Shown here: positions 1 to 64,000 of the stretch, piece by piece | Layout of the letters: each line of letters starts with the position of its first letter | Numbering within the stretch: position 1 is the first letter of the stretch | Assembly: GCA_033439295.1 (NCBI GenBank) | Contig: JAVTLE010000013.1 | Coordinates: 1,240,001-1,304,000, forward strand | From: Deuterostichococcus epilithicus | Lineage: Eukaryota > Chlorophyta > Trebouxiophyceae > Prasiolales > Stichococcaceae | DNA length: 64,000 nt | Direction: 5' to 3' | Position numbers and translations under genes: made by a program | Notes under the pieces: generated by a model | The model's input: the letters and a program-made list of their open reading frames with translations, nothing else | Told to the model about the DNA's origin: nothing | Databases searched by the model: none

Positions 1-3000
1 CGGGCGTGCAGCCAAGCGACCGCTTCCTGCAGTGGATGGCGGTCAACTTCGACCTGTCGGTGCTGGACTTCTGGTGCCCGCTGGCCATGGGCTGCGCCGT
101 GGTGGTCGCGCCGGCGGAGGAGATGAAGAGCGTCGAGCGGGTAGCAGCGCTGGTGCAGCAGCACGACATCGCCTCTGTCAGCATTGTGCCGTCCATGTGC
201 CAGGTGTGCTGTTGTACACACCCCAGGCCCAGGTCGTCCACGGGATCACGAAGCGAGCACTTCCAGTGCAGTCTCTGGGTTCCAGCGTCCCTCAGTGCCT
301 CGACAGGCCAGCTTGTGTTGACAGTGTTGGCAGCCTCCCCTTTCGTGCGTGATCGTGTCCTTTCCTCTTCCCTTCCTTTCCCTTTACATCATAATTCTTC
401 ACACGCAGGCGCTGCTGGACGCCTGCGGCGGGCGCGGCCTGCTGACCAGCCTGAAGCACGTCAACTTCGGTGGCGAGGCGGTGCGGCCGGCGGCGGTGGC
501 CGCCATGGTGGCGGCGGCGCCGAATGCTGAGCTGCACGACGCGTGCGCTTCCCAGCCGTTCTTTCTGCTTCTGTCTGTGGTTCTCACAGGCTTGCTGTTC
601 AACACCTGCAGCATCTGCAGCATGCTCAACCTGACTGATCAGTCTTAAGTCCCGGGAGCCTGGCCAGCAGCTGGGCTGAACTGATGGATCCTGGTGTCCA
701 GGTATGGCCCCACGGAGGCCAGCGTCATCACCACCTCCTTCCTGTGCAACGACTACGGCAACGCCGTGTCGGTGCCCATCGGCAGGTACGCACATGCAGG
801 ATCTCGGCCAGCGTGCGCCGCATACGCTGGAAGCTTCTGTACCATGGTGCTGGTCATCACCCACATGCGCCACTTGATGAATCTGCCCCAGGATGATCGC
901 ACCTGCCCTGCTCATGCTTCTCTGACTTTCGACATCCTTGATCACTGCAGGCCGTTCACCAACATGCGCCACTATGTGCTGGACTCCATCACCCTCGCAC
1001 CTGTGCCGATCGGCGTCCCCGGCGAGCTGTTCATCAGCGGCCCCGGTGTCGCGCGCGGCTACATCGGCCGCCCAGAGCTCACCGCGGCGGCCTTCCTGCC
1101 CAACCCATTCCGGCTGCCTGGCGACAGCGACTTCTACGCCCGCATGTACCGCACCGGCGACAACGTCATGTGGCAGCCCAGCGGCATCCAGCGGTGGGTC
1201 CCCATTCTGGCGGCATGCTGCTGAGGCGGTCACCTGCCTGGCGCAAACTGCATTGCCGATCCAGGTGGACGACCTCGTCCTCCTCATGCATACGATTGAG
1301 TCCATAAGTTGCTTGATGCAAGCTTTCGGTATGTTCCACAGGTTCTTCGGCCGTAAGGACGGTCAGGTGCAGCTGCGTGGCTTCCGCGTGGAGCTGGGCG
1401 AGATCGAGGCAATCCTGTCAGCGGCACCAGGCGTGCAGAGCGCCGCGGTCGTGCTGCAAGATGCCGACACTCCCAGCGCCGCGCTGATCGCCTACGTGTC
1501 CCCTGAGGACGCTGACCAGGAGGCCGTACTGGAGGCCTGCCGTGCCAAGCTGCCGCGCTACATGGTCCCGGCTGCGATTTCAATCATGGAGGCGCTACCG
1601 CGTCTTGGCAACGGAAAAGTGAGTGGAAAAGATGTTCTGCTGTGGATGCTGTGGGGCTTCATTGAATTTTGCAGTGCGACAGGTCGACCGAAACAGCCTG
1701 GCGCACCAAGACAGAGTGTCCTCTCGCACCTACTGGCACTTTGCCCGAAACCCGGCCGAGCCTTGCACTGCCTGTCCTGGACAGAGCTCCAACACCCCAG
1801 CGGATCCTCTCGATGCAGGTCGACCGCCGCAGCCTGCCACGCTTCGAGTTCAGCTCTTCGGCTACCTTCGTGGACGCTTCTTCACCGGTCGAGAAAGTGT
1901 TGCAGTCCGCCTGGCGGCAGGTGCTGGTGCTGCCTGAGGAGCAGCCACTCGGGTGAGAGCACGATTCTTGGGTGCACTCATGTTTGAGAGCTCCAGTTGC
2001 AAGTGCATATGTATATGCACCATCACTTCCACATTCGAGCGCTATCTCGGTGTCTGATTTTTGGGTTTTTGCATTCATAGCGGCATGCCGTCGCCGCTGC
2101 TTCACCAGAGGCTGCCTGGGATATTGCCTGCTATCCTGACTTGTGCCGAGCACACGAGGAGCATCCACTGAGCGACTTTCTCCAGCCATTCGACCATCTG
2201 ACCTCCCCTCCGCGCCTGCCGCAGCGTGAACGACAACTGGTTCGAGCTGGGCGGCAACAGCCTGCAAGCCGGCCAGGTGTCCGCGGCAGTGCGCTCCAAG
2301 CTGGGCGTAGACGCCGACATCCCCTCCGTCTGGCTATTCGAGCACCAGACCATCCGCACGCTGGCAGACAAGATCCAGCGCGACGTGCTGGATGTTCTGG
2401 ACGATCCTGACGCGCCGCCGCCGCCGCCGCCGCTGGAGGCCACAGTGTCGATCGCGCTGGCGCAGCTGACCATGCGGGACCGGTTCACCTCTAACCGGGG
2501 CACTGTGCCGCTGTCCTTCCAGCAGGTGACGGCGAAATGCCACAGCTGGACCGCGCTAGGCTTTTTGGTCTGCGAAGACGATCTGTGACAAGCTGAGAAC
2601 CGGTGGTACAAAACCCTGCAGTTGCCGCTGTTGGCATCATTTGCTGAAGAGCTTGCAATGGTTGAGCGAGTTGGCATGCGGGAGCGGGCAGATTGACGTA
2701 GCGCTGCTGTGCCACGAGCAGGAGCAATTTCTGCAGCTCTGGCAGCGGGATAGCTCCAGTGCCGCCTACAATTCGAGCGTGGCCCTGCACCTGCGCGGCG
2801 CGCCCGTCATCAAGGCAATGCGCAACGCCTTCTCCGCCCTCATCAAGCGTCAGATGGTGCGGCTCCAGCCTCAAGACTCTTTCGTATGTGCGGCAGCCGG
2901 AAGGAGTCTTAGCTCGGGTTACGAATCTAATGCTGCACTCTCCAGCTAGTCGTCTCGAGCCTTGGACTGAGCCTGGGACCGAGCTGTGACCCTTCCATTC

Positions 3001-6000
3001 CATTTCTTCTCGAGCACGCAGTGCGCCTGCAGTAGTGCCCTTGCTGCAGGTGACCTTCTTCCTTGTCCCCCAGCCTTTGCTGCCTGTGGCACAGCAGCTG
3101 GTTTCGTTGACTTCTCTCTGTGCTTGGTTCTGTCTGCCGGACTTCTCATCAATCTCATCATGCGCCGCTGCAGATCTTGCGGTGCCAGTTCGTGGCGCCG
3201 ACCGTCGCCGGCGGCAGCGCGGTGCAGCGGCTCCGCGACGAGGTCGACGCCGAGGCCGGCTTCAGCGTCGACGGCATCGCCGGCGGTCGCAACTGCCTGG
3301 CGCCGGCGCCCGACGGCACCGTGTCGGTCGCGCCAAACTCGCCGCTGCACGCGGCCTGGACCGCCGTCCAGAGCAAGCCATTCGACTTGTACAACGAGCC
3401 GCTCACCCGGCTGCGGGTGCGTGCCTGTTGCAAAGACAGTGTTCTTTTGGCCTGAGGAGGGGTCTTGCTATCGTTGGCTCCACCTGCTGAGCTCTGAACA
3501 GCATTCAATCAGCACAGGTACAGCATAAGGTTACCTCCGGTTTCATTCTGCAGTCTGTTTATTTCCTGGCGTACGGGCTTGTCTGCAGGTTTTCCAGTGC
3601 CGCGACATGCTGCTGTCGCCAAAGGCGCCAGTCACCCACTGCACGATCACTGTCCTTTCAGGTGCTGCGGCTGGCGCCGGACGAGCACGTGCTGCTGCTG
3701 GTACAGCACCACGCCATCACGGACGGCTGGTCCCTGGGCGCCTTCCTCGCCGAATTTGCCGCTGCATATAGCGCCTTCCTCGCCGGCGAGGCACCCAAAT
3801 GGGCGCCGATGCCCGTACAATGTGCGAACACACCCCCCTCCTCCTTTCTCTGCGCGCACGCGCGTGCATCTTCGTGTCCATCTTACTGCTCTCGGAATAC
3901 TGCCTCTTGCATGACAGGGTGTGTTGCCCTTGCCAGATCGGTGCTTTTAAAGCAGGACACTATACGCTGATTGAAGTGCCGCTAACACGACCATTAACAT
4001 TATTTCACAGACGTGGACTACGCCGCCTGGCAACGCAACCACCTGGACGGTGACGCCCTCGAGGTGTGTTTCTCATTGCTTGCAGGCCGCTGTCATGCAC
4101 TTGTTGGGGCTCACCGCCAACTGATACAAACAAACTGAAGGTGTCGCGTTGGACGCCGAGCACGTGTCTCACCGCCGCTGAGTGCAACTTGCGCCTCCTT
4201 AACGCAGGCGCAGCTGGAATGGTGGAAGCAGACGCTGGCCGGCGCGCCGCCGCTGCTTGACCTGCCAACGGACAGGCCGCGGCCGGAGGCATTCACGTAC
4301 CGCGGCGCTGAGGTAGGAGAACTTGATCAAGCGAAGATCCACAAAAATGGTATGCTTCTACATTGGACTCGTGACCGGCTGAAATCCCAACTAGCTTTTA
4401 TTGGTTCGAATTTAAAATGCAGGTCAACTTCACCATCGGCGCCGAGACGGCCGCGGGCCTGCGCCGCCTGGCATCATCGCAGCGGACCACCATGTTTGTC
4501 GTCGTCCTGGCGGCCTACAAGGTGACGCTTTGCCCCTGCCCGAAGACATGTATGCTGCATCCTGCTCATCAAGCAGCCTGGTGACACAGTGCGCGGCGCC
4601 TGCCAGCTGTGCCTGGCCTCCCATGAAAATTTGGAACCGGCCAAGTATCGAGGGCTGACCGTCTTGCTTCTCCTGTGCAGCTGCTGCTGGCGCGGTACAG
4701 CCGGCAGGAGGACATTGTGGTGAGCACGCCGCACGGCAACCGCGACCGCGCGGAGCTGCACTCCATCCTGGGCTGCTTCGTCAACACCATCGCGCTGAGG
4801 TGTGGCGTGCCGAGTGCCACCAGACCCTGTCAGACACCCTGAACGTCGCCTGACGCATGTTGGCATCCCCAGGTCGCGCTCTGCAACCCCTGCAGCACAA
4901 CGACGCCTGTCAGAGAGGTTCACCAGCAAAGTTGAGCCACCCAGCTTGGTACCTGTCTGCTCAGAAACGGCTCTGAACGAGTCCGCGGCCCCGCAGGTCC
5001 GACCTGAGCGGTGACCCCACCTTCACGGCGCTGCTGGACCGCGTGAAGCGGTGCACCATGGGCGCCTTTGCGCATGCACAGGCGCCCTTCGCCAAGGTGG
5101 TGGAGGCGCTCAAGGTGCCGCGCTCCGCCAGCTTCACGCCCGTCAGCCAGGTGGGCGCCGCGACACCGATGATGAGCGCGGCCTGCTCGGCCTGTGTCAG
5201 TCGGTTCGCGAGACATGAGACTGGCATCTGGGTTTTTGGGGGGGAGAAGCGGTTTGGGCGGCATTGGATTGTCGCGCCTCCGGATGCCTCCGGATGTCTC
5301 GTTACTATACTAGATACAGTTTGACCATGCGCCAACCGCCAGCTTCACTCCACAGTCATGCTGCCCGGCAGTCAGCTGTAGCATCAGACTCCGTGTCGCT
5401 GCTGTGGCAGGCGCTGCTGACTCTGGAGGACGAGGGACCGGACGCAGGGTCGGGAGGCGGCATGACGGGCCTGACGCTATCTGGCGCGAGCCTGGCGTCT
5501 GGCGCCACCGCCGCCCTCACCGACCTGCTCCTCTCCCTGAAGGCCAAGTGAGGACCCAGCAGTCCTGCCCGTCAGCCTCACTGTTGGGCCGGTCGTGCAG
5601 CCGCTGTGCCTTTTGATATGTCCGGCTCCAGTCTGAGCGTCTGTTCACAACTCAACAGTGCACAACAGCACAGTTTGAAGTTCCTTGGAGTGTCTCTGGA
5701 AGAGGGCAAGCTGCCAGGGAGCCTCGGGCATACAAACTGCTGACCGCCGTGCCGCCGCTGCCGCCGCCGCCGCAGGCACGGCAAGCTGCAGGGGTCGCTG
5801 CTGTACTCGACGGACCTGTTCCGGCGCGGCACCATGCAGCGCATGGCGGGCCACCTGACCACGCTGCTGGCGTCGGTGGTGGCCAGCCCGGACGCGCGCA
5901 TCTCCCGCCTGGAGCTCATGGACCCTGCCGAGCGGGAGCTGGTGCTGCACGGGTTCAACGCCACCGAGGCGCCGTACCCGTCGGACGCCTGCATCCACAC

Positions 6001-9000
6001 CCTGTTTGAGGAGGCCGCCGCCAAGGTGTGGCGCTGCGTCGGACCTGTAGTCCGGCCGTGTGGAAGCCAAAATATCGGCCTTTGCCGATTTGCTCTGGCA
6101 GGGCGCTGTGCCTACCGGGGCTGTTGATGGCACTCGCCGCCTGGAGCAGTGGTCTGTCGGACCCCATCATGGGAGGTCAGGATGTGGCTGGGATTTTCGC
6201 ACGCATCTCGCTCCACGAACAATGATGATCAGGCCTTTCCGCCAACTGACGGTGCCGGCTGCCGCTGCTGCAACAGTCGCCCGGCGCCACGTGCCTGGTG
6301 TGTGGCGGCGAGCGGCTGACCTACGGCGAGGTTGAGGCACGCGCCAACCAGCTGGCGCACTGGCTGCTGGCCAACGGCGTGCTGCCCAACACCGCCGTCG
6401 CCGTCAGCATCGAGAAGCGGCCGGAGCTGTATGTCGCGCTGCTGGCGGTGCTCAAGGCGGGCGGCACCTACGTGCCGGTGGACCCGGGGCTGCCGCCCGA
6501 GCGCGCCGCCTTCATGCTGCGGCAGGCCAACTGCCGCATCCTGCTGACGCACGTGAGGGAGCTGGAAGTCGTCTTGATAGGTTGCATCCACAAGGCTTGA
6601 CAGCCAGTCGTGCCTGGCAGTGTCACCGGGCAGGCAGGTACCATAATGTGTACGTTGACAGCGCTGAGGTGAAGATGTTGACTGCTCCTCGGCAACTAGC
6701 AGTTAACGAATGACTTTACCTCGGCGATGTCGATGTACTCAGCATGGCTAACAGACTGGACAGTCACACGGAGCGGGCATCTGAGCAGGCCGGCATGAAC
6801 CATTCATCCATGCTGTGCTGCTTGACTTGATGTCTGCGACACTACAATGCGACGCAGGCCGACTCGGAGGCGGCACAGCCGCTGGCGAACATGATAACGT
6901 TGCCGCTGAACTCCAGCTGGGCGGCACTGTCTGGCCGCCCCACGACGCCGCCAGGACGCACCTGCCGCCCTTCCGACCTCGCCTACATCTTGTTCACCAG
7001 TGGGAGCACGGGTCAGCCGAAGGGTGCGCGCTGGAAGAGTTTCTGCTGCCTTTTGCGTCCCTCTCGGGTCAAGCTGTGCCTCTTGGCTGTCGTTGCCATA
7101 GCACACAGCGGGCGTTCTCCAGGCGAGACGCTGATGATCGTTCCATAAAAGGGACCAGCACAAGGGCAGTCAGGGCACTGATCGGGCTGACCAGGGGTCA
7201 ACAGCCCCCAGAAACAACCTTTGGTCATGCACAGGCGTCGAGGTGCCTCACGCCGGCGTCGTCAACGTCATATCTGCGTACCGGCGCATCCTGCCCAACC
7301 TGCGGCCCGGCCAAATGTTCGTGCAGTCCATCAGCATCTTCTTCGACCTCAGCGTGATGGTGAGACGCGGCGTCAGCGCAGGCTGCGGCTGCCTTCTGCT
7401 CATGGCAAAGCAATGTCAAGTACGCAGCAGTGCTGCACGACGGTCCTGGGAACAACCAAGAGCTGAGAGCCTGCGGTCGCAAATCGCAGGACCTGTGGTT
7501 CCCGCTGTCAGCCGGCTGCGGCGTGGTCATCCCGCCCGCAGAGGCGAACCGCGACCCCGACGTCATGCGCGCGCTCATCGAGCGCCACCGCATCGTCTTC
7601 CTCATGATGGTCCCCAGCCAGCTGCAGGCGCGCCCCTCCGCCTGAACTGGCAACGCGGCGTTGATCGCCAGAAGCCCGACGCCTGTGCCGCCTTGTCTTG
7701 GGCTCGTGGCCCTGTCAGCATGTGCGGTTCAGCACCCTGCTGAGCAGGGGAGGTGTGGCTGCCCGCAGGTGCTGCTGGACACGTGCAAGGACCCCAGCCA
7801 GCTGGCCAGCCTGACGCACGTCGCGCTGTGCGGCGAGACTCTGAGCCCTGCCACCCTGGCGCTGGCGCAGAAGCTGATGCCGCAGGCCCAGTGCCGCAAC
7901 GCGTACGGCCCCACGGAGGTGGGAAGTCACTTCAGCTGCCGACTGCACATTGTGGAGGCAGTGACCCATGCCTGACCAGTCGCTGGCAGTGCATGAGATG
8001 ACCGCAACTGTGGACATGTGGGACCCGGCGCTTTGTGCTGCGTCCGCTGCTTGCTTGACGGACGTCACCACACAACCTCATGATGCAGTATGCAAGCGCA
8101 AGCCTTGCATCAATGCTGCGCAGGCGACCGTGTTCGTCACCGCCTTCAACTGCGCCAACTTCCAGGCGTCGGCGCGTGCGTTCGTGCCCATCGGCGGGTG
8201 CGTTTTCGTCTCAGATCGTCTTCATCTAATTCAACAAGACTACATCTGCAGTGTGATTCAATCTGACCACGGCTCTTTGCGACCATTCGATGAATGCCGC
8301 GTTTGTTGCAGGCCAATCGCCAATGTGCGGCTGTACATCCTGGACCCGGCGACGCTGCTGCCGGTGCCGATCGGCATCCAGGGCGAGCTGTACGCCAGCG
8401 GCATCTGCCTGGCCACAGGTGTGTTTTCGTTGCTTGCTGCCCTCACGTGAAGTGTGCGTAAGAAATTCGGCTCACCCAACTTGAAGCTGGCACGCCTCAG
8501 GGACATCTCCTGGCCAGTGAGCTTCCGCAGCAGCAGCGGCACAGCCTGCTCACCTCGCTGGCGAGTCGCACCGCCTGCTGCTGGTGCAACTGGACATCTA
8601 CAGTAATGTCTGTTGCCAGCAGGCCATTCACTGATGCTGATGAACCATGCAGGCTACGCCGGCCGGCCGGACCTGACGGCAGAGCGCTTTGTGCGCAACC
8701 CCCACATGCGGCCGGACGACAGCCCGGCGTTTGCTAAGATGTACCGTACCGGCGACCTGGCTGCATGGATGCCCGACGGCAACATCAAGTGTGCCATCGC
8801 CTGGCGTTCTGCACACGGTTTCCTGAGCACGGACATGCCCCTGCTGTACACACGCCTCACCTGCGGCACACCCGGCACGCGGCGTGGTTCTGCAACTGTC
8901 AGTGCCGCAGCTGCGATGCCAGGCTGCTGCCTTGTTGATTTGCAAGGCTGGCTGGCTCGTTGCGACTTCCATGCAAGTGACTTCACAGGCTCGCCTTGCA

Positions 9001-12000
9001 CATCCGTCTGCAAGTACATCTAACCCTATACGAATTGGATGCCAACCCTGCAGGTACATCGGGCGCGCGGACGGGCAGGTCAAGCTGCGCGGCTTCCGGC
9101 TGGAGTTGGAGGAGGTGGAGGCCGTCGTCAGCAGCGTCGCCGGCGTGCAGGACGCTGTCGCCGTGCTGCAGGTGGGGGCGTGCAGAAGAGTGTGTCAGCA
9201 GGGCAGATGCGGAGGGCTGGCCGGCCGCCGCCGCCGCTGTTGCCGCCGCTGCTGCCCGTCCACAGCTGCTGCTCTGCCGACGGTTGCAGCCAAGCTGTGG
9301 GGCCCGGTCGCCAGGCCCGTCCTCTTCTGTGCACTGCAGGATGCGGGCACGGACCAGGCGGCGCTGGTGATGAACGTATCGCGCAACCCAGGCGCCAGCG
9401 TGGACGTGGAGGCGCTGCTGGTCGCGGCGCGCGCCAAGCTGCCGCACTACATGGTGCCCAGCTCCGTGCGGGTGCTGTCGCGCTTTGAGCGCCTGCCCAA
9501 CGGAAAGGTGCCAGAACCCTGTTGCGCTCCCGCTCCTGCTCCCGCTCCCGCTTGCGTTCTGTCTGCGCAGGACAGCACACTGCACAGCAAGGCTTGGCAC
9601 ACCGCCCTGGCATGCCAGTGGCACAGCCCAAGCCAAAACTCCACTAGATGTCTCTCACGATGATGATGCCTGCGTTGTAGGCATCGCCACTGCCGTGGAC
9701 TCTAGCCACAGGCTTCAAGCTGCAGGTTAGACATGTGTGCTGATGCGCCGCAGATCGCGCGCGGGGCGCTGCCGCGGCACTCCATCGAGGACATCGACCT
9801 GACAGAGTACGTGGCGCCCACCAGCCGCATCGAGTCCATCATCCAGGCCGCTTGGGAGGACACCCTTTCGCTCGAGCCCGGCTCCATCGGCACACAGATG
9901 AACTTCTTCGAGGTGCTGGAACCTGCATGTTGACCTGGTGATTCTTCTGGGAAAGCATCACAGAGCTCCTGCTTCGGTCGCGCCCATCAGTGGAGTAGTT
10001 CACCCAGCTTTTTCGAACCTTGTCTCTTTCTGAATCTCCCCTCTGCTGTGAGATATGCACGCTCTTTTGTCCGCTCTGAATCCGAGAGCTAGCCCTGTGC
10101 TGGCCATAGGTCGGCGGCAACAGCCTGCGGGCGGGCGTCGTCGTCTCCAAGATCCGCGAGATGCTCAACGCGCCGGAGATCCCCGGTGAGCAGCCTCAGA
10201 GCTTCAACACCGCTGGCGGTCCCGCTGCCGGATCTGAAACCCACCGCCTTGCCAGCAATGCACTTGCCGGTCCAATAGATTTAGCACAGGGCGGCGAGCC
10301 TGTTCACCCTGGATCCTCTGTGGAAGATGTTGGCTTTTCGGGGATGGGCGCTCATTTCGGCAGGCTGACTGCGCGACAAGCAGAACGTCAATCTATCACA
10401 GCAAAAAGTATATTGTCTCCCCTTTGCCTTCACCGCTGGCTGACTACCCTTCAGGTGCCTGGATCTACGAGTGCCAGACCATCTCCTCGCTGGCCTCCAA
10501 GCTGGCGCTGAGCGGCCTGGTGCCGGAGGACGGTGAGGAGGTCATCCCGCCGCCGGAGCTGCCGCCGCCGCTGGAGCCCACCTGGGCGGTCACCGCGGTG
10601 CAGGGTGCTGCCATCACCGTCTCCTTCGGCTTCGTCGTCTGGTTCATGCTGGCGCTGTCACTGTCGCTGCTGGCGCTGTATGCCTGGTGCGGGTCGTCAG
10701 ATCAATCTCCCGTGTCCCCTGCTGTCTGGTCTTCAGGTCGTGTGTAAGAAAGAGTCTGGTTGTGCGGATGCAGCTGGTTCATGAACGGGTACAGCAGTCG
10801 CTCCGGATGCATGGCAAACGACACTGCCAGATTGCACATTGCTCAAGACTACATCGTGTCGTCTGTGCCCAACGCACCTCCCAGAAGAACTGTCCGCGGA
10901 ACCCTAGACCCTAAAACCGCCGCAGGCACCCGGAGGCGCGCGGCGCATACGTCTTCATGATCGCGCTGCCGGGCGTGTTCTTCGTCCTGCTTGTCGTCCT
11001 GCTGGCGGTCTGCCTCGCCACCAAGTGGCTGCTGATGGGGCGCTACCGCGCGGGCAACTCCCCCCTCTGGGGCTGGCAATACGTCCGCTGGTGGATGGTG
11101 AGTGCTGATGTCAGTGCGTGTTCGAACAGTGTTGTCGCCGCCCAGCTGCAGGATCGAAGCTGCTGAAGCCCCCGCAGGCATCTGTGCTTGAGACCTGCTG
11201 ACATTCCATGCCTCGAAAATGCTCTGGCATACTTTGCTCACCCTCCATCGGCCAGTCACTGTGTGCCGGAATGCTGCTGTGTCTGCAGGTGCGGCTGTTC
11301 ACCAAGATCGCGCTGACGCTGTCCTGCTACCTGCTGACGGAGTCCAGCCTGCTGGTCTACATCTACCGCGCCCTGGGCGCCAAGATCGGCGAGCGCGTCG
11401 TCATCGGCAGCCTGGAGCTGTCGGAGTGGGACCTGCTTGAGATCGGCGACGACTGTGTCATCGAGGTGCGACTGCCGCGGATCCTACTGCTGCTGTGCTG
11501 TGCCATCCAGTCAGGCTGGATCAGTGTATGCCATGATCGTGCAAGCCAGGAGCTCTGGCTGCTCAGCGCCTCCGACTCTCAGTGATGCTGGTCGACAAAC
11601 CCCATGTCTTGAAACCTAACGACGTAGGGTGGCGTGCGGCTTGCGCCGGCGGAGCTCAGCGCGGCCGACGGTGGCGTGCTGTCCATGCGCAAAATTGTCA
11701 TCGGCGCCGGCTCCGTAATCGGACAGGCCGCCTGCATCGCGCCTGGCACGGTGTGCTTCGAGCGCTGGTGCTACTGCTCGAGTTATTCGTCACGGTTCTG
11801 GCTCCTGTGAAGATGAGCCCGCAGCATTGCGGCATCAATCAGTGGCCCTCAAAAGTGCCAGAAATAGCCCGAATGCATTGACTGTCCGTTGCTGGCCTGC
11901 TGCAGGTCTTGGAGCCGGGATCGATCGTGCAGCCGCACGCAGCGGTGCCGCAGCATGGCCCGGGCGTGCTGTCCGTCGCCGATATGCCCAACGTGCCACG

Positions 12001-15000
12001 CGACGCCCAGGGCCACAAGCTGAGCAGGTGAGGGCTCTTCATGTGCACATGGTGGAGGTTCAGTCGATGGGTCACTTGATGGCCATCAAGCATGTAGCTG
12101 CTGCGAAAAATGAGGGCTGAGCCTGATCGGGCGTAAGATCTTGGCCTCATTGCGATGCTCTGACACCGTCCGCACCTGCGCATCCACTGACCACGGCCGA
12201 CGTCTTTTCGAAACTAAACCCTGTCTCTTTCGCGCAGGGCGCTGCCGGTGTGGCAAACGCTGGTCAGCGTCTTCGTGGCGGCCTACTCCCAGCTGGCCAT
12301 CATTGGCGCCAGCATCATGTTCACGACCTTCATCTTCGGCCTGATTTTCAACCACTCGGTGGCGGCGGCGGACCAGGCGGACACCTCCCTCGTCATCGAC
12401 ATCTACCTGCACACCTGCCTGCTCAACACCAGCTGGGACGCCACCCGGGTACGGTTGCTGCACTCCTCCAGAGTGTAAATTGTTGAGGCTGGCATCTACA
12501 GTCAATGTCGGGTAGTGATTGTTGATGGCATGGTCGGACGGAGGGGTGGCTGAAAGGGAGCAGGAGGGCCTGGGCTCTGAAAGACGTGCCGATGCGTCAT
12601 ACATGCTGGCTGGCTGTGCTTGCCCTTCACGTGCTGGAATAAATGGTATTAGTAGTATTGAAACGGTGTCGCTGCCGTCCGCAGTACCGCCTCTGCTCCA
12701 TCATTGACGTGTCCATCATCAAGACCATCTGCCTGAGCGTGGTCCTCTTCACCGTCGTCCTGGCCTTCGTGCCGCGCCTGGTGCTTCTGCTCGCCAAGGT
12801 GAGGGCTGGACTCTTTGACCTCGCATCTCAGCCGCAGTGCAATGCACAAGCTCGCGAGTGCTGCCAGACTGGCACCATCCTGATGGCATGCACGAGATGA
12901 CCTGAACGTTGCAGACTCCTTGTCAGCAGCCCTCGCTCGCCCTTGATCTGCATCGTCCCTGCAACGAAGTCACCGTGTGGTCACGTTCCTGGCGCCGTGT
13001 GCCCCTGCAGTGGGTGTTGCTCGGCCGAGTGCCGGCGGATCCCAGGGAGGCGCGCAAGCGCTGGCTTTGGCAGCTGCGCACGCACATCTTTAGCCACATC
13101 TCTGCCAGCCCGCTCAACGGCTACAGCGGCATGCTGTGGGGTGTGCACGTCCCCCTCCTGCGGCCATGTGGCATGATGGCAAGGCCGGCAGGTCGACACT
13201 CTGCATCCATTGTGCCGGGAAGCGGCAGCATGGTGCCCGCAGAGCTCTGCAAACTTCTGAAAATGCTCAGGGGGAAGCAATGCGCTTCAAAGCAGTTGTG
13301 ATTTGCTTCCTGCAGCAAGTCTGTGCTTGCTTTGACCTTGCACAATGTTCCCGCAGACGGCACGATCGTGGTCAGCTGGTACTATCGGGCTATGGGAGCC
13401 ACAGTTGGAAGCGACACCTGGCTCCCTGCCGACCTTGAAGTCGCAAACTACGACGCGCTCGTCATCGGCGATGGCGTCACCATTGGAGGCGCCTGCGCCG
13501 CTGGCGCATCGTTCCTGCCGCCCGCCGGCATGGCGGTGAGTGCCGCCTCGGCAAAGCATCATTACCGCATGCATCTGAGCGTGCTCGCTAGCCTCTGAAC
13601 CCCTCGATGTTGACGGCGTCTGCACGCTGGCGTGTCACAACATCCTCGTTCGAGAAGATGGTGAACTGGCTTCTGCAAACGGCTCAGTCGTTCTGTATGG
13701 CTGCATCAAGATGGACGCATTGTAGCAAGCCAGTTGTCTGGTGCATCTCTAAGAGTCAAATCCTGTTCATCAAGCTGCACAGACTTGACGTCAAGGGCCA
13801 CTTCGTTACCCAGAATACTGCTGGGGCTTCAACCTTGGGTGCCTGGCTCCAGGCATGTGACCTCCTGTGCAGCTGAACCCAAGGAGAGGTTGAGCCTCCA
13901 TCGCACTGAGCACTGCTGAACCTTACATGATCGCCAAAGCGCATCCCTGCCGCAGGACATATACGAGGAGACGCTGGAACTGGCGGCGTACTCGGACGGG
14001 TGGCCGCCGCATGCGGTGGTCATTGAGGACGGAGTGCACCTGGGGCACGCGGTGCTGGTGTGCTCGGGCTCCCGCATCCGCCGCGGCGCCATCGTGGGCG
14101 ACATGACCATGGCGGCGCCCGACCGCAAGTTCCCGGCGCATTCCGTCACGCAGGTGCGTGGCGGCGCCCCGGTCTGGCTTTGCTGTTGCAGCACAGGAAC
14201 CTGGTGGGGGGTAGCAGTCCCCATCCCCCGCCCCGCGGGGGGCCGCAGCAGTATTGTTATCAACCAACACAGAGGGCATCTACGGAGAAACGGTGCTCGC
14301 TGACTTGAAACCCTGCTGCAACCAGGCGCTGCAACCAGGGCATTGTAGTCCTGGCGTTAGTCCTGGGTGTGCTGGCCTTGCCATCTCCTCTCTGAGGGTA
14401 CTTGAGAAGGCTGATGACCGGATGTGTATTGTGGCGCCTGCAGGGCACGCTGCGGCTGCAGGAGGGCGAGGTGGAGGGCAACGAGGAGGCGCTGCCGATG
14501 GAGGCGGCCGCCGCGGCGCGCCGCGCCAGCGTGCAGGCCATGCGCAGCGCCAGCATCTTCCGCAATGGCAGCGCCGACTCCGCGGCGTATAGCTCCTACA
14601 GCGCCGGGCCGCTGCGTGAGATCAGCCCGGAGCACGGCCGCCGAGGCAGCCTGCGGCAGCCCAGCCCCGAGGGCGGCGCCGGCCGGGGCAGCGGCCGAGA
14701 GGGCAGCGTGCACGAGGGCAGCGGCCGCGCGAACGCGGGCTACACCGGCGGCTTCGTCAGCAGCGGCACAACCGTCACCATTCCGCGGCGGCAGGCGGCG
14801 CCGCCAACGCCCTTCGAGGTGGGGCCCTGGCTGGGAGCAGCCTCGTGTTTTTGGCGTGAAGGGGCGTCTGCTGGCAGTCCGCATGAGCGAGCTGAAGGGT
14901 GTAAGATGGCTTGGTGGTGACTGCCAGATGCGACGGTGGTGCATACACTGCAGCACTGCAAGGCTAGGTCTAGAGCTGACTGTGAAGCATCTCCTCGGCT

Positions 15001-18000
15001 GCAGCTCGCTGCGCGGCAGGGCTTCGGAAGGCAGGGCGCCAGCGCCGACGACCGGCCGAGGTCGCAGCGCACCCTGCTGTCGACCATCAATGCCGGCGGC
15101 AACCAGGGCAGCGGCGGATCCTTCGCGCAGAACAGCAGCGGCTATGCCCGCGGCAGTGGCAACAGCTACGGTATGTGATGTCAAACTTCAGACTTCGCAC
15201 CTGCGCGCTGCTGGAAAATGCAGCCCCTGACAGTGTTCGACCTCTTGCCGGCACGTTCGCACCCTTACTGTCCAGACGATGCTTGTCTCGTGCCAGCCGG
15301 TTGCACAGGGTCTGTGAGGCTGGCATGTCGAGCCTTCGTCCTGTCGGGTCCCAACTAGCCGATCGGCTCACCCCCCTGCCCCCCTGCCGCCCTGCTGCAG
15401 GCGGCAGCGGCGACCTTGATGCTCTGATGCCTGGCAGCCCGCTGGGGCAGCGCCGCGTCAGCTTCGGCGTCGACCCGCCGCAGCGCAGCAGCCTGGGCCC
15501 TCGCCCGCGCAGCGGCAACCTGGACTCTGGACTCCCCACACTGCACCACATGGGGCGCCGCCGCAGCAGCGGCCTGGACGGCCACTGGCAAGGTGACTGT
15601 CCATCCCTGTGCCTTGCGCACTCCATAGAAGTTGTGTTCAGGGACCCTGCAGTGGCCGGAGCGGTGGCCCTTTCTGGTGCCGCAATGAAAGCTCGACACC
15701 CAGGCGCAATGCAGATTCGCCGAATATATCTTATCAACAGCCTCGAGTCAGCTATCGATCGACTGACGTGCTGCGCGCGCTGCTGACGGCGCAGCCGGGG
15801 CGACGGCGCGCCGCATCAGCGGCATGGAGGGCTTTGGCGCCCCCTCGGCGCGCCGCGCCAGCGGCTTGGACGGGCCCCTGGGACTCTACGAACGGGCTTC
15901 GGGCCTGGGAGTCTTCGAGCGGGCCTCGGGCCGCTCGTCGAGCGGCCTGGGCACGCCGCGCGGCAGCGGCTTCGGCGGCGTGCACCGCCCGAGCGGCGTG
16001 CGCCGTGCCAGCGGCCTCGACGGTCCGCTGGCTCACTACGAGAGGTGGGTGGCAGCTTCACTGTTCTGTTCCATGCTCATTCCATGCGCCGTCTGTTGCC
16101 AGCTTGCAGGAGTGAGTGTTTCCTGACCGCGCTGCGCCTGTCGACGACACGACTGTGGGGCGACATGCCCTCTTGTGCCTTGGTCACAACAGGGAGCTGC
16201 TCCGCCATTCCGGCCAGCTCTCGGGCAGGATTTACATCACCCACCCAGCCCCCACCCCCTCCTCCCCACACCTGCATCGTCCGCGTCCGCAGGGCAATGG
16301 GCGGCCCGCTGGGCACGCCGCGGGCGAGCGGCCTCGGCGACCGGCGGGTGAGCGGTCTCGGCAACCGGCGGGTGAGCGGTCTCGGCAGCAGGCAGCCGAG
16401 CGGCTCGCTGGCCAACATCCTGCCGCCCATCGCTGGCGGCCTCACCGAGCAGGAGCTGCCCACCCTGGCCGGCACCTGGTGGACGTGTTGGGGGTGCGCC
16501 GCCTCCAGTGCTTTCACTGCATTGTGTCTGTAAGTGATGCGCCGTGTTTGCAAGCGACGTGTGGCTGCATATGCATTTGATGGCTGCTCAATGCACCTGG
16601 ATGTCAAGCTGGCGAACTCTGTCGGCCGACACCATCATCCCATGCTCTGTGTCTCGAGAGGCCGATGAAGCAGAGACAGTCGACACGCTGTCACAAAAGC
16701 TGAGCTGCGGCCCGCTGTGCACCTGCAGGCACTCGGTCGTCCTGGTACTGCTGCGTGCAGGCGAGTGCCCTTTGAGCTTGCGAATGGACCGCCGTGCCTG
16801 CTGTCTTGTTCCAGATGGTTATGCAGTGCTAGTGCCTCTCGTCAGCTTGGGGGAACAGAGGCCTTGCCACCTGAAGAGCTGTTCCCGCTGACCCCGCCGC
16901 TCCCGACTGCGCAGTGCTCATGCCGATGACCATGATCTTCACCATGTTCCCCTTCCTTCTTGGCGTCCTTTGCGTCATGATCGTTGGTGGCCCCTACATT
17001 CCGGCCGCCTCCTTCCTCGTCACCGTGCCGATCGCGCTGGTGCGCGTTGATGTTGGCATTGCCTAACCATGTTCGCTTCTGCTTGACTGCCACTGCCACA
17101 GGCAGCAACCCGTATTCCCCGATCTCACCATCTCCTTGCAACCTGTACCCTGCACAGACGCCGTAGCCAGCACTTCAGCCCTTGCCGTATCTGCGACATG
17201 TGTTTGCGTCGCAGCTGCTGAACACGGCGTACCTGGCGGCCATCACGCGCGTCGTGGGCTACTTCCTGCGCGACAGCGTGCCCTTCTACTCCGCCCGCTT
17301 CATGGTGAGAGGGCGGGAGATGGACACAGCGCCACTGCAAATCTCCAATGCCACCGTGCCGACATGCCGCCTGCATGCGCGACACCTGAGATGGAGCTCC
17401 GCTGGACCAGCATTGCGGTACCATAGGGCCGCCTCATCGGGGCTGCAGGAGCTCTGCTGCGCGGGCGATGCGGGCGCGCAGCGCTGCATCAGGGAGGCCG
17501 AGGTCCGCTGGGGCTTGAAACCCAACATCCTGCCGCCGCAGGTGTGGGAGCTGGCGTCGACCATTGGCAGCCTGGCAGACGCGGGGCTGCTGTCGCTGCT
17601 GGATGGCACCCTCTTCTGCGTCTGGAAGATGCGCGCCCTGGGCACCCGCGTCGGCCGCGGCGCCTGCATCCTGGGCGGCGCCCGGTGCCTCCCTAATCCC
17701 TTGAAAACCTTTTCTGCATCTGCCCTGCCTGCCGCACCCTTCCTGCTGTTCGAGACCGGTGCCTGGCCTACCGCTCCTGACCAGACTGTTTGCAGCGCTG
17801 CTTCCCCACACATGCGGAAGTGAGGGGTCTGAGCATCACTGCTCGTGTCCTGCCACCCGTTTGTTTGTGGATGCAACAGCCGCCCCTGCCCTCGGCCCGC
17901 TTCCCGCCACCGCCTGACGCTGCCCTCTGTCCGCGGCACAGGGTGGAGACGACGGCGCTGACCATCGGCGAGGGCGCAGTCATCTCGGAGGGCGTGCTGC

Positions 18001-18752
18001 TGCAGGGCCACACCGTGGAGCGGCTGGCTGCCACCTTCCTGCCCACAGAGATCGGCGCGCAGGTCACGCTGCAGCCGTACTGCAACCTGCTGCCCGGCTC
18101 CGCCGCCAGGGACGGCGCCATCGTCACCTCCCTGTCCGTCGTCATGAAGGTGCCCCAGTCCCCATCATCTTACCCCTTGCTGCCCTGTTGGTTCACCCTT
18201 TCAATGCCCTCCCTGTCCGTCGTCAATAAGGTCCCCAGTCCCCATTGTTCAAAACGCGCTCTCGGTTTACCCTCTCGATGCCGCTCTCCTCGCATGCTTG
18301 GTCAATGTCTCGAGCACCGTCCTGCATTTGTGCACTGACCTTACATCGAGGTGGAGGGCGACCACTGCGCCGTGCTGGCATGCGCAGTGCTGCGCGGCTG
18401 TTAGGAGGTCCTGAGGGGACCGGCTCGTCCTGATGCCCATCCGCACTGAGAGCACCGCACGTGACCACGCCTGCAGGGCGAGGTGGTGGGCGAGGGCCAC
18501 GTGTGGACGGGCTGCCCGGCCAAGCCGCTAGGGCATCGCGAGGCGGCGGACTTCCGCCGCGCCATTGACGAAAACTGGTGGTGCCGCCGCCCGTCGAGCA
18601 GCGACGGCGACGCCGACCACATCGAGATCGACATGCAGCGGGAGCTGGAGCTCACGCGGCCACTGGCGCCCAGCGACTCGGGCGGCCTGCCGCCGACCCC
18701 CGGGCGGCGGCCGTCCATTGAGCCGCTGTCGCTGCCGCCGGGCCTGGTCTGA
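1..18752 (+). CDS. Multimodular nonribosomal peptide synthetase, A-T-C-A-T plus polylysine-synthetase-like membrane terminus (5' partial)
   Basis: About 40 exons encode roughly 2,700 residues here; the start lies before base 1. Visible order: adenylation domain 1 from core A4 (FDLSVLDFW, ~40-75), A5 YGPTEA (~703), A7 YRTGDN (~1147), A8 (~1340-1400), A10 (~1606); carrier domain 1 with LGGNSL (~2248); condensation domain 2500-5950 with the active-site motif HHAITDGWS (~3707) and NTIALR (~4780); adenylation domain 2 with [11 protein letters not shown] (~6993), FDLSVM (~7342), YGPTE (~7904), YRTGDL (~8743), NGK (~9500); carrier domain 2 with FFE/VGGNSL split by an intron (9902/10110); then the membrane terminus (10455-18752). 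Known for the family: A domains adenylate an amino acid, load it on the carrier phosphopantetheine, and C joins two units. No thioesterase or reductase is visible. Exons keep frame and splice sites look normal, so the gene looks functional. The stop is TGA at 18750-18752. Identification as an NRPS is near certain; the product is unknown. Confidence 0.94.
14444..16478 (+). repeat. Ser/Gly/Arg linker with repeated R-R-x-S-G-L motifs inside the NRPS
   Basis: Five exons between terminal units 2 and 3 of the NRPS encode about 390 residues of low-complexity sequence with no hydrophobic stretch. The motif [RE]R-x-S-G-[LM] recurs: RRSSGLD (~15560), RRISGME (~15810), [11 protein letters not shown] (~15850), ERASGLGVF (~15893), [11 protein letters not shown] (~16006), [16 protein letters not shown] and RRVSGLGS (16318-16385). 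Nearby RRASVQ, RRGSLR and RRVSFG share the R-R-x-S core. RRxS is the textbook site for basophilic kinases (PKA/CaMK type), so the loop could be a phosphorylation hub; that is inference. The last three copies are near-identical at DNA level in 24-base steps, which points to recent tandem expansion. Confidence 0.75.
18127..18290 (+). repeat. Local duplication of an NRPS exon end with its 5' splice site
   Basis: The last bases of the exon ending SLSVVMK and its donor (18129-18166) recur almost unchanged at 18210-18246, inside the following intron. The copy again places a GT after an AAG codon. A further flank (18190-18214) is echoed at 18264-18289. Spacing is about 74-81 bases, so this is a short imperfect tandem duplication that created a second possible donor. 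Confidence 0.7.
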
Positions 18753-20269
18753 CCGCGCCAGCGCGGGGAAACGCGCTCCGGGCGCTCGCGGCGGCCACCA
18801 GATCACACCCAGTCACTCCCATGCCACGTTAGGGGTGTGCGTCACATCCAAACCCAAAGCTGAACAGAGACGCTGCAACGGCAGCGTGATGAAAGAACTA
18901 CTGAAAACAAAGAAATAGCAGCTTGCCAGGAGGGGTAGATAGCTTCGGCGTGGCAAGGCTGTCGCGATCGGGATAGGACGTCAATCAACCCGCACTGCGA
19001 GGCGGGCCATTCGTTGCTGGGGGTTTGGAGGAGGGTGCTTGCCGCCTGGTAGCGCGCCCAACGTTGTCACGCTGCGCATATCAGGATACCAGATCCGTGC
19101 AGACGCCCAGATACATGCCGAGTGCTTTTATGCTTCTATGGCGACTGTGCTGATCGAGAGCAATTTTCGTTGATCATTTGCCTTTGTCATCCGAGGAGAG
19201 GGAGTAAAATTTTATCACAGGACGACGGTCGAGGGGGATTTGAGGGTAGAACACAAGTTGTTGCCACTTCCAGCACCACCGGCGGGCCGCCACACATGCC
19301 CATCGGCTAGCCACCCTCGAGCTGTGTGTGCTTGTCCTGCCGCTGCATGTTTGCGCCATGCAATCATTGTGCTCATTGGTTTTTTTGTTGTTCCTGTGAT
19401 GTGTTGACGACGGCATGTAAATACTCGTGCACCAGGGCATCAGCTGCACACTTGCGTGCCCTTCCGTTGAAGCCATATTGTCCAAGACGTACATCCGTCA
19501 GCTACCCTGGCAGCCTGACGCCTGCTGTGATCTGTCCGAAAGTATGACGCGCGCGCGCTGCTCGGATGGGACCCTGAACTGATGCTTCAGCGCCTGCTAT
19601 CCGCCATTACTGCTTAAGAGGAGTGTGTTGTTTCCACAGAAAAGTCATTCGGCCGCACGATTACACCGGCAAATCTGGACAATTCAAGAGCTTGGGTTGC
19701 GATTCATGTCCAAGGCAAAGAAATCAGAAATCAGTCTGTAAGGATGCGGAATAATCGGCGGGAGATCTCGGCATGTCCTAATAAATATCCTGAAAAGAAC
19801 CACCTTCTGCAGGGACCACCTTGTGACCTTTGAACAATCGGCATCGGCACATCCGACCAGAACAAAGCTTGGACTTGCTCTGATTCCGATGACTTATGTG
19901 TCATTTCAGTGGCCTCCCAGCAGTTTTGCAGTCCTGGCGTTGGCCACTGCTGTGGCCGGCTGAAGCCAAAAGCGTGTCGCTCAGCTCACTTGATTGAAGG
20001 TAGTACACCAGGTGCAGAGGCACAGTGCCTGCTGTAGTGAGGATGCCCCGGAAGATACGCTACTGCTGCTGCATGCAGTCGGAAGCCCAGAGGCCAGCCC
20101 TGCAACCGGTTCCCCAAGCCCGAATCAGGCAATGCTGCTTGAGACTTGAGTGGTTCGACCAATCACAGGCACTGATTGCTGTTAATTTTGAACGGTATCC
20201 TCGGTGACAGAGCAGATACTTCACGCTTCAAGAGCGCATCGGCACGGCAGCGCCAATGCCAGCGCCGCT
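18753..20269. other. Convergent intergenic region between the NRPS and the SNF2 gene
   Basis: I see no coding exons here. It should hold both 3' untranslated regions. Candidate UGUAA polyadenylation signals, the green-algal type, are TGTAA at 19416-19420 and 19737-19741 for the NRPS on the plus strand, and TTACA at 19661-19665 (TGTAA on the minus strand) for the SNF2 gene. The stretch is less GC-rich than the exons on both sides. No tRNA or transposon was recognised. Confidence 0.5.
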
Positions 20270-23200
20270 TCAATCGCAAGCGGCCGCGGCGGCCGACAGC
20301 TGCTGCTCCAGGTCTGTGATCCTCAGGCGCAGGTTGGCGCCGCGGTCCGGCAGCCGCGCCACCACCGCCGCATTGCCAAGCAGTGCCCGATTGCGAGCCA
20401 ACTGCTGCTGCAGCGCCAGCTGCATTTTTCTGCAACAGGGAACACAGTGGTGTCGACCATCCGCAGTCGCACTGTGGCAGGGCTGCCAGGGTCTCATATG
20501 TGTTGTAGCAGGAGAGTGCTACAAACTTTACTGTGTGTGGGCGTGTGTGCGGGGGAAGGGGGTTGGTGGGACGTCGGCACAGCGCAATGGGGATGTTGGC
20601 ACATCCAATTATGGCAGACGCCGCAAACCTGTCGTCGTCTGGGCTGTGTACTTCAGTGCCCGAGGGCGACGCACTGCCCGGGTCCGCAGCTCCCAGCTTG
20701 AGCGTGCTCGCCAGCATGTCGCTGAGCTGGCTGGTGCCGCTCCACCCTGTAGCACAGTCCATACTGTCGTGACAAGCACGAGGATGGCGATGCTTGAAGC
20801 AGCGGGCCTCGGGACGCACAGGCAGATCTGCGCATCGGCCCGGGCAGGCGCTGTACCGCCGGCTGCACCCCATCCTCTGAGCACGAGGGCTGGCGCGGCG
20901 AGGAGTAACAGGATGCGAGGGGAGCTGTTCGGTTGCAATGCAGCACTGCCTGGCAGCCGTCCTTAGGACATCGGGTCAACAACGGCCGGACCCTACATGT
21001 GCAAGCCTTGTCTTGAAGGTTTCTGAAGGTGGCCCATACCTGCAGCAGAGCGGTGTGCCGGCGCCCCGGGGGGCGGCAGCTGCGCCTGGGACTGCCGCCG
21101 CACCCACGGCTTGGCCTGCTGCTGGCCGGCCACAGCGTCTGCTGCTGCCGCTGCTGCTGCTGCTGCCCCTGCTGGGGTCGCCGCGCCGCCCTCCTCTCCG
21201 GGCCGTGTGAACAGCAGGTCGTGGTCGCTGACGCCTGAGCGACGCGATGCCTCGAGGAGTGAGATGCATCCCACCAGGGAGCTGGACATTGCGAGGTCAC
21301 CACCAAGAAGCAACCGCTTTCGTCAGCAGTAAGCTGAGCACGAGATCCAGACTTGTCAAGTCTGCGTGCCTACAACCAGCTCAAGAGCATTCGAGCCGGT
21401 TCTACCCACACCAGAGTGCTCGCAATGCGGGCACCATGCAGGCAGGCATTACGGCGCATCTACGCACACACGCAGCAACTACAGCGACCTCCCTACAATA
21501 GTATGTCGAGGACAGGCAAGAAGCGCACCGACGTAGTTGGGCATGGCGGCCAGCGCCGCGAGGTGCGCCTCCAGCTGGGGCGAGGTCCGCCGCTGGGCCG
21601 CGTGCCGCGCCGCCAGGTCCGCCTGCGTGGAGCTGCGGCCCACCTCCTCCGGTTTGAGGCTGAAAAGGTCGCGCAGCTCCTGTCAGAGACGAAGGTGAGG
21701 GTTTTCGTATTGAGGTTTGAGGTTTCAAGGATTCTGCATTCCAGAGGCAAAGCAGGCTGAACAGGGGTCGCAGCTCCTGCAGGGGCTGCGGGGCAGATTC
21801 TCGCTGAGGAGGGTCCTTGTTTTGAGGAAGAAGGGTTGCACGTGCAGGCCGCCCCGGGACCGCCCAGGTTCAGGTTCAGTTCAGGTCCAGCCCCCGTCCT
21901 TCAGTGCCGCAGCCGCATCAAGCTTAAAAGAGTCAGCAGACGTGCCATGTTGGGAGTCCCTTCTCTGCGCCCGTGCCGTGCCAGGTGACTAGGGACTGGC
22001 AGCGGGGTTACCGTACATGTCATCATGGAGATACTCAACAGAATTGAGATACACACAACGGGTTTAAGATGCAGGCGCACCACATAGCTGAAGTAGCGCA
22101 GCTGCTCCTCGTCGCGGGTGCCGGCGCGGCTGAGGCCGCCCTTAAACACCTGCCGCCTGTATATCTTCTCCTCCACGCTGCCGCACGTGATCAGGCGGTA
22201 GACCACCACGTCCCTGCAATGTGAGATTGAGCTTACTTTGCAAGAGCTAGTAGCTAATCGACACTTGCATCGGCACTTGCATCGGCACTTCCATCTTTGA
22301 TCTCGGAAGAAAGGCCTGAGACTCTGCCACAGCAAGCTTTTGCTGCACATGAGACTAGTAAGGGTTGCCATGCAGGCGTCGTTCAGACGAGCTGAAGCCG
22401 CCTCGAAAGCGGCCTTGGCGCATGGACGTTCATGTCAGGATGCATGGGAAGGTTGCGATCTGCGGCTTCACGTCAGGCCCCTCAGGTAGACAGGGCGGGG
22501 CAGGGGCGCTCGGACTTGCCATGCAAGCCCCATGCTGCAGATGCATTTGGGCATTCAATATTGATGCACGAACAGACCGACACCAGAAGATGGTACCTGG
22601 TTTGGCCGATGCGGTAGGCACGGTCGACGCTCTGGTTGTCGGACGCCGGGTTCCAGGAAGGATCCACCTGAGGGGAAAGCGGGCAGGCGTGTGCATCAGC
22701 TTCAGTACGACTGAGCCCGAAGGCTGCCGCATTTTCAGGTCAGACTCCAATTGCAGGGTTGTGGCAAAAAGAAGGGGTGCGGCAGGCCTGAAATCCTAAA
22801 GCCTACAGGCGCACCAAGATGACGCGGTCGGCCGCCGTCAGCGTCAGGCCCAGGCCACCGACCTGCGACGTCAGCAGGCAGATGGGGATGCCGGCGTCCG
22901 TCTGGAAGCGGCGCACCAGCTCCTGCGGGGGCCACCCTTCGCATCACGTCAGCCAGCAGTAGCACAGCAAGCGGGGGATACTAAGTCCAACAATTGGACT
23001 TAGTACCCCCTGCAGCAAGCAAGTGGATTGTTCGGCAACATGTCGTTGGCGGAACACCGTAGCCAGCACTTGTCATTTTCCCCAGTCCAGTGCCGGAGTT
23101 CGATTCGTGGCGTTTCATCAGCTGCTTCTCGCTGGTGACGTGCGGGACTGCTGCAGCGCAGGCCTTGAGGAAGTCAAGTTCCGAGATGGAATAGGAAAGA

Positions 23201-26200
23201 AAGCGCACCGCACGGTCGGCCGCGGAGGTGACGCTGCCGTCAAGGCGTAGGAAGCGCCAGCCGGCGGCGTGGATGGCAGACTGCAGAATGTCCAGCATCA
23301 CGCGCGACTGGCTAAACACCAGCGTGCGGTGGCCCTGCAGGGGTACCGCCACAGACTTGGTTCGTGACCCAACAGATGCCATTGAGAGCTCAGCCTTGGA
23401 GCCACGTCGCAGTAAGAGGCGGACGCCGGCACAGCATGAAGGATCGGCAGATCTCAGCCATACTGGCTGCACCACGCAGGGGCATACGTAAAGGCAACAG
23501 TGGCACAACCCTGAGGCGGCATGCTCAGCAGGTGCCAGATGCCGCGCCAGCTGCGGCAGGCAAGCAGAAGGATTGATTTGTATTGAACAGCCGCACCATG
23601 GCGACCAGCTGAGCCAGCAGCTCCATGATGAACTGCGTCTTGCACGACGACCGCGTGCCTGCAAGGCGAGACACGACTCGCCTGAGCGTTTTCGAAGGGT
23701 TGTTCCCCGTAAGGTCGGGCTTGCCATCGGAAGCGAAGCATGGCCAGTAATGCAGAGTGCATTCAGACCTCCAGGATGTCGACAGGATCGTTCCACGAGG
23801 AGCTCTCCACAGACAGCTGCAGGGCTGACCGACTTGCATCCTGATGACATTGGTGCAGGTGTCGCATGCCGGCGTCTGCTAGCCCCACCCGAGTCGTGCA
23901 GGTCGCGCACGAGCGACTCGTCCAGCTGCGGGGCTTCTGGCTCCGGGCTTGCGCTGCCGGCCCTGCCATCGGCCGCATGCTGCTTGCCGCCGTTCTGGCT
24001 GCCTGACGGCAGAGACACTGCGCGCTGTGAGCGACTCAGCCCAGCGCGCGCAGCCAATTAGCCACAATCGGGACTCTACGCCAAGTGCGGCCAAGGAGAC
24101 GGGGAGACGAGGACACATCAGCAAGGGCTCTACAACTGAGGTTTGCGAAGTCCAGGGCTCTGCGTGCAGGCGGCGCGAGCCTGACGGCCGACAGAGTGTC
24201 GTTGAAAACCCTAAACAAACGCAGACATTTCGCTTGTCTGCGGTTTGTTTGCGCATATATATATATTTGCAAATATTTATTATATATATCTCTACATATG
24301 ATATAAATAATAAAACTCGAAAAACAATTGCACACCTTTGCGGGCGATGGTGGTGGCGGCGCGCTCGCTGAGCAGCGCCGGGTGGTCACACACCTTTTTG
24401 AGCACTGTCAAAGCCGCCAGAGCCGACTGCGACTGGTTCAGCGCCGCCTTCACGTCCTTGCTCTCCAGGAACGCCTGCGGTGGTGCGATGCCAGCGATGT
24501 ATTCCAGGCCGGCGTGCAGCGTGTCCTTCCTGGAGCGGCGGCCACTGCCAGCTGGGCACCGTGCCTTGGAAGGGGGCCCTCCCGACGAATGCCTCAACGA
24601 TGATGCGACGCAGCAGGGTGTTGGAGCAAGTCATGCCAGCTTCGCGGAGTGTGTTGTGCAGGGATTACTGCGCGCGGGGCGTGCGCAGACGCCATCCGTC
24701 GTGCACTGCTTGGCACGAGGCCGGCGTGCGGCTTCGCTCTTGGCACCTCGTAGATGCGGCGCTGCTGGGGCTGCATGCGCAGCCACACGATCAGGTCGTT
24801 CTTGTGCGGCATCGCCTGCGGCGCCGGGCACGCCGCCTGCCCTCCCGCTGACGCCGACCTGTGCGCAACACACACACCCGGAGTCATCACCACCCAGACC
24901 AACACTATCAATAAATTATCGACGCAAATCAGAACGACTGCGGGAAGACAACGCCTGTGCACCGCATATGCTTCACGTTTCACTCCCAGCGAGATGCCAT
25001 CGAGCTGCCCGGATCCCAGACTCGCGCCCCCGCCCATTCCTGGCGACATTCCCGACGACACGCAAGCGAGGCAGCCGCCTCCCCAGCGCGATGGCCCTCA
25101 CCTGACGCGCTCCTGCACGACGCTGCCCTTCTCGCGGCGCAGGAAGAAGGGCGCCATCAGCGTGCGCAGCTCCGCGGCGCGGCCGCCGGCGACGGCGCGC
25201 ATGCGCTCGGTGGCGTGCTTCTCGTTCCCGCCCTCGATGGGGCGTGAGTAGTGGACCTTGAAGTGCCGCGCGTCGCCCAGCAGGCCCTGCGCAGGGTTTA
25301 TACAACGAGCTTCAGTGTGTGTGACGTGTCGCGCAGCACCCCGTGCCCCACAGATGCATCCACGATGTAGGGCCTATGTCCAAACCCACAGAGCTGCTTC
25401 GGACGCCGCTGCCTCTGCCATGGATGCTTGACGTGTTGTGCAGGGAGCATGCTCGTGCATGTGCTGTCCCCTGATGCGCTTGCTCGAAAGGCGTCCATCT
25501 GTGACAGCACATCATGGGGCTCTGCCGACGGCAGGTGCGCGTCAAATGCTGGGAAGTGAAAGAGCAGGGAGAGTCTTTTGGCGGGGGGATCCGACTCGCA
25601 CCTCGCAGGCGAAGTCGAACAGACTGTGCATCTCCATGAGGTTGTTCTGGATGGGGGTGCCGCTCAGGATGACGCGCACTGCGACCGGCACCATGCGCAG
25701 CTGGTGCACCAGCTTCGTCTTGGCATTTTTTATCTTGTGCCCCTCGTCCAAGAACATGAAGCCCCACAGCGGCTGCCCGGCCCCATCCTCCTCGTCTGTG
25801 CACACGGCGCAATGGAGTCGGCGACTGCCAGGCTGGTCCGATATGATGCGCAGTCGAAATTTCAGGGACGGCTACAGCAGGATGTGGCACCACGACAATG
25901 GGTGCACTGCAGTGTCCCGAGCAACATATACTGCGACCGAGGGCTGCAGATGGCAGGCAGCACGGACAGCAGGAAGCAGGCTGGCAGAGCTGGGTGCACC
26001 TGCCACGCCTGGCGGCATTGCCAGCGACTCCGCGTTGTGCAGCACCATGCCGTAGGTCGTCAGCAGCACGCCCCGTCTCGCGTATGCGCTCCGCAGCGCG
26101 TCGTCCCTGCAGCGGCACAGAAAGACCAGCTGTCAGCCTGCTCTGGCAGCCTTCTTGGTATGCCTTGGATGTCGCCTCCAGGCACTGGTGCAGGCAGTCT

Positions 26201-28508
26201 TGAGCAGCCAGCTGAATGCGCGAGAGCACCTTCCTGCCAGTGCTGCACACTTGCGGAGCAGGAGTTGATGTCCTGCAGAACAACGGAACCTCTGCAAGTC
26301 GCAGGTGCATCTTAAAGAAATGGGCTTTCACAACGCAGCGCGCGCCTGTCAGCGGCGGAGGTGCCGTGGTACTCGAACACCCGGCCGCCGAGGCCGCAGC
26401 GCCGCAGCTCCTCGGCCCACTGCCCCAGCAGTGTCTTGGGCGCCAGCACGATGGCGCGCCTGATGAGGCGGCTGCGCACCATGCCCGCCAGGAAGGCGGC
26501 GCACTGCATCGTCTTGCCCAGCCCCATGTCATCGCCTGCCATCGCACGACGAAAAGAAAGAATGAGCGGCCAGCTCGTCATCATCCCCATCCACCCCTGA
26601 CATGTCTTTGCAGCGGCAGGGATATCGAGCCCACCCTTCCCTGCTTGGACTTGCAAAGGGAGGTGTGGCCGCCATATCTACGGCAGCGGCGGCAGCTGTC
26701 TGCTTCCTGGCTTTGCGGCATGGCACCCGGAACTGCCGGCCCGCCGCAGCGCATGCAGCCAGCTCTTTATCAGACGCGGCACCATGCTCACCCAGGATGC
26801 CGCCCCGCTGCAGCGTGTGCAGCGAGTACAGCCAGCGCAGCCCGTCCAGCTGGTAGGTGTACAGCATGCCTGCGACCACCGGCTGCAGCACGAACTCCCC
26901 CCGCTCGCCCAGGCGGAAGGCCTCCCCGGCTTCCTCGCCTGCAGCGCGCCAGTGCACATCAGCAGCCTACCATGCTTCTGACAGCTGTCACCAGAACCTG
27001 GTGTCGGCACCTGCCACGCTTGTCCAGCTGTTCATGCTTTCCCAGCTGGAGCGTGGTGTTGCAGACACCTGCAATGGCCGGGTCGAGCCGCTGATCAAGT
27101 GCACACCTGGAGATGTATGTGGCAGCGCTGAGGAGTGCTGCGCGACCGTGCTGTCGGCGCCGCTGCTGGCGCTGCCGTCTGGCCACTCGCCGCCTGGCGA
27201 ACCGGTGGCCTGCAGGCTGTCCGCCGCCACCGGCGGGCTGCCGTCTGGTGACGCCGCGCTGCGCCCTGCGCTGCTGTCGATGCGAGACGCTGGACTGCCA
27301 TACTCGCGATTGCCATCTCCGCTGCCGCTGCTGACATCTCCGCTGGCGCTGCTGCCATCATTCTCATCGCCATCACTCACTTCAAGCGGCAGCTGGGCTG
27401 CACTGGCCAGGTCTGGCCGCCAGCCCGTCGGCAGCAGCAGCGCCGCCGCAGCCGCCAGGCTGCTGCTCACCCTCGGCGTTGGCGGTCCGGGCGCCGCGGC
27501 CGTGCGCGACACCTGCGCACCAATGCGAAGGTCAGCCTTCCTCAGGTCAAGCAGACGGTGCAACACGATGTGTGCTCGTAGTGGCGTTGCAAAAGCACAG
27601 TGATACAGCGAAGCAGGTGAAAAATCTGACCCGCCGCCATGCCCAGCTGGTGCCGGGTGTGCGACGGAGGACACCATTTCCATACAGTCTCTGAACATTT
27701 GCATCGCCGGTTGGCAGTCTCGCCATCGCTCAGCCAGCAGTCTGACACACGTAGCATTTCGCAAATGGGATTGTGGGCAGCGTGCCACTTCAGGCTTTTG
27801 ACCTTCCCAAGGCGGGAAACAAATTTGAATTTCCATGCAGGGTGGCCAAGCAGCGCGCTTGCGAGGCCGGCGCACCTGCAAACCTCCAAAGCTTGCCGAC
27901 AGGCTCTGTACGTCGTCGCTGCTGGCAGCCGGAGATCGCCCCAGCGCCGCCGGCGCAACACCCGCAGATGCTGCGCCTCCGCTACCGGCACTGTCGCCAC
28001 CGCCGGACGATTTGCCAACCCTTCGCAGGCGGTACAGCTTCTTCGACTGCCGATGCGGTGGCCCATGAGACTGCCTCGTTGCAGCCGTCGAGCCGTTCGC
28101 GATGGCGTCGTCATCAGTGAGGTCGTCTTCGAGCAGGTTGATTGCCGCACCCCTGCTGCGTCCGCTGGCCGCTGCAGGCTGGGGAGGTGCGCATCTGTCT
28201 GGTGCACCGCTGCTGCTGGCTCGTGGCGACTCCGAGAGATCGATCACATCCGCGCTGGCGGGTTGCGGCTGGCTGCCTTGCTGGGCGCGCTGCGGGTTGG
28301 TTGGATTAAATGCCGCCAGAGGCAGTCTGCGGACGCTGCTGGCGCTGGACTCGCTGGCGTCCGGCCAGACGTCTGGCACGGTCGAGCTATGCCTGGCCTG
28401 CTGTGCAAGTCGCCTCCTGGTGATCTCCAGGGCAGCTGCGCTTGGTGCTCGATTGTGTTGTCTAGTGCTTCTGCTGCTTCTGTCAGTTTGGTCTTTGCTG
28501 GAGCACAT
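20270..28508 (-). CDS. CHR24: SNF2-family DNA translocase, CHR24/ERCC6L (PICH) class
   Basis: The start is the ATG at 28508; the stop is at 20270-20272. Exons on the minus strand give, in order: a disordered Ser/Asp-rich N-terminus; YTYQLDGLRWLYSLHT and GGILG (~26870-26795); Walker A DDMGLGKTM (~26535); APKTLLGQW (~26440); LLTTYGMVLHN (~26065); the DEGH box in FMFLDEGHKIKN (~25750); SGTPIQNNL (~25660); APFFLRREKG (~25150); LKKVCDHPALL (~24390); LVFSQSRVMLDIL (~23325); LLTSQVGGLGLTLTAADRV (~22875); DNQSVDRAYRIGQ (~22640); and VEEKIYRRQVFKGGL (~22170). The downstream FSLKPEEV and SDHDLLF motifs are those of plant CHR24 and animal ERCC6L rather than other SNF2 groups. A short coiled coil ends the protein (~20430-20270). 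Known: animal ERCC6L/PICH acts on stretched centromeric DNA bridges in anaphase; the plant CHR24 role is less defined. All helicase motifs are present, so it should be active. Confidence 0.9.
22262..22295. repeat. 12-base tandem repeat in a SNF2 intron
   Basis: The unit CACTTGCATCGG is present twice exactly (22262-22273, 22274-22285), followed by a diverged third copy to 22295. It lies in the intron between the exons carrying DNQSVDRAYRIGQ and VEEKIYRRQ, so it is probably neutral. Confidence 0.7.
22973..23010. repeat. Long hairpin (inverted repeat) in a SNF2 intron
   Basis: Two 17-base arms, GGGGATACTAAGTCCAA and the reverse complement of GGGGGTACTAAGTCCAA, match at 16 of 17 positions around a three-base CAA loop. 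The arms contain TACTAAG, similar to a branch-point consensus. It could be a tiny foldback element remnant or a splicing structure; no coding capacity is present. Confidence 0.75.
24255..24317. repeat. AT-only patch in a SNF2 intron
   Basis: About 60 bases are almost pure A/T, with runs of ATATAT and TTTATTATATATA, inside a locus otherwise far more GC-rich. It lies in the intron downstream of the LKKVCDHPALL exon. A CCCTAAAC telomere-box-like motif stands just beside it (~24209-24216). Confidence 0.7.
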
Positions 28509-28857
28509 GTTGGAACAAGAGCTTCATTCAACGAATAGGCAGTCAGCTACCGTTTGCTGCAAGATTCAAGTTTTCTAAGCGGTTCCGGAAGTGATTCTCT
28601 GGGACTAGATACACCCCGCGGGGTCAGGTGGTGCAGCACGAACAACGGTTACGAACAGCAATCTTATAGATCACGATACTGTATTATCATCGATTGCAGA
28701 CTCCAGGTCACTGCACAAGAAAAACCCGGAACCAAGTCAGCACCCAGCTGTTCATCTATATTTTGTAGCAGCAGTGCTCGACAATACCAGTTTGGAGTCT
28801 GCCTACGCGCTGCCCCAAACTTGATGACTTCTGCGTACTCTGGAAGCACTGCAGTTC
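28509..28857. other. Spacer between WDR7 3' end and SNF2 5' end
   Basis: This 349-base gap separates two minus-strand genes. It must hold the SNF2 promoter and 5' leader and the WDR7 3' trailer. I see no TATA box, tRNA or small gene in it. Confidence 0.5.
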
Positions 28858-31800
28858 TTAGGACGCCTCCATCGAGACGTGCACGCCGGCGTGCGTGACG
28901 CCAATGCGTCCGTCCACCTCCCAGATTACAGCGTAGTCTAGATCGATGGCTGTGCTCGGCGGTGCGCTGGCAGCCGCGCTCGGCAGTGATACCTGCACAT
29001 GCCCACAGAAGCAACGAAGCCGTCACAGCGGAAGCCTGACGGAATGTGTGTAGTTTGAGCGCTCCCTGTGGAGTGCAGGCCCGCCAGTCGTGCAAGCAGG
29101 CAGCCATTGGTTGCAAGGAGCCGTTGAGGTTTCATCGTGCCTGCCCGAAGAAGGCACCCACCGATTGACAGAAGACAGGCTCGAGGCACACAGGGCCACG
29201 CAGCTGCTGCAGGCGCTGCGTGAAGCCAAGGTCCAGGCTCCACACGCGCAGCACCCCGCCGCCGCCGCCGCCGCTGCTGCCGCGCGGCGAGGGGAGCCCG
29301 CCGCCGCCGCCGGCCGAAACAGCCGCCACGCGCTCACCATCAGCGTCAAAGGCCAGCGCTGACACCGCAGCGCAGCCATCAGGGCCACCAGCAGGGTTGG
29401 AGAGTCCATGCGCCGCGTGGTCTTCCGTCAACAGATGGAACTTTGGCGCCCCGGACTGCATGTCGTACAGGGTGGCCGCCTGCCGGCTGCTGCCGGCTGC
29501 GGCGTCCCGAATGGCGCCGCTCCCTGGCTCAGAAATAGGGCTGCCGGGGCCGGGCGGGGCGCCGTGTGGACCGCCGCCGCTCAGGCCGCTGTCCGCCTGC
29601 AGGGGCGGCGTGCCCACCGCCAGCAGCAGCGCGCCATTGTGGTAGTCTATGCCCGGCAGCCTGCGGCACAGCTCCTGGACCACCATGGTGACGCCCTGCG
29701 CCAGCCGACCTCTTTAAGCTTGTCAGTGCATTGAGACAGAGAAACAAAAACTGTAAACACCTATACGTGCAGCGGCAAACCCTTCACTATTTCTCAGGAC
29801 AACCATGCTACCTCGACATATCTCCGGATCAAGCCTGCAACAGCATGCGCTTCCATCTGCGCAGCTGCACCCTTGTGCATCGATGCTGCAATGGTCGTGG
29901 GGTTAGCACGTTGCACGACCCTAGTCTTTGCAATATCCAGAAACATCGCACCTGCAGACAGATCTTCCGCAGCTGCAGCTCGCCGAGCGCCAGCAGGATG
30001 GTAGCTACCACCTCTGGAGCCGTCGACGCGAGGGCCAGCAGCCCTGAATCCGAGTGCGCCAGTCGCAGCAGCGCCTGCGATTCCAGACCAGACACCAAGT
30101 TCACAGGTCAGACAATACGGCAGATTCTTGAACACCTGAGAGCGCCAGCCGCAGCAGCGCCTGCGTTCCAAACTGATTCCTCTGTCGGTGACAGGAACAG
30201 CCGGTCTTCTATCACCTTGACAGGGCGAACTAGCCCGCTGACACGACCAAACTTCCAGAGACCGACTTCCGCCTGCTCGTCTGTCAGGCTGCTTGGGCAG
30301 AGGCCCACCAGGAAGGACATGACGTGGCGGGGGCTGCTGGCGTCGCTGCCGGCGCCAGCGCTCAGCCGCCGCGCCATCAGGTGCAGGAAGCCGCACAGGT
30401 CGAACAGCGCCAGCGCCGGCAGCAGCGCCGCAGCCGCCTCGCGGCAGTCCGGGCTGTTACCCTGGCCGCCGTCGCCGCCGCTAGGCGCCGGCGACTTCCT
30501 GCCGTCCAGGCTTCTGGCGGCGTCAGCGCTGGCCGGAGGCTGCGCGCTGCCGAGAGCGGCACCGAAGGCCAGCTTGTCCGCCGGTGCGGCGTCGACGCTG
30601 CTCTGGCCTGGGGGCGGGCGCTGCGGCGGGGGGCGCTTCGGCGGTCGGATGGTGCCGATACCCACTCGAGCACAGACATCGAAGATCCTGCAGCATTGAT
30701 ACTCTCGAGCATGGATGGTATATTTGTATATCGATGCACAGCTCGCTCGAGGCTCTCGTTGGATTACAAACCCAGCCCATGCAAAGGAACGAAAGGTGAC
30801 GGTCGCGAGATGCGCTGCCAGAGCACTGAACCAAGTTGCTGCCACAAAACCAGAACAAGAGATGCACGCAGAAGTGGCACATCTGCAAGAGCCGCAAGCT
30901 TGCGAAGTGCCTCGCCCCACCTGTCCGTGAGGCTGCGCAGCGAGCCAAGGTGCGACCGCCAGCTGGGCGCTGCGGTGCCAGTGAGTGCCTCAGACAGAAG
31001 CAGCGCCGCCTCCGCGCCGTGCGGCGCCGGCATTGCACATGCCAGCCCCAAGATGCCTATTGATGCGCGAGCAACAACAATCATTCACTTGTACCTGCTA
31101 CATGAGCCTTCAGCCAGACTCCCAACCAAACTCGTTTTTCGTCATGCTGGAAATGCAACCCAGGTGCGGTGGGCTAACTCAGGCGGTTGCAAGGATCGAT
31201 CAAGTGGAGTGGTTGGCAGGGAACATACCTGGCACAGTGATGGCGAGCAGCTGCGCAGACGCCGCTGCCGGCTGCGCAATGCATGCCGCTGCTGCCACCA
31301 GGAGCTGCATGACAGGCCCGAAACGTTAGGTGTGCGAAGGACAAGCACGGAATCTGCACAGTAACATCCGAGTTTCCCGACATGCGGGACAGATGGCAGC
31401 CTCTGTCGACAGAGAAGTTCTAATAGCTGGTCAGACAACATGCACCTACCTCGGAGGCATGCTGCTGCAGCTGCGCAGCGGTCACGACGCCACCCGGGCT
31501 GTCTTCCGGCAGCTGCAGCAGCTTCAGAGCTTCAGGCGGCAGCCCATCATTGGCGCTGCCGTTGTTTGACACGCGAGTGCTTGCCGCCAGCAATGCCCTG
31601 GCAGCCTCCCGCATGCTCTCGTTTGGGTCCTGCACATGACAGTGTCATGGACACTGTAAAAGACCTCGAGCATGCTGCAGCACAGGACCTCAAGCTGTGC
31701 TCTCGCATGCCGGGCTGGCGCTACTGTGCTGACCAAACTTGGGGAAGTGCAGCGCTGCAAGGTGCTGCCACTGCGTCTGGTCTCAGGCATGGAGACACGT

Positions 31801-34800
31801 TTGCAAGCAAAATCAGGCATTCCCGTTCGTTGCATGCAGTATGGACATCAACAGGTGCCATCACGGCCAGGCAACGGCTATTGAAAACCCACAATGGCAT
31901 TGTGTCAGATGTCATGTTGATCATATTTTCCTACCTGTGATAGGGGAATGAAAACATCTCGGTCTGGCAATGCCAGACGGGGAGCGGCCTGCCGGATGTC
32001 AACGAGGTAGAACGCCAGCAGCGAGTTGCACGTGGCCACCTGCGGCAGACCGCAGCAGGTTTGACAATGAGCAGCGGCACCAACAGTTGCCAACAGCTCA
32101 GGACATGCACTGCAGAGCAGTTTGCAACAGGTCAACGGGCCACAGCAGGTGTGGGTTTTTGTAAGCGGTATTTTGTAAGCCAGTCAATATGAGCCCCCAC
32201 AGCAGCTGTCCGGACACAGTGCGCAAAGGAGATTCCAGTCGCGTGACAACAGGCAGAAACTCACCACTGCCTCTGAGGAGCGCGGCATCGCCATCAGCCG
32301 CTGCGCCAAAGCCACGAGCGCCAACAGCCGCTCCGTGAGTTCTTCCGGGCTGTGCCGCAGCAGCGCTGGCACAGCCTCCCGCTCTTTGCGCCGCGGCCCC
32401 GGTGGTGGCGTGAGCGTCGCAGCGCCGCAGCTGACGACCGCCGGCTGCACAGGGAAGAACTTCCCGGCAGCTGCAGGAGGGTCGTGCTGGTTTGCTGACT
32501 CGTGTTGGGGCTCTGCCGCGTGCCGCTGCTGGCTGACGTCAGCCCCAGAGGCTGCGGCGGATGCTGGAAGCTGCAGCAGGCGCAGCTCCGAGAGCAGCGT
32601 CCGCAGGCGGCCGTCTGTGGCGGCGTCCAAGCCCCAGCAGTGTAGGAACGCCAGCGCAATAGCCACAGCTACAGCCGCTGCTGCGGGGTCTTGCTGGCCG
32701 CCTGTACACGGGACTATCAGGTTCATGTCGGGCGCGTTAAGCAAGCACCGGCTGTGGCCTGTCGGCGGTGCACAAACTTGGCCACACGGCGCCTTCCAGG
32801 CAGCGAAGGATTGGTCTCCAGCTCGACAGCGTGACTGTACCTCTGTCGCCGCTCGTGGCCGTCAGCAGCTCGCGCACCGACACCGAGACGAGGAGGAGGC
32901 CCTCTGGCAGGCGGCAGTTCGTGCTCACGGCCGCTGTCTGGAAGTGGATGCTGCCGGCGGGCGCCGGCGGGGAGGCTGCGGCGTGCGCAAACTGCACATG
33001 CGCCGCCGGCCCCCGCACAGCCCTGTCCTGCGTGCCTGCGCTCATACAGCAGGAACTGGCCGGCTCATGTGCGATCGTATCAATGCAGATGACGCAGGTA
33101 CAGGCGGCTTAGAGACAGGCCGCCACAGCTCTTGACAGCACTGCACGCCTGCCGGCATGACCCTCTGCGCATTGGCAGTGGCTCAGGGCAGTCGCTGACC
33201 TGAGTGCAGGTCCCAGACAACGGCCAGCGGCTCTTCAACGGCCGGTGTGGACAGGCATGTCATGTAACCCCGCCGAGCGTCCCACGCGGTCTGCATCTGG
33301 CAGCCCTCTGGGTGGCCTGCATCACCACTAGGCGCGCCATTGGCGCCATGTGCTTGAGTCGGAGGATGTAACCTATGATGATAGCGAGGTTCAGGCTGAC
33401 GTGGCTCGTGCTCGTTGTCTCTGTCAGGGGATTCGCATCCGACTCGCCTGGAAGCACACGCTTGCAGGTGCCCGACATCAAAGACACGATGCACACGGCG
33501 CCGTCGGCGCCGCAGCTGACGATGCAGCTGTCCCAGACGCTACCCGCGTCGGCCGGCGGCGGCTGCAGCCTCAGGACGGGGCCGCCATGGGCAGTGAGGA
33601 TGAACAGCCGCTGCCCGAAGCCGCCGTGTGACATGTCCCATGCCTGCAATGTGCCGTCTTCGGCTCCTGCAAGATGATTCACACACGCAAACGTCAGGAT
33701 GCTCGGGATCGTTGGCTCCACGACTGAGCTCGCCTTGCTGCTGGTGGCTACTGAGGCACATGAGCTGCTGCGGCTGAGGTTCCTGCAGACGGAGGTGCTG
33801 AAACATATCTGAGCAATGGGCCCGTACAAAGAGCGACACAACCTTGTCCTGGGTTTGCACCCCTGTGCAAATCTGTACCTGAGACGAGGACGTCTCGCCA
33901 TGGCGCCGCAGGGTGGGACTGCGGCCAGCGGTGCTGCATGAGGCAGCTGACGGCGGCACGGTGCCACCCCTGCAGCCGCACAGCGCCAGCGAGTCCGGCC
34001 GCAACGGCCGCCAGCGGCTGTAGGCTCACCACGCCTGATCGCCAGCCCTGCCACAAAACATTCCACCGAGTTGCTGCATGCTCGATTACGCTGGCCGGCA
34101 AATCATTCAAGCAGCACTCATATTTGACCGTGGAAGTGATACTCATGCAAGAGCTGGTGGCAGTAGCACGTAGATAGATACATGTGTGATGGGGCAAAGC
34201 TGGACAACCCGCAGACCTGCACGAGGAAGCGCGGTGCCAGCCTATCCCCGCCTGCCAGCAGCTGCTGCATCACGCCATCGCCGTGTGCCGCCGCCTCATC
34301 GTTGCAGAAAGCCGTTGCTGTCTGCAACTGCCGGCAAGCGAGACGGTCCTCATCGCCGTCGCTGCTGGGAGGCGCGTCTGGCAGCTGGACCGCCGTGAGC
34401 CTGACCGGCTTTCGTCGCCCAGGTGCCTGGCAAGTCGCGTCCTCGCCGCCTGGCGCCTCGCCTTCGGCACCGGCCTGGACGCTATGGCGGCTGCTGAGGA
34501 GCAGCAGAGGCAGCCGCGCCTCTGCAGTCGGCAGCAGCCGCGTGCTGACGCCTGTGCCGCCGGCGGGTTCCTCGAGGACTGCTGCTGCACCGAGCTGCCC
34601 CGGCTGGAGCGTGCCTGTCTGCTGCGCCTTCGTGGCGCCGTTGCCTTTGCTGAGCGGCAAGCAGTACGTTGCAATCCCGCCAACCGCATCACATACCGCC
34701 CAATGGCAGGCGCCTGCAAGACAGCAGGAATATGTGGCTGCATGACATCTGCATCCTCGTGGAGCAAAAAGCGACTATGAGCACATTGGCCGGTATTCAT

Positions 34801-36472
34801 CACCTGGCGACGGCGCTGGCAGCACGCAGCCGTCCTGCAGGCCGTGCCCGCCTCCCAGATCGCTGGCCGTGCCGCCGCAAAGGGCATACTCCAGATGGGG
34901 CGGGCCTGTGGCAGCAGCATATCAAGCCATCGCTTGCAGTCTCAAATAGTCAGCGTGTCATGCCGGTCCGGACAGTTACCTCTCCTGCTCACCCTCGGCA
35001 CTCGAAAGCCACGAGACAAGTGATGCCAAATTCACTCACCCCGCACTTCCCACAGCGGCGCATGAAGCAGCAGCCAGCCCGCCGCCGTGACCAACAGCAG
35101 GTGTTGGCCATCAGCTGCGAAGCTCGCCGCAAGCAAAGGGCCCCGCAGCAGCTGTGCGGCGGCACCCTGGGCGCGCACTGCCTCCCCTGCGCAGCAACGT
35201 CACCATGTCAACTGGATGCATGGGAAGCACAGCATGTTGCTGCGAGCTAGCTGTCCATCACATCCGGCCAGTCCCACAGCTACAATTGAAGTTGGTCAGG
35301 CCAGCACCTGAACCGATGCCAGCTTGCACAGGAAGTACCTCTCACCTGCGCTGATCGCGTGCTGCAGTCGTGAGGCAGGCTCGCGGCAGGCGTCTCCCGG
35401 CACCGAGCCGCCCCGGGCGACATCTGGCAAGAATGTGAGCATGTCACCAGCGTCGGTCACACCGACAACCACCGCCTGGCCGTCAGCCGCGACCAGCAGC
35501 TTGGCGGCCAGCAGCTGCGGCGCCGCTGAGTCTGACGCTGCCCAGCGCTCGGCGTCTGCGCATCAGGAGTTGCGGAACAAGCCGTCAGCCTTGCCAAGCC
35601 GGAGTTTCGGATCGAATGACCAGCTCATCTCAACGTGCGTTCTGGACGACTGCAGCACTGGTTGCTGCAGCGCACTCTTAATGCTAACCCAATATTCCTG
35701 ATCTGGCCGATGCCGCCCACCTGCATGCCAAAACTTCTGCAGTGACAGCAGCGACGCAGGCGACGTAACGTCCGCCACCTCCAGCGTCCGAAGGTCGAGT
35801 ACGGCAACGCCTTGGCACTCCACAGCGCGGCTGACGGAGCCACCGCCGTCTGACGACCGGGTCGCCAGCAGGCACGGCAGCGCGGCATGGGAGCCGCCCG
35901 GTAGCATGAGCGCATGGCGACTGCTGGACCGCAGCGCCGAGCCCTGCACCGTCAGCTGCGCCGTGCGGAGCAGCGTGCCATGCGCTTCGTGCCACAGGCA
36001 TGCGCGGCCGCCGCTGTCGACGGTGAGCATGGCTGCATCCCGCCCAGCGCCTGCAGTGCACCAGCACATCACCAAGACCTTCACAGTGGCCGCGAACTGC
36101 CACGGCCTCGCAACATCGAGGAATCAACTCGCTCACACACCTGGCGGGCAGCCCAGAATGGTCTGCACCCGGGCAGCATGGCCACATGCAACAAGCTGGC
36201 TGCAGTCATCGCTGTTGCTGCCGTTGTGCTGCTCCGAGTCCCACTGAAGCCTGCAGGGTATCACGCAAATTATCAAAACATGTGAAGGCACGCATGGCAT
36301 GGAATTGTTACTGTTGTGTTGCCGTGCTGGCAATGAGCAGTCACCTGCACAATCTGCCGCTGCCGCCAGCAACCCAGATCGATGAGCCTGTTGTGCGAGA
36401 GGACGTCAGAACATTGCAACTGTCGATTGAGTCTGCTCTGGCACTCCAGACACTTTGAGTTAGGCACTTCAT
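28858..36472 (-). CDS. WDR7: WDR7 / rabconnectin-3 beta-like WD40-HEAT protein
   Basis: The start is the ATG at 36472, giving MKCLTQSVWS, which resembles the plant WDR7-like N-terminus and leads into the first WD blade (IWVAGGSGRLC, RLQWDSE, VACGHAARVQTIL) across an intron. Later exons give GRACLWHEAHGTLLRT (~36010), AEDGTLQAWDMSHGG (~33655), SCGADGAVCIVSLMSGTC (~33515), TAWDARRGYMTCLS (~33280) and AVVWDLHSG (~33225), typical of the N-terminal propeller. Helical HEAT-like segments follow (ALAFLHCWGLDAATDGRL, ~32655; MREAARALLAAS, ~31610). The C-terminal propeller shows ALLLAVGTPPLQ (~29620), LYDMQSGAPKF (~29470) and LRVWSLDL (~29255). The last exon ends at the TAA 28858-28860. Known: WDR7 pairs with DMXL (rabconnectin-3 alpha) and promotes V-ATPase assembly on acidic membranes. 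Its 5' end faces RPS3. Family call is good; several middle exons are uncertain. Confidence 0.85.
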
Positions 36473-38941
<2,469 letters not shown>

Positions 38942-39077
38942 GCGGCTGCAGACCCCGCCTTTCCACCCGTCCAGCATCTGGTGTTAAACAGGCAACGCGA
39001 GCCGCTGTGTTCGGACTTGCATTTTGACTTGATGGACAGGCAGAAGTTGCTGATGGAGCCTGGAGAGCAGTCGGGTT

Positions 39078-39082
39078 TGTAA
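39078..39082 (+). promoter_or_regulatory. Polyadenylation signal TGTAA of RPS3
   Basis: The pentamer TGTAA, the canonical chlorophyte poly(A) signal, lies 137 bases after the RPS3 stop codon and is the first such motif downstream. Confidence 0.55.
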
Positions 39083-39379
39083 CAACGAGCGAAATCAACG
39101 ATTTCCAAGTAGGTATATGCAACTCAGCACCAAGGCCTGCTACCGTGCTGTCTACAGTCGCTGTTCTCTTCAGCGTGTTGGTTGAAGCTGTGTCAGGCCT
39201 ATGATCCATATTGCAAACTGCACATCCACATTGCGTTGTCCGCCGCTGCACCGCGAGTGACCATCTACATGCGTGTGGACCTTGCACCTGCAACCGCCAT
39301 ATCGTCTGTTAGCATCGAGTTGTCCTGCAGCTAGAAATGAGACCAGCAGCTGTCATCATGTAGACGGCACCGTATCACA
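39083..39379. other. Convergent spacer between RPS3 and the TSP1/EGF protein gene
   Basis: This short non-coding gap holds the 3' untranslated region of the minus-strand gene and the end of the RPS3 transcript. No coding exon or RNA gene is apparent. Confidence 0.45.
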
Positions 39380-42300
39380 TCACCGCTGTAGCGCACCAAA
39401 GTGCTGTTCAATCGCGGCCAGAACAGCTTCCTTGTCGGTCTTGATTCTGATGCCAGGCACATTCTGCCGACCCCTGGACTTGCGCCGCTGCCGCTTTGCA
39501 GCCCTGCCCGCCTGCATGTAGACAACACACTCTAAGCTCGGCTGTCGCCAGCCCAGTTCGCATCCCTTCATGCTGAGCATCCGCACTGAATGGGTCAACA
39601 TGCATTGACCCCGCGCCCATGGGTTCGCAAGTTGATGACTTCAAGCTGAAGCCGTCTGCCCTCACCTCCTGGAAGCGGCTAGACTGACGCCGCCCATTTG
39701 CATCATACAGCGACTTCGTGAAGTCTTTGCCGCCGCTGTCATCTGCAGCTGCCGCTGTCGCCCCAGCTGCTTCATGCTGCTCTGCAGCCTGCCTTGCAGA
39801 GTGCTCAGCCTCCTGTCTCTCAGCTGCGATGCTGGCGTAAGCCGACAGTTTGCGCCTGCGTGCCACCCATAAGGTTTCAGCAGCAGTGGCACGCCATGAG
39901 GAAGACTGAGCGCCACAGTGGGTCGTGCCTTCACAGTTATCACCCAGACACCACTTCATTGATTGCAAACGTATGCACCTGTTGCCCTTGTCGTCCCACA
40001 TGTCGCTGATGCGCCGCGGGTCCGACACCAAATCGTGCTCAGGCCTGGCCGCCCCCGCAACATCGTCTGCCGTGTCCATGCCGTCTGCAGGTACGCCGAC
40101 GGCGGGGCCACCAGCAGAGACGCCGGCGGCCGGGCCGCCAGCAGAGACGCCATCGCTGGCATCGCCAGAGTCCTTCTTGAAAAGCACCTTGCGACAGCCT
40201 TCACTGTCATACATCAAGGAGCCAGTGACGGCGGTGCCGCCAAATGAGATGACGGCAGATGTGAACGGCCGGGCGTCCGGAGCCGCGTTGACGGCGGCGG
40301 CAGGCTGGCTCTTGGGCAGGGTGAAGCTGACGTCGTCCTGCGGCATCAAAACACGGAAATGTCGCCACCGGTGACACCAAAACTCTGCATCTCCGGTCCT
40401 TGCTCTGGCAGCTGCACTGCCGTGGCCCGACGCGACGACACAGTCCTGCACTGGGCACCGCAACGGACCCAGCTGGCACAGTGCATGGAGCAGTCGCAAG
40501 GCTCCAGGCAGTGCCTCACCACCAGCATACCTCAGGTGCGTGCCCCTCGAGCATCGGGTTCTTGGTGATGAGCTGGCCCTCCGAGCCGACCCCAGAGCCC
40601 TTGCACAGGGCCTTGTGCTGCTGCAGCTGCGTCGCGCCGCCGGCGTGCTGGTCGCCGGGGTACCCACTGCCCGCCTTGGCCCAGTAGTCCGCCTCGGCCG
40701 CAATCAACTGCTTCTCCTGCAGCGATGGTAGGCATTGCCGCAAGTTTTCAGAAGCCGTGATGCTGTGATAATCTCCAATGTGGATGCACTGGCAGATGTG
40801 GGTCCAGATGCAGTGGAGGGAAGCACAGGTGCCGATGCATGTGCATTCAGCGTAGGCGTCATCGAAAGCAGGCGCAGGCGCAGGCATGTCCCATGCCCGC
40901 ACCATGCCAACATTGCCGTCGCAGCCGAGCTCAGGGTCTTCTCCCCACGACAGCTGGTGCGCCAGTGCCGCCCGGCGGCGAAGGCACAGCACAGCCAGCA
41001 GGACAGCGGCGGCAACGCTGAGTACGCCAAAGAGGCATCTGGCGACGATATTGAGGGTCGCCAGCACCTGTGCCTGCACAGATCAGTGCAGAGTGAATAT
41101 CGTAGAGGGAGGCCCTGACTTGTCCTGGATCCGAAAGCATTTGAGATGACTCCCAGCCACATAGACGCGAGCCTTGTCATACAGTCGCCACACATGCAGA
41201 CGTGCGCACAACTGCATACATGGCCAGAGGGCTGCAAAGCGCATTCTGTTGGCACCTGCGTGCTGTTCCTGGCGTCCAGCCGAGCCTGCGCGGCAAAGCT
41301 GTCCGGCGTGCGCTGGCACACGCCCGCGCGGTGGCGGTAGCCGTCGGCGCACGCCTCGCAGCTGGCTCCGGAATGCCCCGTGTAACAGATGCAGGCGCCG
41401 GCTGCGCCGACCGGCACGCCCCTGCCGCTGCAGGAGCGGCCGCTTGCCGAGGCGGGCAGCGGCAGCAGCGCCAGGCTGCAGTCGCCCCCGCCGCCTGCAA
41501 CTGGAAATTGACACCTTCTGAAACTCTGAATTGGTGAACCCTGAAAAGGTGTCATGCATCTTGTGTGCTGCTCCTTCTGTGGCATAGCACAGTATCAACC
41601 TCGCTGCAGGACTACGTCTGGGGATTGCCTCCGGCGAATGGCCTGGCTGATGCAGCTTTTGAGGTGAGCGCGGCTGCAAGACGCACCTGAAGTCGCGCCT
41701 TCGAGTTCGCCAACCTCGCAGACGCCGTTGCCGCTCTGGCCAGTCTTCATGACGGCAGACAGCGACACGTTGCTGATGCCGCCGCCAGCAGAATCAGGTT
41801 CGGCAGCGTCAAACAGCTGCAGCAGTTTGCCATACGAAAGGGCGCCATAAGGCGGGACGACGGTCACAGTTGCCTCTACCCAGCGGTCGCCCGAGAGGAA
41901 TTCGGTTCTGGTCGCTGATGTTGCCTGCAGATCAGCTACTGCGTGTCAGGCCATGCATCGACTCTGTGCAGAGTTTGTTGATCCGGAGCTCGACGAGTTT
42001 ACGCAGAAGGACTCAAACACTGGCCAATTTCAGCTGACAGGTAGCCGGACCTGAGCGGCCGCTGGCGGAGCGATGGCAGCGGGGCCCGAGGCAAGCGTCG
42101 TCTGAGCCGCAGGCAGGCCCAGCACGGCGGCAGCCTGCTGGCGGAATCCTTGATTCAGCGCCGCATTCGTGCGACCGCCTGCACAGGACAGCATTGATGC
42201 TGCATCAGAGCGAGCCACAGTACCTTGGCTCCAGGCCTACCCGATAAGCTTGAATCTCGTCCGGCACTGCCTGACAGCTGGCACAAGCGAGCAGCAGGAT

Positions 42301-45300
42301 GGAAATCATGGCGCACCTAGGGCCCGCTGCGAGGCAGCGCTCACGGCGGCAGTCAGCGTGAGCTGCAGCAGCCCGCTGGAGGAGTTGCCGCCGCAGACGC
42401 CAAAGTCGTCTACACCCGCCGCTGCAGCACAGCAGCGCCCGCCTGCACCACCATACATGTGCGCCGTACATCAGAAGCCCTGTCATCGCCTGGTTGATAT
42501 GGGCCATGATGTCGCCAGCCTGACTGTAGCGTATGAACCTGCAGCCACAGGCGAAGGTTGCAGCCTGTTTCAGGGTTTACTTCCAATCTTCAATGGTTTG
42601 GACGGAACCAGAACGTTAAGGTTCGGGTCCCCGAACCTGCATCGAGAGAGCCGGAGCAGCAGGCGCCCATAATATCGACGGCGGCGCCGGTGCCGCCGCA
42701 GATGCCGCATGCATCTAGGCGACCGCTGCAGCAGGCGCCATCGCGGTCGAGCGTCACCGCCTGGCCAACCGCCGCGGCGCAGCAGGCGCCTGCCTCGCTT
42801 ACCACCCCTGCAGCAGGAAGGACCCGAAATTAGACACAGGACAGCCGTGCACATGAAGCAACACATTGTGTGGTGAGATTGGCGCATGCTGGAACCCTCT
42901 AGCAAATCACCACTGCTTGTGTATAGCCTCACCTGATTTGCAGCAGCTGCCGGTGGCATTGACTGCGCCAGCAGGGCAGCAGTACGAGAAGGCGCCAAAC
43001 ATCTGCTCTGCCCCGGTGCAGGGTCCTGAAAACACCGAGCAGCTGGGGCCTGCGTGTAGTCAGAAGGTTGACAGCCTATCATCTGGCCAGCCAATTTGGA
43101 TCTCTTTGTCAAGTGCGGCCCTGTAGCGCTGCTCCAGAAGAAAAGCAGCATGGACTCCATGCCATGGAGGAGGTACTTGCCGCCGACATGATGTGACGCT
43201 CATGATGCTTGTGTTGACAATTTCACAAGTCGGCTCATCACGAGCAACTTGCTTGTGATCTCGAAACGATGACGCTGAGACGCACCGGAGTAGCCGGGCT
43301 CGCAGGCACAGGTGCGGGTGTCTCGCTCGCAGGTGCCGTGTTTGTTGCAGTCTGCATCGCTGGCGCAGCTGAAGACGTCGCACAGGCGGCTGGTCTGCGG
43401 CGTGTACCCCAGAGCATGGGCGCACACCTGCAGTGGCCAGACACGAGCTTTTGATTTGGAAGGCTTCAGAGGCGCGGCACAATGTAGACCATGAGGGCCG
43501 CAGAGCAGTCCTGCTGTCGCGCAATGCTGACATGATGGATCCGCGCAAGGCTTGACTGCAGCCTGCTGGCTGCTGCTGGCAGATTGTACATTGAGCACAT
43601 GTGGTTGCTGAGCCAGCTCGCCTGGTGCTTGGCGTGGCCGCCGCCGCTCTTGACGCAGGTCGTCACCCTCGTGGACACCCCACTGCGGCAGCCGCCCCAG
43701 TCGCCAGCGTGCCAGAACACAGCGTCGTCCGCCGCCGTGCAGCTGCCGGTGCAGCTTCGGGACTGCGGCACCGCCGCAGCGGCGTCGCAGCGCTCGTCGA
43801 ACGCGTCCACTGCCACGCCATCCACGAAGCAGGCAGCCACACGCTCCTGCCAAAGCATCAGACAGGGTTCTGCAGGGTTTAGGCAGCTCAGTGCAGTCTG
43901 CCAGCTGACAGGCAGACTGCGCCAAAGCACAGGAAAGAAAGAGAGGCAGGCAACAGCTGGCACCGTCGATCCCAGGACTGGGTGCCGGCTGGGTGAGCTT
44001 CTGTGATGCCACGTGGACGAGGTCGAACCCGGGTTTTACCTGGGTTCCGGGTGCGCCGCATGCGGCGGCAGAGCAGGCGCTCCAGGGCGCCGGTTGCCAG
44101 TACACCCTGGGGCACGGCGCTGCAGCACCCGCAACACGAACGGTCATTGGCAGTGCGCAGGAAGAGGGTCGTGCTTTGGAGCTGATCCATTGTGTTAGGT
44201 GCCGTCCAGTGGCATCAAGCAGAGGCAAGCGGCTGTGGGTGACAATGCAGGCAAGTTACCATGCCACGGTGATGAATCATATGAAATATGGCCCTGGGTC
44301 GCACTGAGGGTGTTGTGACGGGAAGGATTCCAGCAAGAGGCACTCAGATATGTACAGGACTGCACCCTGCAGCGCAGAGTAGGTGGACGTCGTGACATGG
44401 CAGGCATTGAGCGGCAGCGGCACGCTGGTCATGTTGTCGACACAGAGGAGGGGGCGCTCCACGAAGCCTGCAGATGATTTTTCCATAGGTGAGCAATATG
44501 GTCAGATTGATCAGCAGACTTGTGGGAACAATTCGTTCGACCAATGATCAGAACACATGATATATCATGAGGGTGCAGTCATTACGAGGGTGCAGTCAGG
44601 CGTAATTCGCTATCGTGTGCTTCATGAGGAGCTGCATGATGAGCCGCGGTGCTAACCTGTGCCGCACTCTCTGCTGCACCCCGCCGACGCGCCGAAGACG
44701 AGGTGCGCCTTGTCGGCGCCGCCGCCATCCAGCACGAAGGCGCCCTCAGAACCGGCCGCCATCGAGGCAGCAAATGTGAGTGCTGTGACGGTTGGCGCGG
44801 GAGCTGCGCCGCTGCCGCCCTGGCCGCCGCCATACGCGCCGTTTCTGCCAATCGCAATGCCATAGGTGCCGTATGCGCCCGGCCGCTGGGCGGCGGCGCC
44901 GTAGGGCTGGAAGGTACCAGGCGCAAGAGGGCTATCACTGTACATTGCCGCCCCAACACGGCCGCTGGCCGCGCCATAGTCGCCGGCGGCCCACGACCTG
45001 GCCAGCCGCTGGCTGCTGAGCGGTATGTGCGGCGCCTGCTGAGGCGGGGGCGGCTTTGGCGGCTTGCCGCCAGATGGGCGCTGAGTTCGCGGGCGCGCCC
45101 GCCGCGGGGCTGCTGCAGCTTGTTCGGAAACAGCCGCTTGATTGACGTTCCCTCCCTGACTGGGTGGAGAAGCAGGCAGCGGCATTGACGGCGCCAGCGG
45201 CGTCAGTGGCGCCCGCTGCCCTGCTGCCGGCTCATCAGCAGCTGAGGCCGCTGCGGCGTCTGGGCCTGCATCGGAGTGCAGGGCCGCTGCGCCGACACAA

Positions 45301-47327
45301 GCCAGCCATGCCGGATCCAGACACTCCGTCGCGCAGGCGCCGCCCCTGACGGCCTGGTAGGTGCTAGCACTCAGAGCCACACCAGCCACGATGCATGGCG
45401 CTGCCTCGTCGTCGACACCGCAGTCGCTGCCACCGTCGTCGCCCATGATGTCCAGGAACAACTCTTTGGAGATCTACAGGCCATGAGCGAACACTCTGTG
45501 TGGAAGCAATGTGTGCAATTGCAATGACAGACTTCGGATTGGCAGTGTAGCTCAATGCTGCTGCAGCCACACCAGTGGGCTCAGAGAGAGAGTGTGAGTT
45601 CTTTCCCTTGACACGCTTGCATCTTTGGGTTTAGGGTTTAGGGTTTCAGCGAAAGCATCGCATCAGGATCAAAGCTGAACGAACCTGCATCTGGCCGCAG
45701 ATGTGCGCAGTTGCGCCGCAGGGTGGGCACGGCGGAGGTGGCGCCGGCTGCGGTGGTGGTGGTGGCAGAGGCGGCGGGGGCGGCTGCGGAAGGCCGCAGT
45801 GGCTGTCGGAGCTGCACACCTGCAGGACGTCACCGCAATTCTTGGGGTTCGTCCAGGGGTGATTAGGTGGCTCCACTGGCACATGCTATCAAGCATGGCG
45901 AAGTCGTCACTTAGCCTGGCTTGTGGTGCATGTCTCGGACCTGCTGCTCGCAGCCTGCGCTGCTCGTTGCGGCCGTGTAGGCTGCGGCCGAGACGGGCAG
46001 GCCGTCGCAGAAGATGATGCCACCGCCGCCGCCATCGTGGCACTGAACAGCTGGGCCGCGCAGCACACCGTACAGCTGCTGCGAAATGTAGAACTCCTCG
46101 CCAGATGCTGCCGAGCAAGCCCAGCGCATACGCTGACCAGCTGCGCTGCTGGCAGCTGGTGCAATCTGCTGCTGCTGAGGCGGCGCAACATCGACCTCTG
46201 GTGGGCTGTCGGCGGGAGCGTCTGTTAGCGCCGTTGCAGCGGGCGCATCCATGTTGTTGGGCGGTGAAGCCGGCACCTCTTCCGGCGGAATGGAGATGAA
46301 AGCGTCTATCGGCGCCTCCATGGTGGGTGCATCCATGCTGGGCAGTGCCGGCGGCGGCTCTTCGAGCGCTGTGGTGCTGAGCACTGCTATCGGCGCGTCC
46401 AATGCCGCTGGTGCATTTGTGCCTGGCTCACTAGGCGAGGTTGACAACCGCGGCAGCATTGGCATCATGGAACTGCCAGGAGACAGCGCAGATTCTGTGG
46501 CTGCCGCCTCCACCACCGGCATGTATGCTGGGGAATCTGCTTGCGGAGGCGGGCTCGTGCCCGCCGCCATGCCAGCCCACCAGTAGGAGCCGCCGGCCGC
46601 AGGCTGCCCCGGAGTGCCGCCGCTGAAAGCTCGTGGCGAGCTGGCTACGGCGGCAGGCGGCGACATGATGCTATTTGGCGGTAGCTGCGGCGGATTCACC
46701 AGCCGCCCAAAGGCTACTGCAGGTGGCGCAGCAGGCATGACCACGTTCGCAGCTAGCCTTGTCATGCTCGTGCTGCCGCCTGTCGAGGTTGCTGCCTGCA
46801 CGGCAGCACGAAACAAAGTCAGGGACCAACATATGCCGCTAAGTCGGAGAAGAACGTGCGGCATTGCGACACACATGATAGATGCAACATACAGTAGATC
46901 TGGTCCGGCCCACCTCGATGCGGGTGCACAGGTTGAACTGGACGTCCAGCACCAGCTTGGGGCTGGCCAGCACAGCATCTCCACAGCGCAGCTTGCCCGG
47001 AAAGCCGACAGCTGCGACGCATGGCTGGGCCATGATCGCAGCCCGCGTCGCTTCCGTGATGTTGCTGCCGCTGGGACACGCCCACGCCGGGCGGCTGCTG
47101 GCGATTTGCGCAGATGGTAAAGGGGCTGCGAGCCGCAGGACCCGGCGCGGCTGCTCCCGCTTCGCGTCGCCAGGACCTTCTGAAATGTATCTTGGATCAT
47201 GTCGCTGCGCGCCATCTGGCTGCAAGCCGTGTGCTGACGCTGCGGCCGCTGCCGCGTCGCATAACGCGCAGGCCAGAAGCAGGACCGTCACCAGCACCTT
47301 CAATACCGCACCGCTTATGCGCCTCAT
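39380..47327 (-). CDS. Modular type I membrane protein with TSP1-like, EGF-like and DxCGxCGG modules
   Basis: The ATG at 47327 starts a signal peptide (MRRISGAVLKVLVTVLLLAC). Following minus-strand exons give Cys-containing and Ala/Pro-rich ectodomain segments, a proline run (PPPPPLPPPPPQP, ~45770) like algal hydroxyproline-rich wall proteins, and three thrombospondin type-1-like units: CSRECGTG/FVERPLLCVD (~44680 and ~44460), WQPAPWSACSAAACG (~44095) and WHAGDWGGCRSGVSTRVTTC (~43710). Next come an EGF-like loop (CNKHGTCERDTRTCACEPGYSG, ~43350-43285), CC-S-G-x-x-D-x-CG-x-CGG units (~42790-42640 and ~42440-42360), a second EGF-like unit (CICYTGHSGASCEACADGY, ~41395) and one transmembrane helix (CLFGVLSVAAAVLLAVLCLRRR, ~41040-40975). 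The cytosolic tail has phosphorylatable basic sequence and ends VLAAIEQHFGALQR at 39380. Inference: a cell-surface adhesion or sensing protein. I do not recognise a one-to-one family. Exon joins in the ectodomain are approximate. Confidence 0.72.
42619..42638. repeat. Perfect hairpin over a 5' splice site
   Basis: AGGTTCGGG and CCCGAACCT pair perfectly around two bases (TC). On the minus strand the exon encoding CCSGSLDA appears to end at 42637, so its GT donor (42636-42635) lies in the stem. The next exon joins in frame to give GGRCCAAAAGVDDFGVCGG. Confidence 0.6.
45629..45648. repeat. Short telomere-type repeat (TTTAGGG) in an intron
   Basis: GGGTTTAGGGTTTAGGGTTT is nearly three units of the plant and Chlorella telomere repeat. 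It lies in an intron of the TSP1/EGF protein gene. Single GGGTTTAGG-type copies also occur at ~43869-43877 and ~62877-62886. Confidence 0.8.
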
Positions 47328-47861
47328 GTTCTGTTCTAATCTGATGCTTTGGATACATCCGGATCCGGGCACCCCTTCCTTGGTCGAGTCGTATGCGCTG
47401 CGTTGCCGCTGTCCGAATCAATCGCGCATCATTGCCTTTTGAACCTCCGCCACGAACGTCACATGGTCGTGTCTGATCTGAACAGCAGGTGAATCGGCTG
47501 AGTCCGCGGTGCGTTGGCTGCACGGCCAGTCGTGAGCGTTGAAGCGCTAACGCCAGAGTCAAGAGATCGTCGTTGACTCATCCGAGGTTTGGCTGACGTG
47601 TTCGCAGGGTGCACACCTGGTGCAACTCATGAGCGGTGCTGCATTACATGCACGGCTTGACTGCTGAATGCAGGCATCAGGTTTTAGACATCAGCAGGCC
47701 GCTATTGATGCTGCGGCGACTTTGAAGACACTTTCTGCATGACGGGCGATACCCCGCGCTCTCCTGCAAACCAAACCAAACCAATCCAATCCCAGTCTAT
47801 GGTCCATCCATATCCGATCCGTGGCACCCCAATCGCGCGCCAGACTTCGGGGCCGCCGGCA
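47328..47861. other. Spacer upstream of the TSP1/EGF protein gene
   Basis: The 534 bases between two minus-strand genes show no coding exon. TTACA at 47644-47648 is a TGTAA poly(A) signal on the minus strand, 214 bases past the stop of the upstream gene, leaving about 315 bases as promoter and leader for the TSP1/EGF gene. A CCAAACCAAACCAATCCAAT run lies at ~47769-47788. Confidence 0.5.
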
Positions 47862-50800
47862 CTAGAACGGCTCGGGCGGCGAGCTGAGGCTGCGGTACAC
47901 GGTGACCAGGTCGATGTCGTTGGTCAGGCTGATGGGTGGCACCTCGCCGTCATCGCCCGCGCCGCCCAGGTGCAGGAACAGCTGCAGCGCAGTGGACATG
48001 GCGCAAGCGTCAGCTACGTTAAGGTTGTCGTGAGGGTGCAGCAGCGTGTAAGGCACATGCACGGTGTGTTTTCAGAGTGAAGCTGCACGAAACCTGCTAC
48101 TCCCCCTCCGCTTCCATGGCAAGCTCGCCGGCAGTCGCGCCCCCAGGATGCATCACGTGGCGCCCCTTTGGTGCGAACACGCCCCGCACGGCGGCTGTCA
48201 TCAGCACCAGTGTCTTCCACGAGACGTCTCCACCAGGCGCCTGAGACGATCAACCGTCTCTGGACAGCGGCCGGCTTCAGGGAGCCAGCTGGCGCAATGC
48301 ATCACTATTTTGTCCTCACACACCTGCGCCAGGCCGGGCAGGTTGGGATTGTCCTCCACACGGCCGGCCGCGGACATCGCCAGCGACAGATCCAGCGCGT
48401 CCCGCACCGTGTACCGGTACACGCCCTCGAACAGGGCGTCCACCGCCGCCAGCCGCTGGGTCTCAAGTGGCTGCATGGGTAGCAGGTGTTGGGGTTCACA
48501 ATTAGGTTAAGAAGAATGAGTTTCGGAGCAAGCTCACACCCTCGAACCGCACGTCCATCGCCGCCAGCTGCCCTGTTTCCTTAGATGTTCGCGCGCATGT
48601 GAGCAAGGACTCACATCCCAAAAAGGAGGTCGCCACGGAGCTGCTGAGCAACACCACTGTAGGCTAGCGTCAAGAGCTGACAGGTGGGTAGACTGCCCTC
48701 CCACACAGGGGCTGCAACAGGCAGAGCGGCTGGGCCATGGCAAGGCCAGGTCCACACCCGCAGGGTGATGAGCACGGTGCGGACGAGCGTGTGCAGCACC
48801 CTGATCATGCGCCCCGGGTTGATCGCCGACTGGAAGCCCAGCGCCTGCGGTTCGAAGCAGGAGGGCACTACACTGGGGTCAGATGATTATGGGGCGCCTT
48901 GCTGAGCAGGGCAGTGCAGGGCAGCGGAGAGGAGTCGCAAGCAGCGAGGTCAGGCAGGTGAAGAGAGAAACAAGCACACCTGCAGGTCGGCACTGATGTT
49001 GCTGACGTCACTGGACTCCAGGCACACCAGGTACTGCCCCTTGCTGCCGTCCTCTGCGCTCGACACAGGGTGCAGGGAGTCAGAGTCGAGCCATGCGAGC
49101 AGGGCCCAGGCTTCCTGTCACGGTGAAGCACACGTGGAAGCACGGTGGCTGCAAGACTGCAGCAGGTGGGATGCAGCAGGTAGGCTGCATGCAAACTCTG
49201 ACAGCACCCGAAAACACGGGCACGAAGTTGAGGGCGGCAACATCGCCAATGCAGGCCAGCAGGCCGGCGGTGACGCCCACGAAGCTGTCGCCGAGCGCCG
49301 CGGGGTCCATGCCCCGCAGCATCTCCGCCAGCCGCGTCTCGTTCAGCCGCACCCGCACCCGCATCCGGTTCACGATCATCTGCGGCGGCAGCGGCAGACG
49401 GTTGCGGCAGGCGCAAGGCCAAGCAGATTGGGGAGGAACCGCGAGTCTTTCGACCGACATCAGTCAGCAACCATGCGGGGACAGGCACAGGGATGCGCAA
49501 TGCGGGACTTGACGCAGGCTGCGTCACATGCAAGGCGAGACCACGAGTGCGCCATTGACACAAGGAAGCGATGCCCTGTAAGCACGGGCCAGGAATGGAC
49601 AGCAGCGGCACCAGCGAGTCCAGTCACAGCAGGAGTTTCAGGGGCTCCGGATCACCTTGCCGATGCGCTGCCGCGGCGGCTCGGGCGCCTCCTCGCCGTC
49701 GGCGCCGGGCGCGGCGACGCCAGGGGCGCCAGATGCCGCCGCCGCCTGGGCGTCCCCACCTGCGGTGTCACGCCCAAAGTGGGAGTGCAGGTCCTGCAGC
49801 GCCTCCAGCACCGACTTTTCCGCTGCCGGTTCTCCCTCCTCAGGCGCGGCGTCGCCACCTGCAGGCATCAGGGTCTAGGGTCAGACAGGCGGGTGCAGCG
49901 CAGGAGCAACGGTGCCCTGCACTGCGGCCAGGAGGCCGGCATCATAACCTGCCGGGCTCCAGATATGGGAGTCAGCACGTGGACGTAGAACGCCTGTTCC
50001 GGCGGGCTCCCTCTTGCTGCCTGCCGCAGGCGACTCAGGCTGTGTCAGTGCAGTGTGAGTTATTCCTTCCACAGCCCCTTCACGCTAATGAACCTTGGTC
50101 GCTGCCGGCTGCTTGCCAGTCCAATGGACGGCAAGGCCCTCCTGCAGCACGAGGGCAATTGACTGCCAGAAGGAGAGAACGACTGTGGTTGCAACGAGCA
50201 CCTGAGACGAGGCTGTTGAGGTGAGGTGCGTAGTGCGGCGGCAGCGGCATGGACAGCACCTCTCGCACGCGGTCCAGGAATGCACGGATGGGTCCTTTCG
50301 GGTTGGGCAGTGGGATGTGGAAGCTGAAGGCGCCGTCGCCCTCCACGATCGGCGTCGGCACCTGTTGCAACGAGCGAGTGCTGAATGACACTTGCATATT
50401 TCCGATGCGACTTCCAGCAAAGCAGGCTGGTCATCAGCCGCAGGCCGGCTTGGACACAGGCTTTGGTGATGGCGTGGGCTTTTGCACTGGTCTGGTCATC
50501 TCCCCCGCTTCATGGTGCTGGCCAGGACACCAACAACAGGCCCCTCCAAGAAACCACTTCAGCACCCAGAGGTCCGCTTGGACCAGATTGATAGAGGTCC
50601 TTGCCCCTGATCCGCAGGTGCATGATGTTTCAGTCCGGCCACCTGCAGGCGCAGCTGCAGCGGCCCCTCGTAGGTGACCTCCTCCGCGCCGATGGAGAAG
50701 CGCTCTGCGTCGGCGCCGCCCACGGCGGTGCACGACAGCTTCTTGAAGCGGCTCTGCGGTGCCAGGCGGAACCACCGACTTGAGCGTCATGTGAGAGGTG

Positions 50801-53800
50801 GAAACAGCTTGGAACGCTGAGGATCTAATCACTCACCTCAGTGCATGCAACAGGCACAGGGCCATCACCGCACAGGCTGCATGTTCTCGTGGTGAACGAT
50901 TGGCCCAGCAGAAGCCGACCGCGCACTTTGAAGGTCTTGAGACGGCCAAAGATGTACGTCTCCCACGCCGCCAGCGCCGCCAGCTGCACCTCCAGCGACT
51001 GCGCCGCCTGCGTCGTACCGCACAGCAGTCGCGTTTCTGCTCCAAAGACGTCAGGCTGGTACATCGCAGTTCCATGGCCAGGTGGTACAATTCATAAACC
51101 TTTGTTGTCATCACCGGAACAGGATCTGAGCTCGAGCAGCTTCCAAATCCATGCCATGACCTCGAAACGAATTTCGACTATCTGCAGCAGTTGATGCTCG
51201 GCAGCACGCTTGCCTCCACGTCGCGTGGCTGGCGGGGGCCACCTCCGGGCCCCTTGGCATGGTACTCGCGCGTGACGCGCTCGAAATAGTCCCGCGCTGC
51301 GCCCAGCAGCGCGTCGATGTTCAGCGCCGCCTCCAGCCGGTGCATCTGGAACCTGCACGATGAGATGCCCCAGAACAGGAAGAGTAGGGTTCGAGCTGTG
51401 ATGCACGCCTAAACGCCAATATGGAGAGACACATGCCGTAGGGGCCGGGCATGCTCCAGCACGCCGCAATGGCGGAGAGTGGGAAGGGCATCTCATGCAG
51501 GTGCGTTTCGCGCAAGTGCATCTCCACCATCGATACGCACCGTGCCCGCACAGGCTTGCGGCCGAGGCCCGCGACGGCAACCTGCATAAGGTGCGCGAAG
51601 GGCGGCATGCCGTGCACCCCCCACGCCTGGCACACCGCACGTAGTGCCGCGTCCCAAACCTGTGTCGGAAGCCAGATCGCTCTGAGGTGACAGCACCCGT
51701 TTCTTCTGTAGAAGCTGGCGACCGACAGCAGGCCGCGCCAGGGAGCACAAGCCTGAACCCTGCTGTGGGGCCTGTTGTTGCCACGCTGATGTGACTAGGC
51801 AGAACTTGGAGCAGGAACGAAAGTTGCAGAGCAGGTGAAAGGCGCCACCGTGCACAGCTGCGGCCACAGCCGCGAGTCCTCGGAGCGGTGCGCCAGGAAG
51901 GCGATGAGGTCCGCGATGCACGCCCTCCGCGGCTTGGCCAGCAGGCTGTGCTGCCCGCCAAACAGCTCCGCGATCGCGCCCGCATGCTCCTGGCTGAGCC
52001 CTGCGGCGGCCAGCGTGGATATTCCGGCATTGATGGGCCATGAATGATAACATTAACCTTGCAATTTCGCAATGAGAAGAGCACGGACCCAAACATGAAG
52101 CAAACTGACCCGATGCCACTGCTGGTGTACTTCCTACGCCAGAAGAGATGCCCGCAAACGACATCGACCGCAAGCCAGGGCTGCAAGTGAGACCGGATGC
52201 CGGCACCCACCCATCATAGAGCGCGCCTCCTGCGCCGCGGCGGCGTGCTGCGCAGACCGCTTGGCGTCCTTCGCGCGGGTGGCCGCTCCCATGGCGAAGC
52301 CGATGTGCGCGTCCAGTGCCGACAGCGCCGGGCCCACGATGCCTGCGGAGCAGAAGAACGTACCGTCGCACTGCTGCCCAGACATCTGCTGAACATGCGC
52401 CTCTCCTTTCCCGCCGTGTTTATGGCAGGAGTGCCCAAATACCTGCAGATGAGCTGCCACACAGGCTGCCGAGTAGTCTGCAAAGCTAAATGGTGCACGC
52501 GCTACAACACACAACACACACTCATGCTCCGCGCAGCTGCACACAGCGCGCACCAATCTCGCCGTGCGTGTTGATGGGGCGGCCCGCATCGAGCAGGTAG
52601 CGCCCCAGCTCCGGCGGCAGCATGCGCAGGATGCGGCGCTGAATGATACGCGGCAGCGTCGCATTGAGCACGAACCTGCGGGCGAGCGTACAGATGCGGG
52701 TCACGTGAGCCGGGTTGTCCAACAGCAGGAGCCCTCGCATCAGCACATGCTTGTTGCATCGTCCGGTTTCTGCCCTGGGAGGAGCGGCGTGGCCGGTCGT
52801 CTGCCATCCGGTTTGCTCAGCCCCACCTAAGCATATCAAAGGCGCTCTTATGGGGACAGCCTGGCCGAGAAGTGTACGGTCCAGGCCCGCACCTGAGCAA
52901 GGTGCGCGGGAGCGGCACATTGTTGCCGCGCACGGTGCGGTCCAGGTGCAGCATCTCCACGCGGGCCTTGCGCGGCGCGCCCCACACGTTGGCGGACGCG
53001 TCATACTCCAGCACGAAGGTCATCTGGAACTCCAGCTCGATGTTGATCTCCGCGACCGTCACGTTGGGCACCTGCGGCAGCAGCACGGCGGTGCAGGGCT
53101 CAGCGCGGCATCCAAGTGATGCGTGCGGGCGTTGGGGCTGGCTGATTTGCTGTTCAGCTAGGCAAGGCTGGCTTGACGAACTTTCGCCAGTGCAGCTCTC
53201 CTGGTAGCAGTTCCTGCAAGCCGCGAGTGTCCCACCTTGACGCCCTTCTCGCCGATGATGCCCAGCTTCTCTGGAATCCCCACTCTCCCTCACTCTCTCT
53301 GTCAAATCCCTGTTCTCCAACATGCTGTTATTGTTACTGTTGGCCCGCTGCAGTTGCCGCACCTTCGTGCCCTTCTCGCCGATGACGCCCAAGTCTTCGA
53401 TGCGCAGCGCCGCAAACATGCCGCGTCGCCCTGAGGCCAGGGTCTGGCCGTCGGAGCCGCGCTCGCTGCCGGCGCCCACGCTGGACAGCCCCTCCCAGCT
53501 GTCTGTCCCTGCCACAGCGGGAAGCGTGTTGTTGAGGAACAGGATGGCTATGAGAGGCCCAGGTGTGCCCGCTCCCAGGATTCGTCGAGTGCTGGCGCGG
53601 AACCACAGGTGCACCCTAGGCGTCATGGACAGTTCAGATGGTCATCAGGCGTGAAGACTCGACGTCACTGCCGCGCAGGGGAGTCCTGCTTTCGCTGTGA
53701 GTAGTGTCGGACCTGTGCTCTGGCGCATGATTGAGGGGGGCCCCGTGCTGCCGGCATCGTCGTCTGGCCAATCTGCTGCATCCAGGTCCGCGTCTGCCGG

Positions 53801-56800
53801 CTGCGCGAGCGGTGTATCGTCTGTCTCGCTGCCCCTGGCGACCAGAAAAGCGCTGCTGTCTCAGGTGGCTCTGATTGACGTGAGGGCACGCCAGCATGGC
53901 CTGAAGAAGACAGCACTGTGCAGTGGTGCCGCACGAAGAAATGCCATTCGTAAGCGAAGGTGGAAGGACGAGCGACTGCAACGCACTGATGTTGGCATGC
54001 ACAACTCGGAGGTCCACACTCGATAGTGTGCGAGCGCTAGTGGCACTTGAGATGGGGCAGCCCGCATGTCGACTGCTGTGCACCTAGCAGACTGCGGTCC
54101 GAGGTCGGCCTCCTCTGTCGCGCTGAGCCGCTGGTGCCCATTAACAGCCTTCGGCGCAAAGAGGTCCATGGCGGGCTGCTCCGCCTGTGGCGGTGCCGCC
54201 GAGGGCACTTCGCCAGAGAAGGAGGGCAGCGCGCTGCCCCGGCGCTGGAGCCCCTGCAAGACCACAACCAAAAGCGAGCTTGGGCTTTAGACCGGGCTCG
54301 TGCAGGTGCAGCGTCGGCCTGAGGTCGCTCCGTCATCTACATTTCACGGTGAAACAAGCAAATCCGGATTGTGTCCGGACCAACCTCGAAGCAGCCGGCA
54401 GTCGGTCCGTGACTTCTGACCGCTTGTTGTCAGCTGACCCACCTGGGCGTTGCTGCCGAAGGTGAGCTTATCGGTGCGGCGGTTGGCCTTTTTGGACAGC
54501 AGCCGCGACGCCAGGCTCCGCCCCTTTTCCAGCTCACCAGAGTCCCCTGCAATATCATGACCATCGCATTCATAGCCCAACATGTGCATGGGTGGATGCC
54601 CTCTCCTGAACCCTGGCAGTCAGTATCATCGAGGCACAGAAACGTATGTACCATGCCAGCAGGATGTCGGGCAGGATGTCAGAGGCTGTCGCAACCGACT
54701 GCCGCCTTCAAGGCTCGACACCGATAAGTGCCCACAGCAAGCCAATCCGACCGGCACACACCTGGGTACTTGGGCGCTTCTGTCTTCTGCTTGGGCTGCT
54801 TGGTGCCGATCTTGTTGATGAGCTTCATGGCCATGTTCTTTGACTTGGACCGCGGGTCCCGCGGCGGCAGCCCCATGATTGGCTGCCGGCTGCCAACATC
54901 GCCCGGCTCGGACTCCTGCCTGTACAGGCGCAAGATGGCAAACGATTCGAATACGACATCAGTGTCAGTCGGAGGCATCAGCACATCATTGTGCTGGTGG
55001 CGGCCCATGCCATGCTGGCTCAGCTCGGTCTAGGTCATTTGCTGTGCCCCGGACAGAAAACAGTGTCAGCCTCACCTCTGGAGGTCGTCAGGTTCATAGT
55101 CGGCCGATTCATCCGGATTGCAGCTCCCCGTGGCGCCTCCCCTGCCGGTCCAAGTGGCCGAACTGTGCCTCGAGCCCGCCGCCGCCGCACCTGGCGCCGC
55201 GCCGTCTGCGGCCCTGGTGGGCGAGCTGCTTCTGGACCCGCCCACGGGGTCGAACCCGTGCGGCCCGCTGCTGCCGGCCGCTGCGTCGCCCTCGAAGCGA
55301 CCCATCATCCGCTGCACGCTGCCCTGCTGGGCTCCTGACTGCTGCCGCTGCTGCTGCTGTAAGGCCGCTGCGCCCTGCGCGATGCCAAGTGGCGAGCGAG
55401 TGGAGCTGCTGCCATTCGTCGCCGGCGTGCCGGGCCGCGATGCGACGCTCACCGCATGCTCGCCACTGGGCTCCGCTGTCCGCTGCAGCGGCGCCGAGGC
55501 AGGCTGCATATGCGGAACCAGCTTCAGCAACATGCTTCATCCGGTGGAACCCCAGCAGAACAAGATCACGACCAATCTGCCTCACAAACAACTTGTGCGC
55601 GCACGCACCCTGAGCGGCGACTCTGGGTTGGCGGCGGCGGCCGCCTGGCGCGCCGCGCTGGACGCTGCCACCTGCGCCGCTGACTTGCCGGAGCCGGTGC
55701 TGCGAAAGGCACTGCTGTTCCCCGACCTGCACGTGCAGCAACGAATCAGCTCCTTGACCCGGATCCTGTTCTCTGGCATGCCAGCATGGCATCATGAGGG
55801 CTTGCATAGCAGGGAGAGCAGCCACGCACTTCTGCAGGGAGGCTGTGGGTACCGCCGGCATGCCCAGCGTGACGGTGACGCGCGGCACCGGCCCGGGGTT
55901 GCCCATGATGCCCTGGGTAGGCGCCAATCGTTATGTTCGCACCAACGGTGAGCAAGCACAGCACACGCAGCCGTGGAGCAGCCGGGCTTCAGGACATCGT
56001 GTGAACTACCAGTGCGCGCACGCACTACCTGCTGGTGTCAGCTGTGCAGGTACCTGGGGGAACACTGCGGCCTTGACGGCCCAGTTGCCGGTGAGTTCCG
56101 AGATGAAAGTGTCCTTGCCGCCAACATAGATGCCATTACTGCCAAAGCTCATCCTGCGCATTGTTGACAGCCCCCAAGTCAGCGCTGTCTGAGGCTGTGC
56201 TGGGTTTTGCCGAGTGTGCTCGGCCAGCCTCTGCACTGTTGGCGCATGACTTGATCATCGTGAGGCCTTGCCGCTGACAGCAAGCACGGGCCGCATGAGC
56301 TGGCAAGCTTCTGGAAGCTGTGGCCTCACCCGTAGCCCTTGGCAGCAGGGAAGTACAGGCGCTTCTTGGCAATGTCCAGCTTCTGCTCTGTTGCGACAAG
56401 CGCATCCTGCATGTCGCACAGCCCCCTGTTGCTGCTGGTTTTAATCCACAGACCGCCTTGACCTAGGCTAGCATGTCGCTACAGCCACCGCGCCACAGAC
56501 GCCTGGCCACAGTCGTCCGGCCACAGCTGGCCCCCAGCATGCGGTCTGGTCGCAAGACTGAGCCCAGCAGCAGGCGGCGCAGCTTGCATGAACAGACGCA
56601 GCTTACGAACACCAAACTCTCTGACCTGCATGCGCGCGAGCTCGGCGCGGCCGGAGGCCTCCGCGGCTGCGCGCTCCGCAGCGAGCCGCTCGGCACGTTC
56701 CCGCCCCAGCAGTTCGATCTCCATCATGTCCACCTCGTCCTGGTACATCCGCCTGGTGTCCTGCGCACGGGTGTGGCCAGGGTGTAGCAGGCCTCTCCCG

Positions 56801-58123
56801 AGAATCCAGGGTCCTGGGAGCATGACCGGCCTGCGATTTCCGCCCAAACAGCTCGATGTCCATCATGTCCGTCTCGGCTTCATGCAGGCGCCGAGGGTCC
56901 TGCGCACAGGAGCCTGTGGGGCAGTGAGGGTATTCGCAGAGCCATCATGCTCGCCCGCCGCAGCGCGCCTCATTTGGTGCGCAATGCGGAGCCTCCGCAG
57001 AAGTGGACGGAGCGCGCCTCCGCACGGTTACAAGGTGCTTGCTGTCCACGAGGGATAAAGCCCACGGTCCATGACAGCGCCACTGCAGCATTGCTGCACG
57101 GCTTAAAGACTCGACTGTGACGAGCCTGCGATTTCTCAAAAAAAAATAGAAAAGCTGCAGTCGCTGTACCTGCCGTCCCACCTCTCAGGCGTCATCCGCT
57201 GAAGCCCTCCCAGCCTTCAAGCCAGCGCACCTGCAGGATGATGAGGCGGCTCTCGCAGAGCTCCTGCTCCTCGCTGCGCAGTAGCGCCTGCAGGTCGCGG
57301 CGCGCGCCGCCGATCTGCTCGTCGATCGTCGACAGCGCACCCACGAGGCGGTCCCGCTCCGCCATCAGCGACTCCGTCGGCAGCGGCTTGCCGTCCTGGC
57401 CCGCCCGCGACTGCGGCGACACGAGAACCCCGCGTGTGCATTGCTTCCAGATCGCTGCATGTATCGTATGTGGCCAGCTCGTTCGTCGTGTACAGCCTCC
57501 GAAGATGCCCGTCCCCCCTTTGTTCGTGAAAGCCACACAGATGATAAGCCGATTGGGCACAACAGCCGCGCACATGCTGACAGCCGCTGCGGCACCTGGA
57601 TGACATTAAAGCCGGTGGTGACGCCGGCGCCCAGAGACTGCGCGCCGGCAGCGCCGCCTGCAGGCGCCTCCGTCTTGCGCTTGACCTCACGCCGCATCAG
57701 GTCGCGTGTCTCGCTGAGCGCGCCGATCAGTTCCAGCAGCCCCGGCCGGTCTTCCTCCCACCTTGATAAAGTTTGACTTCTCTTCGGATTGGCAAGTATT
57801 GCGCATTTGATGCCGTGCATGTGATACCGTCCCACGTTGGCATGATGCACCCCGGCTTGTAGGATTCTGATGCGGACCCTGCTTAAAACGCGCGGATGCT
57901 CGCAGGATGCTCGAATGGCAAGGTGCATCCCATCGCATCAGTTAGGGTCAGATCGTGGCTGCACAAGTACTCAAGAGGGGGCATCATGCTTCTAGACTCA
58001 GGACACGAGCCAGGGAGCTCACTTCGCCGCTGCCGCCGCCGCACCGCGCTCATACTGCATCTCCAGGCTCAACGCCTGCTCCCGCAGGGTTTCGATGACT
58101 TCATCCAGGTCGTCTCCGTCCAT
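47862..58123 (-). CDS. Large unrecognised protein: N-terminal coiled coil, disordered middle, conserved beta/helical C-terminal half
   Basis: I do not recognise this protein. The chosen start is the ATG at 58123 (MDGDDLDEVIETLREQALSL), because it opens a heptad-rich helix and follows a gap of some 650 bases; the stop TAG is at 47862. Visible parts in order: coiled-coil exons (ELIGALSETRDLMRREVKRK, ~57715; AERDRLVGALSTIDEQIGG, ~57360); a duplicated exon motif D-x-R-R-x-x-x-x-E-x-DMM-x-IEL-x-GR (~56900, ~56765); LYFPAAKGYG (~56360); MSFGSNGIYVGGKDTF (~56150); a Ser/Gly/Gln-rich region (~55530-55075); then an ordered part, NIELEFQMTFVLEYD (~53050), TVRGNNVPLPRTL (~52940), LPRIIQRRILRMLPPELGRYL (~52660-52600), TPIVEGDGAFSFHIPLPNP (~50355), RMRVRVRLNETRLAEMLRG (~49370), ending LVTVYRSLSSPPEPF. 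Alternating hydrophobic strands plus paired amphipathic helices could suit a lipid-binding fold, but that is only a guess. It may also join the AP2-like gene upstream. Confidence 0.6.
53233..53398 (-). repeat. Duplicated exon end in the unrecognised gene (GxIGEKGxK copies)
   Basis: The segment at 53360-53398, coding EDLGVIGEKGTK and followed by a GT donor, is repeated at 53233-53269 as KLGIIGEKGVK, also followed by a GT. Both copies can splice in phase to the next exon, which starts VPNVTVAEI. The second copy does not read in frame after the first from its nearest AG, so use would be mutually exclusive or the copy is decaying. Confidence 0.65.
56707..56906 (-). repeat. Tandem exon duplication in the unrecognised gene (DMMxIELxGR motif)
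   Basis: Two blocks of about 60 bases, 56844-56906 and 56707-56767, each begin after a GCGCAG acceptor. They encode DPRRLHEAETDMMDIELFGR and DTRRMYQDEVDMMEIELLGR. Similarity extends from the acceptor through about 20 codons. Only the second is followed by a long Ala/Glu/Arg helix. Confidence 0.75.
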
Positions 58124-58774
58124 GCTGGCAACGGGACTTGCACGACCCTAATGCTGTCGCTGGTGTTGGACCGCTGGCTTTTGTACTGAAGCAGGCGCCG
58201 CTCAGTGGCAAGGTGTGCTGCCACCAGGATCGAGACCGGCATGCGCCTCGTTGGCGAGAGACGCCATGGGTCCCGAACGGAATGCAACGACGATATACCG
58301 CGATCAGCTCTGCGGTGCGTCGCGCGACGTATGCTGTTGCACAGCGTCCCGCTGGGGAAAAGATCGCCCCGACCACAGGCCGGCAGGCTGCATGCCCTTC
58401 CTTCTAGAGCTGTGATCTGGCCGTATGCGTTGACAATGGGGCATTAATCGGAGCTTTCTGCGTGCTTTCGGATTCGCAGCTGCGAGCTGGGGCACGCGCA
58501 AATGCTGTTGATCAAAACCTGAGCGACCCCGATTCCGACGGGACGGGCGACAAGCAGAAGCCAAAGCTGCCGAGTCACCGAGCAATCCAGCGAGTGCGGA
58601 CTTGTGAAGTGCACGCTGCTCTTGATTGCAGTGCGCAAAGCACCAAACAATACCTCAGGGCGGGGTGCGGAATCTTTGGCGGTGAAATATGATTTGTGTT
58701 GCCGTGCTCTCTCAGCAGCTCGATGCGACCGCGGCTCCAAGCACAGCTCATCGGAAGGCCCTGATTGCATGCAC

Positions 58775-61700
58775 CAGCTTCCCGTGCACTTCCTGCCATA
58801 TCAGCCCTTCGCTGCCGCTGCTGCTGCCGCTGCTGCTGCCGCCCGCTTCGCCGCATTGGCAGCCTGCGCACACGCAACATGCCATCTCCACATCCACGCA
58901 ATGTTTGCCAAGCTTCAAGGTGAATAGACCTGTAATTTGCAGGCCAGCGCTGCAAGGCATGTATGAGTGTTGCATTGAGACACTACTTGCCCGAGCGAAT
59001 AGATGTCAACCCGCAAAAAGCAGTAGATGAACATCATGATCGATGATGCCGTTTGAACACACGCCATCAATGAAGGGCTCACCCTCAGCCGCACCATGAA
59101 CTCGTCATGCTTTCTGAAGTGCTCGTCGAAGAACGCCTGCACATGCATGCATGCATGCATTCTCATCTGCTGGAACGTGCTTGCTGCAGCAGAATGTCCC
59201 GAGTGCCAGCAGACACACATAGGCGAGAGACTGCAAAATCTGACACGTAATAATTATGTCCTCCGGAATGGGGACTCATTCAGAATAGACATACACATTG
59301 GACATCTGCTGCGTCAGGAAAGCAATTGCTTCAGCAAGGCAGCGAGCAGAAAAGTCACATGGCGCCTGCATATGCAATGCACCCTGCTGCGCCCGGGAAG
59401 TCCCACTGTGTGCGCCCCTGGCAGGCTGTCGTGCAGGCAAACCACCGTCAGCACTCAGCAGTGCACACAGGGTCTGGAGCTGTTGTGGAAGTTGGAACAC
59501 TCACGTCCATCTCCTCCAGGGTGATGCCCAAGATGGCGGGGTCCACCGGCGGCAGCGGCTTGCACTGCACCCCAAGCGCCTGCGCATGGCGTCGCAAATA
59601 TGATCGCTGAGTGCGTCTGTGACTCCATGGCCAGCACATGTTTTATATCGGGGTTGCTTGCAAGCTGGTCCCCATCCGTTGCACCTTGCCGCAGAAGCGC
59701 AAAAGGCATGCGTGAGCATCGGCAGCAATTCCATGTTTTGAGTCTGACGCAGCCCAAACACGGCGACTGGAGCCCCCGGCTGGCAGCAAAGCCGGCACAG
59801 GGGGCGGCTGATGCTCACCGCAACCTGCGCCCACAGCGCCCGCTGGCCCTGGTAGGCCCTGTCGAACATGGCCACGTCCTCCGCCGAGAAGAACTCCCTG
59901 TCCTCGTCCGACAGGCCAAAGTGCGGGACGCCTGTGGCGCCGCTCGCCGCCGTTGGGCCCGCCGCCGCCACCGCCGCTGTCGCTGCACCACCACTAGCGC
60001 CAGCCCCTGCAGGCGGCGCGGCTGGAGCCGCCGCCGGCACCACATCGGCCTGGGCCGTGCCGCCCGCTGTGCCGCCGGCTCCCGCCGCGGTTCCCGCCGC
60101 GGCAGGCTCTGCCACCTTGGTAGTGACCGCCGCCATGGCGCCGCTGGCGACGCTGTTCTGACGGCTGCCGCCCGCCGCCGCCTGGGTGCCGCGCGCCGAC
60201 GGTGTCGTGCTTGCTGGCCTGTAGGATGCCGCTTCGGCATGCATGCGCTTGGCGACCCTCATCAGGTTGGCCCTTTGCTCTGCTCACAGAGCGGACGCCC
60301 AGGTGTCACGGGACGGAGGTCATACTGGCAATGTCCTGTCCGTGATGTCCTGTCCGTGTTGACGTGCATTTCTTCGCGCCGCGCGCCAGCAGGTCAGCAG
60401 CACTGGTGATATGGATTGCCACACACATAGTCCAAGTAGCTCCAGTGGATGGTCAGACGCCAGTCAAATTACCCCCAAGAGTGACACTGCGGAGTTCCTC
60501 AACTCGTCAGCAAGGACGGTCACCTCGGATGGGTGGGTCCTCGGCCGGCGGGCCGTCGGAGCCGTAGCCCGTCTGGCCGGCCTCCCACCCGAAGGGCTGG
60601 AAGTACTCGTTCCAGGCAGGCACATAGTCGAAGTAATTGACCTCGGAGCCTGTGGCAATGGACAAGTTGAACGTTTCAGTATGGTCGCAGGATGTCCATG
60701 GCATCATGTCATGGCAGCCCGCGGGAGCTGGACAAGGCATTGCCTTTGCCGCAATGGTGCTGCTGCATGCTAATACCACCTTGGCTAGCAGCCGTTGCAT
60801 CAGCTGGCCGACACTAAAGATAGACAGCAAGTAAGAGCGCAGCAGGCAGAGCGGTAGAGCATTGCACGCCTGGTCGGGCAATGCCGGCAGCAATGGCAGC
60901 AGCGTCCTGAACCGTCTGATGAGACTGGCTTGTCACAGATGCCTCACACTTCACCAGGGGCATAAGCGTGCAGCGTGTTTGTTGTCACGATAAACAGCTA
61001 CGGGACATGCAGCCATGACCTGCTCCTTCTACAGGCACGCGGTGACGTGGCGGCTTGCACAAGCTCACCCTCGCTAGACCGGGGCAGCTTGGCGGCGGCT
61101 GCGGCTGCGACTTTGGCGTGCTGTGCCGCGGCCTCCTTGCCTCCCTCGTCATCGGTGTCCTCGGGCGGCTCCGCGGGGAAGTTCTCGAAGAAGTCCTGCG
61201 CCGTTTTCAAGAGCTGCTGCATCGGTTGTACAGTCGGCAACACCACCGCTGGTCCGGCTGCAGCTAGACAGACAGCCTCGCAGCCTACCTGGTTTGAGAA
61301 GCCCCCAGGCACCAGCAGGCAAGGTGCGCTCGTGCAGCAATACCTCGTCCTAACTCACCCTCCCGGCGCAGTCCTGCCGTGGTCATTTCAAAGCACAAAA
61401 TGGCGCATGCAGCAGCTGGTACAGCCCAGCTGCATCAGGCCGTTGAAAGACTGGCCCGCCGCTGCACGCGCAGGCTGCAGGAATCGGTATCATCCAACAA
61501 CAGCAGGCATGCGCCCTGCCTTGTCGTAGTTCTCGGTGCAGTTCCTTGTGTGTCGCGCCTGACTTTTGGCCGGGACAGATGCTGAGGGCAGTAAGGGATC
61601 TGCCCAAGGAGGGTTTGGCATGCGCTGCATGTCACTGCGCCCCGGAACAAACATCACTACGTCCCGGAACAACAGCAGCCAGCCGCAGGAAAGCAGCCAA

Positions 61701-63554
61701 CTGACGGTGTGGGGCAGAAAGCTCTGTGTCCTCATCGGCTGATGTTCGCCAGATAATTGCCGAAGATGGAAGCCCACCTCATCGTCATCAGTCGGCTCGT
61801 TGCCGGATGACTCGTCCTCCTCCATCTCCTCGCCATCCGACGTCGCCTCGCGCAGGCTGCCGCGCCCGCCGCGCTGCCGCAGCCGCCCCGCGATGCACTC
61901 CGCCGACGCGCCTGACGCAGGATCAGACCAGTGCCAGGCATCATACACGCAGAAACACGATGCACGCTGGCAAACGATGCATCAGGTCGGTCCAGGCACA
62001 GCAACCATGCTGTAGTTGTGCGGCTCCTTGTGCATCGACCTCAAGCAATTGGCCCTTGAAACGGGCCGGGTGGTACTGATGAAGGCCTCCGCTTCAGCCA
62101 CGACGTGACACCAGGCCAGCCAAATGCATGCAAAATCGACTAGAGGCTTTCTCTCAAGATTGAAGGTGGTACACCCGCGGCGCCGGAGGGCCCTGCGACG
62201 AAGGCCGCCTCCTCGTCGCTGCTGCTCCCATCGCTGGCGGATGCCTCGTCCTCGCTGGCCGCCACAGCGCGGGTTGCACCGCCCTTGGCCCTGCCTGCAC
62301 ATGCGTAGCGAGTGGGTGTGAGCCTGGCAGAGTGGCAGGCAATACTGTAGAGGATGCCAGCGACTGCCTGTGCGATGTAGTTAGCCTCAGGCCCACCCCA
62401 TTGGCGCAGCAAGTCTGTTGCTGTCAGAATCAGGGGCTGCTGCTGCTTCCTGAAGGGTCAAAAATCATCATGGCAGCTTTCCTCGGCGGATTTCAGTGAT
62501 GAACAGCGGCTGCCAGCTGGTCACGCATTCAACCCCATAAGAGATAGCACCTGCATGGGAGCGGCGTCGGCGCTTGGGCGCCCAGGCGGCGTGGCTGGGG
62601 CCGGCACACAGCGCTGCCGCCTCCTGGCCGCCGCCCACCGAGTCGGCTCCGGCGCCAGCGGCGCCGCAGATGGCGTCCAGCTGTGCGCCCGTGTACCGGA
62701 AGTTTGTGAGGGCGTCCCTGCGTTGCAGAGCATGGCACTTGAGCACTTTTCAGCTCCTTCACCCGGACACAGTGCAGTGGTATCGCATGCCGCCCCAGCT
62801 AGCTCCTGCAGAAATCACAGTTCACGGCATCATGCACCGCCTGCGTGCAGAGGCCAGTACCTGTGCAGCTCCTCAGGGTTTAGGGAGAAGGCTCACCGGC
62901 CGTTTTCCTCCAGCACAAAGGTGTCGTACGCCCGCGCCGCCTCCTCCTCCGTGTCACAACACTTGCATCGGTACTTGCGCGCGCAGTTATACTTTGCTCG
63001 CCACAATTTTTTTCTACCAGCATTCCGGGTCACGCCCAGGTATTTGCTGTCGCCCTGCGGCTTGTGCGCCAGCTTGGCACGCTTGAGCTCTGCCAGCAGC
63101 TGCGGCAGCGTCATGTCGTCGAGCTGCCGCATCTCGCCTTGGGTGAGGCCCACCTGCAGCTCTGCGTCGGCTCCGTCCAGCTTGTGCAGGATCCTGCGTG
63201 TACACATGACGGCACTTGCGTGAAGGCCTCCGCTGCTTGACGGAACGTACCTGATCCCATACCTCGCTTCTGTCTGTCCCTTCATGGAGAGGTGGCTGCG
63301 GACCAAAAGTGCTTCTTTCGGATGATAGCTGAGTGTGCTGCAGAGTGTGCAGCTGCAGAGTGTTACGCTGTGCTGGTTGGACTTCGAGGCTCGCACTTGT
63401 CGCGAGCCTTCGCGGCGGCCTCCTCCGTTGCATGTGTGCCACCGCTCAGATATGAGCGGCTGGGGCCCCTGCCTTGCACCCAACCTGACCAGCTTTTGCC
63501 GCCGTTTCGGGTGTGTACGCCGTCATAAGTCGAACTTCTCAGCCAGGCCCCCAT
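58775..63554 (-). CDS. Protein with two AP2/ERF-like DNA-binding domains (3' end uncertain)
   Basis: The ATG at 63554 gives MGAWLRSSTYDGVHTRNGG, leading at once into a diverged AP2-like domain (~63530-63400: YDGVHTRNGGKSWSGWV, then TEEAAAKARD). An intron joins in frame to KILHKLDG and a second, clearer AP2 domain (~63045-62895: YLGVTR, W.A, then TEEEAARAYDTF). Later exons give a basic patch KRRRRS (~62570, possible nuclear signal), acidic Ser/Asp/Glu runs (~62270-62180, ~61870-61800), FDYVPAWNEYFQPFGWEAG (~60640), a long Ala/Gly-rich stretch, then SDEDREFFSAEDVAMFDRAY (~59910). Known: AP2/ERF proteins bind DNA and act as plant and algal transcription factors; two-domain forms exist. I infer a nuclear regulator. 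A poly-Ala/Gln exon near 58860-58775 may hold the end; no clear stop or poly(A) signal decides it, so the boundary with the next minus-strand gene is a guess. Confidence 0.6.
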
Positions 63555-63902
63555 GTGCAAGACGTGCTGTGCTATCGGCGAAGCCCTCTCCTGATCCTGC
63601 AGGACAGCTACTGCGCGCTATATAGTTGAACTGAACTCTGAACGAGAAGGACCGAGCCGGCTACAGGGCTGGAAGATCTGGAAGCTGAATGGATGAATGA
63701 ATGATTGAATGAATGAATACATGAATGAATGAGTGAAGCTGTTTACTCAACGTACGAGTATGCACAAGGTGACCCTACGGCCCTGGTACCAGACAGCCGC
63801 GCCCATTTCTAGCTGCAGGGACTACGAGTGTGTCCAATTCCAAAACGCAGTGTACGTGTTCACGCGTCGTGGTATCTAGGTAAGATAATTCTTTGGCCAC
63901 CA
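63555..63902. promoter_or_regulatory. Upstream region of the AP2-like gene
   Basis: This gap between two minus-strand genes should contain the 3' trailer of the gene entering from the right and the promoter of the AP2-like gene. Apart from the TGAA microsatellite, no motif stands out. Confidence 0.4.
63686..63737. repeat. TGAA microsatellite
   Basis: About 50 bases are built from TGAA units with a few interruptions (GGATGAATGAATGATTGAAT and similar), lying 130-180 bases upstream of the AP2-like start codon. Confidence 0.9.
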
Positions 63903-64000
63903 TTAAAACCCCAGGCCTGCAAACGGATCAGGGCCACTGCTGCTGCTCTGCGGCTGCTGACCCTTGCCGGCGCCCGTGAGCCCCAGCTCTCCCACGTGCA
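63903..64000 (-). CDS. C-terminal end of an unidentified gene (5' part beyond the window)
   Basis: On the minus strand one open frame runs in from the window edge and ends GPDPFAGLGF at the TAA 63903-63905. Only about 31 residues are visible, rich in Gly, Gln and Ser. DPF is a known short endocytic-adaptor motif, and clathrin-assembly proteins often have such tails, but the fragment is far too short to assign. It could also be non-coding. Confidence 0.25.
   Translation of the reverse strand, partial: HVGELGLTGAGKGQQPQSSSSGPDPFAGLGF

Follow-up and report, generated by a model that had tools for sequence, protein, structure and literature searches.

A predicted 17-module nonribosomal peptide synthetase gene with a Pls/PosA-related membrane terminus in a green alga

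The locus raises the question of whether a green alga encodes a peptide synthetase that ends in a membrane domain of the polylysine-synthetase kind, how long such an enzyme would be and what it might produce. Positions 1-18752 of the window, the 64,000-nucleotide stretch of DNA analysed here, had been read as an intron-containing two-module nonribosomal peptide synthetase (NRPS) with such an end. The adenylation (A), thiolation (T) and condensation (C) core motifs followed by three transmembrane (TM)-pair/hexapeptide units lie where the original prediction placed them, with Pfam and TIGR02353 matches, and the stop codon is at position 18752 as proposed. The two-module extent, however, does not hold, as the window carries part of module 16 and all of module 17 of a predicted 17, and a search of the genome gives 17 C domains. 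The reading considered probable is that a single nuclear green-algal gene encodes a 17-module NRPS with a Pls/PosA-like membrane end, was built by duplication and makes a peptide of roughly 17, mostly non-polar, residues. The features within the window are as follows.

1..18752, + strand: 3' part of the predicted NRPS gene (50 of 253 exons)
3..1851, + strand: module 16 adenylation domain, the part in the window, intron-interrupted (code DLLINGAVIK)
1861..2375, + strand: module 16 thiolation (carrier) domain (WFELGGNSL)
2484..5959, + strand: module 17 condensation domain (HHAITDG; PF00668 4.1e-83)
5978..9783, + strand: module 17 adenylation domain (A3 SGSTGQPKG, code DLMMACAVFK; PF00501 5.1e-85)
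9805..10504, + strand: module 17 thiolation domain (FFEVGGNSL)
10547..18749, + strand: terminal domain, homologue of the Pls/PosA NRPS terminal domain (TIGR02353 E 4e-48, 164.3 bits)
10589..11019, + strand: first TM pair, by hydropathy only (Kyte-Doolittle windows)
11038..11076, + strand: GRYRxGxxPLWGW signature, in the first unit
11373..11968, + strand: first hexapeptide/left-handed beta-helix unit (TIGR02353 2.8e-10, one exon frame)
12254..12792, + strand: second TM pair, by hydropathy only
13446..14153, + strand: second hexapeptide unit, weak (on its own no better than E 0.014, against other hexapeptide families)
14444..16434, + strand: predicted 375-aa Gly/Ser/Arg-rich insert (10 RRxS motifs)
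16730..17244, + strand: third TM pair, by hydropathy only
17638..18530, + strand: third hexapeptide unit (Q.H of bacterial domains kept; TIGR02353 3.8e-5, one exon frame)

The predicted gene spans 107.6 kb (C11:1151172-1258752), of which 88.8 kb lie upstream of the window, and comprises 253 exons, the first of the 50 in the window being truncated at its edge, which together encode 20,044 aa (about 2.14 MDa) with no internal stops. The domain order is T-(C-A-T)x17 followed by the Pls/PosA-related membrane terminus. The 252 introns measure 57-443 nt, with GT donors in 231 and GC in 21, and 194 of the 252 acceptors read GCAG. The gene model is a computational prediction that may err at exon boundaries and at the 5' end; its module-guided version recovered module motifs absent from the first model, and in it the C3, A3, A5, A7, A8, A10 and T motifs are present in all 17 modules. 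The HHxxxDG motif is present in 16 of the 17 C domains, C1 reading HPAAADG instead. In a Pfam run on three stretches (the N-terminus, module 8 and module 17), spliced module 17 matched Condensation (PF00668, 4.1e-83), AMP-binding (PF00501, 5.1e-85) and PP-binding (3.3e-9). All 46 Condensation exon matches of the 46.8-Mb genome fall within C11:1152910-1245941, at positions that give the 17 C domains, and the modules are spaced too closely for any of them to hold a second Condensation-family domain. By its repeated C-A-T modules with core motifs, the predicted protein is a modular nonribosomal peptide synthetase, while the count of 17 may be wrong because repeated blocks and a few N occur in the assembly. 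The leading carrier, T0, may bear a loaded starter, as it keeps its Ser (GGDSL). Ketosynthase domains, of which the genome has 46 matches and C11 none, are absent from the gene, which thus does not read as an algal type I PKS megasynthase. One PPTase-type match (PF01648, C13:805015) and no MbtH match are present in the genome.

The gene would yield one transcript and one polypeptide. That the 107-kb stretch instead encodes at least two cooperating polypeptides appears unlikely: an unconstrained gene finder did introduce one split, at 1192942/1193032, scoring 12459 against 12441 for the one-gene path obtained under heavy start/stop penalties, but this split would fall in the core motif of carrier domain 7, an ordinary 220-bp intron bridges the halves and the longest intron of the model is 443 nt. 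Judged from the sequence, the split is best explained as an error of the gene finder within a carrier domain.

The NRPS gene is nuclear and not bacterial contamination. The four flanking genes scanned, encoding Tim44, an alpha/beta hydrolase, a kinase and an SNF2 protein, are of eukaryotic type and lie on the same 3.08-Mb contig, and chlorophyll a/b-binding protein genes of green-type light harvesting occur in the same genome. Splicing is evident, which answers the concern about unspliced bacterial contamination and bears out the proposal of an intron-containing NRPS in a green alga. Acquisition of a whole bacterial multimodular NRPS with introns gained later, or contamination, would explain why the organism-named matches among the best 120 of 3225 in the module search are bacterial, at 32-39% identity, yet it is highly improbable, given these neighbours, the introns common to the modules in position and phase, and the grouping of the modules in one clade that excludes the sampled bacterial modules. 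Of the within-module introns, 211 of 231 coincide with an intron of another module in phase and, to within one column, in position, against a random expectation of 54 on average and 73 at most (300 trials), and 13 intron sites are common to at least nine modules (random 0). In a model made without module guidance, one splice end of which was set by hand, 206 of 230 introns are shared and there are again 13 such sites. The 17 algal A domains form one clade relative to 71 sampled others, as do the 17 C domains relative to 54 (SH-aLRT 100 for each). Since the introns are shared and the C and A domains each form one clade, the modules appear to have been copied from one another in the alga's lineage, starting from a single intron-bearing module.

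Cassette homogenisation is also observed. In seven module pairs dS is 0.07-0.16 for the A domains versus 0.54-0.77 for the C domains, and DNA blocks of the A region are 86-96% identical between modules, a pattern that points to later exchange of A-domain cassettes between modules; dN/dS of the recent A copies is below 1. Because introns mark its modules, the lengthening of the line and the swapping of its A domains can be read from the gene, which bears on a central question for engineering NRPS enzymes and illustrates one way in which a eukaryote can lengthen a peptide assembly line.

The specificity codes, obtained by motif anchoring with GrsA numbering, begin with Asp and end with Lys in all 17 A domains, consistent with alpha-amino acid binding, and are not known to match any described code. 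Three monomer types recur, X in modules 3, 8, 11 and 12, Y in 4, 5 and 16, and Z in 6, 9, 10, 13 and 14. None of the 17 codes has Asp or Glu at positions 2-9, whereas the four Pls/PosA-type codes printed in PMC10522769 carry Glu at position 3. Because the acidic residue of that type is missing from every pocket, the product is likely a peptide of some 17 residues, mostly non-polar, and not a cationic polymer, the residue count and the non-polar nature of the monomers both being deduced from the predicted modules. The expectation of a polylysine-kind polymer is thus not borne out, as neither the pockets nor the presence of 17 C domains agrees with it.

The terminus is homologous to the Pls/PosA domain. 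NCBIfam TIGR02353 matches the spliced terminus with E 4e-48 and 164.3 bits, below the curated equivalog cut-off of 423.1, so that the expected match of 10455-18752 to the NRPS terminal domain is found at a sub-threshold score. Proteins P0036 (196.6 bits), P0057 (204.5) and P0084 from a plant (193.8) likewise score below the cut-off, and P0070 (537.9) and the fungal P0095 (565.8) above it. Of 62 conserved terminal columns the alga keeps 34, with about 4 expected by composition; a EukProt protein and a fungal protein, both above the cut-off, keep 58 and 57. On these comparisons the algal terminus is a relative and not a member of Pls/PosA, and its activity is uncertain because it scores far under the cut-off and keeps only 34 of the 62 columns. 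Three TM pairs (about six predicted helices, by hydropathy only) and three hexapeptide units are present. The GRYRxGxxPLWGW signature, originally assigned to all three units, occurs once, in the first, and only in degenerate versions in the second and third; the second unit alone has no TIGR02353 match, and the third retains the Q.H of bacterial domains. A predicted low-complexity insert interrupts the domain, with ten RRxS motifs versus a shuffled mean of 0.7. A sister placement of the terminus to P0036/P0057 (SH-aLRT 96, with a long-branch warning) was lost under a mixture model with 35 rows; the terminus branch is very long. A second terminal-domain gene on C14 was rejected, as the match is weak and the frame reads by eye as a serine-acetyltransferase-type hexapeptide protein. 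In limited protein searches no other multimodular NRPS with a Pls-related terminus was seen among the matches listed, and none of those listed (at most 120, from length-limited proteins matched through exact 5-residue words) is an algal relative by name.

Given an intron-containing NRPS with a Pls-related membrane terminus, peptide synthesis ending at the membrane is the natural reading. The original idea of a peptide or polymer made at a membrane by a bacterial-style enzyme therefore stands with respect to the terminus and fails with respect to a bacterial gene, the modules having evidently multiplied after introns were present. The terminus may function in release. It is conceivable, if rather doubtful, that it is a mere membrane anchor or degenerate remnant and that a thioesterase acting in trans frees the peptide; the poorly kept columns and the very long branch would fit, and Thioesterase matches exist on C19, but the terminus still has its TM pairs, its hexapeptide units and, in the third of these, the Q.H, and the only two such matches of the genome (PF00975) adjoin a PKS locus, 8-11 kb past its KS series. 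Polymerisation in the manner of Pls/PosA, with whole peptides or the last residue joined repeatedly into a polymer or homopolymer tail, would agree with the homology to Pls/PosA-type proteins (the best local alignment spans 88-99% of the terminal domain in 15 of the 120 matches listed) and with the description in PMC10522769 that the A and carrier domains of Pls do not form polymer by themselves. This possibility is nevertheless improbable, as 80 of 80 bacterial loci have an A domain and none a canonical C domain in the flanks examined, against 17 C domains in the alga, and the acidic residue of the printed codes is found in no algal pocket.

In the favoured reading, that of a non-polar peptide passed to a membrane terminus, each A domain would load one alpha-amino acid, mostly non-polar, and the 16 C domains with intact HHxxxDG would join these into a linear peptide of about 17 residues, starting probably at A1 because C1 reads HPAAADG. 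The last carrier would pass the peptide to the terminal domain, which in place of a thioesterase would transfer the chain to a nucleophile, or release it, at the membrane. The line itself would have arisen by duplication of one intron-containing module in the alga's lineage, followed by exchange of A cassettes. A fuller version, in which growth from one to 17 modules and reprogramming by A cassettes were joined to a Pls-related new termination or transfer step, perhaps controlled by RRxS phosphorylation, for membrane delivery of a non-polar 17-mer or thereabouts, is offered tentatively, at slightly under even chances. The gene also makes it possible to study how a Pls-type terminus handles a finished peptide as opposed to a single diamino acid.

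Among known systems, the linear gramicidin synthetase LgrA, a bacterial enzyme, is the PDB entry that A domain 8 matches best (E 1.2e-149 as the sum for two A domains), and it shares the C-A-T logic and multimodular build. Linear gramicidin is mostly non-polar; the full system that makes it includes formylation and epimerisation domains and ends in a reductase. The Pls/PosA synthetases (epsilon-poly-L-lysine synthetase, PosA; TIGR02353) carry, after the carrier domain, a terminal domain with TM pairs and hexapeptide/left-handed beta-helix units, as described in PMC10522769, and the algal terminus resembles them in both elements. However, they are A-T-terminus proteins with Glu at code position 3, whereas the algal enzyme has 17 C-A-T modules with non-acidic pockets and an insert-bearing terminus that scores under the curated cut-off. 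The fungal peptaibol synthetase Tex1, as summarised in PMC11610996, is likewise a eukaryotic NRPS encoded by one gene, has a comparable number of modules (18, in about 62.8 kb) and makes a long linear peptide; compared on modules, size and start only, it begins with a PKS module, while the 107.6-kb algal gene begins with a lone T and has 252 introns and a Pls-like membrane end. Closer in lineage, the FAS-I of Coccomyxa subellipsoidea is, by its description in PMC3446292, a green-algal megasynthase in which an NRPS terminal domain also replaces the thioesterase, but with fatty-acid synthase domains in place of C-A-T modules. NRPSs occur in other eukaryotic algae, with three C domains in a 490-kDa protein of Bigelowiella and one each in Chlorella variabilis and Coccomyxa; in the survey of 32 species in PMC4661987, counted proteins have at most three C domains, the largest named has 10 domains and the C domains of Symbiodinium are uncounted. 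The remark that no characterised algal example was known fits the literature consulted, where algal NRPSs are reported as rare and small (PMC4661987, PMC7073580). Against these, the present enzyme, with 17 predicted C domains and a mass in the megadalton range, would raise the known capacity of green algae and is a target for product discovery.

The C, A and T (condensation, adenylation and thiolation) motifs and the Pls-type terminus that the original prediction placed at window positions 1–18752 are borne out, as Pfam recognises C, A and T domains in module 17 and the terminus matches TIGR02353, the NCBIfam family for the Pls/PosA NRPS terminal domain; the predicted stop codon at 18752 is likewise that of the refined gene model. 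Scoring of all 58 Pfam Condensation candidates gave 46 exon-level matches in the genome (46.8 Mb, 21 contigs), every one on the plus strand of contig C11 at 1152910–1245941 and amounting by position to 17 C domains, so that the window holds only part of module 16, module 17 and the end of the gene. With 12 of 84 candidates scored, TIGR01733 (amino-acid adenylation) gave at least 18 matches, every one inside the NRPS gene. Upstream DNA (C11:1120001–1240000) was added, and a small purpose-written gene finder trained on C-domain exons, with one splice end set by hand and refinement by a profile built from the modules of the gene itself, yielded the following model.

C11:1151172–1258752, plus strand, predicted NRPS gene (gene model; 107,581 bp, 253 exons, 252 introns)

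The predicted product comprises 20,044 aa (about 2.14 MDa) and no internal stops, with ambiguous bases in two codons. C-domain motifs are spaced at 5.0–6.3 kb, and the introns measure 57–443 nt, with 231 GT and 21 GC donors and GCAG acceptors in 194 of 252. A first, unconstrained model broke the gene once, within carrier domain 7, where an ordinary intron bridges both sides. There is uncertainty about the modelled 5′ end, where the own-module profile gives its earliest module-like match at C11:1151250 and none between C11:1149000 and that point.

The predicted domain order is a lone T domain (T0), 17 C-A-T modules and the terminal domain. Motifs C3, A3, A5, A7, A8, A10 and T are present in all 17 modules, C3 reading HHxxxDG in 16 of 17 C domains and HPAAADG in C1. 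Three stretches were compared with Pfam: the N-terminal one shows T and C domains, and those of modules 8 and 17 each show C, A, A-C-terminal and T domains. Given the loss of the second His of the C1 motif, T0-C1 may be a remnant; T0 itself retains GGDSL and is thus possibly a loaded starter. The genome search for Thioesterase (PF00975; 9 of 9 candidates scored) found none within the NRPS gene, its two matches both lying on C19, 8–11 kb beyond a series of ketosynthase exons.

C19:2755304–2841234, ketosynthase exon series (genome search)
C7:2826596–2890034, ketosynthase exon series (genome search)
C19:2848912 and C19:2851841, Thioesterase (PF00975) matches (genome search)

Both series are probably giant type I PKS genes of chlorophyte-like kind; such genes have been reported in chlorophytes, of which GCAG acceptors are also typical. 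The chlorophyll-binding family has 39 exon matches in the genome, none of them on C11, and a PDB comparison of a single exon gave matches to chlorophyll a/b-binding proteins, some of them algal. These matches, the acceptors and the giant ketosynthase loci together point to a green alga. All four scanned neighbour gene models are of eukaryotic type (upstream Tim44, alpha/beta hydrolase and protein kinase; downstream an SNF2-type helicase, convergent and the next well-scoring model past the NRPS), and no tailoring cluster was recognised among the scanned neighbours.

Window 20270–27683, minus strand, predicted SNF2-type helicase (PF00176 2.6e-52, PF00271 4.7e-21)
Window 31200–47033, minus strand, predicted 1919-aa Cys-rich protein with EGF-like stretches (by eye)

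Of the 231 introns lying within the 17 modules, 211 coincide with an intron of another module in phase and, to within one alignment column, in position, whereas 300 random placements averaged 54 and reached at most 73; 13 sites are common to at least nine modules and four to all 17. The sharing is not a product of module guidance, since a model made without it retains 206 of 230 shared introns and 13 sites. In quick trees (88 of 289 available A rows and 71 of 189 available C rows), the 17 algal A domains fall into a single clade apart from 52 A domains of NRPSs and 19 of Pls type, and the 17 algal C domains do likewise with respect to 54 others (SH-aLRT 100 each). Growth through duplication is therefore well supported, its starting point being a single intron-bearing module that was multiplied within the lineage of the alga.

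For some modules the A tree conflicts with the C tree: the A domain of module 5 groups with module 4 (100) and its C with 9/13 (100), that of module 15 with module 2 (97) and its C with 10/14 (99), and that of module 3 with 8/11/12 (100) and its C with 4/16 (89). Between modules, 17 similar DNA blocks were found, ten of them 2.0–2.9 kb long at 86–96% identity, introns included; the six examined begin 39–60 aa ahead of the C-A junction and extend to points between A5 and 79 aa past the start of the T motif. In seven module pairs, dS is 0.07–0.16 for A versus 0.54–0.77 for C, and A dN/dS is 0.14–0.29 in nine of 13 chosen pairs (136 possible) and 0.32–0.63 in the remaining four, more diverged ones. 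These figures reflect conversion or swapping of A cassettes between modules, with the protein under constraint. Upstream of the window, modules 9, 10, 13 and 14 (C11:1201370–1230591) carry near-identical A cassettes adjoining diverged C domains; modules 9, 10 and 13 share 93–94% DNA identity pairwise over about 2.39 kb, and each shares 86–91% with module 14.

The enzyme is a true modular NRPS whose end is homologous to Pls/PosA, yet outside that family. The spliced terminus scores 164 bits against TIGR02353 (E 4e-48), below the curated cut-off of 423.1, as do the database proteins P0036, P0057 and the legume P0084 (193.8 bits), while the EukProt entry P0070 and the fungal P0095 score over it. 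Searched without its insert against 5.77 billion proteins (exact words, length windows), the terminus matched 134 of 8000 scored candidates at E ≤ 0.001 (best 5.6e-45). For 15 of the 120 matches listed out of these 134, the best local alignment spans 88–99% of the terminus at 22–26% identity; organism-named matches listed are mostly bacterial, with two plant and two fungal, plus one EukProt entry. At 62 columns conserved in 22 relatives treated as bacterial (several without organism name), the alga retains 34, about four being expected by composition, and P0036 and P0057 retain 32 each. One tree groups the algal terminus with these two at SH-aLRT 96, flagged for a long branch, a grouping that was lost when 35 rows were analysed under a mixture model. 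The terminal domain of the alga is thus real, if strongly diverged. TM pairs are predicted from Kyte-Doolittle windows.

Window 14444–16434, plus strand, predicted Ser/Arg/Gly-rich insert within the terminal domain (gene model, 375 aa)

All five insert exons have positive coding scores, and if they were instead a single intron, it would be several times as long as the longest elsewhere in the gene. The insert holds ten RRxS motifs, not independent since it is partly a tandem repeat, against a shuffled mean of 0.7 (maximum 4 in 2000 shuffles) and three in the preceding 19,362 aa. The motifs are basophilic-kinase-like, and Ser-rich stretches were seen by eye near the equivalent place in P0036 and P0057.

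Ten pocket positions, in GrsA numbering, were placed by motif anchoring and give eight distinct codes.

DLLTNGVVFK, modules 3, 8, 11 and 12
DLLINGAVIK, modules 4, 5 and 16
DGMIAGCVMK, modules 6, 9, 10, 13 and 14
Five single codes, modules 1, 2, 7, 15 and 17

None of the 17 A domains has D or E at code positions 2–9, and the predicted product would be a linear peptide, about 17 residues long and made mostly of non-polar alpha-amino acids, with recurring monomers. As for termination and product, we infer that a single 17-module NRPS gene, with a Pls/PosA-like membrane terminus handling release or transfer, is the probable explanation as a whole. That the terminus is merely a remnant or anchor seems rather unlikely, although the alga's 34 conserved columns, set against 58 in P0070 and 57 in P0095, speak for it and lower our confidence both in the explanation as a whole and in a new termination step. 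The fuller reading, a lineage-grown, A-cassette-reprogrammed NRPS whose Pls-related terminus provides a new termination or transfer step for a non-polar peptide of about 17 residues, is accordingly held tentatively, at somewhat less than even chances.

Among related proteins, P0070 (1646 aa; A-T plus terminus, 537.9 bits) is a eukaryotic homopolymer-synthetase-like protein. P0085 combines A, carrier and hexapeptide repeats with an HGSNAT-type acetyltransferase domain (PF07786), and the legume P0084 (2356 aa), which matches the Pls-type terminus, and P0089 (2367 aa) contain amine-oxidase-like, FAAL-like ligase and carrier domains. In a search of proteins between about 2,235 and 7,112 aa in length (exact words, length windows), the terminus matched one of 1757 scored candidates, a plant fusion also present in the 5.77-billion-protein search. 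In the best 80 of at least 572 bacterial terminus loci, mostly from Alphaproteobacteria and close relatives of ten query proteins, flanks of at most 10 kb per side, often less, contain an A domain in 80 and a canonical C domain in none.

No printed account of a 17-module NRPS with a Pls-type terminus was found in the open-access papers searched, nor a closer system in PMC6262359 and PMC6652019. The largest algal NRPS known to a 32-species survey has 490 kDa and three C domains (PMC4661987), green algae of Table 1 have 0–3 NRPSs (PMC7073580), Coccomyxa FAS-I proteins end in an NRPS terminal domain (PMC3446292), Tex1 has 18 modules in 62.8 kb (PMC11610996), and recombination comparable to the algal cassette exchange is reported in bacterial NRPS genes (PMC8097286). 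PosA and its homologues are described from bacteria and archaea as well as from fungi and certain further eukaryotes, and four Pls/PosA-type codes printed in the same paper carry Glu at position 3 (PMC10522769), whereas the algal codes are free of acidic residues there and throughout positions 2–9.
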